Source: a virus. From it: DNA of 64,000 nucleotides. The stretch's first letter is position 1. The number at the start of each line of letters is the position of its first letter. Under the pieces are notes generated by a model. The model had not been told where the DNA came from. It made no database searches and saw only the letters and a list, made by a program, of their open reading frames with translations. The stretch covers positions 310,001-374,000 of the IMG/VR virus record IMGVR_UViG_3300027749_002876; one strand, given 5' to 3'. This document shows, one piece after another, positions 1-64,000 of this stretch. The translations under genes were made by a program, and so were the position numbers.

Positions 1-641
1 TTATCTGTTCTAATACCAATGTTACCGCCACCTGTAATAACTAAATTACCACCTGTAATCCACATACTTGTACCAGCAATCCCATTGGCAGTACCTGCAC
101 CATTTTGAGTTAGTACACCAGTTAACGTTACTGCGGTTGATTGTGAACCTGCATTAATACTTTGAGTAAACAATGATCCAATATTACCAGTACCAATGTT
201 GGCAGTTCCTGAACTGATATTAGCAGTAGAACTAACTGAAATATTAGTGAAAACACCGTTTGCACCAGTTACATTATTAACGGCAGTGATATTATTTGCT
301 GCCAAATTTCCAGTAACTTGAACTGAACCAAAAGTGGTAGTTGAATTTGCTGAACTTACTGCTAGTGAAACCCATGCATTTGCGTTTGATAATCCGTCTG
401 TTGGGCAAACATACAAAGTATTAGCATTTGTGTTATACCATAATTGACCAGTTAATGGATTTGCAGGTGGCGTAGAATTTGAGAAGTTTTCTAATTGATG
501 TACGAAATTTGTGTCTAATTGCTGACCATAACCAGCATAGTTTCTTCCTGGAAGACCAACTGATGTACTGGTCGTATTTATGGTTCCGTCAGCGATGGTT
601 GTCAGTATAGTTCCATCACTTTTTACAATTGTATATGCCAT
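1..641 (-). CDS. Fibre-type virion structural protein, N-terminal part (partial)
   Basis: Open frame from an ATG at 641 running off the left edge; the C-terminus is missing. A CCGGAG ribosome site lies nine bases before the ATG (651-656) and a late-promoter box lies at 667-674. The first ~80 residues form a compact domain (starts MAYTIVKSDGTILTTIADGT, contains GLPGRNYAGYG and GQLWYN) of a kind I associate with N-termini of structural proteins in aquatic T4-like phages. From about residue 95 the chain becomes the GN-rich repeat (NITAVNNVTG, ISSGTANIGTGNIG) also found in the fibre genes at 52645-64000. Inferred role: tail or baseplate-attached fibre, with the N-terminus as attachment part. The class is fairly sure; the exact function is not. 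Confidence 0.7.
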   Translation of the reverse strand, partial: MAYTIVKSDGTILTTIADGTINTTSTSVGLPGRNYAGYGQQLDTNFVHQLENFSNSTPPANPLTGQLWYNTNANTLYVCPTDGLSNANAWVSLAVSSANSTTTFGSVQVTGNLAANNITAVNNVTGANGVFTNISVSSTANISSGTANIGTGNIGSLFTQSINAGSQSTAVTLTGVLTQNGAGTANGIAGTSMWITGGNLVITGGGNIGIRTD

Positions 642-666
642 CTTGAATTACTCCGGGGTTCTATTT

Positions 667-674
667 TATTTATC
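667..674 (-). promoter_or_regulatory. Late promoter box GATAAATA
   Basis: GATAAATA on the minus strand, one base downstream of the stop of the 206-aa gene. A T4-style start about six bases downstream would give a ~20-base leader that contains the CCGGAG ribosome site of the fibre gene starting at 641. Confidence 0.6.
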
Positions 675-1295
675 TTAAATTGTCACTAAGTTTGTTAGTG
701 CTTGTATTCTAACTGTATAATCTATTTGAATCTGTCTATTTAAACTCTTTTGGACTGGGTGAAAAATAACATGTGTTAACAATCTTGTTACCACATTGCC
801 GTTAGTATCAGTTCCGTAATTTGCCAATAAACCTAATTCGTCAAAAATATAGCTAGAATCAGTTTGTGTGCTATTATCAAATGCTGCCTGACCTGACGGC
901 TCGCCGTAGTCTAGTAAACATTGTACTAAAATGTCTGTATACACACGGCCTGTCGTGTGCGATACAGTCATTTTATTTCTTGTAGGGTCTAGATTAAAAA
1001 CACTGGTATCATCTACGATTTTAGCGTAGGTTTGATTGTATAGTGCCGCATTCTGCCCTGTTGTATTTGGGGGTAGATAAGTGATAACTCCGGTTTCGTC
1101 AACTGACGCACCACCGTTACCAAATGCCATTTGATAGATTTCTCCGTAACCACGACTGCTTAATGTGTCAGCAATCGCTTCTGACATATTTTCGTAGTTA
1201 ATAGCATTATGCTTATCAACAAAAACTTCGCCGTTGTTAGGGTCATATACCTTTAAAAAACCCTCTACTTTATATGATAGTGTTATTACTGACAT
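675..1295 (-). CDS. Small virion structural protein, 206 aa, unknown role
   Basis: 206 residues starting MSVITLSYKVEGFLKVYDPN. GGGGTGAT precedes the ATG, and the ATG overlaps the stop of the upstream 51-aa gene (TAATG), so the two are probably translationally coupled. No catalytic motif, signal peptide or membrane segment is visible. The N-terminal stretch FLKVYDPNNGEVFVDK resembles the C-terminal half of the 51-aa neighbour. The position between a giant tail protein and a fibre gene in the baseplate operon suggests a virion connector or small baseplate component. Family function not recognised. Confidence 0.65.
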   Translation of the reverse strand: MSVITLSYKVEGFLKVYDPNNGEVFVDKHNAINYENMSEAIADTLSSRGYGEIYQMAFGNGGASVDETGVITYLPPNTTGQNAALYNQTYAKIVDDTSVFNLDPTRNKMTVSHTTGRVYTDILVQCLLDYGEPSGQAAFDNSTQTDSSYIFDELGLLANYGTDTNGNVVTRLLTHVIFHPVQKSLNRQIQIDYTVRIQALTNLVTI

Positions 1296-1450
1296 TAGTT
1301 ATCACCCCGTGTTTGAACCAATACTTCTTCAGTATTTGGATCTGTAATTTTTAGAAAAGATGAGAAATAAAACCCTCCGGACTCATTAGGTTTAACTTCT
1401 GCTCTAACCTCAGTTTGAGCATTTTCTGTATTTTCTTGTTTATTATTCAT
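1295..1450 (-). CDS. 51-aa protein related to the N-terminus of its downstream neighbour
   Basis: A 52-codon frame (ATG at 1450, TAA at 1297-1295) filling the gap between the giant gene and the 206-aa gene. The start is MNNKQENTENAQTE; the C-terminal half reads FLKITDPNTEEVLVQ, aligning with FLKVYDPNNGEVFVD near the start of the 206-aa protein. The stop overlaps the next ATG by one base. There is no ribosome site; instead a GATAAATA box (1456-1463) ends five bases before the ATG, which predicts a leaderless message. Real coding is supported by the fit in the operon and the similarity to the neighbour; function unknown. Confidence 0.55.
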   Translation of the reverse strand: MNNKQENTENAQTEVRAEVKPNESGGFYFSSFLKITDPNTEEVLVQTRGDN

Positions 1451-1455
1451 TTACT

Positions 1456-1463
1456 TATTTATC
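1456..1463 (-). promoter_or_regulatory. Late promoter box GATAAATA, five bases before an ATG
   Basis: GATAAATA on the minus strand followed by AGTAA and the ATG at 1450. With T4 geometry (box at -13 to -6) the first transcribed base is the A of the ATG. Confidence 0.5.
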
Positions 1464-1465
1464 TT

Positions 1466-4400
1466 TCAGGGAACATCGGCATTTAAGAAATTAGCAGGAT
1501 ATGTTGTGCTAATCTGTAAAGGATCACCGTCTACTAGGTTATAGTTGAACGAATTCCAACTAAATCCGTTATAAACATCAGGTAACACATTTGACGATAA
1601 TATCCCGTAAACTGTCGTAAATTTAGGAATATATGTTAGTTTTCCGGTACCATTTGCACCACGTTGCAATCCAGATAAAGTATTCTCATCAAAATTGACA
1701 GTGGTGTAACGTATTTGCTCACCGTTAATATAAATTAAATTACCCAATATTACTGTTACAGTTAAATTATTCCCTACAATAATTGAAGGACTAGTTGGAT
1801 CTATATCTATTACTAATACTGGAGCTGTATTCTCTATTACAATACGATATTCTGCAGGATCAACTAACAAACTTGAGGTATTATTATATACAATAACTTC
1901 TGAAATTGTATTCTTATCACCATTGAGTCCTATACTCATTGTATCATCAACTACTACAGGAGCAGTTTCATTTTGTACAATAGACGCTGTAACTCTGGAT
2001 ACATCTTCTAAATAAATCACATCATCTATATCTTGCAATCCATATGTTAGCCAAGTTCTAGTTAATGAATTAGAACGGAATATTGATTGTTCATTAGACC
2101 TGTTAACATTTTCAATATACACAGTTTCATTAGGTGTAGCAGTTGGTATCATATTTGTAATGGTTACTATATCGCCCGGTTGTATAACAGTTAATATACT
2201 TAAGTTATTTTGTGGGTTTAGATATAAAGCACTTGATGGGACACGTTTTCCATTTACAGTTACCCATAATCTATCAACATTAGTTTGTTCCCACAGTGAT
2301 ACATTCATTGAACCTGTACCAGTTGTTAGTGGGTAAACTGCACCATTACGTACCGCAGTTACATTAAATTCATATACACCGATTAAATCATTTACATAAT
2401 ATATAGCTGTAGCAATACCATTACCAAATCCCACACCTGTTGCAACAAATGTAGTTCCTGGATCGTTACTTAATGAACCAATACTAGTCCAAAATGTAGT
2501 GCCAGTTTCAATAATTTGATAAGTGTTTCCTACAATAAAGCTTCCGGCTGTTACTTGAGATTGAATTCCACCAAACACTGTTCCGGTAAACAATACCGGT
2601 GTACCGAGTATTAACTGCCTGTTGCTTGATACTGTTATAGCATTATTCAATGTAGTTGTAGCGGACGCATTAGTTGTTTCTAATGTGAATATTCTATCAA
2701 ACCAAACATATCCATTTCCTAAATAAGTAGATACTTGTGTTACTGGGTCATTAACATAATACAATGTAGGATTGTATGGAGTAAAGTATAGCCCAATTTG
2801 TGTAGGATTAATTACTTTTGCATAATATGTATTGTTGTTTAATTCAATTGATCCTAATACACCATTGATTCTTACAATATCATTTTCAACCAAGTTGTGT
2901 GGTACACCAGTTGTTATTGTGACTGAATTATTTCCACCAACAGACGCAACCATCAAACCAGTATCTGTTGTCAATTCAAGTGTAGGTCCTGCTACCCCTG
3001 CTACTAATGTTTCAGAAATAGTAAATGAGGTTAAATCTGCAACAGATTTAACATAGTATACTGTTCCGTCTGCATTAATATTACCAAATCCAATTGGAGT
3101 AATATTTCTAAATATAACTGGTTGATTTAGTATGAATCCAGCTGTAGTGCCACATGTAATAATATTAGTTGTATCTGTAGTATTGGTCACCGTAGTAACT
3201 GCTAATGGTTGATTAATTGAATTGTTGATAGCAGTTATATTAGCAACTGTAGGTGGATTAGTAATACCGGTCATTGATCCAGACTCTGTAATCAATGTTA
3301 CGGGTATCCCACCTACATTTTCAGAAACTGCAAACGTAGTAGAATTAAAAATCTCTACAATATAATAAATTTGATTAGCAATAATACCACCTATAGTAGG
3401 ATCATTGAATTTAATAGCGTCATTAACATTTATTGATGTAGTTGATCCTGAACCTAATGTCAAATAGTCTGGGCCGGGCGAATAGTAACCTATATCATAA
3501 TTTAAATCATCAAATCCCGGCTCATGTGTAGCATTGCTAATTGTTAGTACAGTAGTAACTGATCCGGTGAAGCTTCCAGCGTATATAGTATTTAAATATT
3601 GTCTATCAGTCAAATTATATGAAGTAACTGAAAGAATACTTCCTACAGTAGTAATAATTGTTAAACTAAGTGTATTAGTTGATGAATTAATTGTATAATC
3701 TTTATTATTTGTTAATCTCAATCCATTGTATTCAACAATTGCATTATCTGCATTATCCTGCCCCACAAAATTTGTTAATGCAAATTCTGTACTGGCGCTT
3801 GTTAATGTAAATATTTGTACTTCTGGTACAGTGTATCCATACTGTATAGGAGCTGTTTCCCCAAATATAGAAAGTACAACAAAGTCATCATTTTGATTAT
3901 ATTGACTAGAGAATACCAACTTTGCAGTAATACCTTGGTCAACAATTGTAATTGCATAATCATTTGTCACACATAAAGCAATGCCGGATGCGTTATTCAA
4001 TATAACGTCTGTGCCGGCTAAAGAGGACGATACTGTAAATTCATCTGTAAATTCATTATTAATAATAGAAGTAATGTAATATGATTGTAATGGAATGATA
4101 CCTGCCAACACTGTTCCAGTACCAGTACCGGTACCAGTAGCTGTAAATATAACTCCCACAGTATTAGATAATGCACCAATTGCCATGAAGTTAGTTGTCC
4201 CTACAGTTGCTATTTTATATAATTGACCTAGTACAAATGAACCAGCTGTTAGTGTGAAGTTGTTAAATGACATTGCATTACTGAATGTAATTGTATCATT
4301 TACTGCATAATTATCGGTCGAGTTAACAACAATGGTATTAGTTCCGCTATTAGTTTCAGATATTATACCTTGTTCACCTAATACAAGATTTGTACCATTG

Positions 4401-7400
4401 TGTATTACGATAGGATCTGTCCAAACTAATCCGTTTGTTGATTGAATATTAACTAACATTGAACCAGTAGCTGATGTAACATCAAATGCAGGACCTGCTA
4501 TTCCACCTGGATTACTAGTAGATACAGTTATCTTGTTAGTAATATAGCTTATTGTTTTCACATAATATAGTGTATCTGTGGTTATGCCACCAAACACATC
4601 ACCTTGGAATATGATTGATGAATTGACTACAAAGTAATCAACTGTTTCGCACACAATACCATTGTCTAATGCATCTGTTTCAATTGCAATAACTTGTTTA
4701 GGATCAGTAGTTGGTCGTATTACACCGGAACCATTAAATCTACTAGCAGAATAATTACAATTCAATGGCATTTCAACAAAACCAGTAATCATATTATCTA
4801 TAAAAGGTATAGCTTGTGAGTTTGATTTTACTAGTTGGTCTCCGTTTCCTACTTCATATAAATCTATTCTTAAACCATATGTTGAAGTTACGGGGTCACC
4901 TAAGGTAATTATTTTGTTAACCCAATCTACAGTAAAATCATATATTCTAACACTTAGATTAGTAGAGTAATCAATATCAAACAATGCCATACTAGCAGGA
5001 TTTTCTACGATCCCATTGAATGAAAATTCAGTTTGATTTGTACTTGGAATTATTTCTGTAGAAACAACATTAAATCCAACATGACCGTATATAGATGCAT
5101 TCCAATCAGTTCCCGGTCTAGTAGTAACAATCATTGTTAAATTATCAGATATTAGTCCTGGTACTAATTCTTCAGGGCCATATCCTGATAAGAAAGGATC
5201 ACCTTGTACATCATATGCAGTATCTCCAACTGACTCAAAAGCTTTATCTTCTAAGTTAGTATCTATCGTATATTGGTCTTCGGGTGCAAAAGCATTACCC
5301 AAATATGTTCCATTAGGATAAGTAATACCAGTAACTAGTTGAGTTAAATCTAAACCAGGCATGTTAACTGTAGGTTGATAGTATCCAATGATACGATCCA
5401 ACTCATTAAGTTGTCTATCACCACTATCCATTAGTTCCCATTTACCCAATATAAATTCGTTATCATTGTTACTAATGATACATTGCCATACTTTGTTATT
5501 GTATTTTACAATACTTTGATTGAAGTAGAATGGCTCAGGCAAGAATACATAATCACCTAATTGGTATTCTGTTTCTAATGTTATGCCATTTACCGGAACA
5601 GTCATTAATGAATCAGTGTATACTTCACATTCTGTTGCAGTAATAACTTTTAAATAATATTGATTTACTATACCTGCAGGAGTACCCGAACCAATTACAC
5701 TTGTAATGTTTCCATCTGATTCTATTGGCAATAAGAAATTATTATCAGGCGAATAAATGAAATTAGGATTAGCAATAATTACATCAATACCGGAAACTGT
5801 CAACACTAAATCATTTAATGGACTCGTTCCGCCTAAATCAGTACCAGAAATAGTAATAGTATTATCAAATGTATAACCTGAACCCTGATTTACTACCTCT
5901 ATAATGTATCCACCTAGTTTGTTACCAATGTTGAATGTTGGTGGCGAACTTGTATCCGGAGATTGTGTAAATACTGTTTCTTTAATTTGATTAACTGTTA
6001 TTGGTTCAACACTACCGCCTGAACTTGTACTCAGTGTGATATAAGGATTGTCTGCGGTTAGTGTCATTTGACCATTATCAGTTGTTAGTACAAGGTCACC
6101 TCCACCTATTGCATCAGTAATAGTAAATGAGTCACCACCTAAATCATAACTATTAATAAAATATGTTACTAATTCAACTACATTACCAAAAACTGCGCCA
6201 GAGAACGATATTGGCATACCAATATAGAATCCAGTTGTTAGTGTTCCTGAGGCTAATGTGTATTTGTTAGTAGATGAAGATGAGCTTGCAACTTCAACTG
6301 ATATTGTTCCGTTAGATACTACATAGTATTCGGTACCAGCAGTCAATCCACCAATATTTTCAGACAATACAAACGGTAAGTTGTTATATATATTTGTTAG
6401 GCCACCACTTAGATATCTCAAATATAAATAATTACCATTACTTGTAGCGGCTACGGTATCTCTTGTTACTAGATTACCATTTGTACCAGTTACTTCAATA
6501 TATGGTGTGTTATCTAACGTTAATGTTGGGTAGAATGTAAACAATTGACCAGTAACTTGCCCTGGACTTACTGGTAACCCAACATTCATAGTCATCGAAC
6601 CTGTTGCAGTTGTTAATTGAACCGCAGTTGTTTGACTTGTCAATGTACAAGAACCTGAAGCAGTTGTCAACGGTACTGCGCCACCATTAATTACACTAGC
6701 AATGGTAATTGTTGTGCCAGAATCAACACTTCTAATATAGTACACTTGTCCTGCATTAATCCCACCAAAAGTAGTACCAATGAATATAATTGGATCATTT
6801 ACATTTAATTCCAATGTTGAAGATACTGTAATTAAATTACCAGTAGCAGTAGTAGCAGTAACAGATAGTATTAACGGATCAGCTTCAGTTGATATAGTGA
6901 ATGTTTCAATATCAACAATAGTTATGATATAATATGTTTCATTATCAATGATTCCACCAAACACACTGCCAACAAAGTATACTGGTAATCCAACATAGAA
7001 CCCTGAAGTGCCTCCGGTACCAGTTGGTAATAACGGTGATGTTATAAAGTTAGATGTAGTTGCCGTTGCAGTTACATTTAATATACCAGGATAAGCAATA
7101 GTAACAATAGCAGTATTAGTTACTGCACCTGCATAACATGATAATCCGGCTACACTAATTGTTTCCGAATTCAATGTAAATGTACTACCACCCACTGTAG
7201 CAGAAATAGTAAATTCAGATTCACCAATGATAGAAGCTACATAATAAGTTGTATTATTTACTAGATTGGTAGTACCTACCGCCCCGACAAACTTAATTGG
7301 CATTCCAATATAGAAACCAATAGTTGATCCAGATGCATTTGGTTCTTCACTACTATATGATAATGTAATAATATTAGATGCAACTGTTTCACTTACTGTA

Positions 7401-10400
7401 CGAACAAGTGAAGACCATTGTAATACTTGATTATTAGAAACATCTTGTATTTCAAATGTTGCACCTTGTGCGCTAGCTAATATATCAGTAATCGGTGGTT
7501 GTGTGGCTTCTAGGGTAATATTAGAACTAGCAATTTGTGTACTATTATTAAATACTCCGGCGTAGAAACTTCCATAGAAGTTATCAGGTGCCCAGTTAGT
7601 AACTCTTGACGTATAAGTTGTTCTATCAAATCTTAATTTAATATTATTTTCTCTAATAGGGGCAGAAGTAGATACACAGCTTGCTCTTGCACTAACTGCA
7701 ATATTGTTATTATTACCAGATCCAACATTTGTAAATATTATTCGGTCACGGTCTTGTAACGCATCAGCATATGTTGTGTATAACGCAACTACATAGAATG
7801 GACTAGATTCTAATACTGCCAAATAATAATATTGACCATCATCTAATCCACCAATTGGAGTTGTATCTGTTCCTACATAATATTTTATTAAATCACCTGT
7901 TTGCACAAATTGTGTTTGTAAAGTAATTGTTCTACTAGTCAAATCTACAACCGTACTAGAGAATGTGATAATTTCACTTGGGTCAATTATTATCTCAGGC
8001 AATACTTGATATCCATCACCCGGATCAATTACATCAATTCTAAGAATTGTATCTAAATTCATTACGGGCTGTAATATGGCTGCACGTCTTGGAGCCGGAT
8101 ATATAGCGGTATCAATATATGCGATAACCTTAGGAGGTTCAGCATAACCTCTACCACTATTCAATAATAAGATAGGAGGCAAATCAATTATAATTTGTTC
8201 ACCTGGAATATGATTTGTTATAGGTGTATCATTAACACCACGTGTTAATCCACTCAAAGTGCTATAAGCTCTGTCAACACTGCTGTATGCAATTTCTTCA
8301 GTACCAATTAATACAACACCGGTTGTTGGGAAACCATATACATTGTCTACTACCATTGCACTGCTATTCAATGATACAAAAGAAGATAGAATAGTTATTG
8401 GATAATTAGGTACTCCGGTTATACTTAAACCTTGATTGTTGAACCAATTAATATATGATTTACTTTGCCATATAGGATCTGTAGGTAAATATTGATTGAT
8501 ACCACTTGGATTAGAATAAACTAACTCAGGTGTAATATACTGTTCATATTGAGTACTGTATTCTGCTGGCAAATCAAAATCAGTTATATTTCCTAAATAA
8601 TTGTCTGATCCTGTATACTTAAATAAGAAATCTTTAATAACAACATGATAAGGCTTAACCTCATTTAAATATCCAGATAAAAATTCTTGATTATCACTTT
8701 GAAATACTTCAAGTGGTAATAATTCACGAATGGTATGCCCTACATCAATAAATGATGTTTTATTCAACCATGGTAAATAATTTTGACTTTCAATTGTTTC
8801 ACTGACAATATATTCAAATAATAAAATCAATGCATCATTTCTATATTGTAACAAACTACTAGGTAATTCTTCATTCAATGCACGAATAATATAACGTGTT
8901 TCTTCACTAGGGAATGTATCATATGGTGTAGTATCAAAAAAGTTGTCACCAAATCCTAAACGAGCATCAGCATAATCCCACAATGAACTATTAAATTCTA
9001 TTGTGCCATTTTGTAAACCAATACGATTCCAATTTACACCATCATATACATAAGTTTCTTGTAACCCTTCACCATTTTTATTAACTGTGACAATTAATCC
9101 TAGTTGGGCATTGATTGTTGCTAAGTCATAATATGATTCTACAAGCAATGAGGCCCTAGTGTTATTATCATATCCCGGTGCCCACCAATTAATTACTTCC
9201 CAATAATCTTGTGTATTATAAAACAATAACGGAGTTCCTGGCCAATTGGGGTTATCTACAGTAGATGGGTTTATTTCCCCTTTAGTAAACAAGAATTTTA
9301 AACTACTAGTTTCTGTTAATGGATACTGTAACAATACTTCATTATAAAATTTTAAATAATTTTCTAATGCCTTAAATCTATTATAAAAGAAACTTTGACG
9401 TGGACGGGTTAATATACCACTCTGCACCGGTTTTGGTAAGTTAGGATCGGGAACAACTCCGCCGGTTCGATCCACACCACTAAAACTCTCTAACATTTTA
9501 TTATACAATGATTCCGGTACTATGGTAGTACCTGTCCCAGGTAAACCGGGCAAGAAATCATCTGCGTATTTTGAACGAATTAAACTGTACACACTATGTG
9601 ATACATCATCATTTGTACCAGTTGCAAATCCAATATGTAACACTGTATCACTTGCATTAATATTAGATGCACAATTGTACAAACCAAATACATTTGGTTG
9701 TATTGGTGCCATATATGATATACCAGTTGCTAATGGGGTAGAAATATATGACTCACATATAGTATCTGATAGTGTTTTACCTATCTGATTGAATACAATA
9801 TTTGTATTTCTTACCCAATAATAATATACAGGTACAATTGAACCAGTACTATTTAATCTATATTGAACTACATAATTCTCAAAGTTATTTGGTGTTCCAG
9901 GTCCCGGATAAGCAATAGGTTCAACATCACTTGTGATCCAACTACAAACTTTCACATCACTTCCTGGGAACACTCGGCCCCACCACACACTATTATAAAC
10001 CACATCATTACTTTGATGATAGTTTACAAATTTTGTCGTAGATGTGTCAAACCATAACTTTCCTAATTCTCCCGGCCCCCATACAGCAGAGCCTTTATTT
10101 GTTGCGTCAGGACTATTATAATTTGCAGGGTCAGCATTAGATACTATATCTAAATTCTGTCGCACTGCACCTAATATTTTTCCTTGCAAGGGATCAATAT
10201 AATCTAAATTGTCTAATGTATTATTTGTTGTTACACTGTATAATTGAGCATTTTGTATTGCATCCGTATTAACAATAGGGGCAGAATTACGATACACAGA
10301 CCAATCTGGATCGCCGGATGTATTATTGTATATCACAACTTGTCCATTGTCATATCCTGGTCTAAAATTAGGAGTACCAATCATTACATAATTGTTGGTA

Positions 10401-13400
10401 AATTCTAATGCAGTTCCATAATATGGTTGGCTACCGTAGTCAACATTTAATGCATTAACACTTTGTGCATATACGTAAGCGCCAGGATTATTTACAGTTT
10501 CATTGTATACTGACAAATAATCATACATATAGACTGCACCTGCATTAATAAAACTATCTAAAAACTGTGTTGTATTGTTATCAAACAGTGTATCATTGTT
10601 ATAATTTTCATCATCACTTGCATCAAATGTAGTTTCTGCGTATCTAGCAGAAACAGGTGCACTTACCACAAATGAACCTGCTGAATTGAATTTAATTGTA
10701 TGACCAAATTCTGTTCTACCCTGGCTGTGCGGATCATTAATCAATTGCGTTTGTGTATATATTTTTATACCTAATTGGTCTAATACATCTGCATTTAATA
10801 CTGATAATGTTAACTTAGCATTGATATATGCCAAATCTATACTAATAACTTGTATGGTTAAAATATTATCGATTGATGCTGAAGCAGTAACATTTGTAAT
10901 ATTTGCCGCGGCAATTGTATTGGCTACAGTTGTTGCGTTGCCTACAGGTAATGACACTGAATAACCATTAAGTAAAATAGTTGCCGGTTCAGTTAGATTA
11001 CATTCAGCATAACCAGTTATTATACCGTAACTACCGCCACCATATGTATAACGATATACTGCACCTTCTTGATTTTTATTGTTTATTTCAAAAGGAGCAC
11101 CTATTAGTATTTCATTTGCATAAGTATCTACGGCTAAACTGTAACCAAAGTTTGTTCCAACTTCTGGATTAGAATCCATTGAAGTAAATTCTTGCGTTAA
11201 TATAAATTCTGATCCACTAACATTTATAATATCACCTGCTGTTAATGAGCTATAGATGCTTATACTTGATGTAGATACAGCGTATTCATTATCATCAATT
11301 AATGTACCATTAACACTAACAAAGATAGGTTCATCCTGTGCAACCATTGTCATATTACCGGATGAGTTATTCAAAGTTACGGTTGAGCCATTTCTAGTCA
11401 ATGATAGTGTTACAGTAGAACCAATAATTGTTTTGATATAATAAACTTGATTTAATGCTACATTACCATATACATTCCCTGTAAATATTACAGGTGTTCC
11501 GTTTACACCTGCAATTAAACCAGTAACATTATTTAATGTGATAGCATTACTTAATATACTTGATGCAGTTTTTAACAGAATAGTTGGTTGATATATCAAA
11601 GTAAATATTTGTGGAGTATCAGGGAAGCTATTATAAGGAGCTTCAAATGTTTGCACTAATCTTTCAAAAGAATATGCATAACCCAAATCATCAACACCGC
11701 TATCTTGGTAAGGTGCACTTATAATAATATTATTTCCATAATAATTAGTAGAAATAGAATATCCAAAATTATCACCACCATTTGATACGGTGCCAGTACC
11801 TGATTGTGTTGAAGCATTACAAGTAAATTTTATTCCTACTGTATTAGATGATGCTCCTAATGCCACAAAGTCAGTAGTGCCTAAAGATTCTATAACGTAT
11901 ATTCCACCTACATTTAAATTACCAACACCAATGATGTCCGGAGTATTAATGATATTTGAATATTCATATTGGCCGGTAAGTTGAGATTTACGATAAACAT
12001 AAACTAAATTTTGGTCAGATGCAGAAATATACAACCAATTTTGATCTCCGGACAATGCGACAGATGAGCCCCAGTTAACTACAGAATTATTGCTAGGTGA
12101 TTCGATCACTTGATATTCTTGTAATTCATTTATTAACTTATTAATAACTAAATCATAGATATATACTTTTCTGTCAGAATAAGATGCACCGGTTGGTTGT
12201 GATATTACAAATAAATTATCTGTATAAGAAATAGTAGAACCAAAAGAATTACCATTAGTTATTGTTTGTACAATACTAAATGAATTAAACACAGGACTAT
12301 ATGAATAACGATATGCGGCTCCAACTTCAGCATCAGTAACTAAGTATCCTAAATTAGGAGTAATTGCAACTGCACTACCATATGTTATTGATTCAGTTTT
12401 AAATAACTCATCCTCATAAACATAGTTTAAACTCTTGCGATATACAGCCCAAGAGCCGTCATTGTTTTCATCTACCCATACTTTATTTTTTACAAATTCA
12501 CTGTCAAGTAATGGCAATGTATTAATATCTTTAGGTGTCGCAACACGTTGTGATGAGAATTTAAAAGCTACACCTTGACCAAGAATTGTAGTTACAGACG
12601 GTGATAAACTTAATAATATTGTTACTCTAAAATTATCAACAACACTTGAAACAATTCTGTAACCATTAACACTATCATTAAAATTAATAATAGCAAATGG
12701 TTGATACTTAGTTAAATCATGAGGTGTAGCAAATTGCACAGTTACTGTACCATTCATATTATTAACAGCACCTATTACTTGACCAGCACTAGATGGAGTA
12801 TATACTTGCCATGTACTAAGGTAATCTGCTAACCATACATATTCATTTACGTATAATTTAGAAAGTGGTGTAACCGCAGTATTCAACCCATTATAATAAT
12901 ATGCTGAAATTTTTACATCATTAAAATTAACGTATCCAGCATCCGGGAACACTGTGTTTGGAGTATCAGATGGTAATGTAGGCAATACATTAGGGTTATT
13001 GATAGGTCTACCATAATTGAATATTGAATATAGAGGAACTTCTTGCTGTACTCCATCAGTATATACACCGTTAGTTAAGCCAACAATACTAGGATTACTT
13101 GTTAGTAAATTTTGATTCAAACGGAAATCTACAAAGTTATTGTTTAGTACACCACCAAACTCTCCAGTCTTAATGGCCCAGTTATCATAGATATCATAAT
13201 CAATTCCACCTTGTGGTAATGCTAATCCTTTAAAATTATTTGCCGCAACTCTTGTGCCTTTTTCTTTAATAAGATTCTTATAAACATTGACTTGTGTTAT
13301 ATCTGTTAGGTCAGCAAGTGCAAGATAATCACGTGGTCTATATCCAATCAATGACCAACTTAACAAATCACTATCTTGGTCTAAATTACCTTTATTTGTA

Positions 13401-16400
13401 TCATAAAATAGTGTACTTTCATATGAACGTGTGGAACTATTAGGTAACAATCCCTTTTGAATTTCATTATAATCTGTTACTTTCCAATCTTGTTCTTCAA
13501 ATATTTCTTTTGCATTTAATACTTTTAATGCAAACCAATATCTATTTTTATACCTAACGATACTGCCACGAGTATATTTTGAATTAGTACTCCATTCTTC
13601 TATGTTATCTTGATTTAAAACAAACCCCTGTGCATCAACAGTACCGTTCCATTCAGCAGATTTTGTACCTCTGGTTAAAATACGATTTTGTCTTAGTCCG
13701 GTAGTCAAATTATATAAAACATCATTAAACACTGTTACGTTATCAAAAACAATACCATGCTCAAAGTTACTGATATTAAATTGACCATATGCAACAGTAT
13801 CGCCTTCATTTAGTGGTCTAGCACTAAAGAATGTGCTATCACGATTAATAGACAAATCTACACTTTGTATCGGATAGAAATTTTGATTTAATATAAAGTT
13901 TTGTTTTTGTAGTGTCAATGGTTGTACAACATGACTATCTTTATTGATTGTAATTAAATTAGCGGCTGGATTTAAATTAACTAAACTACCTACTTCCCAA
14001 CCAGATTGTGACCAATATAATAATTCAGTAATCATTTGACGCCAGTTAACATCTATACCAGATTCAATTTGGTCAAATAATACACCTTCAGTTAATAAAA
14101 ATTGACCGTAACTGGCAACAAATTGACTTAATGATTGTATATCAACAAATTCTGTACCATAAGGAATTATATTAGTTTTTGTTTCAGTATAATCATTTGA
14201 AATTTGTACTGAAATGTCACCTACGGTGATTTTGTTATAGTTACCATTAATTTTAGGTGTTACTGTTGTAAAATAAGCCGTGTCTTGTGAATTACCAAAG
14301 ACTTTCCAACCTGTACTTGTACTTTGTACAATTATACCACTGTATATAATAGTAGTTGTAGGTATGTTGTCATACAATAGTACACTATAACTTTCATCAG
14401 GAATTAACAATGACGCATTTCTACTGTTTGGTGTTCCTTTTTCTACATAGAATCCAAGCAAACTCTTATCACTAAATCCAGCAAGTCTATAAATTAACCT
14501 TACATCTAAATTATCAAACAAATCAGTAATGTTCTGTGTTGCATTAACACCAACTTGTTTTTCGTAATCAACAATCCAATTAACATAACTTGTCTTAGCA
14601 GTACCAGTACCATATATGGCAACATCACTGATAATCAAATGACTACGATTATTTACTAGATACTGATTAAACTCAGTACTATATTTGTAATTGTCTACAT
14701 CAAACCCTAAGTTAAAAAATTGAGCAGGTTTAGTAAGGGCAAGAATCTTCATTAAATCAAACGGCCAACTACTACTTCTACGATAACTAAATTCTGCAGG
14801 GCCAACATCGCCAACTACCCAATCATTACGGAAAGTTCGTTGACTATAATTACCCATGACAGCATCGAACGGTGATAACAAATTGCCGGCACTGTCTACT
14901 GGTATAACTTGTAACAATTCTTCTCTAATAAATTCAGGTAACACAATTGGATTACCGTTATTCCAATTAATACCCGCAGACATATCTCCCCATAATATTA
15001 AGTTATCACTTGTATAAGGAGCAGGACCGTATCTATTAGTCCACCAACTAGGTTCATCAGTAAAGCCAATCATTTCCCATGGACTTATATTTGGAGTGCT
15101 AGTATCGTAAAAATATTCATATATACCTCTCCAAAAACCTTGTTCAAATGCTTGACCATTAATCTTATTACCTGATTGATTATAGTTGTAACTATACTGG
15201 TCAGTTGATTGATAAAACTGTTTTTTGTATTCAATACGATTTTGTCCAACCCAGTTTAAAAAATACTGGCTATATATTTGTAATACTTCATCATATGAAT
15301 AATCTGTAGTTCTAAAGAATCCAGGTATTACATCATATTTGCTTACTGGAATTAAATCTGACAATTTTAAATTATTGTAAATTCTAGTCTCAAACTCTAA
15401 TAGTGCTTGATCCTTAAAATCAACTAAATATCCATCAATGTAATCACCATACAACTTAGTATAAGAACCATCGTGACCTAATATAAAATATGTAGGTTGT
15501 GAGTAATTAGGATCTAGTACAACGCCGGGTATAAATGAGGGATATAAACCTAACTTAGTTGGTGTATTAGGTATATAACTTCCAAATGTTTGATTGTATT
15601 CTCTAATAGTTACAATATCCCCTGGTAATAAATCTTTTGTAATAGTTAGTGATGGACTATCTGTACTTACTATATAATCTTGGTTAATTATTAATTGAAT
15701 AGTTGAAGTAAAATTATTAACCGTAGTTGTCAAATAAACCAATACACCATAATAATTAGCAGTGTCAAAATTATATATGCGTGTTAATGGATAGATACTT
15801 ACATCTAAAGAATTAGCAAAGGTGTATATATTTGTAGCATATGCTGATTTGTTTGGCAACATATCACTCCAGAAAAAAGGTTCTGAATCAGTTTTATTCG
15901 CAGTAATTTGATCTAATGCATCATCTAATATAGTTGCCGGCGTTTGTCTTGTGGTAAAATCAGTTTTATCTATTGTATAAACCAACAATGATTTAAAATT
16001 TATATATTGTTGACTATTGTATTGTAATGAGTTAAACAAATTGTGATTTGGTGATCTTAACAATGATCCTGGTAATGCCAATGAGGCACTGTTCTGAATA
16101 ATTTTAGTACCCCATGGTACAAGATTTCCCAAATCTCTATAATTGTTTGAACCAAAAATAGTACCAGTTGTGTTTGGATTATTATAGAAAATACTTTGAT
16201 ACTGTCCGCGTATATCGCCTACATTTATTACAGTTACGTCATTATTGAATGGGTTATTTTGTAAGTTGATAGGTATTTGATAATATGCAGTAGCACTTAC
16301 TTGGTCACTTAACAATGTTATTTCAACTACGGTATCAATTAATGGATTAGGTACTGTGAAATTTACAATGGTAGAATTGTCTGTAATAGTAAAAGTGTAA

Positions 16401-19135
16401 GTTGCTGTATCTTGTAATACGTTATTAACATAGACTTGAATATTGGGCCATACTGTATTAGTAGCGGCTGCAATATCACATGTATAGGTTGTAGTTGCTT
16501 CAGACGCAACATAGTTAAAAGAAAATATTTGATATTGACGGCTTTCTGCAACCGCAGTTTGCCAACCCAATTGTCTAACTACCGTTGTTCTAGAGGTATA
16601 ATTATATACATATCCAGTATTAACTTTTTGTGTGATTGGTGATGACCCCTGTACATAATTAAAAGTAGCACTATTTAAAGGTACGTCAAAACTTATATCA
16701 CCCACGTTGTTAACTGAACTATAACGAAGTGGAAACCCTAATATAATATCTTTTATACCTGAACCAATTCCATAGCTGAATAATTTATTTCCTGCAAAAG
16801 ATGTACCAACATATACCTCTTTATTACCAAAACTAACACCGTCATTGTCAAAAACATCAAAATAAGGTGCTTGATTAACAGTTGTTTTTTGTTGTGCTAA
16901 TAACCAAATATTACCATCAAAGTAAAAATCTTTACCTTGATTGTTATAACCCTTGAAAGCAAAAGTACATTCTAGTGGTAATACTAATCCATTTTCTACT
17001 TCTGTAAGCGTAATTACTTGTGTTCCATTACCTTGTATATCAGAAAATCTCACAACATAAATTTTGTCTTTAACACTTGAAGTTGTATCAGCAGAAAATA
17101 CAATTCTTGCACCATCGTATAATGCATAATTGTCATTAGACAAATCATTAGCAATTAATGAAGATGTTGTAGTAGATACAATAGTAGTTACATTATTCCA
17201 TTCTACTGTAAGAATTAAAGTAGTTTCCCCACTGATATTAGTAATTTGTGTATTTCTAGGAAGTACATTAGTGGTATCACTTATGTATTGACCAATTTGA
17301 AAAGCGCCAGTAATATCATCCGTATCTATTGTAATAGTTGTAGTTGTTCCTGTGGCGGCTGCAATGTGAGCAGTATAAGCTGTATATACTTCAACATCTG
17401 GCCAATAGTTTTCTTGTCCAGCCACATACCTAAAGGCATCAGTTGTTCTATCATCAAAGAAATCAATTGGTGCTTTACCTATAACACCGTTATTGAATAA
17501 TCTTAAATTAGGATAAAATTCAATAATAGGGCGTTTAGCTTTATTATCTTGTGTAGCGTAAATTGTTGCAATACTAGGATTATTATTATATGTTGCTGTT
17601 GCATTAATTACGTCTATGTGGAACCATCTATTACTGCGGCTCCATGCATTCTTATCAATGCTATTTCTTGATATGGTAATATAATCTTGATATAAAGGAA
17701 TATATAATGTACTATCAAAATTACCTATATCATATGGCAGTGAATCGTATGGTGTGTACGTTCCTGTAGTAAAGGGTTCTGGAGCAATAAGAGTAGTAGT
17801 ATCTAATAATTGAATAGAGGTGCCCACACCTTCTACGTAATATTCACCTTCTTTATAACTTGTAGGAAAAATATCACCTGAAAAACTTACTTTAAGACCA
17901 TTTGTAAAAACTACACCATTCGGACTAGTATATTGTTCTCTACCTAATATAGTATTAACATCTAATTGATTTGTTGTATTACTTTCAATCAATCTAATAA
18001 TACCTACTTTGTTTGCGCTAGTACCATCTTGGTAATACAATGTATCTAATACTGCACTTAAGTAAGGGATAAGGTTAATTGATCCAGAGGTGTTACGATA
18101 GAAATTTCTTGCTTTCCATTGTGTTCCATAATTCGCTGTGATTTTTTGATTTGTAGGAATACTTCCTGTAGGTTCTAATATCAATAAAATTTCAGATCCT
18201 GAAGTATCATATACTATTGTATAGATTGTAGCCGATACATCTACATCGCCGGTGTTGTAGAACATCACCGTTAAACCTTGTAAACTTGTTACGCCATCTA
18301 TGTTGTTAACAGTGCTTAACAATTGACCATTTATTTGATCAAAGGGCGTAGTGGATACTAAATCTACTAGATTATTCCCGGGGAAATTATAATCATCTTG
18401 TGCATTTTTATATGGAACAGTAAATGTCACTACACCTATTGTGATGCCGTTATTTTCTACACCCAATACATCACGTGTCTGTATGTTGGGTTGTTGTGGG
18501 TCATATCCAGTTATACCAGGTTTACCTTGAATCCAAAATTCTGATGACTGATTTACATTAAATGTATATGTACCGCCACGAATTAATGTCAGTGTTGGGT
18601 TCGTTGTACCGGCTAGATTAATATCACTTGAAATATTATAACCATTAGGTAAACTTTCAACGGTGTAATCAGCCGCAGTGTAAACAATGTCAGTTGAAAT
18701 ATTAACAACTGGTGCACCAGTTGGCAACCAATAATATTGATTAAAGTTAATAATTTTATCTAGGTTGGTAAAACTATCCCATGAGTAGAATTCACTATTA
18801 AACAATCTATCATTGTTATTTGTTATACCGCCTTCTAAACTTAATGCATCAATTATACCAGGATAGCTAATGAAATCCTTAGCTGTGCTAGTATTTGTTT
18901 TTGTAAATACAACGCCTGGATCTAATTGATAATCTGTTCTTGTTTTAGTAGGTTCAACTACGTAACTGTCTTTAGCATTAATACCGTAACCAAATCTGCT
19001 ACCAACATAGCCTTCAATTCGCATCGTGTTTGGTTGGTCAACAATTTGATCCAGTGTTGCACCTAAAAATTGTGCGTTGGTAGGTGTTTGAAATATTTCT
19101 GGTAAAAAGCTTAGTGTTCTAATTCGTGCTGCCAT
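1466..19135 (-). CDS. Giant tail/baseplate-associated protein, 5889 aa
   Basis: One uninterrupted 17.7-kb frame, directly downstream of gp6 and preceded by a GAGAG ribosome site. Residues ~1-150 (LSFLPEIFQTPTNAQFLGAT, a DYQLDPGVVFTK stretch, FNQYYWLPTG) match the conserved N-terminus I associate with very long structural proteins of aquatic T4-like phages. Residues ~2250-2935 contain seven FG-GAP-like blades (for example FGYSISTNYYGNNIIISAPY), suggesting an integrin-type beta-propeller. From ~3700 to 5600 a module with the core FGGI...YYI plus a short SGSM-type strand repeats many times; another copy lies near 2570, inside the propeller region. A GTT.F..IGA.SNTVG motif occurs three times. There is no enzyme motif. 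The place in the operon corresponds to T4 gp7/gp10-type peripheral baseplate or fibre genes. Role inferred: long appendage or adhesin attached to the baseplate periphery. Confidence 0.8.
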   Translation of the reverse strand: MAARIRTLSFLPEIFQTPTNAQFLGATLDQIVDQPNTMRIEGYVGSRFGYGINAKDSYVVEPTKTRTDYQLDPGVVFTKTNTSTAKDFISYPGIIDALSLEGGITNNNDRLFNSEFYSWDSFTNLDKIINFNQYYWLPTGAPVVNISTDIVYTAADYTVESLPNGYNISSDINLAGTTNPTLTLIRGGTYTFNVNQSSEFWIQGKPGITGYDPQQPNIQTRDVLGVENNGITIGVVTFTVPYKNAQDDYNFPGNNLVDLVSTTPFDQINGQLLSTVNNIDGVTSLQGLTVMFYNTGDVDVSATIYTIVYDTSGSEILLILEPTGSIPTNQKITANYGTQWKARNFYRNTSGSINLIPYLSAVLDTLYYQDGTSANKVGIIRLIESNTTNQLDVNTILGREQYTSPNGVVFTNGLKVSFSGDIFPTSYKEGEYYVEGVGTSIQLLDTTTLIAPEPFTTGTYTPYDSLPYDIGNFDSTLYIPLYQDYITISRNSIDKNAWSRSNRWFHIDVINATATYNNNPSIATIYATQDNKAKRPIIEFYPNLRLFNNGVIGKAPIDFFDDRTTDAFRYVAGQENYWPDVEVYTAYTAHIAAATGTTTTITIDTDDITGAFQIGQYISDTTNVLPRNTQITNISGETTLILTVEWNNVTTIVSTTTSSLIANDLSNDNYALYDGARIVFSADTTSSVKDKIYVVRFSDIQGNGTQVITLTEVENGLVLPLECTFAFKGYNNQGKDFYFDGNIWLLAQQKTTVNQAPYFDVFDNDGVSFGNKEVYVGTSFAGNKLFSYGIGSGIKDIILGFPLRYSSVNNVGDISFDVPLNSATFNYVQGSSPITQKVNTGYVYNYTSRTTVVRQLGWQTAVAESRQYQIFSFNYVASEATTTYTCDIAAATNTVWPNIQVYVNNVLQDTATYTFTITDNSTIVNFTVPNPLIDTVVEITLLSDQVSATAYYQIPINLQNNPFNNDVTVINVGDIRGQYQSIFYNNPNTTGTIFGSNNYRDLGNLVPWGTKIIQNSASLALPGSLLRSPNHNLFNSLQYNSQQYINFKSLLVYTIDKTDFTTRQTPATILDDALDQITANKTDSEPFFWSDMLPNKSAYATNIYTFANSLDVSIYPLTRIYNFDTANYYGVLVYLTTTVNNFTSTIQLIINQDYIVSTDSPSLTITKDLLPGDIVTIREYNQTFGSYIPNTPTKLGLYPSFIPGVVLDPNYSQPTYFILGHDGSYTKLYGDYIDGYLVDFKDQALLEFETRIYNNLKLSDLIPVSKYDVIPGFFRTTDYSYDEVLQIYSQYFLNWVGQNRIEYKKQFYQSTDQYSYNYNQSGNKINGQAFEQGFWRGIYEYFYDTSTPNISPWEMIGFTDEPSWWTNRYGPAPYTSDNLILWGDMSAGINWNNGNPIVLPEFIREELLQVIPVDSAGNLLSPFDAVMGNYSQRTFRNDWVVGDVGPAEFSYRRSSSWPFDLMKILALTKPAQFFNLGFDVDNYKYSTEFNQYLVNNRSHLIISDVAIYGTGTAKTSYVNWIVDYEKQVGVNATQNITDLFDNLDVRLIYRLAGFSDKSLLGFYVEKGTPNSRNASLLIPDESYSVLLYDNIPTTTIIYSGIIVQSTSTGWKVFGNSQDTAYFTTVTPKINGNYNKITVGDISVQISNDYTETKTNIIPYGTEFVDIQSLSQFVASYGQFLLTEGVLFDQIESGIDVNWRQMITELLYWSQSGWEVGSLVNLNPAANLITINKDSHVVQPLTLQKQNFILNQNFYPIQSVDLSINRDSTFFSARPLNEGDTVAYGQFNISNFEHGIVFDNVTVFNDVLYNLTTGLRQNRILTRGTKSAEWNGTVDAQGFVLNQDNIEEWSTNSKYTRGSIVRYKNRYWFALKVLNAKEIFEEQDWKVTDYNEIQKGLLPNSSTRSYESTLFYDTNKGNLDQDSDLLSWSLIGYRPRDYLALADLTDITQVNVYKNLIKEKGTRVAANNFKGLALPQGGIDYDIYDNWAIKTGEFGGVLNNNFVDFRLNQNLLTSNPSIVGLTNGVYTDGVQQEVPLYSIFNYGRPINNPNVLPTLPSDTPNTVFPDAGYVNFNDVKISAYYYNGLNTAVTPLSKLYVNEYVWLADYLSTWQVYTPSSAGQVIGAVNNMNGTVTVQFATPHDLTKYQPFAIINFNDSVNGYRIVSSVVDNFRVTILLSLSPSVTTILGQGVAFKFSSQRVATPKDINTLPLLDSEFVKNKVWVDENNDGSWAVYRKSLNYVYEDELFKTESITYGSAVAITPNLGYLVTDAEVGAAYRYSYSPVFNSFSIVQTITNGNSFGSTISYTDNLFVISQPTGASYSDRKVYIYDLVINKLINELQEYQVIESPSNNSVVNWGSSVALSGDQNWLYISASDQNLVYVYRKSQLTGQYEYSNIINTPDIIGVGNLNVGGIYVIESLGTTDFVALGASSNTVGIKFTCNASTQSGTGTVSNGGDNFGYSISTNYYGNNIIISAPYQDSGVDDLGYAYSFERLVQTFEAPYNSFPDTPQIFTLIYQPTILLKTASSILSNAITLNNVTGLIAGVNGTPVIFTGNVYGNVALNQVYYIKTIIGSTVTLSLTRNGSTVTLNNSSGNMTMVAQDEPIFVSVNGTLIDDNEYAVSTSSISIYSSLTAGDIINVSGSEFILTQEFTSMDSNPEVGTNFGYSLAVDTYANEILIGAPFEINNKNQEGAVYRYTYGGGSYGIITGYAECNLTEPATILLNGYSVSLPVGNATTVANTIAAANITNVTASASIDNILTIQVISIDLAYINAKLTLSVLNADVLDQLGIKIYTQTQLINDPHSQGRTEFGHTIKFNSAGSFVVSAPVSARYAETTFDASDDENYNNDTLFDNNTTQFLDSFINAGAVYMYDYLSVYNETVNNPGAYVYAQSVNALNVDYGSQPYYGTALEFTNNYVMIGTPNFRPGYDNGQVVIYNNTSGDPDWSVYRNSAPIVNTDAIQNAQLYSVTTNNTLDNLDYIDPLQGKILGAVRQNLDIVSNADPANYNSPDATNKGSAVWGPGELGKLWFDTSTTKFVNYHQSNDVVYNSVWWGRVFPGSDVKVCSWITSDVEPIAYPGPGTPNNFENYVVQYRLNSTGSIVPVYYYWVRNTNIVFNQIGKTLSDTICESYISTPLATGISYMAPIQPNVFGLYNCASNINASDTVLHIGFATGTNDDVSHSVYSLIRSKYADDFLPGLPGTGTTIVPESLYNKMLESFSGVDRTGGVVPDPNLPKPVQSGILTRPRQSFFYNRFKALENYLKFYNEVLLQYPLTETSSLKFLFTKGEINPSTVDNPNWPGTPLLFYNTQDYWEVINWWAPGYDNNTRASLLVESYYDLATINAQLGLIVTVNKNGEGLQETYVYDGVNWNRIGLQNGTIEFNSSLWDYADARLGFGDNFFDTTPYDTFPSEETRYIIRALNEELPSSLLQYRNDALILLFEYIVSETIESQNYLPWLNKTSFIDVGHTIRELLPLEVFQSDNQEFLSGYLNEVKPYHVVIKDFLFKYTGSDNYLGNITDFDLPAEYSTQYEQYITPELVYSNPSGINQYLPTDPIWQSKSYINWFNNQGLSITGVPNYPITILSSFVSLNSSAMVVDNVYGFPTTGVVLIGTEEIAYSSVDRAYSTLSGLTRGVNDTPITNHIPGEQIIIDLPPILLLNSGRGYAEPPKVIAYIDTAIYPAPRRAAILQPVMNLDTILRIDVIDPGDGYQVLPEIIIDPSEIITFSSTVVDLTSRTITLQTQFVQTGDLIKYYVGTDTTPIGGLDDGQYYYLAVLESSPFYVVALYTTYADALQDRDRIIFTNVGSGNNNNIAVSARASCVSTSAPIRENNIKLRFDRTTYTSRVTNWAPDNFYGSFYAGVFNNSTQIASSNITLEATQPPITDILASAQGATFEIQDVSNNQVLQWSSLVRTVSETVASNIITLSYSSEEPNASGSTIGFYIGMPIKFVGAVGTTNLVNNTTYYVASIIGESEFTISATVGGSTFTLNSETISVAGLSCYAGAVTNTAIVTIAYPGILNVTATATTSNFITSPLLPTGTGGTSGFYVGLPVYFVGSVFGGIIDNETYYIITIVDIETFTISTEADPLILSVTATTATGNLITVSSTLELNVNDPIIFIGTTFGGINAGQVYYIRSVDSGTTITIASVINGGAVPLTTASGSCTLTSQTTAVQLTTATGSMTMNVGLPVSPGQVTGQLFTFYPTLTLDNTPYIEVTGTNGNLVTRDTVAATSNGNYLYLRYLSGGLTNIYNNLPFVLSENIGGLTAGTEYYVVSNGTISVEVASSSSSTNKYTLASGTLTTGFYIGMPISFSGAVFGNVVELVTYFINSYDLGGDSFTITDAIGGGDLVLTTDNGQMTLTADNPYITLSTSSGGSVEPITVNQIKETVFTQSPDTSSPPTFNIGNKLGGYIIEVVNQGSGYTFDNTITISGTDLGGTSPLNDLVLTVSGIDVIIANPNFIYSPDNNFLLPIESDGNITSVIGSGTPAGIVNQYYLKVITATECEVYTDSLMTVPVNGITLETEYQLGDYVFLPEPFYFNQSIVKYNNKVWQCIISNNDNEFILGKWELMDSGDRQLNELDRIIGYYQPTVNMPGLDLTQLVTGITYPNGTYLGNAFAPEDQYTIDTNLEDKAFESVGDTAYDVQGDPFLSGYGPEELVPGLISDNLTMIVTTRPGTDWNASIYGHVGFNVVSTEIIPSTNQTEFSFNGIVENPASMALFDIDYSTNLSVRIYDFTVDWVNKIITLGDPVTSTYGLRIDLYEVGNGDQLVKSNSQAIPFIDNMITGFVEMPLNCNYSASRFNGSGVIRPTTDPKQVIAIETDALDNGIVCETVDYFVVNSSIIFQGDVFGGITTDTLYYVKTISYITNKITVSTSNPGGIAGPAFDVTSATGSMLVNIQSTNGLVWTDPIVIHNGTNLVLGEQGIISETNSGTNTIVVNSTDNYAVNDTITFSNAMSFNNFTLTAGSFVLGQLYKIATVGTTNFMAIGALSNTVGVIFTATGTGTGTGTVLAGIIPLQSYYITSIINNEFTDEFTVSSSLAGTDVILNNASGIALCVTNDYAITIVDQGITAKLVFSSQYNQNDDFVVLSIFGETAPIQYGYTVPEVQIFTLTSASTEFALTNFVGQDNADNAIVEYNGLRLTNNKDYTINSSTNTLSLTIITTVGSILSVTSYNLTDRQYLNTIYAGSFTGSVTTVLTISNATHEPGFDDLNYDIGYYSPGPDYLTLGSGSTTSINVNDAIKFNDPTIGGIIANQIYYIVEIFNSTTFAVSENVGGIPVTLITESGSMTGITNPPTVANITAINNSINQPLAVTTVTNTTDTTNIITCGTTAGFILNQPVIFRNITPIGFGNINADGTVYYVKSVADLTSFTISETLVAGVAGPTLELTTDTGLMVASVGGNNSVTITTGVPHNLVENDIVRINGVLGSIELNNNTYYAKVINPTQIGLYFTPYNPTLYYVNDPVTQVSTYLGNGYVWFDRIFTLETTNASATTTLNNAITVSSNRQLILGTPVLFTGTVFGGIQSQVTAGSFIVGNTYQIIETGTTFWTSIGSLSNDPGTTFVATGVGFGNGIATAIYYVNDLIGVYEFNVTAVRNGAVYPLTTGTGSMNVSLWEQTNVDRLWVTVNGKRVPSSALYLNPQNNLSILTVIQPGDIVTITNMIPTATPNETVYIENVNRSNEQSIFRSNSLTRTWLTYGLQDIDDVIYLEDVSRVTASIVQNETAPVVVDDTMSIGLNGDKNTISEVIVYNNTSSLLVDPAEYRIVIENTAPVLVIDIDPTSPSIIVGNNLTVTVILGNLIYINGEQIRYTTVNFDENTLSGLQRGANGTGKLTYIPKFTTVYGILSSNVLPDVYNGFSWNSFNYNLVDGDPLQISTTYPANFLNADVP
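2480..7870 (-). repeat. Repeated FGGI...YYI modules inside the giant tail gene
   Basis: Protein-level repeats of roughly 45-70 residues over about residues 3750-5550. Each has a hydrophobic strand ending in a pattern like IIFIGTTFGGI, a short gap, YYI or YYV, an IT(I/F)(T/S)(I/V)S strand, and a LTTASGSM-like strand. Copies are diverged, so this is an old duplication array rather than recent slippage. Copies at DNA ~6740, ~6940 and ~7260 are easy to see. They look like beta-sandwich or beta-helix building blocks of a fibre. Confidence 0.6.
10330..12390 (-). repeat. Seven FG-GAP-like blade repeats (beta-propeller) in the giant gene
   Basis: Seven units with the pattern (F/Y/W)G.(S/T/A)(V/I/L)...........(I/V)(I/V).AP followed by a (V/A)Y.Y strand, at about residues 2250, 2295, 2354, 2455, 2663, 2812 and 2902. 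Spacing is uneven because other modules are inserted between blades 4 and 5. Seven FG-GAP repeats is the number in integrin-alpha-type propellers. Confidence 0.55.
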
Positions 19136-19158
19136 TATAACTCTCTGGTATTATATAG

Positions 19159-19166
19159 TACTTATC
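19159..19166 (-). promoter_or_regulatory. Possible late promoter box GATAAGTA
   Basis: GATAAGTA overlaps the stop codon of gp6 and lies 23 bases before the ATG of the giant gene. It differs from the common box by one base; the same variant precedes the nuclease gene at 35272. Confidence 0.35.
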
Positions 19167-22100
19167 TTATTTGTAATTGCACCGGTGTGAGTGCCGCAAT
19201 TACTAATACATCATTTGCAGTTGCACCATTTACAAAAATCTCAAACGGTGCTGATTTAATTTCATATAAATCACCAAAACTCATTGTAGGATCATTTGGT
19301 ACAAGAACAACTGAACTTACTAAATCACCTAATTGTGCATGTAAGTATGCACTTAATTCTGAGAAATAGAATGTATCTCCAAATCCCCAATTGTTAATAT
19401 TGAAATAACTATTCATTGCAGATAATACTGCACTGCGTATTTCACTATCACTTGCGTTGGTTGATTGAGATTTAATTACCTTAACAGTTCCCTGTAATTG
19501 TGTAGGTGCCTTTGTACCAAACAGTGGAAGAAAACGAACACTATTAGGTATTACACTATCAGTTAACATTTTATATTCATCTAAATTACCATACGCTTGT
19601 TGTAATTCATTAATAGTTGGTTCATTTGGTTTTGCAATAGTACCAGTGGTATCTTGAATCCAATTAGTATACTCAGTGTAATATGCTTGAGTTACCAAAT
19701 ATAAATCAATAATATTTGTTGTAGTAGGATCAATACGTGTGGTATTGTTACTATTATGTCTATATTGATATGCTAATTCTTGTCTGCCTGGTTTCATTAA
19801 ATATTGAGGTTGAATGACTACTATATAATATGGTGTGGTTACTGAAGTATCTTGTACTGTTGTATAAAATATATTATCACTATATGCGTAAAATATTTGT
19901 CCTAATGGATATTCATACTTAATTACTTCAATAGTAGATAATGTAGGATATTGATATACTACATCACTTGTAGGTATTAATTGATAACGAGATAAATTAA
20001 CAGCATCTTCTATCAATTCAAAAAATGTGTAGATACCTGTATTAATTCCACCAGTCACATAACCAGTCACAGTTTGAAAAAAATCAGGATCAGTTACAAT
20101 TTCTTTATTGTTTACATCTATACTTGCTACTTGAACTTCAAAATCATTAACATAACCATCACTTTCAATAGTTTGACCAATTACATTAACCAGTACAGGT
20201 CTCGCTAATGGATAATTACTAGTAGGTTGAGTATTTGATGGTAATACTTTAATGTAATCTGCTAATATCTTTCCAGTAAATGGATCATAAACTAATTTAC
20301 CACTCTCATAATAGAAGCGTGTATCAGCAACACTACCAAAATAATAACGTAATGACCTGTATGATATCTGATATCTATTACTACCTACACTATTAAAGTT
20401 TACAAACCAACCAGATGCATCATATGCATCAATTGACCAACGGTCTTGAGTGATTAATAAAGCATTATTAAATTTTAAACTGAAACTTTGATTTAATTCC
20501 ATTCTAATAACACATTCATTTATTACTATTGTAGGAAGTGTGTTCCCAAATGCGGGAATAACTTGAGTAATAATGGCCCCACTAGGTATAAATCCATTTA
20601 ACGTTATCGGACCCGATCCATTACTAAAGTTACCAGTTCCATTATTATAGCCATCACCTATTACACTTAATACAGTTGTCCAATAGAATGTTGTATCACT
20701 GGTACTTGCAATACCATATACTAATCTATTGGTTGTGTCAAAATAAGTACCCGGTGGGGCAGTAACTTTAATCAATGCACCTTTAGTAACATATTTCATG
20801 TTATGTGTATTGTATGTACCAGTAGCTATTGGAGTATTAGCTGATCCATCTATATTATAAAAATAACCTGTATTACTATTTGCATCTACTGTACTTGTAT
20901 TCCAATATACAACACCATCGCCTGATGCAACATTGATATTATATCGTGGGTAATTCTGTAGATAATATTGCTTTGCACGATTATCAGCTAGTGCAAGTGC
21001 TAATGAATCTGTTAGAAATTTAATAATATCACCGGTGTTTGTAATTGTTAATAATAGATATCCATTATCACCATTTTGATATAGACCACCGTCATTTGCA
21101 AATGAATTCGTGCTGGAGTATTTTCCTGTAGGATCAAGTAGGTCTAAGTTTTTAGACACACCAATAGAACTGCGATTAATAGCGGCACTTTTAATAATTG
21201 AACTGTATAATGTATATGGGAAATTTGTGTAATCTTCACCATTAACCATTCTATTCTGTGTATAGTAGCGAGCAGGAGCACGTAGTTTAATGTTTGCTAA
21301 TGATTCTCTGGCTTGCGCTGTTGAAGCTGGTGTTTGTAATGATAATCCTATAGTGAGTGCTTCTGTTCGTCCTGCTCTGCTAATATACTGTATTGTTACT
21401 TGTATCCCTTGCATTTCAGTTGGATCAATAGTATATGTCAATGCATTACCGCCACGTACATATGCTCTAAAAGTTCCCACTGGTGCTTCGGAAAATACTC
21501 CATCACCAAAAGTATAGCTAACTTGGTCGTTGAATCTTGATACAACTGAGAATACTTTTTTATAACTAGTCTCTGTTTGTAAATTAGCATTTGCATAAAC
21601 GCTGTCTACTAGTCTCCAGAGTGTTCTACCACCATTGCTAGAATTTAATTGGTATAACCAGGTGTCTGTGTTATTGATACCTTGAATATCAATATCAACT
21701 ACTTGGTTACTAATCTGTTGAGCTAAGTTAAAATCATAACTCTGTAACGTTCCTTGTTTAAAATAAAAGAAGAAACCTGTATTTGGACTACCGTAACCTA
21801 ATTTGTCATTACGATACATCATGTTCATCTTACCAGTTGGTGCAGGTGGAATCTCATACACAGAATCTTGGTCTAAACTAGTAACACTAACTAATTCAAA
21901 ATTCATATTTATGGTATCTACTGTACTACTAAATGGTACGATAGGTAAGTTGGCAGGAGGAATATTTAATGAATATTCATCCGTCTTTACTCCCAATAAT
22001 TCTTGGCTATTTCCAGGACGACCAACACGCTGACTGTTAATCAATGCACTATTGATAATTGTGTTAAACTGCTCTAACCAACCAGCATTTGCAGGATCAT

Positions 22101-22533
22101 TCCAAAGAATAGTTTGATTACTCAAATTGATCCCGTTAACATCTGTGATATTTTCTGTGGTACTAATGTTTATTACTTTCAGATAACCCTGACCTGCAAT
22201 ATTACGCTTAGGATTATAGCTTACTAAGTTAGCTAATTTGATAACACTGTCTCTACGCTCGGCAGTGTCAATGAAGTTTTCACGGGTGTTTAAGTCATTA
22301 CGGAAAGCTAAACCCTGTCCCATAAATGCAATAACGTCTAATATTGCAATAAATTCACTAGATTCAATATAATCATTAAATGTCTCAGGATAATAAGTAC
22401 GCAAATAATCTATGAAACTCTTGCGTAGGGTTTCATAATCGTAGCTTTTAAAATCGGCTTCACGAAAGGTTTGATAGATTTGTTGCCAATTCTGAACACC
22501 AAATATTGCTGATTGTCGGGATGATGTTGCCAT
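19162..22533 (-). CDS. 6: Baseplate wedge protein gp6
   Basis: 1123 residues, longer than T4 gp6 (about 660). The N-terminal ~110 residues have the gp6 pattern: an aromatic stretch, FIDYLRTYYPETFNDYIESS, a hydrophobic helix (FIAILDVIAFMGQGLAFRND), then ENFIDTAERRDSVIKLANLV and YNPKR. In T4, gp6 dimers form the inner ring of the baseplate and clamp gp53, gp25 and gp7. The C-terminal third includes the baseplate-J-like stretch before DLVSSVVLVPNDPTMSFGDL. The gene follows gp25, as in T4-like structural operons, and has a GATAAATA box and AAAAGAGAA leader upstream. The extra length lies mostly in the middle, beta-rich part. Confidence 0.85.
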   Translation of the reverse strand: MATSSRQSAIFGVQNWQQIYQTFREADFKSYDYETLRKSFIDYLRTYYPETFNDYIESSEFIAILDVIAFMGQGLAFRNDLNTRENFIDTAERRDSVIKLANLVSYNPKRNIAGQGYLKVINISTTENITDVNGINLSNQTILWNDPANAGWLEQFNTIINSALINSQRVGRPGNSQELLGVKTDEYSLNIPPANLPIVPFSSTVDTINMNFELVSVTSLDQDSVYEIPPAPTGKMNMMYRNDKLGYGSPNTGFFFYFKQGTLQSYDFNLAQQISNQVVDIDIQGINNTDTWLYQLNSSNGGRTLWRLVDSVYANANLQTETSYKKVFSVVSRFNDQVSYTFGDGVFSEAPVGTFRAYVRGGNALTYTIDPTEMQGIQVTIQYISRAGRTEALTIGLSLQTPASTAQARESLANIKLRAPARYYTQNRMVNGEDYTNFPYTLYSSIIKSAAINRSSIGVSKNLDLLDPTGKYSSTNSFANDGGLYQNGDNGYLLLTITNTGDIIKFLTDSLALALADNRAKQYYLQNYPRYNINVASGDGVVYWNTSTVDANSNTGYFYNIDGSANTPIATGTYNTHNMKYVTKGALIKVTAPPGTYFDTTNRLVYGIASTSDTTFYWTTVLSVIGDGYNNGTGNFSNGSGPITLNGFIPSGAIITQVIPAFGNTLPTIVINECVIRMELNQSFSLKFNNALLITQDRWSIDAYDASGWFVNFNSVGSNRYQISYRSLRYYFGSVADTRFYYESGKLVYDPFTGKILADYIKVLPSNTQPTSNYPLARPVLVNVIGQTIESDGYVNDFEVQVASIDVNNKEIVTDPDFFQTVTGYVTGGINTGIYTFFELIEDAVNLSRYQLIPTSDVVYQYPTLSTIEVIKYEYPLGQIFYAYSDNIFYTTVQDTSVTTPYYIVVIQPQYLMKPGRQELAYQYRHNSNNTTRIDPTTTNIIDLYLVTQAYYTEYTNWIQDTTGTIAKPNEPTINELQQAYGNLDEYKMLTDSVIPNSVRFLPLFGTKAPTQLQGTVKVIKSQSTNASDSEIRSAVLSAMNSYFNINNWGFGDTFYFSELSAYLHAQLGDLVSSVVLVPNDPTMSFGDLYEIKSAPFEIFVNGATANDVLVIAALTPVQLQIR

Positions 22534-22550
22534 AGTTATTCTCTTTTAAG

Positions 22551-22558
22551 TATTTATC
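22551..22558 (-). promoter_or_regulatory. Late promoter box GATAAATA for gp6
   Basis: GATAAATA on the minus strand in the 48-base gap between gp25 and gp6. The predicted leader is about 12 bases and includes the AAGAGAA ribosome site. Confidence 0.6.
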
Positions 22559-22581
22559 TTAAATGAAAACCACGGTTTTTG

Positions 22582-23031
22582 TTATTGTACTGTAGCAGTA
22601 TTGGTTAAATTATTGAAGAAAACACTTAATATTTCAGCATTGTTAAAGGGTGCAATAGCCAACTCTACTTCAAGTAGTATACCATTTTCCTGTGTATAAC
22701 TCTTTACTGTATTGATGATTAATCTAGGATCATTGTTACCAATTCTACGTATCTCATTTTCAAGCGTGAATCTAGTGTCGGCATCATTTGGCTCAAAAAT
22801 ATGACTCCAAATAGTAGAACCATATCCTGGATTACCAACTTTCTGTCCTTGTTGAATGTTTAATGCATTAACAAAATCTCTGATTACCAATGCTTCATCT
22901 ACAATACGATACTTTTTACCCGGAATAGTTGGCTTTAATACACCGCCTGTACCACCGTCTATGCCAGTACTGGCATTAGTTGTTTTTGGTTCATTGGCAC
23001 CTATTGTTGAAAATCCTATATATGTTGGCAT
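22582..23031 (-). CDS. 25: Baseplate wedge protein gp25 (GPW/gp25 family)
   Basis: 149 residues against 132 in T4. The diagnostic parts are the hydrophobic alpha segment ALVIRDFVNALNIQQGQKVG, the PGYGSTIW stretch, IFEPNDADTRFTLENEIRR (family core, helix before the conserved Arg) and DPRLIINTVKSY. gp25 is the conserved wedge protein that sits next to gp6 and the sheath initiator position; relatives occur in contractile injection systems. The start has an AGGATAAAAC leader and a CATAAATA box. Spacing on both sides is short, consistent with a baseplate operon. Confidence 0.88.
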   Translation of the reverse strand: MPTYIGFSTIGANEPKTTNASTGIDGGTGGVLKPTIPGKKYRIVDEALVIRDFVNALNIQQGQKVGNPGYGSTIWSHIFEPNDADTRFTLENEIRRIGNNDPRLIINTVKSYTQENGILLEVELAIAPFNNAEILSVFFNNLTNTATVQ

Positions 23032-23047
23032 GTTTTATCCTATAGTA

Positions 23048-23055
23048 TATTTATG
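23048..23055 (-). promoter_or_regulatory. Late promoter box CATAAATA for gp25
   Basis: CATAAATA on the minus strand, between the stop of the gp5-like gene and the ATG of gp25. Predicted leader about 11 bases with an AGGAT ribosome site. Confidence 0.55.
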
Positions 23056-23073
23056 TTACTGCGTTTAAGACTT

Positions 23074-26000
23074 TTATAAGGCTTTTAGCTCTTCTCCTAA
23101 AGCCAACCATTTATTTCTCAATTCATCAAGTTGAGGATCACCTGCAGGAAGTTCATTTTTTGCTTTACTATATGCTAATCTAGCCGCTCTGACTTCATCA
23201 ACTTTTGCTATCAACTTCTGAGTTTTTTCATATTGTTCGTTAAGACTATCTCTGATTTTGTCAGAGCTTGATGTATCTCCTGTAGTCGCAGGATTACCAT
23301 TATAATTAGGCAACGGTATCTTACTGCTACCAAATACACTAGCTAATTGGCTTGTCAATGATGTACGGTCATTTGTATTGATACCAACAACAGGTAATGT
23401 AATTTGTACTGCACCACCTGAACTTAATGATGCAATAGAACTATTTAACTTTGAGGCCAATGCGGGACTTAGTCCAATACTTGCTAATGCTTGCAATGAT
23501 GCTCCCGGAGCTTTTAATTTATCTATTAAACTACTTGCACCACCTGCTAAATTACCAGTGCTGATAGATGCAGTGACTTGTGATATTGCTCCTGATATAC
23601 TACTAGCACCCGGTATTGAATTAAGTGCACCTTTTGCACCATTGATAACAGTTGCCACTGCATTCTGTGCTCCTGGTAAACCACTTAATCCGGTAGAAGC
23701 GTTCCCGGGTAATAATGCCCCAATTGAACTAACTGCATTTTGTGCAAGACTTGCGGCGTTTGATGCGGCTGCCACACCAGTCGTTACTGCTTTAGTAACA
23801 CTATCCAATCCGTTAATTGCCGATGACGCGGCTCCTGATGCAATACTTACGGCATCTATTCCTGAATTTGAGGCTGCAGATTTTAATACTCCGGCAACGT
23901 CACTTGCTTCTGTTCCGGATGCTTGTACATCTGCCGCCGCTTTATCGGCAATTTGTTTTAAGTTCTGAGGTACACCTGCTTTAAGTGCCGGGAATCCTTT
24001 AGTAATTGCGGCGAATGCTGATCCAGCAATGCCTTTTGCGCTATCAAATATACCAGACAGTCCCGGAATACCTCCTTTTGCCAATCCAGATAATGATCCT
24101 GCTATTGAACTTAGTCCTCCAATACTTGATTCGGCTAAATTTGCCGCAAAATTACCTGAGGTTATTGATCCAGTCACACTACCTATTAATCCATTCACCG
24201 ATTTACCAACTACAGATCCAACATCAGATATACCTTTTCCTAAACTACCAGATGCTGTTTTCATAAAGTTAACCGTATTAGATAATCCGGCTGTAGCTGT
24301 TGCAGTGATTATACCAGCCACTACCCCGGATGATTCTTTACCTGTCATAACACCTGATTGTGTTAGTTGTGTTTGTGCTTGTTGGAACGTAGAGACCTGT
24401 GTTTTAACTTGACTAGTAGTACTAGCTATATAAGCTTGTAAATTCTCTGCATCTGGCATGCCTGTAAATAAATTGGCAGTCATTGCTTCCTCAACTGTTT
24501 TTCCCTGAGAAATTAATGATGCAATCAATACTGCTGATCCAGGTTTTAGTATGCCAGCTGATTCCATTTGTTGAGGACTTTGTGCTAATTTACCAACAGC
24601 CGCAAATTTACCTGTTGCTGTTTCTACTACACTAGCGCCAATTGCAGTTGCGGCTGCAGCCGGGCCTGATTGAGCCATAGCCGCTACTTGTCCAACCATA
24701 GTTGTTGTAACGTTTTTATCTAATACTTTACTAATTGCACCAGTAACTGGAACTGTCGCAGATACACTTGCAGTTACAGGTGTGTTAGGGGTATTAGCTA
24801 CTTGTGCATTTACTGCTGTGACTGCCGCAGAAGGGGGACTTGGGAAATTGGCACTGGCATTATTATCTACCTTAACATCTACTCCCTGATTTGCACTAGA
24901 CCATGGTGCATGTGCAGGTGCTCTACTTGCAATACTAAACAATGCTCCAGGAGCGGCTGCCCAACCTTTAGTTGAATCATACAAGGTATCAGTATGTGCT
25001 ACGACCGTGATTGGTTTGACTTCAGCTGGTACAAGTCCGGCTGAGCCTGTATTTAAATTAACTTTACTACCATTAACAAATGCAGCCGCTGTACTAGCAA
25101 AACTTGCTTCACCGGCACTTGCTAAACTCATTCCGGCGCCAACTTTTAATGTATATTTACCTAATGATTGCATACTGTAATCAGTACCAATTCTAAAATC
25201 AGTTTTCTTATCACTATTAATTGTTACATTTTCACCATAAAGATTAAAATCTTTTTTGGCATGCATATTGATGTTGTTATCAGCATGTAAATTCAAATCA
25301 CCTTGTGTTCTAATATTAACTGAGTTGGTAGCATACATATCAATAGTACCTTCTTTGCCCAACTCTATCCAACTTTGTCCATTAGCGTGAATGATGTGTA
25401 AACATTGACCATCATCACTCATTAATATTTGATGACCTAAACTACTACGTATTCTTACCAATTGGTCTCTACCTAATAAATCACCATCATCCATTACTAC
25501 TGAATGACCTACCCTACGTGAAGTTATTTTTAAATTACTTTGTTGACCCTCGCCTGTTGCGGCATCAGCAATTGTTTCATCTGTAAAGCCACCTTCATAT
25601 ATAGGTCTACCGGGAGTATTAACTCCCCAACCAACACGACTAGGACTTTCACGTTGTGCTGATGTACCAATTGTACCTCTAATTGTATCTCTAATTAAAC
25701 CTTGTTGATTTAATACGCCGGCAAGATAACTGTTGACTGGTTTAGGTTCATTAAAAAATGCAGGACTACTATTGATTGCATTATTGTTTGTATTGATGTT
25801 AGTAACCGGCAATTTCTTTGCACCACCATAACTGTTTGCCTCACCTGAATTAGTAACTACTGTTTCAGTTGATCCATTTGCTGGCACCATAAACAATGCT
25901 TCTGGTTGTGGAACACAACCAATCCAATATCCATAATTAGGGTCACCGTTAATAAAAATACATATTACAGTTGTACCTAAATCAGGTGGACTATTCCACA

Positions 26001-26289
26001 TACCATAACTAACAGGATTCTGTAAATATGTTCCATAACCTGTCTTATCACCTGTACCCCCAGTCAATCCATAAAAAGGTGACATATAACTAACTGTAAT
26101 CCAACAGTTGCTATCAGAAGGATCTACACCTCCCATATCAGCAACATAAACTCGCAAACGACCACTTCGTATAGGATCAATATTATCTTTTACTACCCCA
26201 AACACAGGCACAGAACTAACTACTGCACCACCTGCACCTAATTTATCTGCGCTTGGTGCGCCTTTGGGTTTAAAGATATTATTTGCCAT
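23074..26289 (-). CDS. 5: gp5-like baseplate hub/spike protein without lysozyme domain
   Basis: 1071 residues (T4 gp5 about 575). Residues ~25-130 form a gp5/VgrG OB-fold (PVFGVVKDNIDPIRSGRLRV, later GTTVICIFINGDPNYGYWIG). Residues ~130-250 hold no lysozyme domain and no E...D/T catalytic pattern. Residues ~250-420 are a spike beta-helix (VVMDDGD, IRSSLGHQILMSDDG, IDMYATNSVNIRTQGDLNLH, NINMHAKKDFNLYG). Residues ~480-990 are a long Ala/Gly/Ser-rich stretch, and the last ~70 residues form a charged coiled-coil-like helix (EQYEKTQKLIAKVDEVRAAR). Expected role: trimeric spike at the tail tip. The long C-terminal extension after the spike is unusual. The start follows the upstream stop by 15 bases, with a possible AGTAAATA box at 26296-26303. 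Confidence 0.82.
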   Translation of the reverse strand: MANNIFKPKGAPSADKLGAGGAVVSSVPVFGVVKDNIDPIRSGRLRVYVADMGGVDPSDSNCWITVSYMSPFYGLTGGTGDKTGYGTYLQNPVSYGMWNSPPDLGTTVICIFINGDPNYGYWIGCVPQPEALFMVPANGSTETVVTNSGEANSYGGAKKLPVTNINTNNNAINSSPAFFNEPKPVNSYLAGVLNQQGLIRDTIRGTIGTSAQRESPSRVGWGVNTPGRPIYEGGFTDETIADAATGEGQQSNLKITSRRVGHSVVMDDGDLLGRDQLVRIRSSLGHQILMSDDGQCLHIIHANGQSWIELGKEGTIDMYATNSVNIRTQGDLNLHADNNINMHAKKDFNLYGENVTINSDKKTDFRIGTDYSMQSLGKYTLKVGAGMSLASAGEASFASTAAAFVNGSKVNLNTGSAGLVPAEVKPITVVAHTDTLYDSTKGWAAAPGALFSIASRAPAHAPWSSANQGVDVKVDNNASANFPSPPSAAVTAVNAQVANTPNTPVTASVSATVPVTGAISKVLDKNVTTTMVGQVAAMAQSGPAAAATAIGASVVETATGKFAAVGKLAQSPQQMESAGILKPGSAVLIASLISQGKTVEEAMTANLFTGMPDAENLQAYIASTTSQVKTQVSTFQQAQTQLTQSGVMTGKESSGVVAGIITATATAGLSNTVNFMKTASGSLGKGISDVGSVVGKSVNGLIGSVTGSITSGNFAANLAESSIGGLSSIAGSLSGLAKGGIPGLSGIFDSAKGIAGSAFAAITKGFPALKAGVPQNLKQIADKAAADVQASGTEASDVAGVLKSAASNSGIDAVSIASGAASSAINGLDSVTKAVTTGVAAASNAASLAQNAVSSIGALLPGNASTGLSGLPGAQNAVATVINGAKGALNSIPGASSISGAISQVTASISTGNLAGGASSLIDKLKAPGASLQALASIGLSPALASKLNSSIASLSSGGAVQITLPVVGINTNDRTSLTSQLASVFGSSKIPLPNYNGNPATTGDTSSSDKIRDSLNEQYEKTQKLIAKVDEVRAARLAYSKAKNELPAGDPQLDELRNKWLALGEELKAL

Positions 26290-26304
26290 ATTAATTATTT
26301 ACTG

Positions 26305-28959
26305 TTATACACCTTCACCGGGTCTTGTTCTAGTATTCAATGTAGTGTTTTGTGTTTCTCTACCAGCATCAGGGCTTTGAGCATTAGCAACGCCGGATTG
26401 TGTTAATCCTACACTTTGAACACTGTCATCATTTGCTACACCTTGTCTTGTATTTTCTGTTGTAGTAGTATTTGGTGTACTACTGTATGAAAGTGAAGTA
26501 TTATCCGCTAGATAGTTAGCGGCTACGGCTGCATCTACTCCGGCAAATTCGTTGTCAGGAGTATAACCTGATGAAGCTGAGGTAGTGCTTCCTTTACCTG
26601 GTGTTGGTCCATCTCCACCTTGATTTGTACTTGTACGTACATCTGATCCTCCTAAGTCTATTCTTCTAGGATCGGATGCGGCAAACGCGGATCTTGCATT
26701 ATTTGCATTTTCTTTTGTTAATGTTACTCCGGTTCTTGCAGCCACTTTATCTGTAATATTTGCTCTTCCACCAAGTGCCGCCGCTGGAGTACCTAATACT
26801 CCAGGGAAATCATTGATACAACAAGTTAATGTTTGCTGGAATTTACCACTTTTAAAACTATGTTCTACATCAAGAACCATATAGCTAACACCTTTAACTT
26901 TATTAGCTACTGCGGCAGGATAATTCCAAAAATATATAGATTCATTGATACTCATCAATCCATCACTGTTGTAATAATCTTGTGCTTCTTTAAAATCTAT
27001 TTCAATAAAAACATGACCACCGTTTGGATTAATAGTAAATCCATCACTACCGTAAAATTGATTGTATACTTGATTAACACTCTGGGGTGTTTCTTGTGAC
27101 AAATAATCCGGATCACCCATAATGGTAATTTTTGCTTTGGCGTATGCACCCGGGTCGAATAAACTAGTCATGTAAGCATTTTGTGCTTCCATACCAACAT
27201 TCAATCCACCCTGAGATTCTATATTTTGTAACTTTCCTGCATATACAGGTACCGTTGCACCACCAGCTGTACTAGCTGGATCACCGTCAGGAGACAACGC
27301 TACGTTAAAATAAGTATTATCCATAGTCTGCTCATAAGATAGTATCTCACTATTCTTTCCAGTGAACCAATATTCATATCGTTTATGAGGGCCATAATAT
27401 TTGCTAGATTTTGTATAAGGAGATTTGGCTGCAGGAGTTTCATATGGTTGTATGACGTACGTGATGTTGTAGGCAAAATCACCCACATTTTCATCAAACC
27501 CTAAACATATAATTTCTGGATTTATATTATACCATCTGATAGGTGGTACATCTTTTTTAACAGCAACTTCAAGACTACCGGTGTCTTCATCAGGTTCTTC
27601 GCTTGCAAGAAATATAACTTTAAGTGCATCAGCCATGTATGAACTTTGTTTAATAATATTATTAATTGCCTGTACTATGGGAATACCATATGCAAATGAT
27701 ATTGTTTTTCTAGTTGTGTCTGCTACTGCTTTATTACTAGTTGATTCATTTACTTCCTTAGAATTATTTGCCCTACTCATTGGTGTTCTAGCTTTATCTA
27801 AATCCGCATCAGTAACCATTCTTGCATTTTTTAGTAAATCACTATCACCTATAAATCTAACACTGTATACATTTGGTATTTTAATTCTTTTTTCTCTATA
27901 TAATGTATTCTGAGTTTCATTTATTGTTTGTAGTAAACTAGTGATACCATTACCATTACCAATCAATGCTTCTTCAACCGTTCCGGCCACAATTGGTGTA
28001 TAATTATCAACTATTCCCCTAGCTGTGCCCATACTAACTGATGTTGATGTTACAGCTCCTTCTAGATTATAAGTTGTTGCACCACCATTAATCTTAAATT
28101 TCATTTTTGTTAACAGTATATCATAAAATCTTTCATATACACCACTAGCATCCGGGCTTGTATTTAATGTATCATCTGCAAATACTTGACTCGCATTTGC
28201 TATATTTCCGTTTTTATCATACCCTTGAAATCTAATACCTAATACAAAAAATTGTTTACTCCCGTTAACGGCCTTTTCATAATTTTTTAATTTACTATTT
28301 TTAACTAAACTATCTCTTGCTCTTTTTAATTTGGTAATAAAAGAAAAACCATATGGTTCATATATACTAAATGACAGTGTTGTTACGTTAGATTCACTAT
28401 GAGTGCTTTTAGCATTTGTAGCCGTTTTAATTTTTAAATCATCAATATAAAAATCTAACTCAAAACCCGGTGCTCTTTTACTTGCAGTATTATTAATGCC
28501 TCCTGATTGTGCAATTAAAAACGCACCACCATTTGTTGCTTGCCCACTAGCGTCTGTTGCTGATAGTGCATTAATATTTTTTCTATTTGATTTTTGAAAT
28601 GCATTATATGCATCCGGTGTTATCATATACAAGCTTAATTGATATGTATAACTGCTAAAATTACCTAATGGGTTTTGTAATCTACTTCCAGGTTTAGCTG
28701 TTTTCCCTACACCTTTATCAACTACATCATTTCCTGCAGGAGATTGTGCGTTACCTGCTTGTGTTTGTCCTGCAAAACTTTTATTGACCGTTTCAACTTC
28801 ACTACTACCGGTTGCAGTAGCATTATTTTCTTTAGCGGCAACATTTTTAGCTTCTTTTTTATCATAACTGGTATCGTCACCTCCTGGAGTACCACCTAAA
28901 TTATTATTGTCAGGGGTAGAGGATATTATAATACCTAGCTCATCTGTTTCAATTGGCAT
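26305..28959 (-). CDS. Large baseplate hub-like structural protein, 884 aa
   Basis: The ATG directly follows the TAA of the upstream gene, with AGGAT just before it. Residues ~1-90 are a low-complexity polar linker. A central beta-rich region holds YQLSLYMITPDAYNAFQKSN and FELDFYIDDLKIKT. The region near residue 700 (YMVLDVEHSFKSGKFQQTLT) resembles the C-terminal part of gp27/gpD-type hub proteins. The last ~150 residues are again low complexity and contain EFAGVDAAVA, a motif shared with the 599-aa protein at 29271. Adjacent to the gp5-like spike, so it probably forms the hub that holds it. The gp27-type assignment rests on context plus one motif; other baseplate roles are possible. Confidence 0.6.
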   Translation of the reverse strand: MPIETDELGIIISSTPDNNNLGGTPGGDDTSYDKKEAKNVAAKENNATATGSSEVETVNKSFAGQTQAGNAQSPAGNDVVDKGVGKTAKPGSRLQNPLGNFSSYTYQLSLYMITPDAYNAFQKSNRKNINALSATDASGQATNGGAFLIAQSGGINNTASKRAPGFELDFYIDDLKIKTATNAKSTHSESNVTTLSFSIYEPYGFSFITKLKRARDSLVKNSKLKNYEKAVNGSKQFFVLGIRFQGYDKNGNIANASQVFADDTLNTSPDASGVYERFYDILLTKMKFKINGGATTYNLEGAVTSTSVSMGTARGIVDNYTPIVAGTVEEALIGNGNGITSLLQTINETQNTLYREKRIKIPNVYSVRFIGDSDLLKNARMVTDADLDKARTPMSRANNSKEVNESTSNKAVADTTRKTISFAYGIPIVQAINNIIKQSSYMADALKVIFLASEEPDEDTGSLEVAVKKDVPPIRWYNINPEIICLGFDENVGDFAYNITYVIQPYETPAAKSPYTKSSKYYGPHKRYEYWFTGKNSEILSYEQTMDNTYFNVALSPDGDPASTAGGATVPVYAGKLQNIESQGGLNVGMEAQNAYMTSLFDPGAYAKAKITIMGDPDYLSQETPQSVNQVYNQFYGSDGFTINPNGGHVFIEIDFKEAQDYYNSDGLMSINESIYFWNYPAAVANKVKGVSYMVLDVEHSFKSGKFQQTLTCCINDFPGVLGTPAAALGGRANITDKVAARTGVTLTKENANNARSAFAASDPRRIDLGGSDVRTSTNQGGDGPTPGKGSTTSASSGYTPDNEFAGVDAAVAANYLADNTSLSYSSTPNTTTTENTRQGVANDDSVQSVGLTQSGVANAQSPDAGRETQNTTLNTRTRPGEGV

Positions 28960-29271
28960 TTATAATCCTAATACTTGTTTTAACGTTGCAGGATCTGGTA
29001 AATATATACTAGTACCTGTAGTAAAATCAAAAAATGGATCAGCTAATGTATTTGGATTTCTACTTGAAAATACCCACCATAATTTTGGATTACTGTATAA
29101 GTCATATGCTAACATATCAGGACGTAAATTATATGTTTGTGTGATTTCCCAATATCTGTCACTACCTAATTTAGGAATAGGTCTATCCACTAGTACATCT
29201 AAAAATCTATTATTCACTACACCTGTAGCAAAATAAGGACTTGATGCTGGATATAAACTGTTATTAGACAT
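28960..29271 (-). CDS. 53: gp53-like baseplate wedge protein, 103 aa
   Basis: Start chosen at the ATG at 29271 (MSNNSLYPASSPYF), not the TTG two codons upstream: GGAGG lies about nine bases before it, and TAATG overlaps the stop of the upstream gene. The core YWEITQTYNLRPDMLAYDLY followed by NPKLWWVFSSRNP and DPFFDF...G..IYLP is a LysM-like fold pattern found in gp53-type wedge proteins. T4 gp53 is about twice as long, so this is a compact version containing mainly that domain. In T4, gp53 links neighbouring wedges to the hub. The place in the operon next to hub genes agrees. A general LysM-like tail protein is the alternative. Confidence 0.6.
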   Translation of the reverse strand: MSNNSLYPASSPYFATGVVNNRFLDVLVDRPIPKLGSDRYWEITQTYNLRPDMLAYDLYSNPKLWWVFSSRNPNTLADPFFDFTTGTSIYLPDPATLKQVLGL

Positions 29272-31070
29272 TACCAAATACCTCCGCCCGAACGTTTAGT
29301 TCCTCGTAATAATTCACCTGTCGCATACTCTTTAAGACTAAATTTATTGCTGATATCATTTCGTGTAACAATAGGTAGGCATGTGATTTGTAATTGTAAT
29401 TTTGTAGGTATATATGTTGCTTCACTGTTAATCATTGTATTTTGTGTTTGAAAGTTTGGAACTTTGGGTGATAAACCATTCATTGCAGTTCTCACTACTT
29501 TAGGGGCAAACGTATTTAATGCGGGTTTTTGTTGAGATATATTTACTCCCGGTTGATTAGTTTGACTACCTGCTCGAATGTAATCTACATCGGTTGGAGT
29601 AGAATACGTAAAATTAGTTACAACTACTGGATGTGCATCATACGTATATGCTCCAAAACCACTCAAATAACACAACGGTGGGGGTACTCCGTTATTTGGA
29701 TTCTTGTCTTGCCCATAAAACATTTTAGTAACACTACGGAAAAAATGTATCACAGCTAATAAGTAAGTTGCTTCAATAGTATCCTGTGCAGTAAAATCCG
29801 CAGTAATACTAACAGTATCTACACTGCTTCCTTTATATTGATAAATTTTATAATTACTATGTACTAATTCACTTGTATCATATCCAGCACTGTATGTAAC
29901 TGAAATTGCCGGGGTGTATGGAAAGATTACGCCATCAGTAGCCATTAATGGTTGTAATATACCTGCTTTGCCGTCCGGTACTTTATATAAATAATCAGCA
30001 CCGGGCGCCAAACTTAATCTTGCTCGCCAATCTGGTTTCTGTTGAAAACTAGCACTATCGTCTCTGGTAGCTGTACTTTGAGTGTTCTTTAACGCAGTTG
30101 ATATACCTTTAGGTGCAGCTTGATTTACCGCATCAATTGCAGCCTGTGTATTAGCTTCATTACCACGTTCAGCGGCTGCTTGTCTGGCAGCTTCAAATGG
30201 ATCTTCAGTGGTAATATCAGTAGGTGATGAATTTTGTATCTCTGCACCAATGTTTGTATTAGGGTCACTGTTAAGACTGATTGTTTGTTGTTTTGCTATT
30301 GCTTCATCAACTCCAGCAAAATCACCCATGTCTGCAATTTTCTTTTGTTTAGCAACTTGTTCATCAACTCCAGCAAATTCATCAATTTCTGTATTTGCCG
30401 GTGCTTTTGCTACATTAACGTTTTGAATGTCTGCACCAATATTAGTATTTGGATCACTGTTTAACCCTATCTCTTGTTGGGGTTGGGGTATATTTAATGT
30501 CTGAGTATCATTACCAATATTAGTATTAGGATCAGTATTTGGATCTATAAGTTGTTGAGGAGACGCATTAGCATCTAGGAAGGCAACGTTTGTAGCCGCG
30601 TTTTGTCCAGTAGCAGGTACTGTTGCGTTTTCAATCGGAGGAAGTGGCACTGTAGTAACGGTGGTATTAGTCTGATTGGGAGTAACAGTTTCAGGCGGAG
30701 TAGTTGTGTTTGTGTTTGGAGGTCCAGATGATGCTGTTCCTGCCTGTGTGTTAGCATTATTTATAGTTGCTCTTAGTTGAAATAGTTGTGATGTTAATGT
30801 GGATCTTACATACACCGCTGTTTTGTCTATATTTTGCTTGATAGCGTTTGTTTCTGCCTCTAGTGCAACTAACACTGGATCTCTAGGATTATAACGGTTA
30901 CCCTGAGATGTTATAAAGTCACTTATCTTTTGTCCGTTGGCCAGTAATTGCTGTTCCAATGCAGTAATTTGCGCTTCACCTTGTGTCTTTTGTAGGTTGA
31001 CCGCATCCAACTGTGCCTGTGCATTGGCTGCAACTTGTTTCCATTCTTCGGTTGTGGTTGGGTTTGCCAT
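29271..31070 (-). CDS. Baseplate/tail structural protein, 599 aa, possible tube-cap role
   Basis: First gene of the leftward baseplate operon. Residues ~1-115 are helical and Gln/Ala-rich (EEWKQVAANAQAQLDAVNLQ), probably coiled coil. Residues ~115-330 are low complexity with three DPNTNIG(N/A)(D/E) repeats and two FAGVDE.(V/I)AKQ repeats. Residues ~340-599 are a folded beta-rich domain: DWRARLSLAPGADYLYKVPD, IFPYTPAISVTYSAGYD, HSNYKIYQYKGSSVDTVSIT, ADFTAQDT, LLAVIHFFRSVTKMFYGQD. The domain is typical of T4-like phage structural proteins, and a gp48/gp54-type tube-initiator role would fit the gene order, but no diagnostic motif proves it. AAGGATAAC and a GATAAATA box precede the ATG. Confidence 0.6.
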   Translation of the reverse strand: MANPTTTEEWKQVAANAQAQLDAVNLQKTQGEAQITALEQQLLANGQKISDFITSQGNRYNPRDPVLVALEAETNAIKQNIDKTAVYVRSTLTSQLFQLRATINNANTQAGTASSGPPNTNTTTPPETVTPNQTNTTVTTVPLPPIENATVPATGQNAATNVAFLDANASPQQLIDPNTDPNTNIGNDTQTLNIPQPQQEIGLNSDPNTNIGADIQNVNVAKAPANTEIDEFAGVDEQVAKQKKIADMGDFAGVDEAIAKQQTISLNSDPNTNIGAEIQNSSPTDITTEDPFEAARQAAAERGNEANTQAAIDAVNQAAPKGISTALKNTQSTATRDDSASFQQKPDWRARLSLAPGADYLYKVPDGKAGILQPLMATDGVIFPYTPAISVTYSAGYDTSELVHSNYKIYQYKGSSVDTVSITADFTAQDTIEATYLLAVIHFFRSVTKMFYGQDKNPNNGVPPPLCYLSGFGAYTYDAHPVVVTNFTYSTPTDVDYIRAGSQTNQPGVNISQQKPALNTFAPKVVRTAMNGLSPKVPNFQTQNTMINSEATYIPTKLQLQITCLPIVTRNDISNKFSLKEYATGELLRGTKRSGGGIW

Positions 31071-31092
31071 AATATGTTGTTATCCTTACACA

Positions 31093-31100
31093 TATTTATC
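31093..31100 (-). promoter_or_regulatory. Late promoter box GATAAATA for the baseplate operon
   Basis: GATAAATA on the minus strand, 22 bases upstream of the ATG at 31070. It is the leftward half of the divergent promoter region 31071-31197; the rightward half is a sigma-70 promoter for gp55. Confidence 0.6.
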
Positions 31101-31143
31101 TACTAAATAAAGTAGTATTTTTACCCTTTCCATCACAAAATAG

Positions 31144-31172
31144 TTGCTATTCTGCAACAATAATGTTATACT
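31144..31172 (+). promoter_or_regulatory. Sigma-70-like promoter for gp55 (TTGCTA-N17-TATACT)
   Basis: -35 TTGCTA at 31144-31149, exactly 17 bases, then -10 TATACT at 31167-31172. The predicted leader carries CGGAG about six bases before the ATG at 31198. A host-type promoter fits a gene that must be made before late transcription. Confidence 0.65.
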
Positions 31173-31197
31173 TACATCAACATAATAACGGAGAACT

Positions 31198-32103
31198 ATG
31201 TCCCTACCCTCACGCAAACCTGTCAACTATTTAAATAATAAAGACATTCTAAAAGAAATTCACGAAAGTAAAAACGCTTATTGCTACTTCACCGACCCAA
31301 GCTATCATCGCTATGATTTCATTGTAGACATGCCTCAATCTAGTATGGAAGACAGCTTAGAATATGCTTTCAAACCAGAAACTATTCAACAAGCAAAAGA
31401 AACACGTGCATTACGTCTTAGTTTAGAACAAGGGTCTAAAGATGCTGTTAGTCCGGATTCAATTTTAGTTACAGATTTAGTATTTCGTGTAATGACTTGG
31501 GATCACGTTCCGGTCGCACCAAAACAGCCACGTAAAACAGTTAAAAAGAAAACAGCGAAGGATATCTTTGATTTTGAAGAACCAGATCCAGACGAAATAT
31601 TTGCTGACTTAGAGGATAATACTACTAAAGCTGAAGTAGATGATATGGTTCATGTTAAGGTAAACTTTCCACCGTTCCAGCATTACAAAATTGATGAAAA
31701 TAATACATTCAAATGTGTAGGTAAAAGCCATTGGGACGGTGATTTAGAAACAGGTGTCTTTAATAAAGAACACGGCAAAATCACAAACAAACTTGCCCGT
31801 ATGTATATTATGATGTGCGAAAAATATGCAATGAAATATAATTGGCGCGGGTATACTTACAATGATGAGATGCGTAATAGTGCCATCTTACAATTAACAT
31901 ACGTTGGTTTACGTTTCAATGAAGCTAAAAGTGCAAACCCATTTGCTTACTACACAGCCGCTATCACTAATAGTTTCTGTAGAGTATTGAATACAGAAAA
32001 ACGTAATCAAAACATACGTGATGATATACTAGAAATCAATGGTCTCAATCCTAGTTGGTCACGACAGGGTATTGGGTCTAGTTCCACAGTATACGAAGAA
32101 TAA
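31198..32103 (+). CDS. 55: Late transcription sigma factor gp55-like
   Basis: 301 residues against ~185 in T4. The C-terminal ~95 residues carry the gp55 signature: KYNWRGYTYNDEMRNSAILQ, then NPFAYYTAAITNSFCRVLNT (sigma region-2-like) and NIRDDILEINGLNPSW. gp55 directs host RNA polymerase to TATAAATA-type late promoters; the many NNTAAATA boxes in this window are its likely targets. The N-terminal ~200 residues are not seen in T4 gp55 and include a basic patch (PRKTVKKKTAK) followed by a very acidic stretch (DFEEPDPDEIFADLED). A clear sigma-70 promoter and a CGGAG ribosome site precede it. A hairpin at 32111-32136 follows the stop. Confidence 0.85.
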   Translation: MSLPSRKPVNYLNNKDILKEIHESKNAYCYFTDPSYHRYDFIVDMPQSSMEDSLEYAFKPETIQQAKETRALRLSLEQGSKDAVSPDSILVTDLVFRVMTWDHVPVAPKQPRKTVKKKTAKDIFDFEEPDPDEIFADLEDNTTKAEVDDMVHVKVNFPPFQHYKIDENNTFKCVGKSHWDGDLETGVFNKEHGKITNKLARMYIMMCEKYAMKYNWRGYTYNDEMRNSAILQLTYVGLRFNEAKSANPFAYYTAAITNSFCRVLNTEKRNQNIRDDILEINGLNPSWSRQGIGSSSTVYEE

Positions 32104-32110
32104 TTTAACC

Positions 32111-32136
32111 AAAGCCGTTGCTAATGTAACGGCTTT
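32111..32136 (+). terminator. Hairpin after gp55, overlapping the gp47 promoter
   Basis: AAAGCCGTT and AACGGCTTT form a perfect 9-bp stem with an 8-base loop, followed by ATTATA rather than a clean T-run, so termination may be partial. Its left arm and loop contain the -35 of the next promoter. Confidence 0.5.
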
Positions 32137-32146
32137 ATTATATAAT
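32118..32146 (+). promoter_or_regulatory. Sigma-70-like promoter for gp47 (TTGCTA-N17-TATAAT)
   Basis: -35 TTGCTA at 32118-32123, 17 bases, and a perfect TATAAT at 32141-32146. Only six bases separate the -10 from the ATG at 32153, so the predicted first base is the start codon. The -35 hexamer is identical to that of gp55. Confidence 0.6.
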
Positions 32147-32152
32147 AGACGA

Positions 32153-33169
32153 ATGAGTAACCTTTTTAAAAAAGCCGCTGTTTTTACTGATATCCATTTT
32201 GGCCTTAAATCAAACAGCTTACAACACAACCAAGACTGTTCCGATTTTGTAGATTGGTTCATTAAAAAAGCAAAGAGTGAGGGGTGTGAAACATGTTTCT
32301 TCTTGGGCGATTATAATCACCACCGTGCAAGCATTAACATTCATACACTTCAGTTTGGATTACAAGCATTGGAGAAACTAAGTGCTAACTTTGATACTGT
32401 ATATTTTATACCAGGCAATCACGATCTTTATTATCGTGACCGTAGGGACATTCATAGTGTTGAGTGGGCTAAACATTTACCAAACGTTAAAATCGTCAAC
32501 GACTTCTTCAGTCAAGGAGATGTAGTTATTGCACCCTGGCTTGTACAAGATGATTACAAGAAACTACAAAAGATGAGTGGCAAATATATGTTTGGTCATT
32601 TTGAACTACCGTATTTCCACATGAATGCTATGGTTGAGATGCCCGATCACGGTGAAATCAATGAGGATCAATTGGGTGGTTTTGAAAAAGTATTCAGTGG
32701 TCACTTTCATAAACGGCAAGCACGTAAGAACATTTGGTATATTGGTAATGCTTTCCCGCATAACTATGCTGACGCAGGCGATGACGCACGTGGCATGATG
32801 ATATTAGAATGGGGAACTGAGCCTGTATTTTATACATGGCCTAGACAGCCTGTGTTCCGTGTACACAAACTAAGTGATATCTTAGAAAACCCTGACGGCT
32901 TGTTATTGATTGACAGTCATGTTAGAGTACATCTTGATATTGAAATCTCCTATGAAGAAGCTAACTTCTTGCGTGAGACATGGATACCAGAACACAAGCT
33001 AAGAGAGATGGCATTGATACCTATGAAATTAGAAACAAATGAAAATGGTCAAACAGCAGACGGATTAAAGTTTGAAAGTGTAGACCAAATTATCATTGAC
33101 CAGATTAACAGTATTGAATCAAATAATTTTGATAAAAAGATTCTTTTGGACATTTACAACAACCTATGA
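32153..33169 (+). CDS. 47: gp47-like recombination nuclease subunit (SbcD/Mre11 family)
   Basis: Start taken at 32153 (MSNLFKKAAVFTDIHFG), giving 338 residues, close to T4 gp47 (339); an upstream in-frame ATG at 32039 would overlap gp55. The five metallophosphoesterase motifs are visible: D13-x-H15, GDYNHHR at ~52, GNHD at 88-91, the GHFE stretch at ~144 and GHFHKRQ at ~183. It should form the Mn-dependent nuclease subunit of the gp46/gp47 complex that resects DNA ends for recombination-dependent replication. Its stop overlaps the gp46 ATG (ATGA), so the subunits are translationally coupled. No ribosome site is visible; the promoter geometry predicts a leaderless message. Confidence 0.9.
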   Translation: MSNLFKKAAVFTDIHFGLKSNSLQHNQDCSDFVDWFIKKAKSEGCETCFFLGDYNHHRASINIHTLQFGLQALEKLSANFDTVYFIPGNHDLYYRDRRDIHSVEWAKHLPNVKIVNDFFSQGDVVIAPWLVQDDYKKLQKMSGKYMFGHFELPYFHMNAMVEMPDHGEINEDQLGGFEKVFSGHFHKRQARKNIWYIGNAFPHNYADAGDDARGMMILEWGTEPVFYTWPRQPVFRVHKLSDILENPDGLLLIDSHVRVHLDIEISYEEANFLRETWIPEHKLREMALIPMKLETNENGQTADGLKFESVDQIIIDQINSIESNNFDKKILLDIYNNL

Positions 33170-35238
33170 TTACACTACAAGACATTACATTAAGGAATTT
33201 TTTATCTATTGGTGCAGTAACCCAAGCAGTTGACTTTGATAAGAAAGACTTAACACTTATTTTAGGTGAGAACTTAGACTTAGGTGGTGACGGTGCTAGG
33301 AACGGCACTGGCAAGACAACATTGATTCAAGGTCTTAGTTATGCATTGTTTGGTACACCCATTAATAATATTCGTAAAGATAATTTAGTTAATCGTACAA
33401 ATGGTAAGGGTATGTTAGTTACATTGACATTCAATGTTAATGGAGTTGACTATAAGATTGAACGTGGACGTAAGCCAAATATTCTTAAGTTCTATGTTAA
33501 TGATATTCAGGACAAAGCTTCTGAGGATCAACAAGGAGAGAACAAAGAAACACAGGTAGCGATTGAAAAAGTTATTAATATGTCAGCAGACATGTTCCGG
33601 CATATCGTTGTACTGAATACATACAGTGAACCATTCTTAGCATTAAAGAACAATGAGCAAAAAGATATCATTGAACAATTGATGGGTATCACATTATTAA
33701 GTGAGAAGGCTGAAGTTATCAAAGAAATGATTCGCCGTAGTAAAGATGATATTCAGCAGGAAGAATTTAGAGTCAAAGCTATTGAAGAGGCTAACAAACG
33801 TGTCAAGGAACAGATTGACGCATTGAAACGCAGACAAACATTGTGGTTGAGAAAACATGATGACGACTTAACATCACTCGCCCTTCAATATGATGAACTC
33901 AGTAAAATCAATATTGAATTAGAGTTACAAGCACACAAAGACTTGAATGTTTGGACTAAACAAAAAGAAGCACAAGATTCATACAATGCACTGGTTGCTC
34001 GTAGTACGTCTTGGCAACAAAAACATGACACTGACGTTTCAATAGCATATAAGGCGTACTCACTTAAAAATGAGTATGATATTGAAGCTGAACTTAAATC
34101 ATGGAGTGATTTAAAAGATTGGCTACATGATGAAGCAGAACAAAAATCTATCATAACAATAATTGATACTCTAACCAAAAGTATCACAAAAGAAAAAAAA
34201 TTAATTGATAAGTTGATTCGGGAAGTAAAAGAGCTTGAGGATCACAGGTGTTATGCTTGTGGACAAGACTTCCATGATGATAAACATTTAGAGGTCACGT
34301 TAGAAAAGACTACGGTACTTGAGAGTGCCCGTGCTGAATTAGTTCATTTTGAAACACAATTATCAATCAATGAATCATTAGTTACTAAATTAGGTACTAA
34401 GCCTATACCATCATATAAAACAGAAGCAGACGCTATTCGGCACAGTGGCGATGTATCTAACTTGAAAAAAGTTTGGGAAGATAAGAAACAAGAATCAAAT
34501 CCGTTTAGTGAACAACTGAGTGAATTGACTTCTATCGTTTTAGGTCCACAACCTGTTACTTACTATGATACAGAAGCAGAAGCAATTAAACATTCAAGTG
34601 AGGTTGCTAACATTCTTAACCAGATTGATAACAAGTCACAAGAGACTGACCCGTACAGTGAACAAGTTGTTGAGATGGAAACACAAGCACTACAAGCAAT
34701 CGATTTTGAAGCTATCAATAAGTTAACACGTACAATGGAACATCAAAAGTTCTTGTTAGATTTGTTAACTAGCAAAGATAGTTTTGTTCGTAAAAAGATT
34801 ATTGACCAAAACTTAAGTTATCTAAACGCAAGACTAACTCACTACTTAGACAAGATTGGTCTACCACATCAAGTTATCTTTAAGAATGATTTACAAGTTG
34901 AGATTACCGAGCTTGGTCGTGAACTTGACTTTGATAATCTTTCACGTGGTGAACGCAACAGACTAATTCTTGGCTTGAGTTTTGCTTTCCGTGATGTTTG
35001 GGAATCATTGTATTCACCGATCAACACATTGTTTATTGACGAATTGATTGATAGCGGTCTTGACACAATGGGTGTTGAGAATAGTTTAGCAATTCTTAAA
35101 GATATGAGTCGTAGACGACAGAAAAGTATTTGGCTTGTTTCACATAGAGAAGAATTAGCAGGGCGTGTGCCCAATGTTCTTAAGGTTGTGAAAGAAAACG
35201 GATTTACAAGTTACAATACTGCAGTGGATATAGAATAA
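33166..35238 (+). CDS. 46: gp46-like recombination ATPase subunit (SbcC/Rad50 family)
   Basis: 690 residues (T4 gp46 about 560). An ABC-type head is split by coiled coils: Walker A ends NGTGKTT (K50, T51), and the second half holds the signature LSRGERNRLILGLSFAF and Walker B TLFIDELIDSGLD near residue 620. The zinc hook C362-YA-C365 lies at the apex, flanked by long Glu/Lys/Gln-rich helices. With gp47 it forms the end-resection complex. The Walker A loop has an expanded segment (GENLDLGGDGARNGTGKTT). The 4-bp overlap with gp47 indicates co-expression. Confidence 0.92.
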   Translation: MITLQDITLRNFLSIGAVTQAVDFDKKDLTLILGENLDLGGDGARNGTGKTTLIQGLSYALFGTPINNIRKDNLVNRTNGKGMLVTLTFNVNGVDYKIERGRKPNILKFYVNDIQDKASEDQQGENKETQVAIEKVINMSADMFRHIVVLNTYSEPFLALKNNEQKDIIEQLMGITLLSEKAEVIKEMIRRSKDDIQQEEFRVKAIEEANKRVKEQIDALKRRQTLWLRKHDDDLTSLALQYDELSKINIELELQAHKDLNVWTKQKEAQDSYNALVARSTSWQQKHDTDVSIAYKAYSLKNEYDIEAELKSWSDLKDWLHDEAEQKSIITIIDTLTKSITKEKKLIDKLIREVKELEDHRCYACGQDFHDDKHLEVTLEKTTVLESARAELVHFETQLSINESLVTKLGTKPIPSYKTEADAIRHSGDVSNLKKVWEDKKQESNPFSEQLSELTSIVLGPQPVTYYDTEAEAIKHSSEVANILNQIDNKSQETDPYSEQVVEMETQALQAIDFEAINKLTRTMEHQKFLLDLLTSKDSFVRKKIIDQNLSYLNARLTHYLDKIGLPHQVIFKNDLQVEITELGRELDFDNLSRGERNRLILGLSFAFRDVWESLYSPINTLFIDELIDSGLDTMGVENSLAILKDMSRRRQKSIWLVSHREELAGRVPNVLKVVKENGFTSYNTAVDIE

Positions 35239-35258
35239 TTTTATACACAGAAACACAC

Positions 35259-35266
35259 GATAAGTA
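35259..35266 (+). promoter_or_regulatory. Possible late box GATAAGTA, five bases before an ATG
   Basis: GATAAGTA followed by GTAGT and the ATG at 35272. Same variant as upstream of the giant tail gene. No ribosome site is present, so a leaderless start is predicted. Confidence 0.35.
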
Positions 35267-35271
35267 GTAGT

Positions 35272-35838
35272 ATGCCAAGTCCACAGAAAGCAAAGGGTTC
35301 AGGTTTTGAGCGAGAAATCGCTAAATATCTTTCAGAGAAGTATAATGAGTCATTCATTCGTGCTCCAGGATCCGGTGCTTATATAGGTGGAAAAAATCAA
35401 TCAAGAACCCAAGTACTGCATGAAGGTCAGATTAGAAGTTTCAAAGGGGACATAGTTCCTGGACAGACTTTTACTAAAATGAATGTAGAATGTAAGTTTT
35501 ATGCTGATTTTCCGTTTCATTTATTACTTTCAGGGGAATGTAAAGTGATAGATGCTTGGCTAGAACAACTCATGGATGTAGCTGATCCAGACGATTGCAA
35601 TATTCTTTTTATGAAGTTCAATCGTAAAGGTCGTTATATTGCTGTACAAAGCAAACTAACATGGGTAACTGACAATTTCTTGTATTATACAAGTCCTAAA
35701 TTAGGGGACTGGATAATTATGGAATTTGACAATTTCTTCTTAAACAACAGTAAATTATTAAAAGCATATTCAGGCTCACCAGACACCACGTCAAATCAAA
35801 CTGTTACAAATAACAATATCCTCACAATAGAAATTTAA
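35272..35838 (+). CDS. PD-(D/E)XK nuclease, Holliday-junction-resolvase-like
   Basis: 188 residues. The N-terminal layout is that of Hjc-like and related nucleases: a helix with acidic residues (GSGFEREIAKYLSEKY, E13/E15), APGSGAY, then D60 in KGDIV and E73-C-K75 in MNVECKFY, the PD-(D/E)XK catalytic triad. The C-terminal ~90 residues are beta-rich with no second motif. Downstream of gp46/gp47, so a role in recombination intermediates or DNA trimming before packaging is plausible. T4 itself uses endonuclease VII for resolution, and no such gene lies in this window. Exact substrate unknown. Confidence 0.65.
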   Translation: MPSPQKAKGSGFEREIAKYLSEKYNESFIRAPGSGAYIGGKNQSRTQVLHEGQIRSFKGDIVPGQTFTKMNVECKFYADFPFHLLLSGECKVIDAWLEQLMDVADPDDCNILFMKFNRKGRYIAVQSKLTWVTDNFLYYTSPKLGDWIIMEFDNFFLNNSKLLKAYSGSPDTTSNQTVTNNNILTIEI

Positions 35839-35852
35839 AATAAAAATGTGTT

Positions 35853-36346
35853 GTCCTGGTTGCAGGACCTCCTTGAGTTTGTACAGATTGTGCTGTGCTG
35901 ACGGATCTGGAGTAAGCGTGTATAGCGATATATACGGAATACCGAGAAGGCAATCGACAAAGCGAACCTTCAACAAGTCTATTGATATTTTGTCTTGAAT
36001 CAATAGAATGTGCGTTGCTGAATGAAACACAATTGTGCGTAAATTCAACTACAATCCCATATACTTTACAGAGCAACCGGTAGCATTTAATAGCATCAAA
36101 TAGCTAATTGAATGGGGAATAGATAACACTGGATGACGGTCGTGCAAAACAACCTTTACCATTGGTAGTGCTGAACAGCACTACCATGGCTTCAAATCGG
36201 CAATATAGTCTTTGATAAAAAAGAATTAACAGAATAGATAACCGTAAACAATAAGAACGAACGAAGTGAGTTCTTAGATGAACGAAGTTCATCTTTACTA
36301 AGAAACAATATAATAACCCGATATGATAAATGAACAGTTACGGGTT
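35853..36346 (+). ncRNA. Candidate structured non-coding RNA region (hairpin-dense, gene-free)
   Basis: About 510 bases between convergent genes with no credible reading frame. At least seven inverted repeats follow one another: 35853-35868 (GTCCTG/CAGGAC); 35917-35936 (8-bp stem with one G-U pair and a GCGA tetraloop); 35978-36007 (TCTATTGAT/ATCAATAGA, 12-base loop); 36159-36189 (a 9-10-bp stem GGTAGTGCT/AGCACTACC extended by CCAT/ATGG past one bulged T); 36252-36276 (TAAGAAC/GTTCTTA); 36276-36294 (AGATGAAC-GAA-GTTCATCT); 36315-36346 (AACCCG/CGGGTT). The GNRA-type loop favours plus-strand RNA. No known RNA family is recognised, and no convincing promoter is seen. The last three hairpins could instead be a bidirectional termination zone. 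Confidence 0.4.
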
Positions 36347-36349
36347 TGA

Positions 36350-36580
36350 TTAGAAGAATGGTAGTTGTGATTTCTTAGTAACTTCCATATTACTATCAAT
36401 AATTTTCTTAATTTCTTCACGTTCCTCAGTGGACATGTTTAATACATCTTCATATGAAACACCACCACGCATGTACCAACTCATACTAAGAGCACTTTTC
36501 TTAATATCGGTACACTCTTTTTCCATATTATCTATCAGCTTCTTTACGCCTTCGTGGTCAAGGCGCAGAAGCCTTATCCG
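36350..36580 (-). CDS. Frameshift-encoded C-terminal extension of the gp26-like chaperone
   Basis: Frame -1 relative to the gp26-like gene, open from the slippery site to TAA at 36352-36350: 76 codons. The first 18 (RIRLLRLDHEGVKKLIDN) lead into a possible internal ATG at 36526 that would give a 58-aa protein. The downstream part contains ALSMSWYMRGGVSYEDVLNM and STEEREEIKKIID, the W..rGG.sy......ER layout familiar from lambda gpT-like tail chaperone extensions. No ribosome site precedes the internal ATG, whose upstream region is buried in a stem-loop. Best reading: translated mainly as a 351-residue gp26 fusion by -1 frameshifting, analogous to lambda gpG-GT. Independent translation is the alternative. 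Confidence 0.7.
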   Translation of the reverse strand, partial: RIRLLRLDHEGVKKLIDNMEKECTDIKKSALSMSWYMRGGVSYEDVLNMSTEEREEIKKIIDSNMEVTKKSQLPFF

Positions 36581-36586
36581 AAAAAA
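36538..36586 (-). promoter_or_regulatory. -1 programmed ribosomal frameshift signal
   Basis: Slippery heptamer T TTT TTC at 36586-36580, in the correct phase (GAT TTT TTC GGA TAA in the zero frame). A 7-base spacer (GGATAAG) follows, then a stem-loop at 36572-36538: outer stem GCTTCT/AGAAGC, inner stem CGCCTT/AAGGCG, 7-base loop. The zero-frame stop comes one codon after the slip site, and the -1 frame has no stop for 76 codons. All elements of the classic signal are present with textbook spacing. Confidence 0.75.
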
Positions 36587-37404
36587 TCAGATGTGTTTAA
36601 AGTGAAAGGTTGTTCGTAGTCATTTTGACAATGAATGCATTTAATTTTCAGTGGTTTAATTTCTGTTTGTGCTTTTAAATTTGCATTATAATCTCTAATA
36701 GCAATGTAAGTATCTCTATCACAATTCTGTAGGTAATCCAGTATATATTCTCTTTCCTCTACAAAAGCACTAGGTGTTTTTACATGAGTAATAGCTTGTG
36801 ATATAATACGCATTGTAACATCAGTAATAAATTTCAATGCCTGTTGAGTTTTACTTATCCTAACAGTTTCATCTTCTTCTTTGTCTACCTGAAGAAACAT
36901 TCGTTGTGCTTCTATTTGTCCAGTACCTGCATCATTCATTTCTTTATATGTCAGTGGTCTAAATTTAATTGACAGGTCATTTAAAACTAATTCTTTATCA
37001 TAGTCAGCAGATTTAAGTTGACTTAGTATACCTATCAGATTAACAGCATATTCTGCAATTTCTTTACAACTTGGGCATTCTGATGCTACACTCATGTCAT
37101 TACCGCCCGCTGCCGAACGTATTGCTATTAATATAGCATCTAAGTCAATGCTATTAATTGCCCATGGGTCTTTGATATCAGGAATACAGCTTTTTATAAT
37201 GTCTACCATTGCGGTTCCGTTATATAGCGCATCTGGTGTTTTTGAGCTAATTTCATCGATAGCAGTCATTGGATAAACTGCTAGTTCTCCAGACTCTGGT
37301 ATAGTTAATACAGAAGGTGAATACATTTTACCACCGCTAGGTAATTTCAAATAAATTGAAGGTCTACGAAAATATTGCTTTAGTGGGTTGTTTTGAATGG
37401 TCAT
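36574..37404 (-). CDS. 26: gp26-like baseplate hub/tail assembly protein
   Basis: 276 residues (T4 gp26 about 208). Starts MTIQNNPLKQYFRRPSIYLK, with YFRRP and LPSGGKMY typical of the T4 baseplate gp26 family. Two Cys pairs, C110-PS-C113 and C256-IH-C259, could make one zinc ribbon. The middle holds FRPLTYKEMND. In T4, gp26 acts in hub assembly; here it lies next to the tape-measure gene, divergently, which fits a tape-measure chaperone role like lambda gpG. The last codons contain the slippery site, and about the final two residues are replaced if frameshifting occurs. AAGGATAAC precedes the ATG. Confidence 0.8.
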   Translation of the reverse strand: MTIQNNPLKQYFRRPSIYLKLPSGGKMYSPSVLTIPESGELAVYPMTAIDEISSKTPDALYNGTAMVDIIKSCIPDIKDPWAINSIDLDAILIAIRSAAGGNDMSVASECPSCKEIAEYAVNLIGILSQLKSADYDKELVLNDLSIKFRPLTYKEMNDAGTGQIEAQRMFLQVDKEEDETVRISKTQQALKFITDVTMRIISQAITHVKTPSAFVEEREYILDYLQNCDRDTYIAIRDYNANLKAQTEIKPLKIKCIHCQNDYEQPFTLNTSDFFG

Positions 37405-37438
37405 TGTTATCCTTGATTAAAAATGGGCGTTTGCCCAG

Positions 37439-37464
37439 TACTAAATACTACATAATATTTAGTA
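37439..37464. promoter_or_regulatory. Divergent late promoter with dyad symmetry
   Basis: A 9-bp inverted repeat, TACTAAATA at 37439-37447 and TATTTAGTA at 37456-37464, places an ACTAAATA late box on each strand, one facing the tape measure (ATG 37475) and one facing gp26 (ATG 37404). ACTAAATA also precedes the portal gene and the prohead-core gene. A small GGGC-GTTT-GCCC hairpin sits at about 37424-37435. Confidence 0.5.
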
Positions 37465-37474
37465 GGGAAAAACC

Positions 37475-40400
37475 ATGCCACAAAATTTAGATCCAGATGC
37501 AATGGAGAAATTCAATGAAACAATACGTGAATTGAATAACACCATGCCCTCATTTATTTTGGGCATTAATCAAGTGATAGGTGTTGCTTCCGGGTCAGTT
37601 AAAGCGTCTGATGCATTAAAAAAATTAGCAGATAGTGCTAAAGAGGGCACTGCATATGAACAAGCACAACTAGCCGCAAAAAAGAAAAAAGATATAATAG
37701 ACGCAAATCGTGAAAATGCACAGACACTAGCAACTAATTCATTGAAACAGTTTGGATTAGGTTTAGCTAGTACAACTGCTGAATTCTCAACATTTGGTAA
37801 AGTTGTAGGTGGCGCCGGAGACGCCGCACTAGCTTGGGGTAAAAACTTAGGTATGCTTGGTTTGGCAATGGGTGTATTAATTAAAGCTACTACACTAGCC
37901 GCAGAAGCCGCAATGAAACAAGCTGATAATGTTTTAAAGGCTAAAGACGAATTATCTAAAATGGGTGTAGCTGGTGGAATGACAGCTAAACAGTTACTAG
38001 AAATGGGTAATGCAGCCGGTTACTCATCTGAGAAGTTAGGAGTAATAGCTAAAGCTTCAAGATCAATGGGCACTGATATCATGTCCCTTGGTGGCAATGT
38101 AAAACAAAGCGTGAAAGCATTTGGTGATATGACTAAAGTTGGTGATGACGTATATAGTTCATTTCAACGTTTAGGTGTGTCACAGGAAGAACTAACACAG
38201 AACCAAGCTGACTATGTAAAATTACAAGCATCATCCGGTAGAATGATAACAGAGCAAATGAAGCGTGATGGTAGTTTAAAAGAAGCTTCATTGGAATATA
38301 CTAAAAACTTATTAGAATTAAGTGCTATCACTGGTAAGTCAATGAGTGAATCGAAAAAAGCTATGGAAAGAGCCCAAGCTAGCGCCGACATTACGATACA
38401 TACGCAAAACTTAGAGGATGAAAGAAATAAATTAATGGCAACCGGTAATGCTGCCGACAAAGAAAAAGCAAAACAAATTCAAAAAGAATTAGATGCTAAT
38501 AAAGCTATGTTGTTAGCGGCAGAGGCTACCGGTGATGCACAATTCTTATCAGCGCAACAAAGTAGAATTGCAACAGGAGCATGGACAGAATCAAGTACAG
38601 TATTATTAAGAACATTACCTAATTATGAAGAACTTCAACAAGGGTTAAAAGAGGGAACACTAACCCAAGCTGATTATATGAAAGCTATCGCTGAAGGTAC
38701 AAAACGACAGAGAGAAACATTAGGACGTGCCGCCGTCTTTGATAAAGAAATGGGAGACAAACAAGGTCTTTCATTGGCTTTGTTACAGAATTCAGCAAAA
38801 GTATTAGGTAAGGATCTCCCAGGAGCATTGAAAGAAGCGCAAACCGATATTAAAAATGCCGCAGAAGGTAAAGGAACTGGTTCAGGAACCGATCCTGCAG
38901 AGATAGCAAGAAACAAAATGACAGAGCTTACCCGCACTATATCTGTGGGTCTAGATGAATTATTAGGTAAGGCTAGTCCATTCATACAAGGATTTAATGG
39001 AGTAACTACGGCAGCTACATTATTGACAGGTGCTGCCATGGCAGCCGCGCTTTATTTAGGTAAATTAGCTGTACAATTGAAGATAGTTGATGCATTGACT
39101 GCCGCAAAAAATATAGGTGGTTCAGGTCTTCCGGGTGGTGGTTCAGGTCTTCCGGGTGGTGGTAAAGGTGGTCCAGATACAAAGACTTCTGAAGGTCATT
39201 ATAAAGATGAAAAAGGTCGTTGGAGAGATTCTTCAGGCAGGTACAGTAAAGCTCCACCTGTTGAAGCCCCGAGCACTGGTAAAGCACCAGGTGGAGCCGG
39301 CAGGTTTGCCGGAGCTAGCAAGGCTATGGGTGCATTAAGTAAACTTGTTGGACCTCTTGCTGGATTAGTGTCAATTGGATCTGGAGCTATGAATGCTACT
39401 GAAGGTTATAATGATGCTGAAGATCAAGTTAACAAAGGTGAAATAACAAAAGAAGAAGGTACTGTCAAGAAAAGTGAAGCTGTTGGTAAAGGTATTGGTG
39501 AAGGATTAGGTGGCGCCGGAGGTGCCGCATTAGGAGCTATGATTGGAACAGCTATATTCCCTGTAGTAGGTACAGCAATAGGCGCCGCACTTGGTGGATG
39601 GTTAGGCTCTAAAGCCGGAGAATCTGTGGGTGAAGCTGTTGGTGAAACTGTAGGTAAAGAGATTGCTAAAAAACCTGTCGTTGCAACAACTGCCGCAAGA
39701 GCGTCAGCTAGCTCAAAACCATCCTCTGGTTCATCTTCCGGCTCATTACCTAGTTCATCTGGTTCATCTTCCGGTTCATCACCTAGTTCATCTGGTTCAT
39801 CTTCCGGCTCATCGGCTTCACCTGTAGTTGCTACAATGGCATCTAGTTCAGCAGGTGGTGATGATAGTAGCAAAGGACCAGCAGATGTTCCAGTAGCAAA
39901 ACCAACTGGTGGTAAAGATGGCGACGTTCAAATGGGTCAAGAAGTAAAAATAGGAAATGAAATCCATAAAGGTGGAACAGTTTCTTGGAGAACTAATAAT
40001 CCGGGTAATGTTTCTTTTGGTGGGTTGTCTAAGCAATACGGCGCAATAGGGGCGTGGAAAAAACTTGACGGAGATGCTCAACAACGAAGTACTGGTATTG
40101 CCATCATGCCATCGATAGAAGCCGGTGATAATTTAAAGATGGCATTATGGCGTCGCCCAATGTACATTGATAAAACAATTGATGAAGGTGTAGCCCAATG
40201 GACTGGTACAACTGGATTAGGCTCAGGTTATGCAAAAGATTTAGCACAAGCTGCCGGTGCATCCATGAGTACTGTGATAGGTACATTAACGGACCCTCAA
40301 TTAAAAGCAATGATTACAAAGCAAAGAGCATGGGAAGGATTTAAACCCGGTTCAGTAGTTAGTGCATCACTAGAAGGTATCGCAGAAGGTCCAGAATCTG

Positions 40401-40648
40401 GTTACGCTGCCATATTACACGGTAATGAAATTATTAAACGATTAACTAAAGATTCAATATTAGATAAACTTGCTAATACCCCAGCAGGAGATATGTTTGG
40501 TACCAGTGCGGGATCTAATACTAATTCAGGTAATAATGAAATGGTCGATCTAATGAAAGAATTTTTAGAAAAAATGGATGACTTAATTGATGCACAATCT
40601 GATAGCAATGATATACAAAGTGAATTATTAGAGTATTCAAAAGTTTAA
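37475..40648 (+). CDS. 29: Tail tape-measure-like protein with C-terminal muramidase-like domain
   Basis: 1057 residues; T4 gp29 has about 590. Residues ~1-500 are mostly helical, with a hydrophobic helix near 123-145 and another near 508-530. Residues ~670-730 are Gly/Ala-rich and hydrophobic (GGAALGAMIGTAIFPVVGTA). Residues ~740-800 are a Ser/Gly/Pro repeat linker. Residues ~830-960 look like a phage virion muramidase/transglycosylase domain: SWRTNNPGNV, YGAIGAW, GIAIMPSIEAG, IDEGVAQWTG, and WEGFKPG at the end. The last ~40 residues are a helical tail. Tape measures set tail length and enter the cell envelope; a lytic domain here would replace the one missing from the gp5-like spike. The link to gp29 is by position and architecture, not by close sequence match. 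Confidence 0.7.
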   Translation: MPQNLDPDAMEKFNETIRELNNTMPSFILGINQVIGVASGSVKASDALKKLADSAKEGTAYEQAQLAAKKKKDIIDANRENAQTLATNSLKQFGLGLASTTAEFSTFGKVVGGAGDAALAWGKNLGMLGLAMGVLIKATTLAAEAAMKQADNVLKAKDELSKMGVAGGMTAKQLLEMGNAAGYSSEKLGVIAKASRSMGTDIMSLGGNVKQSVKAFGDMTKVGDDVYSSFQRLGVSQEELTQNQADYVKLQASSGRMITEQMKRDGSLKEASLEYTKNLLELSAITGKSMSESKKAMERAQASADITIHTQNLEDERNKLMATGNAADKEKAKQIQKELDANKAMLLAAEATGDAQFLSAQQSRIATGAWTESSTVLLRTLPNYEELQQGLKEGTLTQADYMKAIAEGTKRQRETLGRAAVFDKEMGDKQGLSLALLQNSAKVLGKDLPGALKEAQTDIKNAAEGKGTGSGTDPAEIARNKMTELTRTISVGLDELLGKASPFIQGFNGVTTAATLLTGAAMAAALYLGKLAVQLKIVDALTAAKNIGGSGLPGGGSGLPGGGKGGPDTKTSEGHYKDEKGRWRDSSGRYSKAPPVEAPSTGKAPGGAGRFAGASKAMGALSKLVGPLAGLVSIGSGAMNATEGYNDAEDQVNKGEITKEEGTVKKSEAVGKGIGEGLGGAGGAALGAMIGTAIFPVVGTAIGAALGGWLGSKAGESVGEAVGETVGKEIAKKPVVATTAARASASSKPSSGSSSGSLPSSSGSSSGSSPSSSGSSSGSSASPVVATMASSSAGGDDSSKGPADVPVAKPTGGKDGDVQMGQEVKIGNEIHKGGTVSWRTNNPGNVSFGGLSKQYGAIGAWKKLDGDAQQRSTGIAIMPSIEAGDNLKMALWRRPMYIDKTIDEGVAQWTGTTGLGSGYAKDLAQAAGASMSTVIGTLTDPQLKAMITKQRAWEGFKPGSVVSASLEGIAEGPESGYAAILHGNEIIKRLTKDSILDKLANTPAGDMFGTSAGSNTNSGNNEMVDLMKEFLEKMDDLIDAQSDSNDIQSELLEYSKV
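39119..39160 (+). repeat. 21-bp tandem duplication in the tape-measure gene
   Basis: Two perfect adjacent copies of a 21-bp unit (encoding GSGLPGG), in a flexible Gly-rich linker. Perfect identity suggests a recent slippage event. Confidence 0.8.
39727..39812 (+). repeat. 33-bp Ser/Gly/Pro-coding tandem repeat in the tape-measure gene
   Basis: About two and a half copies of a ~33-bp unit encoding SSGSSSGS(L/S)PS, differing by single bases. It forms a flexible linker before the muramidase-like domain. Confidence 0.7.
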
Positions 40649-40655
40649 CTAAATA
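40648..40655 (+). promoter_or_regulatory. Late promoter box ACTAAATA for the portal gene
   Basis: ACTAAATA overlaps the end of the tape-measure stop and lies 17 bases before the ATG at 40673, predicting a leader of about 12 bases. The leader has no evident ribosome site. Confidence 0.5.
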
Positions 40656-40672
40656 CTGAATAGACCTTCATT

Positions 40673-42463
40673 ATGACATATAAAAAACACTTTACCAGAG
40701 TTAATCAATCAGGACAAATGAGCCCATTAGGTGGCGGCAGTGTCACTGGTGCATGGAACGGACCCGGACAAAATGCTACTAACTATAGCAATCAAGATTT
40801 TGGTTATAAAAACTATGGAAGTCGACTACCAGAAGTATATACAGGTCACCCAAATCGTATTGAACGCTATAATCAATATGAAATGATGGATGTTGATGCT
40901 GAAATTAACGCATGTTTAGATATCATTAGTGAATTCAGTACTCAAAAGAATGAACATAATAAGACTCCATTCAGTTTAGAATGGCGTGAAGATCCTACTC
41001 CACATGAAGTAGAAATGTTAAAAACTCAACTACAGCAATGGTGTAAGTTGAATGAAATGGAAACACGTATCTTTAAAATCTTTAGAAATTGTTTAAAGTA
41101 CGGGGATCAAGTTTTTGTACGTGACCCAGAAAACTTTAAGTTATATTGGGTAGATATGACTAAGGTTATTAAAGTTATTGTAAATGAAAGTGAAGGTAAA
41201 AAACCTGAACAATATGTTATCAAAGACTTAAACATTAACTTAGAAAATCTAGTCGTAGCACAGAAAACAAACACAGACTTTGCCGCTAATCCAGCAACTG
41301 GTATGGGCGGTACAGGTGGCGGCGGAACCGGCGGTGGTGGAGGTTATACTGTTCCAAGTATGCCGTATAACACAACTGGATCAAGATTTAGTTTAGGATT
41401 TAACGAAGCCGCTATTGATAGTAAACATGTGGTACATTTAAGTTTAACAGAAGGACTAGATCGTTTTTGGCCATTTGGACAAAGTATTTTAGAGAATATC
41501 TTTAAAGTTTATAAGCAAAAAGAATTACTAGAAGACGCGGTTCTTATCTATCGTGTACAACGTGCACCAGAACGTAGAGTTTTTAAGATTGACGTTGGTA
41601 ATATGCCAAGTCATATGGCTATGGCTTTTGTTGAACGTATTAAGAATGAGATTCATCAAAGACGTATTCCAAGTACGCATGGTGGCGGTAGTATGGTTGA
41701 TGCATCATATAATCCATTAAGTATGAACGAAGATTACTTCTTCCCGGTAACCGCTGATGGTAGAGGATCTAGTGTTGATTTATTACCCGGTGGACAAAAT
41801 TTGGGTGAAATTGATGACTTGCGTTACTTTAATAACAGATTAGCACGTGGACTACGTGTTCCAAGTAGTTATTTACCTACTGGTCCTGATGATAATGTTA
41901 CTCCTATGAGTGATGGTCGTGTTGGTACAGCAATGATTCAAGAATTTCGTTTCAATCAATATTGCGAACGATTACAGAACTACATGGTTAGAAAACTTGA
42001 TGAAGAATTCAAGCTATTCTTACGTTGGAGAGGACTGAATATTGACAGTGGACTATTTAATTTAACATTTAATCCACCACAAAACTTTGCAGCCTATCGT
42101 CAAAGTGAGTTAGATACCGCACGTATGAGTTCATTTACAGCAATTGAAGCTTACCCATATATGAGTAAACGTTTTGCTATGGAACGATTCTTAGGACTAA
42201 CTGAAGAAGAAATTAATAAGAATGAGAAAATGTGGCGTGAGGAAAATGATAAAGAGATTGTAGTTGAGCCACAAGGTAATGATTTACGTAGTATTGGTGT
42301 ATCAGTGGGTGACATTGAAACTGATATACAAACTGGTGAAGAAGCTACTGCCGCAGAAGCACCGCCCGTTGATCAGGCATTAGATGCAGCCGGTCAAGTA
42401 CCAGTACCAGGACAAGCACAACCGGGACAAAATATGCCGGCTCCAGGTGGCACTGGCATGTAA
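40673..42463 (+). CDS. 20: Portal vertex protein gp20
   Basis: 596 residues (T4 524). Strong gp20 signatures: EVYTGHPNRIERYNQYEMMD with VDAEINACLDIISEF near the start, LIYRVQRAPERRVFKIDVGN in the stem region, NEDYFFPVTADGRGSSVDLL, LPGGQNLGEIDDLRYF and LRVPSSYLP. gp20 forms the dodecameric DNA entry channel and nucleates the prohead. An unusual glycine-only loop (GMGGTGGGGTGGGGG) lies near residues 205-222, and a Pro/Gln/Gly-rich tail ends the chain. First gene of the 20-core-21-22-23 cassette, as in T4. Confidence 0.95.
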   Translation: MTYKKHFTRVNQSGQMSPLGGGSVTGAWNGPGQNATNYSNQDFGYKNYGSRLPEVYTGHPNRIERYNQYEMMDVDAEINACLDIISEFSTQKNEHNKTPFSLEWREDPTPHEVEMLKTQLQQWCKLNEMETRIFKIFRNCLKYGDQVFVRDPENFKLYWVDMTKVIKVIVNESEGKKPEQYVIKDLNINLENLVVAQKTNTDFAANPATGMGGTGGGGTGGGGGYTVPSMPYNTTGSRFSLGFNEAAIDSKHVVHLSLTEGLDRFWPFGQSILENIFKVYKQKELLEDAVLIYRVQRAPERRVFKIDVGNMPSHMAMAFVERIKNEIHQRRIPSTHGGGSMVDASYNPLSMNEDYFFPVTADGRGSSVDLLPGGQNLGEIDDLRYFNNRLARGLRVPSSYLPTGPDDNVTPMSDGRVGTAMIQEFRFNQYCERLQNYMVRKLDEEFKLFLRWRGLNIDSGLFNLTFNPPQNFAAYRQSELDTARMSSFTAIEAYPYMSKRFAMERFLGLTEEEINKNEKMWREENDKEIVVEPQGNDLRSIGVSVGDIETDIQTGEEATAAEAPPVDQALDAAGQVPVPGQAQPGQNMPAPGGTGM

Positions 42464-42466
42464 TTA

Positions 42467-42474
42467 GATAAATA
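42467..42474 (+). promoter_or_regulatory. Late promoter box GATAAATA
   Basis: GATAAATA just after the portal stop. The predicted short leader carries AGGAAA before the GTG start at 42493. Confidence 0.5.
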
Positions 42475-42492
42475 CATTATAGGAAATACCAA

Positions 42493-42717
42493 GTGAAATT
42501 ATTTGAAATGTTCGATGAGGCAGTTGCAGGTTATCAAGACGTTAGTGCTGATAACAGTCAACCAAAGTGGAAAGAAAGCCGTAAGACTAAACTAACATTG
42601 AAACAAATACGTAAACTACGTAAGATGAATGATGTACGTAACTATGAAAAAGTTAGCTATTTAAAAAAGATACATCAGCAATATGCACCAAAAGCAGAAG
42701 GTGCACCAACAGTTTAA
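42493..42717 (+). CDS. Small basic prohead core-type protein, 74 aa
   Basis: GTG start with AGGAAA six bases upstream. Begins MKLFEMFDEAV and has a very basic middle (KLTLKQIRKLRKMNDVRNYE). A small gene between 20 and 21 corresponds to T4 genes 67/68, which make prohead core proteins; the conserved LTLKQI.KLRKMNDVR stretch is typical of such small proteins in T4-like relatives. Inferred to be an internal prohead component, possibly cut by gp21. A strong terminator follows 30 bases after the stop. Confidence 0.6.
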   Translation: MKLFEMFDEAVAGYQDVSADNSQPKWKESRKTKLTLKQIRKLRKMNDVRNYEKVSYLKKIHQQYAPKAEGAPTV

Positions 42718-42746
42718 TGAGTAGTTTAAACAAAAACGTTAAAAAT

Positions 42747-42771
42747 CAGCACATATTGTGCTGTTTTTTTT
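42747..42771 (+). terminator. Rho-independent terminator
   Basis: CAGCAC/GTGCTG perfect 6-bp stem with a 5-base loop followed by eight Ts. It separates the portal unit from the prohead-core/protease/capsid unit. Confidence 0.8.
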
Positions 42772-42778
42772 GATACCC

Positions 42779-42786
42779 ACTAAATA
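42779..42786 (+). promoter_or_regulatory. Late promoter box ACTAAATA for the prohead core gene
   Basis: ACTAAATA eight bases after the terminator. The predicted leader (~30 bases) contains AGGAG eight bases before the ATG at 42822. Confidence 0.55.
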
Positions 42787-42821
42787 ACTCTACAAAGCCA
42801 TTTTACATTCAGGAGACCACA

Positions 42822-43652
42822 ATGGACAACAAAAAATTTGAACAACTTATTGATTTGATTATCAATGAGAACGAAGAACAAGCACGTGCATTATTTCACG
42901 ATATCGTAGTTGAGAAAAGCCGCGAAATCTATGAAGATATGATGGACGATGAAATGGAAGAAGGCATGGGCGGTCAAGTCGGTCAAATGATGGACGAGAT
43001 TTCAGTCGAAGAACAAGGCATGGTAGAAGCTGAAGATGACGATTTAGATTTTGATTCTGATGAAGATGAAGTAATCGACATTGAAGATGGTGAAGATGAC
43101 ATGGATGGTGAAGAAAACCTAGAAGACCGTGTCGTTGACTTAGAAGATAAGTTAGACCAATTAATGGCTGAATTTGAAGAAATCATGGCTGGCGATGATG
43201 AAGAAGTCGATAGTGATGAATCTGACAGTGAGTTTGATGATGATGCTGAAGAAGCCGGCGCAGACTTAACACAAGATATGGAACAAGACCATGATGATAT
43301 GGACGAAGCAATGATGGAAGCTATTGCATTGAAGAAAGTTTCTGTAACTCATGGTGACAATGGTCAAAATACAAAAAGCACAAACTTAGCAAATAGCGGA
43401 CAAGCTGGTATGGATAGTAGACCAGTTAAGTTCAGTGGTGCTAGTGAGTCAGTTCCAACAGGACCAAAAGGCCCAAGTAATGCATATGCAAAAGGTGAAT
43501 CAAGTGTTAAAGGTGCAGGATCATTTAAGAATAGCCCAGCACAAAACAATGCAGACTTAGAAAAAGCACCAGCCCCGTCAAAGGGTGACAATGGTGTAAA
43601 TTCTAGAAGTCCAGTAGCAGAATCACGTAACTCTACAAAGCGTAGAGTATAA
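42822..43652 (+). CDS. Hyperacidic prohead core/scaffold protein, 276 aa
   Basis: Starts MDNKKFEQLIDLIINENEEQ. Residues ~40-165 are extremely rich in Asp and Glu (for example DDDLDFDSDEDEVIDIEDGE) with a coiled-coil-like segment (LEDRVVDLEDKLDQLMAEFE). Residues ~180-276 are polar, Gly/Ser/Asn/Lys-rich and end in RRV. It occupies the place of T4 gp67/gp68 between 20 and 21. The acidic part and basic tail suit a core protein that is processed by gp21 and expelled or packed with DNA. No direct family match is visible; the assignment is from position and composition. AGGAG ribosome site and ACTAAATA box upstream. Confidence 0.6.
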   Translation: MDNKKFEQLIDLIINENEEQARALFHDIVVEKSREIYEDMMDDEMEEGMGGQVGQMMDEISVEEQGMVEAEDDDLDFDSDEDEVIDIEDGEDDMDGEENLEDRVVDLEDKLDQLMAEFEEIMAGDDEEVDSDESDSEFDDDAEEAGADLTQDMEQDHDDMDEAMMEAIALKKVSVTHGDNGQNTKSTNLANSGQAGMDSRPVKFSGASESVPTGPKGPSNAYAKGESSVKGAGSFKNSPAQNNADLEKAPAPSKGDNGVNSRSPVAESRNSTKRRV

Positions 43653-43667
43653 TAGGAATCTAAGAGA

Positions 43668-44312
43668 ATGGCTTTGTATCTCAAAGAGCACTTGACATTT
43701 GACCGCGCCGGAATGGTTGTGGAAAGTGTCAGTGAAGGTGACAAGAAGAACCTTTATATGAAGGGAATCTTCATTCAGGGTGGGGTAAAGAACGCTAATG
43801 AGCGTGTTTACCCTGTTTCTGAGATTGAAGCCGCAGTCGGAACTCTTAATGAACAAATTACAAGTGGTTACTCAGTATTAGGTGAAGTAGATCACCCAGA
43901 CGATTTAAAGATTAACTTAGACCGTGTATCACATATGATTACAAGCATGTGGATGGATGGTGCTAATGGATTCGGCAAATTAAAGATTTTACCAACTCCA
44001 ATGGGAGAACTTGTAACAACTATGTTACAAAGTGGTGTGAAACTCGGCGTATCAAGTCGTGGCAGCGGTAACGTTGACGACATGAACGGCAAAGTTAGTG
44101 ACTTTGAAATAGTCACTGTGGATATTGTTGCACAACCTAGCGCACCAAATGCTTATCCTAAAGCAATCTATGAAGGTATGATGAATATGCGTCATGGTCA
44201 TAAATTGTTGGATATTGCAAAGGACGCAAGAGGCGACAAGAAAGTAGAGAAGTACTTGAAAGAGGAAGTAATGCGCCTTATCAAGGATCTCAAAATTAAC
44301 AAAGGGGAATAA
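43668..44312 (+). CDS. 21: Prohead maturation protease gp21
   Basis: 214 residues, almost the T4 length (212). The serine protease layout is clear: YMKGIFIQGGVKNANERVYP near the N-terminus, catalytic His76 in LGEVDHPD, catalytic Ser in LGVSSRGSG (129/130), and DIVAQPSAPNA. gp21 cleaves scaffold, core proteins and the capsid precursor at (L/I)xE-type sites during head maturation. AAGAG precedes the ATG. The stop is two bases before gp22. Confidence 0.93.
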   Translation: MALYLKEHLTFDRAGMVVESVSEGDKKNLYMKGIFIQGGVKNANERVYPVSEIEAAVGTLNEQITSGYSVLGEVDHPDDLKINLDRVSHMITSMWMDGANGFGKLKILPTPMGELVTTMLQSGVKLGVSSRGSGNVDDMNGKVSDFEIVTVDIVAQPSAPNAYPKAIYEGMMNMRHGHKLLDIAKDARGDKKVEKYLKEEVMRLIKDLKINKGE

Positions 44313-44314
44313 GC

Positions 44315-45418
44315 ATGTTTGATGCTATCAAGCCATTACTTGACAGTGGACTTATCAATGAAGACACCGGTGCTCAGTTAAATGAAGCATGGGAAGCTAA
44401 GTTAGATGAAGCTCGCCAACAAGTTCGTGCAGAATTACACGAAGAATTCGCACAACGTTATGAACATGACAGAAGCGTGATGGTTGAAGCCCTTGACAAG
44501 ATGGTTACAGAAAGCCTATCAGAAGAAATTGAAGAATTTCACACTGAGAAGCAAGCAATGAACGAAGACCGTGTGAAAGCACAAATGAAACTACGTGAAA
44601 GTGCAACAAAATTCAATGATTTTATGGTTACTAAACTAGCCGAAGAAATCCGTGAACTACGTTCAGATCGTATGATTCAAAAAGAAAGTCAACAAAAGCT
44701 AGAGCAATTTATTGTTCATGCTTTAGCCCGTGAAATCAAAGAGTTCGCTCAAGATAAACAGGCTGTGGTTGAAGCTAAGGTTAAGTTAGTTGCAGAAGGT
44801 CGTCAACAATTAGAAAAACTTAAAGCACGTTTTGTTGCTGAAAGTGCTAAGAAGTTGTCTATCGCTGTAGCAGGACAGTTAAAGGGTGAATTAGGTCAGT
44901 TGAAAGAAGATATCAAAATTGCAAAAGAAAACAGTTTTGGTCGTAAGATTTTTGAAAGTTTTGCAGGTGAATTTTCAGTTACTCATTTAAATGATAAAGC
45001 TGAAACAAGAAAACTAATGCAAAAATTAGAAGATAAAGATCGTCAATTAGCTGAATCCATTACACAAATCAACAACAGTAAAAAGTTAGTTGAATCAAAA
45101 GAACGTGAAGTTCGTATTATCAAAGAGTCAAATATTCGTGAGAAGACTATGACTGAGTTACTTTCTACTCTTAACGAGGAAAAAGCAAAGGTAATGCAGG
45201 ACTTACTAGAAAGTGTGCAAACAGGTAAACTGCAAGCAACTTTCGATAAGTATCTACCAGCAGTACTAAACACTGGCGTTGTTAAAAAAGCTCAAAAAGC
45301 TAGTTTAACTGAGTCAAAGATGATTAGTGAAGTTACTGGGGATAAAGCTGCCAAACAAGAAGTTGATATGGAACAACGTGACAACGTTATAGATATCAAG
45401 CGTCTGGCAGGGCTTTAA
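44315..45418 (+). CDS. 22: Prohead scaffolding core protein gp22
   Basis: 367 residues, rich in Glu, Lys and Gln and almost entirely helical (EEIEEFHTEKQAMNEDRVKA, REIKEFAQDKQAVVEAKVKL), as expected for the major T4 core scaffold (T4 about 269). Repeated A.EI.EF segments indicate internal duplication of a helical unit. It lies between gp21 and gp23 in the T4 order and should be degraded by gp21 during maturation. AAGGGGAATA precedes the ATG. Confidence 0.88.
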   Translation: MFDAIKPLLDSGLINEDTGAQLNEAWEAKLDEARQQVRAELHEEFAQRYEHDRSVMVEALDKMVTESLSEEIEEFHTEKQAMNEDRVKAQMKLRESATKFNDFMVTKLAEEIRELRSDRMIQKESQQKLEQFIVHALAREIKEFAQDKQAVVEAKVKLVAEGRQQLEKLKARFVAESAKKLSIAVAGQLKGELGQLKEDIKIAKENSFGRKIFESFAGEFSVTHLNDKAETRKLMQKLEDKDRQLAESITQINNSKKLVESKEREVRIIKESNIREKTMTELLSTLNEEKAKVMQDLLESVQTGKLQATFDKYLPAVLNTGVVKKAQKASLTESKMISEVTGDKAAKQEVDMEQRDNVIDIKRLAGL

Positions 45419-45448
45419 ATCAAAGACATAAATTTAGGAGAAATATAA

Positions 45449-46651
45449 ATGTCAAAAGTTCTATTAGAAAGCCGTTGGGACGAGACCAAGGAAGCTCTGT
45501 TAGAAGGCTTAAAGGGCACTCGCCGCTCAACTATGGGTGTTATCTTAGAAAATACTAAGAAACAACTACTTGCTGAATCTTCAGTAGGTACAACTACAGC
45601 TGGTAACATCGCTACACTAAACCGTGTGATTCTTCCAGTTATTCGTCGTGTCATGCCAACCGTTATCGCTAACGAATTGGTAGGTGTACAACCAATGACA
45701 GGACCAGTTGGTCAAATTCACACACTACGTGTACGTTATGCAAATAGCTTAGTGGATAACAGTGCCGCTCAAACTAGCGTTACAGCTGGTCAAGAAGCAT
45801 TGAGTCCATTCACAATTGCTCAGGCATATTCACGTCAGCCAAGTGGCGCCGCTGGTGATACAGCAACAGGCTACACTGGTAACAACACTGCTGCCTTAGA
45901 AGGCAACGGTGGTCGTCAAATCAGCGTACAAATCTTACGTCAAGCTGTTGAAGCTAAGTCACGTAAGTTGCAAGCACGTTGGACATTTGAGGCAGCACAA
46001 GATGCACAGAGTCAACATGGTATTGACGTTGAAGCAGAAATCATGGCAGCATTAGCACAAGAAATTACTGCTGAAATTGACCAAGAGATTCTATTGTCGT
46101 TAGCGACATTGGCATCTACTGAGTACACATTCAACCAAGCTACTGTATCAGGTACAGCTACTTACGTTGGTGACGAACACGCTGCCTTAGCTGTTCTAAT
46201 CAACCGTGTTGCTAACTTGATCGCCCAACGTACACGTCGTGGCGCAGGTAACTGGGCTGTTGTATCTCCAGCAAGTTTGACAGTATTGCAATCTGCAACT
46301 ACTTCAGCGTTTGCTCGTACAACAGAAGGTACATTCGAAGCTCCAACTAACACTAAGTTCGTTGGTACATTGAACGGTGCTATGCGTGTATTCGTTAACA
46401 GTTATGCTCCTGATACACAACCTGTATTGGTTGGTTATAAAGGTTCAAGCGAAACTGATGCAGCCGCATTCTATTGCCCATACATTCCATTAATGAGCAG
46501 TGGAGTTGTATTGGATCCATCAACATTCGAACCAGTCGTATCATTTATGACAAGGTACGGATACATCGAATTAACGAATACGGCCAGCTCATTTGGTAAC
46601 GCTGCCGATTACGTTGGAGAAATTGCGGTTCAGAACCTTACGTTTCAGTGA
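45449..46651 (+). CDS. 23: Major capsid protein gp23
   Basis: 400 residues, shorter than T4 gp23 (521). Typical regions: VILPVIRRVMPTVIANELVG followed by VQPMTGPVGQIHTLRVRY, the RKLQARWTFEAAQDAQSQHG stretch, and DIDQEIL-type helix ILLSLATLA. An N-terminal propeptide is expected; the likely gp21 site is after LAE43, just before SSVGTTTAGN. The C-terminus keeps VLDPSTFEPVVSFMTRYG. AGGAGAA precedes the ATG, and a weak CATAAATT box lies at 45427-45434. A strong terminator follows. Confidence 0.95.
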   Translation: MSKVLLESRWDETKEALLEGLKGTRRSTMGVILENTKKQLLAESSVGTTTAGNIATLNRVILPVIRRVMPTVIANELVGVQPMTGPVGQIHTLRVRYANSLVDNSAAQTSVTAGQEALSPFTIAQAYSRQPSGAAGDTATGYTGNNTAALEGNGGRQISVQILRQAVEAKSRKLQARWTFEAAQDAQSQHGIDVEAEIMAALAQEITAEIDQEILLSLATLASTEYTFNQATVSGTATYVGDEHAALAVLINRVANLIAQRTRRGAGNWAVVSPASLTVLQSATTSAFARTTEGTFEAPTNTKFVGTLNGAMRVFVNSYAPDTQPVLVGYKGSSETDAAAFYCPYIPLMSSGVVLDPSTFEPVVSFMTRYGYIELTNTASSFGNAADYVGEIAVQNLTFQ

Positions 46652-46692
46652 AATTCACTACATTTTAATATCTTTACAGATATTATTAAATC

Positions 46693-46718
46693 AAAAGGGT
46701 GCTTTGGCACCCTTTTTT
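46693..46718 (+). terminator. Rho-independent terminator after gp23
   Basis: AAAAGGGTGC/GCACCCTTTT perfect 10-bp stem, TTTG loop and a T-tail. A weaker hairpin, AATATC/GATATT, lies at 46667-46684. Confidence 0.85.
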
Positions 46719-46719
46719 G

Positions 46720-46748
46720 TTGTCCTTTATTAAGTAATAGTATATAAT
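46720..46748 (+). promoter_or_regulatory. Sigma-70-like promoter for the homing endonuclease (TTGTCC-N17-TATAAT)
   Basis: -35 TTGTCC at 46720-46725, 17 bases, perfect -10 TATAAT at 46743-46748. It starts directly behind the capsid-gene terminator, giving the endonuclease its own early expression. Confidence 0.55.
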
Positions 46749-46762
46749 GAAACGCAGCCGAT

Positions 46763-46770
46763 AATAAATA
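46763..46770 (+). promoter_or_regulatory. Late box AATAAATA, five bases before an ATG
   Basis: AATAAATA followed by ACTCT and the ATG at 46776. With late-promoter geometry the message would start at the ATG. Confidence 0.4.
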
Positions 46771-46775
46771 ACTCT

Positions 46776-47756
46776 ATGAAACATTTTATATACAAGACAA
46801 CTCACACAAACGGAAAATACTACATAGGTAGACATAGCACTACTAACCTTGAAGATGGATATCTAGGTTCAGGAAAGTGGGTATCACAAATCAAAAAGAA
46901 GGATAAGTTAGTCCGAGAAATAGTTGAGTTTGTAGATTCATTTGAGGAACTAATAATAAAAGAAGATGAATATTTAGCAGAACATTACGGTAAACCTAAC
47001 TGTATGAATATGAGTAATAAAAGCACAGGCGCAGCCACTGGATTAGCTAATCCTATGACACGTGATGAAGTTAAATCAAAATTTCAAGGGGACAATCATT
47101 GGTCCCATAAGAATCCTGAAATGTTTGCAGAAAAACTAGCAGGAGATAATCATTGGATGAATAAAGATCCAGAACGAAAAGAAGATTTTATAAAAAACAA
47201 CCCCAACCTAGATGGTAGAAACGCAAAGGCAGCAATGAAAAACGGTAAACACAATAGTATCACTAACAATCCAAGTACTATCAACGCACTAAATGGTACT
47301 CATCATTGGCAGAATGGTAAAGCGCCAAACTATGAAGGTAAGCTAAACAAGAAGTTGATTGAAGAAGGTCGTCATAACTTTTTAGGACCAGACACAAATC
47401 AAAAACGAATAGATGAGGGAACACACAACTTTGTAGGTTCAGCCGCAAATCTAAAGATGTTAGCAGAAGGTAAACATCCATCACAACGAAAGATGACTTG
47501 TAGTTGTGGTAAGACTGTTAGTAGTAGTATGTATAAAAGATGGCACGGAGATAACTGTAAAATGAAAGTAATAAAAATGAATTCAAGACAATATGAAAAA
47601 ATGCGTAATGAACAACTACGAGAAACAATGGAGAAAGCAGGCATAACAGATTATACAAATGTATGTCTAAGTGCAGACCAACAAGAATATGAAGTTACAC
47701 TAAAAGATGGAACAGAAGTTATTATTCCTAGTGGATTACCCTATCATTATGATTGA
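46776..47756 (+). CDS. Free-standing GIY-YIG homing endonuclease (Seg-like)
   Basis: 326 residues. The N-terminal GIY-YIG nuclease reads FIYKTTHTNGKYYIGRHSTT (Y6, Y16-I17-G18, R19) with GYLGSGKW and a glutamate helix after it. Residues ~90-240 carry repeated NUMOD-type DNA-binding units (GDNHWSHKNPEM, GDNHWMNKDPER, GTHHWQNG, GRHNFLG, GTHNFVG). A zinc-finger-like CSCG...C segment follows at ~240-262. The last ~45 residues (VCLSADQQEYEVTLKDG...) do not look like a Seg protein and may be an added domain. It lies just after the capsid gene, as T4 segD does. Own sigma-70 promoter, late box and terminators on both sides mark it as an inserted, self-contained unit. Confidence 0.85.
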   Translation: MKHFIYKTTHTNGKYYIGRHSTTNLEDGYLGSGKWVSQIKKKDKLVREIVEFVDSFEELIIKEDEYLAEHYGKPNCMNMSNKSTGAATGLANPMTRDEVKSKFQGDNHWSHKNPEMFAEKLAGDNHWMNKDPERKEDFIKNNPNLDGRNAKAAMKNGKHNSITNNPSTINALNGTHHWQNGKAPNYEGKLNKKLIEEGRHNFLGPDTNQKRIDEGTHNFVGSAANLKMLAEGKHPSQRKMTCSCGKTVSSSMYKRWHGDNCKMKVIKMNSRQYEKMRNEQLRETMEKAGITDYTNVCLSADQQEYEVTLKDGTEVIIPSGLPYHYD

Positions 47757-47760
47757 TTAG

Positions 47761-47768
47761 CATAAATA
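47761..47768 (+). promoter_or_regulatory. Late box CATAAATA upstream of a terminator
   Basis: CATAAATA four bases after the endonuclease stop. Predicted start near 47774; the terminator at 47801-47824 would give a ~50-base transcript. Confidence 0.35.
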
Positions 47769-47800
47769 CAATATCTCAACGGGATGGGAAGTTTACAATC

Positions 47801-47824
47801 AAGCACTATTCGTAGTGCTTTTTT
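47801..47824 (+). terminator. Rho-independent terminator after the homing endonuclease
   Basis: AAGCACTA/TAGTGCTT perfect 8-bp stem with a TTCG tetraloop, followed by TTTT. Confidence 0.85.
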
Positions 47825-47841
47825 GTTATCTACATTATTTT

Positions 47842-47849
47842 GCTAAATA
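47842..47849 (+). promoter_or_regulatory. Late promoter box GCTAAATA for the propeller-gene array
   Basis: GCTAAATA after the terminator. The leader contains AAAGGAA before the ATG at 47869. Confidence 0.45.
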
Positions 47850-47868
47850 CTTCAAAGGAAAACATACT

Positions 47869-48822
47869 ATGGAAATTACTGGTGGAATGACATTTTTAGG
47901 TGGTATGACGGTAACACAACAACCCCCACCCACAAATAAAGCTATTTTTGGATTTGGTGATACTGGGTCAGTAACAGCAATAACAAACCTAGTCAGCAAC
48001 ACTGGTGTAGTTGCTAATGATACAACAGGGGTTGGTACTGCTAGAAGCGGAGTAGCGGCCGCTGGTTATGGAACAGATAAAGCTATATTTGGTTATGGAT
48101 TAACCAGTATAAGTGTATCAATAACTAATCTTGTTTCTAACACAGGTGTGGTTGGTAATGATGTTACTGGAGTTGGTACTACTAGACAACAATTAGCAGC
48201 CGCAGGTTATGGCACTGATAAAGCTATATTTGGTTATGGTTATAATAATAGCAGTGGTGCTAAATCAACGACCAACTTAGTATCAAACACTGGTGTTGTT
48301 GCCACAGATACAACAGGTGTAGGTACTGCTAGATATGGAATAGCAGCATCCGGGTACGGTAGCTCCGGACAAGCAATATTTGGATATGGATATGCACCAG
48401 CACTCACACCAAGCTATACATCAATAACTAACCTAGTATCAAATACCGGTGTAGTAGCTACTGATACCACAGGTGTTGGTACTGTAAGACAATTTCCTGC
48501 TGCCGCAGGCTATGGCACAGATAAAGCTATATTTGGATATGGTCAAATTGGCAACCCGACCTACGCTTATGTATCGATGACTAATCTAGTCTCAAATACT
48601 GGTGTTGTTGCAACAGATACGACAGGTGTCGGCACGATTAGAACTGGGCTGGCAGCAGCCATATACGGTAGTTCTGGGCAAGCAATATTTGGATATGGTA
48701 CAAATGCTAGTAATCAATCAATAACCAACTTAGTAAGTAATACTGGTGTCGTTGCTACTGATACGACTGGGGTTGGCACTGCTAGAAGTTATCTTGCAGC
48801 CGCAAATTACGGACTAGCATAA
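47869..48822 (+). CDS. Six-repeat propeller-like fibre/adhesin protein, copy 1
   Basis: 317 residues. Start chosen at 47869 (MEITGGMTFLGGMTVTQQPP) because AAAGGAA precedes it and the other copies begin alike. A ~20-residue head plus poly-Pro is followed by six repeats of ~48 residues: (K/Q)AIFG(F/Y)G, a variable loop, (I/T/M)TNLVSNTGVV, (A/G)(N/T)D(T/V)TGVGT.R, AA.GYGTD. Six identical-length blades suggest a closed six-bladed beta-propeller like kelch or lectin folds. Loops differ in every blade (DTGSVTA, YNNSSGAKST, YAPALTPSYTS). Probably a receptor-binding or decoration protein. No enzyme motif. First of four tandem paralogues. Confidence 0.7.
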   Translation: MEITGGMTFLGGMTVTQQPPPTNKAIFGFGDTGSVTAITNLVSNTGVVANDTTGVGTARSGVAAAGYGTDKAIFGYGLTSISVSITNLVSNTGVVGNDVTGVGTTRQQLAAAGYGTDKAIFGYGYNNSSGAKSTTNLVSNTGVVATDTTGVGTARYGIAASGYGSSGQAIFGYGYAPALTPSYTSITNLVSNTGVVATDTTGVGTVRQFPAAAGYGTDKAIFGYGQIGNPTYAYVSMTNLVSNTGVVATDTTGVGTIRTGLAAAIYGSSGQAIFGYGTNASNQSITNLVSNTGVVATDTTGVGTARSYLAAANYGLA

Positions 48823-48840
48823 AATAAAAGGAAATATATT

Positions 48841-49767
48841 ATGGACTTTACAGGTGGACTAACATTTACAGGTGGATTGAGTGTAACTCCTCAACCCCCG
48901 CCTTCAAGCAAGGCTATATTTGGATATGGTAATAACGATTCCGTTGATTTATCAATGACTAACTTAGTATCAAACACCGGTGTTGTTGCTACTGACACAA
49001 CGGGCGTTGGTACTGCAAGACAAAATTTATCGGCAACAACCTATGGTACTGATAAAGCTATTTTTGGTTATGGTGATGTTTCGGGTTCATACTCATCATT
49101 AACTAACCTAGTAAGTAATACCGGTGTTGTTGCTACTAATACTGCAGGTGTTGGCACTGCTAGAGGATATCGTTCGGCCGCAGTTTATGGTTCAAGTGGT
49201 CAAGCTATGTTTATTTATGGAGTTAATAATAACTCGATTAATTTGGTTAGTAACACAGGTGTGGTGTCTACAGACTCCGCAGGAGCAGGCTCTGGTAGAG
49301 CATCTACTTCAGCTGCCGGCTACGGCACAGACAAAGCTATTATTGGATTTGGATGGGACGGTAGTAGTGGTTATTTTTCAACAACCAATCTAGTATCAAA
49401 TACAGGTGTAGTAGCAGGTGATACTACCGGTGTAGCAACTGCTAGGGGATTTCTTTCAGCCGCAGGATATGGCACTGATAAAGCTATCTTTGGATATGGT
49501 CAAAGTAGTGGGTATTATTCAATAACTAACTTAGTAAGTAATACCGGTGTTATGGCTACTGACACTGCAGGAGTAGGTACTGCTAGAAGTAAGCTATCAG
49601 CCGCAATATATGACGTAGATAAAGCTATATTTGGATATGGTGATAAACCAGGTGGATTAACATCATTAACCAACAAAGTATCAAATACGGGCATTGTTGC
49701 TAGTGACACTACTGGAGTAGGCACTGCTAGAAAAGGATCGGCAGCGGCAGGTTACGGTTACGCATAA
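48841..49767 (+). CDS. Six-repeat propeller-like fibre/adhesin protein, copy 2
   Basis: 308 residues with AAAAGGAAATATATT before the ATG. The N-terminus MDFTGGLTFTGGLSVTPQPP is almost identical to copy 3 and differs from copies 1 and 4. Six blades; the third is irregular (QAMFIYG, then a shortened loop before NLVSNTGVV), and the fourth has KAIIGFG. Variable loops include DVSGSYSS, WDGSSGYFST and DKPGGLTS. Ends AAGYGYA, as copy 4 does. Same operon as copy 1, 18 bases downstream. Confidence 0.7.
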   Translation: MDFTGGLTFTGGLSVTPQPPPSSKAIFGYGNNDSVDLSMTNLVSNTGVVATDTTGVGTARQNLSATTYGTDKAIFGYGDVSGSYSSLTNLVSNTGVVATNTAGVGTARGYRSAAVYGSSGQAMFIYGVNNNSINLVSNTGVVSTDSAGAGSGRASTSAAGYGTDKAIIGFGWDGSSGYFSTTNLVSNTGVVAGDTTGVATARGFLSAAGYGTDKAIFGYGQSSGYYSITNLVSNTGVMATDTAGVGTARSKLSAAIYDVDKAIFGYGDKPGGLTSLTNKVSNTGIVASDTTGVGTARKGSAAAGYGYA

Positions 49768-49800
49768 TCTAACAAACACAAAACAAAAGGATAATATATT

Positions 49801-50736
49801 ATGGATTTTACAGGTGGATTAACATTTACAGGTGGATTGAGTGTAACTCCTCAACCTCCTCCCCCTTCAAGCAAGGCTATATTTGGTTATGGATACATTA
49901 CATCAATAACTAATCTAGTATCAAATACAGGTGTAGTTGCTACTGATACTGCAGGTGTTGGTACTGCCAGAGGTGAACTTGCTGCCGCAGGATATGGAAC
50001 AGATAAAGCTATTTTTGGATTTGGCTTTGCATATGCCTGGATAAATACGACCAACCGAGTAAGTAATACAGGTGTTGTTGCCACTGATGGACAATCTGCT
50101 GGTACTGGCAGAAATATACTTGCTGCCGCAGGATATGGAACAGATAAAGCTATTTTTGGATTTGGCTTTTATTATAATAGCGGTGAGGGGTCTATCACCA
50201 CTAACGTGACCAACCTAGTAAGTAATACAGGTGTGGTTGCTAATAATACCACAGGTGTTGGTAGTGCTAGAAACAGCCTTGCTGCCACAGGTTATGGAAC
50301 TGATAAAGCTATGTTTGGATATGGCGGTGGAGGTGGTCCAACTAACTTAGTATCAAATACGGGTGTTGTAGCTACTGATGTATCCAGAGTTGGTACTGAT
50401 AGAGCATTACTCGCAGCCGCAGTCTATGGCACTGATAAAGCTATCTTTGGATATGGTACCGGTACCGCTTTATTTTCAGTGACCAACAAAGTATCAAACA
50501 CGGGTGTAGTAGCTACTGATACCACTGGTGTGGGTACTGCTAGATACGGATTAGCAGCCGCTGGGTACGGTGTTGATACTGCTATATTTGGATATGGAAA
50601 TATCGACCGTTTAAACGAAACCCTACCGGTATCAATGACCAATCTAGTATCAAACACCGGTGTAGTTGCTACAGACACAACTGGTGTCGGTACTGCTAGA
50701 TTTAAATTAGCAGCCGCAAGTTACGGCTTAGCATAA
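49801..50736 (+). CDS. Six-repeat propeller-like fibre/adhesin protein, copy 3
   Basis: 311 residues with AAAGGATAATATATT before the ATG. Shares its first ~24 residues with copy 2. Six blades with loops of very different length, from YITS in blade 1 to FYYNSGEGSITTN in blade 3 and NIDRLNETLPVS in blade 6; blade 4 has a GGGGP loop. Framework strands (TNLVSNTGVVATD, GVGTAR, AAAGYGTDKAIFG) are conserved. Inferred receptor-binding or surface protein as for copy 1. Confidence 0.7.
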   Translation: MDFTGGLTFTGGLSVTPQPPPPSSKAIFGYGYITSITNLVSNTGVVATDTAGVGTARGELAAAGYGTDKAIFGFGFAYAWINTTNRVSNTGVVATDGQSAGTGRNILAAAGYGTDKAIFGFGFYYNSGEGSITTNVTNLVSNTGVVANNTTGVGSARNSLAATGYGTDKAMFGYGGGGGPTNLVSNTGVVATDVSRVGTDRALLAAAVYGTDKAIFGYGTGTALFSVTNKVSNTGVVATDTTGVGTARYGLAAAGYGVDTAIFGYGNIDRLNETLPVSMTNLVSNTGVVATDTTGVGTARFKLAAASYGLA

Positions 50737-50771
50737 ACAAACAAATCAAAGTATATACACAGCCTTTTTTT

Positions 50772-50779
50772 GATAAATA
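50772..50779 (+). promoter_or_regulatory. Late promoter box GATAAATA inside the propeller-gene array
   Basis: GATAAATA between copies 3 and 4. The leader contains AAAGGATAA before the ATG at 50800, so copy 4 can be transcribed separately. Confidence 0.5.
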
Positions 50780-50799
50780 ATAGCAAAGGATAATACATT

Positions 50800-51735
50800 A
50801 TGGAAATTACTGGTGGAATGACATTTAGTGGTGGTATGGTTGTGACACAGCAACCTCCTCCCCCTTCAAATAAAGCTATTTTTGGATATGGTCTTATTAC
50901 CGCGGCGGTAACAGCAATAACCAATCTAGTATCAAATACAGGCGTTGTTGCTACTGATACAACTGGTGTTGGAACTACTAGACAAAATCTAGCGGCCGCG
51001 GGCTATGGCACTAACAAAGCTATATTTGGTTATGGTCAACCTAGTGGGATGACAAATATAACCAATCTAGTATCAAATACAGGCGTTGTTGCTACTGATA
51101 CAGCAGGTGTAGGCACTGCAAGACGCTTTCTTGCAGCCGCAGGTTATGGAAGTGATAAAGCTATATTTGGATACGGAGGACCTGATGGTGGTTATTATTC
51201 ACTAACCAACCTAGTAACAAATACTGGTGTTGTTGGCAATGATGTCACAGGTGTAGGCACCGGTCGATATGGATTAACAGCCTCAGTGTATGGTACCGAT
51301 AAGGCCATATTTGGATATGGGTTTAATGGTTCAGCAATGACAACAACAACTAACCTAGTATCAAATACGGGTGTAGTGTCTACTGATACTGCAGGTGCCG
51401 GCACAGCCAGATATCAGCTAGCAGCCGCAGGGTATGGAACTGATAAAGCTATATTTGGCTATGGAACCACTGACCAGACGAATGGTTTATCAATTACTAA
51501 TCTAGTAAGTAACACAGGTGTAGTTGCTACTAATACAACAGGTGTTGGAACTGCTAGATGGGGTCTTGCAGCCGCAAGTTATGGTGTTGATACTGCTATA
51601 TTTGGATATGGAAATGGTCCATCTTTTGTATCAATGACCAATAAAGTATCAAACACCGGTGTAGTAGCAACGGATACGACAGGAGTTGGTACTGCTAGAA
51701 GCCAACTTGCAGCCTCAAGTTACGGTTACGCATAA
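50800..51735 (+). CDS. Six-repeat propeller-like fibre/adhesin protein, copy 4
   Basis: 311 residues. The N-terminus MEITGGMTFSGGMVVTQQPP pairs it with copy 1, giving the order type A, B, B, A along the array. Six blades with loops LITAAVTA, QPSGMTN, GPDGGYYS, FNGSAMTTT, TTDQTNGLS and NGPSFVS. It has its own late box and is followed by a strong terminator at 51754-51776. Confidence 0.7.
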   Translation: MEITGGMTFSGGMVVTQQPPPPSNKAIFGYGLITAAVTAITNLVSNTGVVATDTTGVGTTRQNLAAAGYGTNKAIFGYGQPSGMTNITNLVSNTGVVATDTAGVGTARRFLAAAGYGSDKAIFGYGGPDGGYYSLTNLVTNTGVVGNDVTGVGTGRYGLTASVYGTDKAIFGYGFNGSAMTTTTNLVSNTGVVSTDTAGAGTARYQLAAAGYGTDKAIFGYGTTDQTNGLSITNLVSNTGVVATNTTGVGTARWGLAAASYGVDTAIFGYGNGPSFVSMTNKVSNTGVVATDTTGVGTARSQLAASSYGYA

Positions 51736-51753
51736 TCTCACAAACACAAAAAC

Positions 51754-51776
51754 AAAGGCTCTACAGAGCCTTTTTT
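51754..51776 (+). terminator. Rho-independent terminator after the propeller array
   Basis: AAAGGCTC/GAGCCTTT perfect 8-bp stem, TACA loop, T-tail. Confidence 0.85.
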
Positions 51777-51799
51777 CTTATCTAAAATTTATTAGACTA

Positions 51800-51805
51800 T
51801 ATAAT
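51800..51805 (+). promoter_or_regulatory. -10 element TATAAT immediately before the DUF6165-type gene
   Basis: TATAAT ends six bases before the second of two adjacent ATGs (51809 and 51812). The -35 is weak. A leaderless start is possible, as at gp47. Confidence 0.35.
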
Positions 51806-51808
51806 ACT

Positions 51809-52186
51809 ATGATGATACACGCTCCAATCTCAATCGGTGAACTAATAGATAAAATCACTATATTAAAAATCAAGTCTATCTTAATTGTAGATACAATCAA
51901 ACTTAAAAACATAGAACAAGAACTACAACTATTAGAAGAACTAAAAGATAGTCTTAATTTAGATATTGACACACTTGAAGAACTACAGTCTAAGCTTTAT
52001 GGTGTAAACTTAGAGTTATGGCACATTGAGAACTATAAACGAGAATGTGAAAAGAATCAAACTTTTGATGGTAAATTCATTGACTCGGCACGACAAGTAT
52101 ATCTTAAAAACGATTTACGTGCTGAAATCAAACATAGTATCAACACAATGTTTGGTAGCACTATCGTTGAAGAAAAAAGCTATTAA
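51809..52186 (+). CDS. DUF6165-like protein, 125 aa
   Basis: Start at 51809 (MMIHAPISIGELIDKITILK); a longer upstream frame would cross the terminator. The pattern P(I/V)S.GEL.DKITIL.IK, helical middle, LW.IE...R, F.....(A/V)Y..ND.RA..K..IN...GS...EEKSY matches the DUF6165 family as I know it: small helical proteins of unknown function often found near surface-glycan genes in bacteria and occasionally in phages. The stop overlaps the convergent HNH gene. No ribosome site. Possible cargo gene. Confidence 0.65.
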   Translation: MMIHAPISIGELIDKITILKIKSILIVDTIKLKNIEQELQLLEELKDSLNLDIDTLEELQSKLYGVNLELWHIENYKRECEKNQTFDGKFIDSARQVYLKNDLRAEIKHSINTMFGSTIVEEKSY

Positions 52187-52548
52187 ATTGTTAAATCAGT
52201 ATCAATAGTTATATCTAAAATACTCTTACGCTTTTCTTTTAGTTTCTTTTGGTACACTCTATTACAATTGGCACACAATGTTTTAAGATTACGTTTATCT
52301 TTATTCTTCTTGTCACCGTCTTTATATACAATGTCTAATTGACATTTATCTTCTGGTATAAAACCACACTTCTCACACTTGTCTTTCTTCTGTAACAAGT
52401 AACCATACGTGCTGTTATATGCACCTTTAGCACAATCAACACAATACTTGTGCCACTTGGTAAAGCCATGTTTACTCACACCGTTAGGTTTTGCTAATGA
52501 TACTCTACAATGAGAACATAGGGGTCTGTTTGGCTGTCGTGTAAGCAT
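52183..52548 (-). CDS. Degenerate HNH/treble-clef endonuclease-like protein
   Basis: 121 residues on the minus strand against its neighbours. Zinc ligands are clear: C11/C14, C36/C39, C58-EK-C61 and C92-AN-C95. The HNH frame is CEKCGF...QLDIVYKDGD...NLKTLCANCN. The usual DH pair is replaced by V74-Y75 and the final His by N96, so the metal/general-base residues of a typical HNH nuclease are missing. The rest of the fold is intact, so it may bind DNA without cutting, or belong to a variant subfamily. The opposite strand, lone position and own flanking terminator suggest a mobile insertion. Confidence 0.65.
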   Translation of the reverse strand: MLTRQPNRPLCSHCRVSLAKPNGVSKHGFTKWHKYCVDCAKGAYNSTYGYLLQKKDKCEKCGFIPEDKCQLDIVYKDGDKKNKDKRNLKTLCANCNRVYQKKLKEKRKSILDITIDTDLTI

Positions 52549-52560
52549 TATATATTTAAT

Positions 52561-52590
52561 AAAAAAGCACTAATAGGATTTTTTTTAGTG
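52561..52590 (-). terminator. Possible leftward terminator upstream of the HNH gene
   Basis: On the minus strand CACTAA/TTAGTG (6 bp) is followed by CTTTTTT. It would stop antisense transcripts from the fibre region entering the HNH gene. Confidence 0.4.
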
Positions 52591-52610
52591 GGAAGAAATT
52601 ATACCTAACT

Positions 52611-52618
52611 GATAAATA
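52611..52618 (+). promoter_or_regulatory. Late promoter box GATAAATA for the long fibre gene
   Basis: GATAAATA directly followed by an overlapping TATAAT (52619-52624) without a good -35. The leader contains TTAGGAT before the ATG at 52645. Confidence 0.55.
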
Positions 52619-52644
52619 TATAATAGACAATATTAGGATGAACA

Positions 52645-55600
52645 ATGGCATTTGAACCTTTCGGTTTAGTCGGTGGTGTAACAGTAGGAATACCACCAAT
52701 ATTGGTAATAGACAGTAACGGCAATGTAACTTCTAACCGTGGTAACATTGCGAACCTATCTACGGCAGTTATTACTTCATCAGGTAATATTACTGCCCCG
52801 TTCTTTATTGGTAATGTCGTTGGAAATGTATCTGGAAATTTCGTAGTTCCTGGCACAAATACCAGTGTTATCTTTAACCAAGAAGGTAATGCAGGGGCCA
52901 GTGATAATCTACAGTTTAACTATTCTACAAATGTATTAAGTTTAACGGGTAATCTAACTGTTACTAATATTTTAACAGATAATTATCTATACGCTAACGG
53001 TGCTCCGTACGTATTTGCGGCACAAGCGTCCGGAACTAATACACAGATACAATTCAATACAGCTGGATTACTAGATGCTAGCGCAAACTTAACATTTAAT
53101 AATAGTACTCAAACATTTGCTACGAATAATATTTCTGCTACTACAGCGGTAATTACTACGATTCAATCAGCCAATGTAACAGCTACCGGTAATGTAGTAG
53201 CCGCAAATGTTATTGCTAATTTTATTGGTAATTTATCTAATGCTAATAGTGTTTCAGCTAACTATTTTACTGGCGTACTAACAACAAATGCACAACCTAA
53301 CATTACCAGTGTTGGTACATTATCAGGATTAACACTAGCAGGGAACATTATTCCAGCCGCTGATAATCTATATAATTTGGGTAGCAATGTAGCTCGCTGG
53401 AACGATTTATACTTAAGTGGCAATACTATCTATTTAGGTAATGCTACGATAGAAGCAAATAGTACAGCTTTAATTTTCACTAATCCAAATGGTTCTAATT
53501 ATGTATTTGGTGGAAATGATTTCTCAATAACCGGAAATATATCAGCCGGCGGCAATTTAAGTATAGGGAACATATCTGCTGGTAACTTAGTATCAGCTAA
53601 TTTTCTAACAGGTAGACTAACTACTGAATCACAACCTAATATTACTACAGTTGGAGTATTGGGTAATTTATCAGTAGCTGGTAATATCAATACTGGTAAC
53701 ATCAGTGCTGTCACTAGAGTTACAGCAAATCAAATATCTGGACTATTAATTACAGGTTATCAACCAAATGTTACCAGTGTTGGTACATTAGCATCATTGA
53801 ATGTAACTGGTAATATAACCACTACCAGTGGTGTATTTATTGGTAATGGTAGTGGACTATCTCAAATAGTTGCAGCCAACATTGTTGGATCTGTACCAAA
53901 TGCCGCTTATGCTAGTAATGCAGGTTTTGCTACACAGGCTGCACAGTCCGATTTAGCAAGTGTAGCCAATATTGCTAGTGTAGCTAATACAGCAACAACT
54001 GCGGGAACTGTTACAACTAACGCACAACCTAACATTACAAGTGTTGGCACATTAACTACATTAAATGTTACAGGTAATGTCAATGCTAATAATTTTGTAG
54101 GTAATTTTGTAGGTAATATTACCAGTGCAAATTTTGCATATTATGCAGGCAACGTTACTGTAGCTTCTCAACCCAATATTACAAGTGTTGGTACATTAAC
54201 TTCATTAGCTGTAAATGGACCCATAACAGCCGCAAATATCACTGCTAACACAGGTAGATTTACTGGTAATGGTAGTGGACTATCTCAATTACAGGCCTCA
54301 AATATTGTTGGTACTGTTGCTAATGCAACATATGCGGTGACAGCCGGAACAACAACAACTGCCGGTACTGTTACTACAAATGCACAGTCTAATATTACTT
54401 CTGTTGGTACACTAACATCACTGGCGGTAACTGGAAACATTGCTGGTGGAAATATAGCTGGTGGAAATTTAGTTTCTGCTACATACTTTACTGGAACAAT
54501 TTTAACTAGCTCACAACCCAATATTACTAATGTTGGAACACTATCATTATTAAATGTAACTGGAAATGTAACAGCCGCAAATATTACTGCCAGTACTGGT
54601 AGATTTGCAGGTAATGGCAGTGGATTAACAAACTTATCTGGGGCAAATGTAGTTGGTACTGTTGCTAATGCAACATATGCATTAACAGCTGGGTTTACTA
54701 CAACAGCCGGAACAGTAACAGATAATGCACAACCCAATATCACTTCAGTTGGTACACTACTATCACTAGCTGTAAGTGGAAATATTACTGGTTTAAATGT
54801 AGCTGGTGGTAATTTAGTTTCTGCTAATTATGTAACCGGAACATTAACAACTCAGGCTCAACCAAATATTACGTCAGTTGGCACACTTTCATTATTAAAT
54901 GTAACTGGAAACGTAACATCAGCAAATATTACAGTTACTACTGGTAGATTTGCAGGTAATGGTAGTGGTTTATCTCAACTTTCTGGGGCAAATGTAGTTG
55001 GTGATGTAGCTAATGCAACATATGCAACAAATGCAGGTAGTTCAACTACTGCAGGCACAGTAACAACTAATGCACAACCTAACATTACAAGTGTTGGTAC
55101 ATTAACATCATTAGATGTAACTGGAAATATTACTGGTACAAATGTAACTGGTGCTAACTTAGTTTCTGCTAATTTCTTAACCGGTACATTAACAACAAAT
55201 TCTCAACCTAACATCACTTCAGTTGGAACATTAACTTCACTTGCTGTAAGTGGAACTATTACAGCCGCAAATATTACTGCTACTACTGGTAAATTCACAG
55301 GTAATGGTAGAGGATTATCACAATTAACAGGATCTAACGTTATTGGCACAGTGGCCAATGCGACATATGCACTTAATGCAGGTAATTCAATTACATCTAA
55401 TACTGTAATTGATAACGCACAACCCAATATTACGTCAGTTGGAACATTAACTTCATTGATAGTAAGTGGAAATATTACTGGAGCTAATATTACTGGTGGT
55501 AATTTAGTTTCTGCTAATTTCTTAACCGGTACATTAACAACAAGTGCTCAATCTAACATTACAAGTACAGGTACATTATCATTATTAAACGTAAGTGGTA

Positions 55601-58002
55601 ATATTACAGCTACAAACATTACTGCTAATACTGGTAGATTTGCGGGTAATGGTAGTGGACTAAGTCAATTAACAGGTGCTAACGTTTTAGGTACCGTGGC
55701 TAATGCAACATTTGCAGTATCAGCTGGATCATCAAATACGTCCGGTACTGTAACAACCAATACTCAACCTAACATTACAAGTGTTGGTACACTAACTACT
55801 TTAACAAGTTCAGGTAATATTACAGCACCGTATTTTATTGGTAATGTTGTTGGAAATATATCTGGGAATTTTGTAGTTCCCGGTACAAACACCAGTGTTA
55901 TCTTTAATCAAGAAGGCAATGCAGGCGCAAGTGATGCGCTTAGGTTTAACTATTCTAGCAATGTTTTAACAGCAAATGGTAATATTATTGCTACTTATTT
56001 TATTGGTAATGGTAGTGGATTATCACAACTAACTGGTTCTAATGTAGTTGGAACAGTAGCCAATGCAACGTTCTCGGTATCAGCAGGGTCATCAAATACA
56101 GCAGGTACTGTTACTACAAATGCACAGCCTAACATTACTTCAGTTGGAACATTAACATCATTAGTTGTAACTGGAAATATTACTGGTGCTAATGTAGCAG
56201 GTGGTAATTTAGTTTCTGCTAATTATGTTACTGGTACACTAACAACAAATTATCAACCTAACATTACAAGTGTTGGTACATTGACTGGTTTGTCAAGTTC
56301 AGGTAATATCACAGCTCCATACTTCTTTGGTAATTTAATAGGTAATATAGATGATGCTAATTATGCATACTATGCAGGAAATGTAGTTAATCCATTACAG
56401 CCAAATATTACAACAGTGGGCATATTAACTAGTTTAAGTGTATCTGGTAATATTATAGGTGGTAACTTAGTAAGTGCTAATTTCTTAACTGGTACACTTA
56501 CTACACAAACACAAGCTAATATACATACAGTTGGTAATTTAGAATTCTTAAATATTGACACAAGTTTACCAGGAGCCAATGGTAATATAACTTTTAATGG
56601 TAGTATGAGTGGTACTGGCCCGCAAAGTGATATTGATATTACCGGTGACCTTTATGTTAGTAACATCTATTCTACAATTGTAGCCGGAGTACTTAGTACA
56701 AATGAACAACCAAATGTAACATTAGTTGGTACATTAACAGAATTGACAGTACGAGGTCCTGTTGATTTAGGTAGTGTATCTAATTTAACAATTACAGGTG
56801 GTAATGCAAATTATGTATTGTCTACTAATGGTTCAGGTAATTTATCTTGGCAACCAGCAGGTGGTGGATCAGCCGGCGGAACTAACACTCAAGTGCAGTT
56901 TAATAATCTAGGTTTATTAGATGGTAATTCATCATTTACATTTAATAATACAACTAAGACACTAACTGTATTAGGAAATATTACATCAAATAGTACAATT
57001 CAAAGTAGTAGATTTATATCAAATGTAGCAAATGGAACTAGTCCTTTTGTAGTTACATCTACTACAAAAGTAGCAAATTTAAGTGTAGAAACTGCAAATA
57101 CTGCAACATTTGCAACCAGTTCAACAAATTCAAATGTTGCATTAACTGTAGCAAATGCATCACAACCTAACATTACTTCAGTTGGTACATTAACTGCACT
57201 AAATGTTAATGGTACAGGAAGTATTACAGGTAATATACGAGTAGGTAATTTAGATACAAATGGTACAATAGTATCAACTAATTCAACTGTTGTTGGAAAT
57301 GCAAATGTTAATGGTACTTTACAAGTAGGTAGTGTTGGACAATTAAGAGTGTTAGGTACTGTTAACACTGATGGATCTTCTAATGTGAATTTGGGCAATG
57401 TTTCAAATCTTCATATTAGCGGTGGAATAAACGGATACGTATTAAGCACTGACGGTGCAGGTAACTTAAGTTGGGCAACTGGTGGCGGTGGCGGTGGCAA
57501 CGGAGTACCTGGTGGGTCAAACACACAAGTACAGTATAATGACGGTGGTGTATTTGGCGGTAGTTCTTTCTTAACATTTAATGAAGTAACAAATACTTTA
57601 CAAGTAGCTGGTAATTTAGTAGCAAATAGCACTCAAGTTGGTGCCGGGATTTACAAATTTTCAACACAATATGTTTATTTTGCAACAACTACATCTACTG
57701 CATCCAGTCAAGTTTTATGGACTACTTTGGCATCAAATGTTTCAGGAGTAGACTTTCATATTATAGCAACAGATGTCACGGGTGCAACAAGACAGTCAGT
57801 TAAAATATCATCATTGTTATATGGAAATATTGTTGCTTTCAATGAATATGGTGGGTTACAAATAAATGGGGGAACTGGATCATTCTCAGTTGACTATAAT
57901 GCAGGTAATATTATTGTTCAACCAAGTGTACGATTGTTAGTTACTCCTGACTCGTCAAATTCAACAACTTACAAAATGACAATTACGGAGTATGCCCCAT
58001 GA
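52645..58002 (+). CDS. Long GN-repeat tail fibre/appendage protein, 1785 aa
   Basis: Begins MAFEPFGLVGGVTVGIPPIL, a short attachment-type N-terminus, then GNIT/GNVT-rich beta repeats. Residues ~430-1200 hold a long-period repeat of ~90-100 residues: TTNAQPNITSVGTL, TSLAVTGNITG, GGNLVSANYLTGTL, GNGSGLSQL.G.NVVGTVANATY. A module VVGNVSGNFVVPGTNTSVIF appears at ~54 and again at ~1062. Near residue 240 is RWNDLYLSGNTIYLGN, also found in the partial gene at 62766. The last ~120 residues form a distinct C-terminal domain (VDFHIIATDVTGATRQSV to STTYKMTITEY) shared with the next gene. It is typical of trimeric beta-structured fibre proteins; the receptor is unknown. Confidence 0.75.
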   Translation: MAFEPFGLVGGVTVGIPPILVIDSNGNVTSNRGNIANLSTAVITSSGNITAPFFIGNVVGNVSGNFVVPGTNTSVIFNQEGNAGASDNLQFNYSTNVLSLTGNLTVTNILTDNYLYANGAPYVFAAQASGTNTQIQFNTAGLLDASANLTFNNSTQTFATNNISATTAVITTIQSANVTATGNVVAANVIANFIGNLSNANSVSANYFTGVLTTNAQPNITSVGTLSGLTLAGNIIPAADNLYNLGSNVARWNDLYLSGNTIYLGNATIEANSTALIFTNPNGSNYVFGGNDFSITGNISAGGNLSIGNISAGNLVSANFLTGRLTTESQPNITTVGVLGNLSVAGNINTGNISAVTRVTANQISGLLITGYQPNVTSVGTLASLNVTGNITTTSGVFIGNGSGLSQIVAANIVGSVPNAAYASNAGFATQAAQSDLASVANIASVANTATTAGTVTTNAQPNITSVGTLTTLNVTGNVNANNFVGNFVGNITSANFAYYAGNVTVASQPNITSVGTLTSLAVNGPITAANITANTGRFTGNGSGLSQLQASNIVGTVANATYAVTAGTTTTAGTVTTNAQSNITSVGTLTSLAVTGNIAGGNIAGGNLVSATYFTGTILTSSQPNITNVGTLSLLNVTGNVTAANITASTGRFAGNGSGLTNLSGANVVGTVANATYALTAGFTTTAGTVTDNAQPNITSVGTLLSLAVSGNITGLNVAGGNLVSANYVTGTLTTQAQPNITSVGTLSLLNVTGNVTSANITVTTGRFAGNGSGLSQLSGANVVGDVANATYATNAGSSTTAGTVTTNAQPNITSVGTLTSLDVTGNITGTNVTGANLVSANFLTGTLTTNSQPNITSVGTLTSLAVSGTITAANITATTGKFTGNGRGLSQLTGSNVIGTVANATYALNAGNSITSNTVIDNAQPNITSVGTLTSLIVSGNITGANITGGNLVSANFLTGTLTTSAQSNITSTGTLSLLNVSGNITATNITANTGRFAGNGSGLSQLTGANVLGTVANATFAVSAGSSNTSGTVTTNTQPNITSVGTLTTLTSSGNITAPYFIGNVVGNISGNFVVPGTNTSVIFNQEGNAGASDALRFNYSSNVLTANGNIIATYFIGNGSGLSQLTGSNVVGTVANATFSVSAGSSNTAGTVTTNAQPNITSVGTLTSLVVTGNITGANVAGGNLVSANYVTGTLTTNYQPNITSVGTLTGLSSSGNITAPYFFGNLIGNIDDANYAYYAGNVVNPLQPNITTVGILTSLSVSGNIIGGNLVSANFLTGTLTTQTQANIHTVGNLEFLNIDTSLPGANGNITFNGSMSGTGPQSDIDITGDLYVSNIYSTIVAGVLSTNEQPNVTLVGTLTELTVRGPVDLGSVSNLTITGGNANYVLSTNGSGNLSWQPAGGGSAGGTNTQVQFNNLGLLDGNSSFTFNNTTKTLTVLGNITSNSTIQSSRFISNVANGTSPFVVTSTTKVANLSVETANTATFATSSTNSNVALTVANASQPNITSVGTLTALNVNGTGSITGNIRVGNLDTNGTIVSTNSTVVGNANVNGTLQVGSVGQLRVLGTVNTDGSSNVNLGNVSNLHISGGINGYVLSTDGAGNLSWATGGGGGGNGVPGGSNTQVQYNDGGVFGGSSFLTFNEVTNTLQVAGNLVANSTQVGAGIYKFSTQYVYFATTTSTASSQVLWTTLASNVSGVDFHIIATDVTGATRQSVKISSLLYGNIVAFNEYGGLQINGGTGSFSVDYNAGNIIVQPSVRLLVTPDSSNSTTYKMTITEYAP
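54000..56460 (+). repeat. Long-period (about 290-bp) repeats in the fibre gene
   Basis: About eight diverged copies of the unit encoding TTNAQPNITSVGTLTSL and the following GNI...GNGSGLSQL segment. Many stretches are nearly identical in DNA, so copy number may vary by recombination. Confidence 0.7.
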
Positions 58003-58018
58003 TGTATTATAAAATTCA

Positions 58019-58026
58019 GATAAATA
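58019..58026 (+). promoter_or_regulatory. Late promoter box GATAAATA
   Basis: GATAAATA between the two fibre genes. The leader contains AAAGGAAAA before the ATG at 58048. Confidence 0.5.
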
Positions 58027-58047
58027 TGATTAATAAAGGAAAAGATT

Positions 58048-61000
58048 ATGGCAATTAAACCATTTAACTCGGTCGCTGGCTTCTCAGTTGGAGAAATACC
58101 AGCCAACGTTGTATTAGCAAATGGTGACATAATTACCGGCAACATACAAGCTAATGCAAATATAACTGCTAATGGTAACATTACAGCTAACTTCTTTTTG
58201 GGTAACGGTGCTTACTTAACAGGTATTGATGCTACTAGTATTCAAAACGGTAATAGTAATGTCAAAGTTTATGCTAATGCAAACATAGCAATTAGTTCTG
58301 CAGGAAACGCAAACGTAGCCATTGTGACTGGCACAGGACTTATTGTAGCCGGCACATTCAGTGCATCCGGCAATGCTACTGCAGGTAATTTAAGTACAGT
58401 TGGTAATGTAAGTTCAGGTAACTTAATAGCAACTGGATTATTAAGCGTAATAGGTAATGCTAATGTTGGAAACATTGGTGCTTACAATGGTACATTTACT
58501 ACTATAACAGGAACACTCACAACTAACGCACAGCCTAATATTACAAGTGTTGGTGCATTAGCAAGTGTATCAATCATTGGTAATGCTAATATTGGCAATA
58601 TTGGATCAGCTGGTGTAATTACTGCAGTGGGCAATATTGGTGCAGGAAACATATCAACAACTGGATTAATAACAGTAGCTGGTAATGCCAACATAGGTAA
58701 TATTGGTACAGGTGGATTTATTACTGCTACTGGTAATATTACCGGTAGCAATTTAATCACAGCAGGAAATACAACTACTTCTAATGCAACAGTTAATTTA
58801 GAATTATCAGGTAACACAGCAAACTTTACAGGAAACGTATACGCACCAAACTTCATTGGTAACGTAGTTGGTAATATTTCTGGTAACATTGTCATTCCTG
58901 GAGCTAATACAGGTGTTGTATTTAACGATCAAGGAAATGCTAATACAAGCACAGCGTTTACATTTAATAAAATATCAAATGCAGTATCAATAAGTGGTAA
59001 CATCACTGCCGCTAACATATCAACCGGTGGCTTAATTACTGCGACTGGTAATATCACCGGTGCTAATTTAATAACAGGTGGACTAATTACTGCTACTGGT
59101 AACATTACTGGTGCTAATATAATAACTGGTGGTATAGTAACTGCCACCGGTAATGGTACATTTGGCAACATTAGCACAGCTGGATTAATTACTATTACTG
59201 GTAATGTAACTGGTGGTAACTTAACTACAGGTGGTTCACTGTCTGTAACGGGTAACGCTAACGTAGGTAATTTGGGCGCTACAAATCTAGTATCAACAGT
59301 AGTAACTGCATCAGGTAATATCACCGGTGGCAACTTAACTACAGGTGGAGTATTAACTGTAAATGGTACAGCAGATAGTCTTATTGCAGGCAATTTAAAT
59401 ATCACTGGTAAATGGATAAACAATGTAGGTTATCCAGTACTGGTAACTGATGCAGCCTCAAAACAATATGTAGATAACATGGTATCAAGTGGTATCAGTT
59501 ATCACCAACCAGTCAATGTTGCAACTACAACCACTCTAGCAATAGCTACTAGCGGTACTACTACATATAACTCACCAAATGGTGCGGCAAATGGTATTGG
59601 TGCTTATATCAGTACAACAGGTACATATAATTTAATTGATGGTGCTAATGTACAAACTGTAGGCACACGCATCTTAGTTAAAGATGAAGCTAATGCTACA
59701 TGGAATGGCGTTTACACATATGCCAACACAACAGCTATTGTACGCTCAACTGATGCAGACGAGTATGGTCCAGATAGTACAGAACAATTAAGTATCAATG
59801 ATTACTTTTTTACTCAAGGTGGTATAGTTAATATAGGTACTGGTTTTGTAGTTAGTTCTCCGCCTGGAGTAATTATATTTGGTACTTCAAATATCACATT
59901 TAGTATATTCAGTGGATCTCAAGTATATACTGCTGGAACTGGTATTAATATTGTAGGCACTGTAATCAGCGCAAATGCAAGTCAAACACAAGTTACAGCA
60001 GTCGGTACATTAACTTCATTGAGTGTGTCAGGTAATTCTAATATTGGTAATATTGGTACAGGGGTAGTTACTGCAACCGGTAATGGTACATTCGCTAATA
60101 TTAGTACAGGTGGATTAATTACTGCAATCGGTAATATCACCGGTGCTAACGTCATAACAGGTGGATTGATTACTGCTACTGGTAACATCACTGGTGGTAA
60201 TATTATAACAGCCGGCATTGTTTCTGCAACTGGTAATGGTACATTTGGTAATATTAGTACAACTGGATCAGGTGGAAATATTACTGGTGCTAATGTAGTA
60301 TCAGCAAATACATTCACTGCTACTGCTAATATTACCGGTGGTAATATTATTACTGGTGGTATTATCAGTGCATCTGGTAACCTAACATCATTAAATGCTA
60401 ATTTAGGTAACTTAGCTACAGCAAATTTTATAAACGTATCAAGCAATTTAAATGTTACTAATACAGCAAATGTAGGTAATCTACGTACAGACCATCTATT
60501 GTATGCAAACGGTCAACCTTGGGATTTACAAGAAGCTGCCGGCTCTAATAGACAGATTCAGTTTAATGATGGTAACAACAACTTTGCCGCAAATGCTAAT
60601 CTTACATATGATTATGTTACTAGCAATTTAACAGTTATTGGTAACGTTATTGCTACCACTTTTGTTGGTAATGTATCTGGTAATATTTCAGGTAATATTG
60701 TTATCCCTGGTGCTAACACAGGTGTTGTATTTAATGACAACGGCAATGCCAATACAAGCACAGCGTTTACATTTAATAAAGTATCAAATGTAGTAGCTCT
60801 TTCAGGAAATCTTACTCTTGGTACTACTACAATTGCAACAGGAACTACAACAACTACTTCAATTACTGCTAATCAAACCATTGTACAATTTAGTACAACT
60901 GGTATAGCGGCTATGGAGTTTTTAGTTAAGGGTGTAGATTCTACTGGTTCTAAATATAGTGTGTCAACTGTTACCGCAGTAACAAATGGATCAACAGTCG

Positions 61001-61143
61001 ATTATGTAACATATGCAACAGCATCTTTAAACGCAACAACAGGCTCATTAGCAGTTAATGTAGTAGGCGGCAATGTAGCATTGCAAGTTACTCCAGCAAC
61101 TAGTAATAGTACAGTTTGGACAACACAAGTGAGATTTATTTAA
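58048..61143 (+). CDS. GN-repeat tail fibre/appendage protein, 1031 aa
   Basis: N-terminus MAIKPFNSVAGFSVGEIPAN, shared with the next gene (MAIKPFNAVAGFSVGD). GN-rich beta repeats occupy ~15-460 (GNANIGNIGTGGFITATGNI). Residues ~465-640 form a globular fibre domain starting DAASKQYVDNMV, with GTRILVKDEANATWNGVYTY and STDADEYG, a module common in phage fibres. More repeats follow, with YANGQPWDLQEA near 820 and the VVGNISGNIVIPGANTGVVF module at ~268 and ~871. The C-terminal ~100 residues (AMEFLVKGVDSTGSKYSV to TVWTTQVRF) resemble the C-terminal domain of the 1785-aa neighbour. Inferred fibre or baseplate appendage. Confidence 0.72.
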   Translation: MAIKPFNSVAGFSVGEIPANVVLANGDIITGNIQANANITANGNITANFFLGNGAYLTGIDATSIQNGNSNVKVYANANIAISSAGNANVAIVTGTGLIVAGTFSASGNATAGNLSTVGNVSSGNLIATGLLSVIGNANVGNIGAYNGTFTTITGTLTTNAQPNITSVGALASVSIIGNANIGNIGSAGVITAVGNIGAGNISTTGLITVAGNANIGNIGTGGFITATGNITGSNLITAGNTTTSNATVNLELSGNTANFTGNVYAPNFIGNVVGNISGNIVIPGANTGVVFNDQGNANTSTAFTFNKISNAVSISGNITAANISTGGLITATGNITGANLITGGLITATGNITGANIITGGIVTATGNGTFGNISTAGLITITGNVTGGNLTTGGSLSVTGNANVGNLGATNLVSTVVTASGNITGGNLTTGGVLTVNGTADSLIAGNLNITGKWINNVGYPVLVTDAASKQYVDNMVSSGISYHQPVNVATTTTLAIATSGTTTYNSPNGAANGIGAYISTTGTYNLIDGANVQTVGTRILVKDEANATWNGVYTYANTTAIVRSTDADEYGPDSTEQLSINDYFFTQGGIVNIGTGFVVSSPPGVIIFGTSNITFSIFSGSQVYTAGTGINIVGTVISANASQTQVTAVGTLTSLSVSGNSNIGNIGTGVVTATGNGTFANISTGGLITAIGNITGANVITGGLITATGNITGGNIITAGIVSATGNGTFGNISTTGSGGNITGANVVSANTFTATANITGGNIITGGIISASGNLTSLNANLGNLATANFINVSSNLNVTNTANVGNLRTDHLLYANGQPWDLQEAAGSNRQIQFNDGNNNFAANANLTYDYVTSNLTVIGNVIATTFVGNVSGNISGNIVIPGANTGVVFNDNGNANTSTAFTFNKVSNVVALSGNLTLGTTTIATGTTTTTSITANQTIVQFSTTGIAAMEFLVKGVDSTGSKYSVSTVTAVTNGSTVDYVTYATASLNATTGSLAVNVVGGNVALQVTPATSNSTVWTTQVRFI

Positions 61144-61153
61144 GAAGTAAGAA

Positions 61154-62404
61154 ATGGCAATAAAACCTTTTAATGCAGTAGCTGGTTTCAGTGTAGGTGA
61201 TGGCAACAACAAAGTTGTAATAGATGCCGACGGTAATCTATTAAACACATCTCAAAACATTATCTACGTAGGTAAAAATGGTAATGATAGTAACACCGGT
61301 ACGATAAACAATCCGTTTTTAACTATCAAGGCCGCAATGACTGCGGCTGCGGCCGGAAACATTTCAGTTCATGTTGCTCCGGGTACTTATACTGAAGCTA
61401 ACCCTATTACTATTCCATCTAATGTAGCGTTGATGGGAGACAATTTAAGAAATGTTACTGTAATACCGCAAACACCATCCTCTGATTTGTTTTATATGAC
61501 AAATGGTTGTTATGTTTGGGGTATCACAATTAAAAACTATACTGCTAATGGATTTAGCTATAACCCAGCAACGCCATCACAGAATGTATTTGTAAGCCCA
61601 TACATACAGAATTTAACATCAAGTACTACAACTGGTACTGCTGTTTATATTGACGGAGCTAATGTTAGTAGCATAAGCACTAAAGCAATGATTGTAGGAT
61701 TCTTTACAATTATTAATCGTGGTGGTAAAGGTATTCATATTTTAAATTCAGGTTACAGTCAGTTAGTTAATATTTACACTATTGCCTGTGATATTGGTAT
61801 TAAAGTAGAGTCAGGTGGATTCTGTACTTTAAATGGTAGTGATTGTTCTATTGGTAACTATGGTTTAGTCGCAGATGGTGTTGGACCATTACAAACATCC
61901 GGTACATTAGAATCAGAACTGTATGGAACATTTGTACTTAATAGTTTGACTAATGGTCAACCTCACGTAAATACGGTTGTGTTAGTCGCTGGTGATCCCA
62001 ACTATTATACAATTGATACTATTTTACCTAATCAACCAAGTGCTGGAAAATCAACAGTAGTTATACAACAAGTTTTTACTCAAACTGTTGCTCCGGGAAC
62101 AAATGTTGAATTTTACACAAGAAGCTCAATTATAGCAAGTGCTCACACATTTGAATATGTGGGTGCAGGAACTAATCCTGCAACAGCATTACCACAGTAT
62201 GGTGGTATACCAATTGAAGCAAATGAAGTTGTAGCTACAAATGGAGCAGTCATAACGTTTACAAGTACAGACCAAAAAGGAAATTTTAAAGTAGGTAATG
62301 GATTTACAATTAATCAAGCTACTGGAACCATTACTGGTACCGATTTTTACCAAAGTTTATTTGCTCAAATGACACCATTCATATTGGCGTTGGGTAACGA
62401 TTAA
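61154..62404 (+). CDS. Pectate-lyase-like beta-helix structural protein, 416 aa
   Basis: Shares its first ~15 residues with the upstream fibre gene. Residues ~35-110 read IIYVGKNGNDSNTGTINNPF then VHVAPGTYTEANPITIPSNV and LMGDNLRNVTV, the usual entry to a right-handed beta-helix. Further coils include GCYVWGITIKNYTANGFSY, IQNLTSSTTTGTAVYIDGA and GGFCTLNGSDCSIGNYGLVA. Very similar layouts are known as structural proteins of T4-like cyanophages and other aquatic phages. No catalytic residues of a polysaccharide lyase can be pointed out, so it may be only a fibre component. Confidence 0.72.
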   Translation: MAIKPFNAVAGFSVGDGNNKVVIDADGNLLNTSQNIIYVGKNGNDSNTGTINNPFLTIKAAMTAAAAGNISVHVAPGTYTEANPITIPSNVALMGDNLRNVTVIPQTPSSDLFYMTNGCYVWGITIKNYTANGFSYNPATPSQNVFVSPYIQNLTSSTTTGTAVYIDGANVSSISTKAMIVGFFTIINRGGKGIHILNSGYSQLVNIYTIACDIGIKVESGGFCTLNGSDCSIGNYGLVADGVGPLQTSGTLESELYGTFVLNSLTNGQPHVNTVVLVAGDPNYYTIDTILPNQPSAGKSTVVIQQVFTQTVAPGTNVEFYTRSSIIASAHTFEYVGAGTNPATALPQYGGIPIEANEVVATNGAVITFTSTDQKGNFKVGNGFTINQATGTITGTDFYQSLFAQMTPFILALGND

Positions 62405-62423
62405 GAAAGAATAAAGGAATAAC

Positions 62424-62762
62424 ATGCCAGCAGCATTAAATAATTTTAGAACAACATTAGCAGATATTACAACTACTACAGCCAATGTATACACTCCACC
62501 TATAGGTTATTCTACAGTTGTTTTGATGGCACAAATTAGTAATATTGGTGTAGGAACAATACAAATATCAGCCGGGGTATATCGTACTGGTAACTACACA
62601 TCACTAGTCAAAGAGGCTAGTGTGCCTATTAATGACGCTAGTACAGTACTAACTGGAAGATTGATTTTAAATTACGGAGATATATTGCAATTTACAAGTA
62701 GTGATGATACTAGCGCACAGTTAGTATTGAGTTATTTAGAAACATTGGTTACCGGATCATAA
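62424..62762 (+). CDS. Small structural protein, 112 aa
   Basis: AAAGGAATAAC precedes the ATG. A beta-rich sequence: MPAALNNFRTTLADITTTTA, YTPPIGYSTVVLMAQISNIG, VPINDASTVLTGRLILNYGD, VLSYLETLV. I associate this small family with virion structural genes of T4-like aquatic phages, where it sits among fibre genes as here. It may be a small trimeric cap or connector. No enzymatic motif. Confidence 0.65.
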   Translation: MPAALNNFRTTLADITTTTANVYTPPIGYSTVVLMAQISNIGVGTIQISAGVYRTGNYTSLVKEASVPINDASTVLTGRLILNYGDILQFTSSDDTSAQLVLSYLETLVTGS

Positions 62763-62765
62763 AAT

Positions 62766-64000
62766 ATGGCAATGAATAACTCAAAGCTGTTAAGTGGTCG
62801 TGCTCCGGTTACTCCTTATAGTAACCTGTCAAACGACCGCTACCAGTTCTTAGGGCTTAGTCAAGCAGAACCAAGTCTTGGTGCGGGTGCAGATAACTCG
62901 GTATTGACAATAAGCACAAGTAATACTAGAGTTTGGAGTAACACCCTAAGTCTAAGTTCACTGACAGTTAATGGTGCAAGCAATCTTGGAAACATAGCCA
63001 ATGTACATATATTTGGTGGAGCCAATGGCCAACTAATTCAAACAGATGGTAGTGGTAATCTAATATTTGCTGATCCTGCAGTTAATACTAGTGCGGCACC
63101 AATGCCCTTCTACGTCCCTGTAGGAGAAACATATTATGTTCCCACTAACTTTCAAGGATTATTTACAGTTCCTATTGAGATTGACGGTGCGTTAGAAGTA
63201 GATGGTATATTAGCTGAAGTTGGTACTGCTATTAACTCACTTAATAGCCAAGTTATATTTGATGATAACGGTGAGTTAACCGGTAATACAGGATTCACAT
63301 TCGATACAGTATCAGGTAATTTATCAGTTCCTGGATCAGGAATATTTACTGGTAGCTTATTGCCTAGCGCAAATATTATATATGATTTAGGTAATACAAC
63401 CAATCGTTGGAACGATTTATATCTATCCGGTACTACAATTTATATTGGCAACAGTACAATTTCTACTGCAGGTGCAAATCTTGTTTTTACTAACGGCAAT
63501 GGTGGACAATTCGTACTAAGTGGAAATGCAAACACAACTAGCTTTTCTAGCGCCAATGGCTCAAGTGTACTAACACTACGTGAAACAGACATAACTTTTA
63601 CTGCTAACGGTAATGCAAATATCTTTAAAATTACTGGTACTGGTGTAAATGTAGCTGGAACATTAAGTTCAACTGGAAACGCCGCAGTCAGTGGTATATT
63701 AACTGACAATTATTATTACGCTAATGGTCAACCATTGGATGTGGGTGGTATACCCGGTGGTTCAAATACAACTATTCAATTCAATAATAACGGTGAATTT
63801 GCTGGAAGTAATAATCTAACATTTAATAGTACAGCCAACTTATTAACATTAAACGGAAATATAGCCGCAAGTAATGCTAATTTGGGTAATATTGTTACTG
63901 CTAACTATCTAGTATCAAATAGCGGATGTGTTCTTATTGGGAACGGAGCTATTGCAGTTATTGGTAACGCAGCCGGCTTTTTTAACTCAGGTATAACAGA
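62766..64000 (+). CDS. GN-repeat fibre protein (partial, runs off the right edge)
   Basis: Open frame from ATG 62766 (MAMNNSKLLSGRAPVTPYSN), three bases after the previous stop, to the window end: 411 codons visible. Residues ~1-40 are an attachment-type start. VNGASNLGNIANVHIFGGAN and a PFYVPVGETYYVPTNFQGLF domain (~115-140) come next, then YDLGNTTNRWNDLYLSGTTI near 205, a module also found in the 1785-aa fibre. The remainder is GN-type repeat (ITGTGVNVAGTLSSTGNAAV). The C-terminus, where a receptor or chaperone domain would be, is outside the window. Confidence 0.68.
   Translation, partial: MAMNNSKLLSGRAPVTPYSNLSNDRYQFLGLSQAEPSLGAGADNSVLTISTSNTRVWSNTLSLSSLTVNGASNLGNIANVHIFGGANGQLIQTDGSGNLIFADPAVNTSAAPMPFYVPVGETYYVPTNFQGLFTVPIEIDGALEVDGILAEVGTAINSLNSQVIFDDNGELTGNTGFTFDTVSGNLSVPGSGIFTGSLLPSANIIYDLGNTTNRWNDLYLSGTTIYIGNSTISTAGANLVFTNGNGGQFVLSGNANTTSFSSANGSSVLTLRETDITFTANGNANIFKITGTGVNVAGTLSSTGNAAVSGILTDNYYYANGQPLDVGGIPGGSNTTIQFNNNGEFAGSNNLTFNSTANLLTLNGNIAASNANLGNIVTANYLVSNSGCVLIGNGAIAVIGNAAGFFNSGIT

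Follow-up and report, generated by a model that had tools for sequence, protein, structure and literature searches.

How does the gp26-like gene of this phage end, in one protein or in two? The gene lies in a window of 64,000 nucleotides from a 524,565-base virus record, that of a jumbo phage whose structural genes are of T4 type, as judged by the portal gp20 and the capsid gp23 identified by Pfam. (The window also contains a single 5889-aa open frame at 1466-19135 on the minus strand.) Tail assembly chaperones made by frameshifting are exemplified by gpG and gpGT of phage lambda (Xu, Hendrix & Duda 2004; review PMC5009743), and T4 is the stated exception among long-tailed phages to frameshift-made tail chaperones (PMC5009743). 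A sequence-only reading of the window had proposed that a complete -1 frameshift signal joins the gp26-like gene to a hidden frame of 76 codons. Our analysis, which is likewise one of sequences, indicates that programmed -1 ribosomal frameshifting very probably yields a short (TAC-N) and a long (TAC-NC) tail assembly chaperone from this gene. The features concerned are listed in Table 1.

Table 1. Features of the gp26-like gene and its surroundings, in window coordinates.
Feature	Position	Strand	Basis or remark
Gp26-like gene, zero frame, 276 aa	36574..37404	-	PF12322 T4_baseplate and phrog_150; read as short chaperone (TAC-N)
Slippery heptamer T TTT TTC, X XXY YYZ phase	36580..36586	-	Sequence; bases invariant in relatives
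Zero-frame stop TAA	36574..36576	-	One codon past the heptamer
Two-part stem-loop, putative stimulator	36537..36573	-	6-7 nt after the heptamer; fold and covariation
-1 frame segment, 76 codons and stop	36350..36580	-	Read as C-terminal extension of the long chaperone (TAC-NC)
Divergent neighbour, 1057 aa, tape-measure-like protein	37475..40648	+	phrog_167 tail length tape measure, E 1.6e-8

The 3' end of the zero frame reads ..TCT GAT TTT TTC GGA TAA, and the parts of the signal first described are all in place: the heptamer in its phase, the stop one codon later, the two-part stem-loop and the spacer between heptamer and stem, given as 7 bases and measured by us as 7 nt, or 6 if the closing G-U pair counts. 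The 76 codons of the -1 frame span 36580-36353 and are followed by TAA at 36352-36350. The predicted fusion therefore has 275 + 76 = 351 aa, and both lengths agree with those originally proposed. The -1 segment matched phrog_18291 with E 2.5e-4. To estimate chance, we scanned both strands of the window for an in-phase XXXYYYZ close to the stop of any ORF with 100 codons or more. Two matches were returned, both inside the gp26-like gene, and only T TTT TTC gives access to an open -1 frame, which continues for 74 codons beyond the zero-frame stop. It is the sole in-phase slip site of the window that lies near the end of an ORF and enters a long -1 frame, which is far more than chance would supply.

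The same arrangement recurs in related phages. With the gp26-like protein as query, 80 loci were found in IMG/VR; nearly all had T TTT TTC, or A AAT TTT in the most distant group, in matching phase and ahead of a -1 frame some 75 codons long. Further sequences came from isolate phages and an additional scan, and removal of near-duplicates left 96 distinct 3' ends. An in-phase heptamer entering the same -1 domain (consensus FFRxxLL...SWYMRGG.SYEDxLNMS.xER) was found within the last 20 codons in 91 of these, and the -1 frame behind it extended for at least 60 codons wherever the contig reached far enough; the -1 frames that seemed truncated in L063, L073 and L077 were so only in appearance, at contig ends. 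The conservation that the sequence-only reading had suggested looking for at gp26-family 3' ends, in heptamer and -1 frame alike, was found. The A AAT TTT of the most distant group (L072-L079) is another tandem-slip heptamer. Among isolates, slip site and -1 domain are present in 121Q, RaK2, CBB, GAP32, Munch, PA5oct, Atu_ph07, Phosso, SCTP-2 and XacN1, and the slip site was further found in pEa_SNUABM_47, Paride, XaC1 and CM1. Across relatives the zero-frame stop lay 0 to 12 codons beyond the heptamer, indicating that the position of the stop is free and that of the slip site is not. A search for the -1 domain in plasmids found nothing.

Five of the 96 3' ends had no heptamer in the scanned range. 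One, LR756511, has T TTT TTC 70 nt before the stop, beyond that range, and there it does open a -1 frame. Two are the L059/L060 genes considered below. In the remaining two, SP-15 (L101, 3640-3913) and LR756508 (L097, 3690-4003), the C-terminal domain of the gp26-family gene lies in the +1 frame, and these phages may use a +1 (or -2) frameshift. The SP-15 gene stands directly before the annotated tape-measure gene.

Cyanophages carry the slip site as well. In P-SSM4, T TTT TTC is followed by a -1 extension that is the gene annotated as gp51 behind gp26, and this -1 frame matched phrog_634 with E 6e-31. A separate scan for the cyanophage type gave 72 distinct loci, in 71 of which T TTT TTC stood in phase before a -1 domain annotated 'gp51'. 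The slip site is at the same place as in the jumbo phages, whereas the domain behind it is about 65 aa long with a different consensus, and no conserved stem was found there. The sole exception, L155 (3190-3240), has TTTTTGG for TTTTTTC and forms a continuous in-frame fusion; its 236 kb contain one PF12322 copy, and the change may be real or an assembly error.

With jumbo-type and cyanophage-type loci taken together, the slip site was found in about 160 distinct related loci from independent assemblies and isolate genomes. This bears on the suggestion that the interrupted frame is an assembly or sequencing error, or a decaying gene, and that the true gene is a single frame of 351 aa. L155 and the long gene of L060 do read through in one frame, but the recurrence of the same site and phase in so many loci, the purifying selection on the -1 frame described below, and the isolates 121Q, PA5oct, Atu_ph07 and P-SSM4, which already refute such an error, leave this explanation with hardly any credence.

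We then asked in which frame the region behind the slip site is under selection, using 37 distinct relatives without indels. All seven bases of the heptamer and one flanking base on each side were invariant, and the synonymous sites of the -1 frame were highly diverged (dS about 0.9). From the slip site to codon 19, the -1 frame had a dN/dS of 0.39, and the two other frames 1.31 and 0.90; beyond the first conserved internal ATG position, at codon 21, the values were 0.17 for the -1 frame and 1.01 and 2.54 for the others. The low ratio directly after the slip site indicates that the -1 frame is translated from that point on.

This result matters for an alternative that treats the small frame as an overlapping gene in its own right, translated by reinitiation from either the ATG at codon 21 (giving 58 aa) or an ATGA at the stop. 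The 58-aa ATG ORF is present in the window, about half of the relatives stop with TGA, so that a -1-frame ATG or GTG overlaps the stop, and the database records of 121Q, Phosso and the cyanophages annotate the small frame in this way. Such a start, however, is not conserved: the stops adjoining the slip site were TAA in 26 distinct sequences, TGA in 22 and TAG in 1, and with this mixture an ATG or GTG overlapping TGA is not a fixed feature of the gene. Among the 37 relatives the -1 frame has no start codon common to all, and motifs of Shine-Dalgarno type hardly occur. Selection already acts upstream of the internal ATG, and L060 and T4 gp51 have the domain only as a fusion. Relatives that keep the small frame with a ribosome site of its own and lack the heptamer, a combination that would speak against frameshifting, were not found. 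We accordingly rejected an independent start of the small frame and consider a separate gene improbable. The frameshift reading is thus upheld, with a -1 frame that is conserved and under selection and with in-frame fusions known from T4 gp51 and the L060 ORF. In the isolate records the -1 extension is variously treated: it carries no annotation in PA5oct (L085), Paride (L093) and RaK2 (L087), and is a separate 'hypothetical protein', with a start often placed inside the domain, in 121Q, CBB, GAP32, Munch and others.

The putative stimulator was examined for folding and covariation. The stem-loop has the sequence GGCTTCT GCGCCTT / loop GACCACG / AAGGCGT AA AGAAGCT, and the 67-nt stretch containing it folds with -19.6 kcal/mol (z = -2.75). 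Over 34 relatives, pairing was retained in 88% of cells, compared with 40-51% in controls with slid partners. Cells with changes on both sides of the stem numbered 22, against a mean of 8.9 after shuffling, and the covariation score was 0.242 against 0.184; in both cases none of 500 shuffles reached as high a value. These covariation values call for some caution, since the sequences share ancestry and the stretch encodes protein as well. An Rfam search of the stem region gave no match. In RaK2-like phages and cyanophages z was near 0 in most, and no comparable stem was predicted, which suggests that the stimulator is lineage-specific. The stem-loop claimed by the sequence-only reading is therefore present and covaries in the clade of this phage, but its conservation is limited to that clade and it cannot be essential everywhere. 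A downstream stimulatory RNA structure is common, although not universal, in systems of the G/GT type.

A frame change could also arise in transcription, if RNA polymerase rather than the ribosome slipped on the run of T. The site does have six consecutive T, a run that is short for polymerase slippage. The codon phase needed for tandem slippage is conserved, however; the L072-L079 group keeps the tandem-slip pattern A AAT TTT without a T6 run, and the covarying stem of this clade lies 6-7 nt downstream, at the usual spacing of a ribosomal stimulator. Polymerase slippage is therefore highly improbable, and we regard the ribosome as the agent of the proposed frame change.

The identity of the gene was established by comparison with protein families. 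The 276-aa protein matched PF12322 T4_baseplate in Pfam (E 4.3e-13; 49.9 bits, above the curated cut-off of 24.5) and phrog_150 'baseplate hub' in PHROG (E 7e-13), which places it in the family of T4 gp26 and gp51. An AlphaFold model of the short form reached pLDDT 88, and its best viral Foldseek matches were T4-like baseplate hub (assembly) proteins with TM 0.9. The PDB held no useful relative by sequence and no detectable fold match to the model. PMC3004832 counts T4 gp26 and gp51 among the hub assembly chaperones, and according to it gp51 is needed for assembly and is not found in the particle. The gene adjoins the tape-measure-like ORF, as G/GT-type chaperone genes do, though in divergent orientation, and in Erwinia phage pEa_SNUABM_47 the gene at the same position carries a tape measure annotation. 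From the tape-measure neighbour, the chaperone literature on gp26 and gp51, and the hub-like model we assign the two products as TAC-N and TAC-NC. The proposal that gp26 and its 351-residue fusion form the tape-measure chaperone pair is thus supported by membership in PF12322, by the adjoining phrog_167-like gene and by natural fusions.

The following mechanism is proposed. Most ribosomes would stop at the zero-frame stop and release the 276-aa protein. A minority, slowed at the downstream stem-loop, would slip back by one base with both Phe tRNAs on T TTT TTC and read 76 further codons, giving the 351-aa protein; we infer both that slippage occurs and that the ratio of the two forms is of this kind. 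The long protein would have the N-terminal body of the short form and a small, probably helical C-terminal domain. By comparison with lambda gpG/gpGT, labour may be divided such that the tape-measure protein is coated by the TAC-N body and parts of the tail tube or hub are brought in by the extra domain. The likeness to lambda lies in a short and a long chaperone made by -1 frameshifting. We found no sequence relation between the two systems, their slippery sequences and stems differ, and here the gene is divergent from the tape-measure-like gene, not upstream of it.

In two lineages the extra domain occurs joined to the chaperone in a single frame. Both T4 proteins, gp26 with 208 aa and gp51 with 249 aa, match PF12322 and phrog_150, and the extra C-terminal domain (phrog_634) is in gp51 and absent from gp26. 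T4 thus has a short form, gp26, and a long form, gp51, of the same family, but encodes them as two separate genes on opposite strands without a slip site, where our phage has one gene and a frameshift. The second case is an uncultivated lineage without the slip site, in which L060 (3897-5819) carries a fused (350 aa) and a short chaperone gene in tandem, neither with a slip site. The first of these reads through as ..CEYFRVRLLYMQ..SWYMRGG..LPFF, with the junction GAA TAT TTT CGG; the second is a short form with a GGAG ribosome-site-like motif before its ATG. Judged by its sequence, the 350-aa gene is a natural version of the predicted 351-aa product. (A single-sequence AlphaFold model of this fusion reached only pLDDT 34.) Genomes with the frameshift carry a single PF12322 gene: in a count per record, T4 had two such genes, as did G003, which is the L060 contig and the very lineage that lacks the slip site, whereas 19 other records had one each and SCTP-2 had no match above threshold.

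In the tree, a jumbo group of 12 sequences (support 100/99) contained the L060 pair, and gp26/gp51 of the T-even phages fell into a different, T4/cyanophage clade. Since the two pairs lie in separate clades, duplication and fusion took place independently at least twice. Profile comparison related the cyanophage -1 domains to the C-terminus of T4 gp51 (hhalign 95%, E 5e-8). The jumbo -1 domain occupies the same register, with profile probabilities of 10% against the gp51 C-terminus and 19% against the cyanophage domain; this similarity is not significant and too weak for a claim of homology to gp51. We consider it likely that frameshifting is ancestral in PF12322 phages and was replaced independently at least two times by duplication and in-frame fusion, once before T-even gp26/gp51 and once in L059/L060, with T4 a secondary loss.

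A further conserved element adjoins the locus. At 35840-36349 on the plus strand, flanked by the -1 domain and by a gene for a RusA-like resolvase, lies a candidate structured RNA of about 500 nt. This stretch holds no plausible gene, folds with z -3.75 and is conserved as DNA through this jumbo-phage clade (97% to 67%); over 28 loci it has 72 consensus pairs, 43 of them with compensatory double changes. A search against Rfam 15 gave no match. A covariance model built on its core (R1) further matched L220, L227 and L043, and found no match in RaK2-like, PA5oct, Atu_ph07, cyanophage or T4 genomes. It is possibly a new large phage ncRNA, separate from the chaperone gene.

Tail chaperones made by frameshifting are already known as a class, and the T4 pair has been recognised as chaperones. 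The sequence-only reading knew of no described frameshift in the gp26 family. We likewise found no direct description of one in gp26/gp51 of T4-type or jumbo phages in the open-access literature, but the statement does not hold in full: PMC12846349 mentions poly-T -1 signals in T4-like TAC-N genes, which it credits to Vladimirov, Gautam & Davidson 2022 (Virology 566:9-15). According to PMC10885494 that study identified the T4-like short and long chaperones, and some T4-like phages have, in its summary, one short gene and one longer fusion gene. The TAC locus of Pakpunavirus Adele and Andersonviridae (PMC12846349) is a similar case, a myovirus TAC gene with a conserved -1 frame after a poly-T motif; it differs in belonging to other phage families and in its motif GTTTTT. 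What is added here is the breadth across jumbo phages and cyanophages, the lineage-specific covarying stem and the independent conversion to two genes, part of which Vladimirov et al. 2022 may already report.

These results provide a mechanism for genes labelled 'baseplate hub' and 'hypothetical', and they expose a -1 domain lacking any annotation in PA5oct, Paride and RaK2 and entered as a gene of its own in other records. Isolated phages are available in which the fusion can be sought directly. In many jumbo phages and cyanophages the T4 chaperone family itself would obey the frameshift rule; two lineages would illustrate how frameshifting can be replaced by two genes. If this history is correct, T4, the textbook exception to tail-chaperone frameshifting, lost frameshifting secondarily.

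Follow-up and report, generated by a model that had tools for sequence, protein, structure and literature searches.

Tandem six-repeat proteins of a giant freshwater phage, putative β-propellers with two hypervariable sites per blade

Results

The window analysed here (64,000 nucleotides, positions 310,001 to 374,000 of IMG/VR record IMGVR_UViG_3300027749_002876) is part of a 524,565 bp record of a freshwater giant phage and carries four tandem genes, w1–w4. Judged from sequence comparison, their products are probably late virion proteins, tag-anchored closed propellers that bind through a variable face and belong to a repertoire diversified by recombination. The best reading is that the propellers serve as virion adhesins or receptor-binding tips, diversified by recombination together with relaxed or diversifying selection.

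All four genes lie on the plus strand: w1 (47869..48822, 317 aa), w2 (48841..49767, 308 aa), w3 (49801..50736, 311 aa) and w4 (50800..51735, 311 aa). Each encodes exactly six repeats of about 48 residues, in agreement with the original prediction. The N-termini alternate A-B-B-A, also as described, with MEITGGMTF in w1 and w4 (tag type A) and MDFTGGLTF in w2 and w3 (type B). Propeller frames in the record are full length, so the simplest account of the TAA flags is that they mark normal gene ends, and a pseudogene reading was discarded; translation of w1 could alternatively begin further upstream, at a GTG at 47815. The loops are distinct in all 24 blades of w1–w4, as claimed; their length, given as 3–14 residues, is 5–14 when counted between FGYG and TN. 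The TNLVSNTGVV segment of the framework is near-constant but not strictly so (variants TNKV, TNRV, INLV and NTGIV).

A second hypervariable site, overlooked in the original prediction, is the dipeptide that follows the conserved Arg (TAR-xx-LAAAG). Across the whole record this dipeptide has 61 distinct versions in 98 blades, and the loops of the 98 repeats are all different. Among 93 standard blades, the entropy per column is 0–1.3 bits in the framework (one position reaches 1.9), 2.8–3.6 bits in the loop core and 3.3–3.4 bits in the dipeptide; high variability is thus limited to two sites per blade. The loops are rich in Thr, Gly and Ser. A four-stranded blade would place the two variable sites on the same face and the N- and C-termini on the opposite one, where the turns equivalent to the variable sites are conserved.

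The record contains 16 full six-repeat copies in about six clusters and one two-repeat copy; 12 of the full copies and the two-blade copy lie outside w1–w4 in other clusters. The sequence taken from these other clusters comprised the stretches surrounding the copies. The family occurs in hundreds of viral contig stretches and has no matching family in Pfam, PHROGs or NCBIfam. Scattered, weak NCBIfam matches were disregarded, among them FHMPC_DH, which gives 2.6e-6 in one member but has a cut-off of 500 bits (the window member reaches 12). Searches of phage and plasmid nucleotide collections found no propeller relatives, a result to which the low-complexity filter may contribute, and the literature searched, with partial coverage, holds no account of this six-repeat family. 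The single bacterial homologue carries a Tat-like signal, and the propeller domain can therefore also serve a cell. A new gene family of about 220 aa neighbours the propeller genes and is found beside this only bacterial homologue as well.

Of 144 distinct proteins, 130 have six repeats; the others have 12 or 18 repeats or are fragments or recombinants. In the three larger proteins (12, 18 and 18 repeats) the repeats are grouped in sixes. This quantisation argues for a closed six-bladed propeller. The domain begins at strand 2 and finishes at strand 1, like a velcro-closed propeller. Its profile matches the lectins PHL (E 3.4e-6) and PLL2 (E 9.6e-6), and a reversed control of the same seven sequences gives no PLL/PHL match. 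Quantisation and this specific match both favour the closed scaffold of the original prediction, and the six-repeat domain is very probably propeller-shaped.

PLL, PHL and PLL2 are lectins of Photorhabdus (PDB 5mxe, 6rfz) with blade repeats of similar length, about 48 residues, in the same register as the phage repeats over three to four blades (E 3e-6 to 1e-5). They form a propeller of similar blades, as is expected of the phage proteins. They differ in having seven blades, whereas the phage proteins have six, and in lacking the hypervariable loop set of the phage family; they are also bacterial lectins and not parts of a virion. In PHL, the fucose sites are built from inter-blade Trp pairs and lie on the side of the termini (PMC5584973). 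The consensus framework of the phage propellers contains no Trp, so sugar binding is not implied by the similarity. Membership of the kelch family, which had been suggested, is not borne out: Kelch_1 (PF01344) matches no copy even at E 10, although to the eye the repeats are alike in length and in their succession of strands and loops. PF24681 matches one propeller member at E 0.12, far below the cut-off.

The propeller is preceded by a tag of about 20 residues, a proposed virion anchor, encoded on the plus strand at 47869..47940 in w1 (MEITGGMTFLGGMTVTQQPPPTNK), 48841..48912 in w2, 49801..49875 in w3 and 50800..50874 in w4. The tag is also carried by laminin-G, Gly_rich_2 and phrog_19111-type six-repeat proteins. 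The propeller domain is always C-terminal, with 0–2 residues after it. In w1–w4 the short tag alone precedes it, with no larger fused module; in relatives it sits behind Fn3, Calx-beta-like, Gly_rich_2, laminin-G, Mtd_N, T7-fibre-N-like (a match just below the cut-off) or TTAQRP fibre modules. These fused relatives have the layout of receptor-binding proteins, a C-terminal recognition domain behind virion or fibre modules. The propeller would be the C-terminal tip in such proteins, which supports the predicted role in surface recognition.

The array lies in a variable insertion region. The upstream edge, placed by comparison of 31 relatives, is a gp23-type major capsid protein gene (45449..46651, plus strand; Pfam Gp23, E 3.2e-98) and the downstream edge a gene for a large repetitive tail-fibre-like protein (52645..58002, plus strand; PHROG 6942 tail fiber protein, E 2.6e-19). 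A GIY-YIG-type homing endonuclease gene (46776..47756, plus strand; PHROG 314, E 1.9e-24; Pfam GIY-YIG below cut-off) adjoins the array on its gp23 side. In most relatives no propeller was found at the gp23–fibre site, which is thus a general cargo hotspot and not a dedicated propeller locus. A late-promoter-like TGATAAATA is located upstream of w4 (50771..50779, plus strand); the window holds just one further exact copy, at 52610–52618, ahead of the fibre gene. The number of TGATAAATA copies in the window is what chance would give, and only their placement is suggestive; several propeller genes that head a cluster, like the fibre gene, have a similar box at about −27. TTGATAAATA occurs 16 times in the genome versus 6 in the backward control.

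Recombination of blades and genes, as originally proposed, is supported by comparison of contigs. Otherwise identical contigs differ by an exact blade deletion and by a blade exchange, and near-identical contigs contain islands in which whole propeller genes diverge by 15–40%. The closest blades are found within the same gene, not at the same position, and blades have no positional orthology. Framework pS between blades averages 0.49; this, with blades unpaired by position, rules out a recent duplication of w1–w4. In most informative pairs, dN of loop and dipeptide is several-fold to about 20-fold that of the framework. Loop dN/dS is near 1 in most pairs and not clearly above it; dipeptide dN exceeds dS in some (0.43 vs 0.15 in L077/L078), over few sites. 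The very recent changes comprise 22 SNPs, too few to prove positive selection. Loops, expected to differ between related phages, are identical at about 0–1% backbone divergence, which partly contradicts the original prediction, and in other pairs diverge far faster than their flanks. Identical propellers recur across many samples and assemblies, and many pairs of near-identical strains show no change in their propellers, so that diversification is episodic.

Discussion

In the mechanism we favour, the w1–w4 products would be late virion proteins made of a short N-terminal anchor tag and a closed six-bladed β-propeller. Two loop sets, one joining strands 2 and 3 and the other running from strand 4 to the next strand 1, would share a face that binds features of the host surface or surroundings, most likely glycans. 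The tag would dock the conserved, termini-bearing face onto the particle or tail, and we propose that the variable face consequently points outward. The 16 full paralogues would constitute a standing repertoire, with 98 different loops in total. Homologous recombination among blades and among genes would generate its diversity, together with rapid amino-acid replacement in the loops, while purifying selection keeps the scaffold.

The proteins might instead decorate the capsid, the tag docking to the head in a Hoc-like manner and not to tail tips. They would then adhere weakly and broadly to mucus, exopolysaccharide or particles, raising encounter rates and not choosing the receptor. The number of paralogues, sixteen, is high for one tail, one cluster sits directly behind gp23, and the label ‘head and packaging, virion structural’ is attached to some PHROG partners of the laminin-G proteins with the tag. 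However, the Mtd_N, fibre-type and T7-tail-fibre-N-like modules (the last just below cut-off) of fused relatives point to the tail, another cluster lies near tail-sheath and neck genes, and we consider a head location somewhat unlikely. It is unlikely that the loops play no part in binding and are free linkers exposed to solvent, diversifying neutrally while selection acts on the scaffold only: such linkers would agree with the Thr/Gly/Ser-rich composition and a dN/dS near 1, but less well with the dipeptide excess of dN in some pairs (few sites), with variation only at two sites expected on one face opposite conserved turns, or with many whole gene copies kept with intact frames.

That the rearrangements are artefacts of metagenome assembly, real phages having no blade shuffling, is quite improbable, although repetitive genes assemble poorly from short reads and the L050/L052 and L031/L037 events each rest on single contigs. 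The L037 form holds loop sequences that are missing from the alternative form and could not have been made up by an assembler, homology at the L050 junction spans only 20 nt, and the divergence islands and missing positional orthology are independent signs of recombination. A programmed diversifier, be it a diversity-generating retroelement, an invertase or phase-variable cassettes, is very hard to credit. Universally distinct loops, several tandem genes and nearby homing endonucleases would suit one, yet no reverse transcriptase was found in the 524-kb record (controls positive; record possibly incomplete), which largely refutes a retroelement. The loops also vary both in sequence and in length, identical propellers recur in many samples and assemblies, and synonymous divergence of the framework is high. 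With no programmed or hypermutating diversifier found and loops stable in near-identical strains, the suggested antibody-like logic survives as an analogy only.

Receptor-binding propellers are known in phages, namely phi11 Gp45 (five blades), PRD1 P2 and phiKZ gp131C, where the propeller is the recognition domain at the particle periphery (PMC4901313). Each of these is encoded by a single gene and has five or seven blades, in contrast to the six-blade multi-copy family found here, and the part of that source consulted describes no multi-copy repertoire or hypervariable loop set for them. The major tropism determinant and other receptor-binding proteins diversified by retroelements resemble the propellers in presenting a variable recognition surface on a constant scaffold, and one relative (L236:4888-6426) has an Mtd_N domain fused to a propeller. 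The present system differs from these in its length-variable loops, in the spread of diversity over many paralogues and in a record with no reverse transcriptase.

A broader reading, which we hold tentatively, is a reverse-transcriptase-free variable-receptor system with a plug-in tag, interchangeable folds on one particle (hypervariable propellers, laminin-G lectins and glycine-rich domains), a dedicated ~220-aa partner protein and a blade-swapped repertoire; blade swapping by recombination would change host or surface recognition. If true, the phage possesses a natural modular binding-protein library on a small scaffold, some 300 residues long, that carries up to six loop pairs on one face. 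With the propellers, diversification of receptors through blade recombination could be tested in a setting with no retroelement, the tag is a candidate virion anchor, and the scaffold is of possible use for designed binders.

The phrog_19111-type proteins (GWFGGG...STVDRITYATDTATASVRGPL) resemble the propellers in having six repeats, the N-terminal tag and a similarly placed variable segment; their framework sequence differs, and their library label gives no function. A full-length profile–profile comparison matches the two families at 80.7% (reversed control 0.3%). No match to this type is detectable in the present record, in a search whose controls were also silent. Examples are found at L081:9439-10410 and L259:7972-8907, and in cyanophage S-SKS1 at about 13 places.

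Repeat architecture and variable sites

The four propeller genes of the window (47869-48822, 48841-49767, 49801-50736 and 50800-51735, plus strand) are real and, on sequence read-out, each encodes six repeats of about 48 residues, as the original prediction had it; all 24 of their loops differ from one another. The repeat follows the consensus KAIFGYG-[loop]-(S)(I/M/L/V)TNLVSNTGVVATDTTGVGTAR-[xx]-LAAAGYGTD, in which most framework columns have an entropy near zero and the loop core and the dipeptide xx after the conserved Arg reach 2.8-3.6 bits. The claim of one variable loop per blade stands for the loop site, but had overlooked the dipeptide as a second. Its importance is structural: a four-stranded antiparallel blade always has its 2-3 and 4-1 connections on one and the same face. 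With strands assigned by eye, the propeller domain starts with strand 2 and finishes with strand 1, a topology that would place both termini on the face opposite the variable loops.

The window belongs to a 524,565-bp virus record, whose further copies were studied from the stretches around them. The record carries 16 complete genes of six blades and a single gene of two, which gives 98 blades with 98 distinct loops and 61 distinct dipeptides. Single propellers, dispersed among unrelated genes at 287.5 kb (L089) and 512-519 kb (L091) of the record (G000:C1), suggest that propeller genes may travel as individual units.

Fold and relatives

A blade profile was applied to 144 distinct proteins, drawn from IMG/VR contigs, a bacterial MAG and this record; 130 have exactly six blades. 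Blade counts in three larger proteins are 12, 18 and 18, in linker-separated groups of six; multi-propeller proteins, with three or two six-blade domains in a row, are encoded at L219:5527-8283, L228:4477-7227 and L212:6928-8892. Such quantisation is as expected, since ring closing at six would give these counts. Contig-end fragments make up most of the remainder, together with the two-blade gene and recombinants of the L050/L052 and L037/L032 type (see below).

The propeller fold is predicted from sequence evidence. In a profile search of PDB sequences the only significant matches were PLL/PHL propeller lectins (8.6e-6 with 60 sequences in the profile, 3.4e-6 with seven), and the same seven sequences run backward against the PDB gave nothing relevant. 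These lectins have seven blades, whereas the phage proteins have six. The suggested kelch-type membership was not borne out, Kelch_1 matching none of the copies, and searches of Pfam, PHROGs and NCBIfam with the propeller copies returned no family for them. A second phage family, phrog_19111, shares the six repeats, the N-terminal tag and the location of the variable segment; full-length profile comparison with the propeller family gives a probability of 80.7% (reversed control 0.3%). The cultured cyanophage Synechococcus phage S-SKS1 (L289) carries this sister family at about 13 places, hypothetical throughout the stretch read, and offers a tractable experimental system for it.

Divergence and recombination

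Comparing the blades of this genome with each other gives a framework pN of 0.087 and pS of 0.486, which marks their divergence as old and under purifying selection, and not the result of recent copying. The nearest relative of a blade is in the same gene for 18 of 93 (4.7 expected, 0/2000 shuffles), in the same cluster for 36 of 93 (22 expected) and at the same position for 15 (14.8 expected, chance level). The same-gene excess without a same-position excess indicates intragenic duplication, conversion or shuffling and not co-linear gene duplication. In four informative gene pairs (framework pS 0.13-0.23), uncorrected Nei-Gojobori dN is 0.015-0.064 for framework, 0.045-0.25 for loops and 0-0.59 for dipeptides, the last on few sites but at least 0.43 in three of the four. 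With gapped loops counted, the contig pair L077/L078 gives, by the same uncorrected method, a dN of 0.19 for the loop, 0.43 for the dipeptide (again on few sites) and 0.036 for the framework.

Near-identical contigs fall into three patterns, the commonest being unchanged propellers: across 12.9 kb two SNPs separate the window from L010, both outside the propellers, and in 11 loci the L017 alleles show no difference. L077/L078 contains a divergence island, one propeller gene being 85-94% identical and every bin outside it 97-100%. In L073/L237, L058/L074 and L031/L083 the per-bin difference is roughly 10-40% in propeller genes and mostly 0-3% in the stretches downstream; in L058/L074 two diverged propellers flank a partner gene that is only 1-3% different. 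At the level of blades, L050 lacks exactly one 144-nt blade present in L052, with 20 nt of junction homology and the 4 kb otherwise identical, and a six-blade gene in one of L037/L032 corresponds in the other to a three-blade plus a four-blade gene with new loops, with no substitution in 9.8 kb outside the propeller gene. Assembly error retains a slight probability as the source of these blade-level events, but the new loops of L037/L032 are beyond what it could create. A reverse transcriptase was sought in the record and is absent.

Domain organization and probable place in the particle

The tag of about 20 residues (for example MDFTGGLTFTGGLSVTPQPPP) also heads laminin-G proteins, Gly_rich_2 + Fn3 proteins and phrog_19111-type repeat proteins. 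In other phages the propeller is preceded by Fn3, Calx-beta/Ig-like, glycine-rich, laminin-G, Mtd_N, T7-tail-fibre-N-like (24.8 bits, cut-off 25.2) or TTAQRP-type fibre modules. The fused modules are N-terminal without exception, and 0-2 residues follow the propeller at the protein's C-terminus. At L236:4888-6426 an above-cut-off Mtd_N, the N-terminal domain of the major tropism determinant, a retroelement-diversified tropism protein, is fused to a six-blade propeller. This C-terminal place behind such modules is where a receptor-binding tip sits. The propeller proteins probably serve as adhesins or receptor-binding tips of the virion, forming a repertoire that recombines and whose variable loops lie on one face. 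The kind is already known, since phi11 Gp45, PRD1 P2 and phiKZ gp131C are phage propeller receptor-binding proteins (PMC4901313). New here are the multi-copy hypervariable repertoire, the common tag and the partner gene.

Partner gene and genomic context

The commonest neighbours of propeller genes or tag-bearing genes belong to a family of about 190-223 aa (for example L090:8172-8840, L172:8914-9555 and G000:C1:171723-172379), with 35 distinct proteins in 72 loci, which overlap and so do not count independent phages. It matched nothing in Pfam, PHROGs or PDB. The record has two copies, one flanked by propellers and the other adjoining a tag/Gly_rich_2 protein. The sole cellular propeller homologue found, in the Oligoflexia MAG BroJett040 (L172:7749-8885, chromosomal-looking context), has six blades behind a Tat-like signal; even there the same partner gene follows it. 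That the partner is a chaperone or adaptor is a guess.

The window cluster lies between the major capsid gene gp23 (45449-46651) and a large fibre gene (52645-58002). This interval (window 46652-52644) is an insertion hotspot, carrying different cargo in relatives with 93-97% gp23 identity. Some have homing-endonuclease-like or fatty-acid-desaturase-like genes there, both recognised by eye; L108 has a tag + laminin-G protein, and L101 has one propeller with a tag/Gly_rich_2 protein. Several cluster-head propeller genes, and also the fibre gene, have a late-promoter-like TGATAAATA box about 27 nt upstream; as its count in the window equals chance, its reading as their late promoter is only suggestive.

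On contig L088 a Gram-negative porin gene amid a propeller cluster (11364-12248; Porin_4, E 4.7e-21) gives a hint that the host is Gram-negative and has porins of this type; L055 has a similar gene, by eye. Beside the L088 cluster lie an aspartate/glutamate racemase-like and a dicarboxylate-symporter-like gene (15386-17929, by eye). Elsewhere in the window, the minus strand carries an unusually long ORF of 5889 aa (1466-19135).
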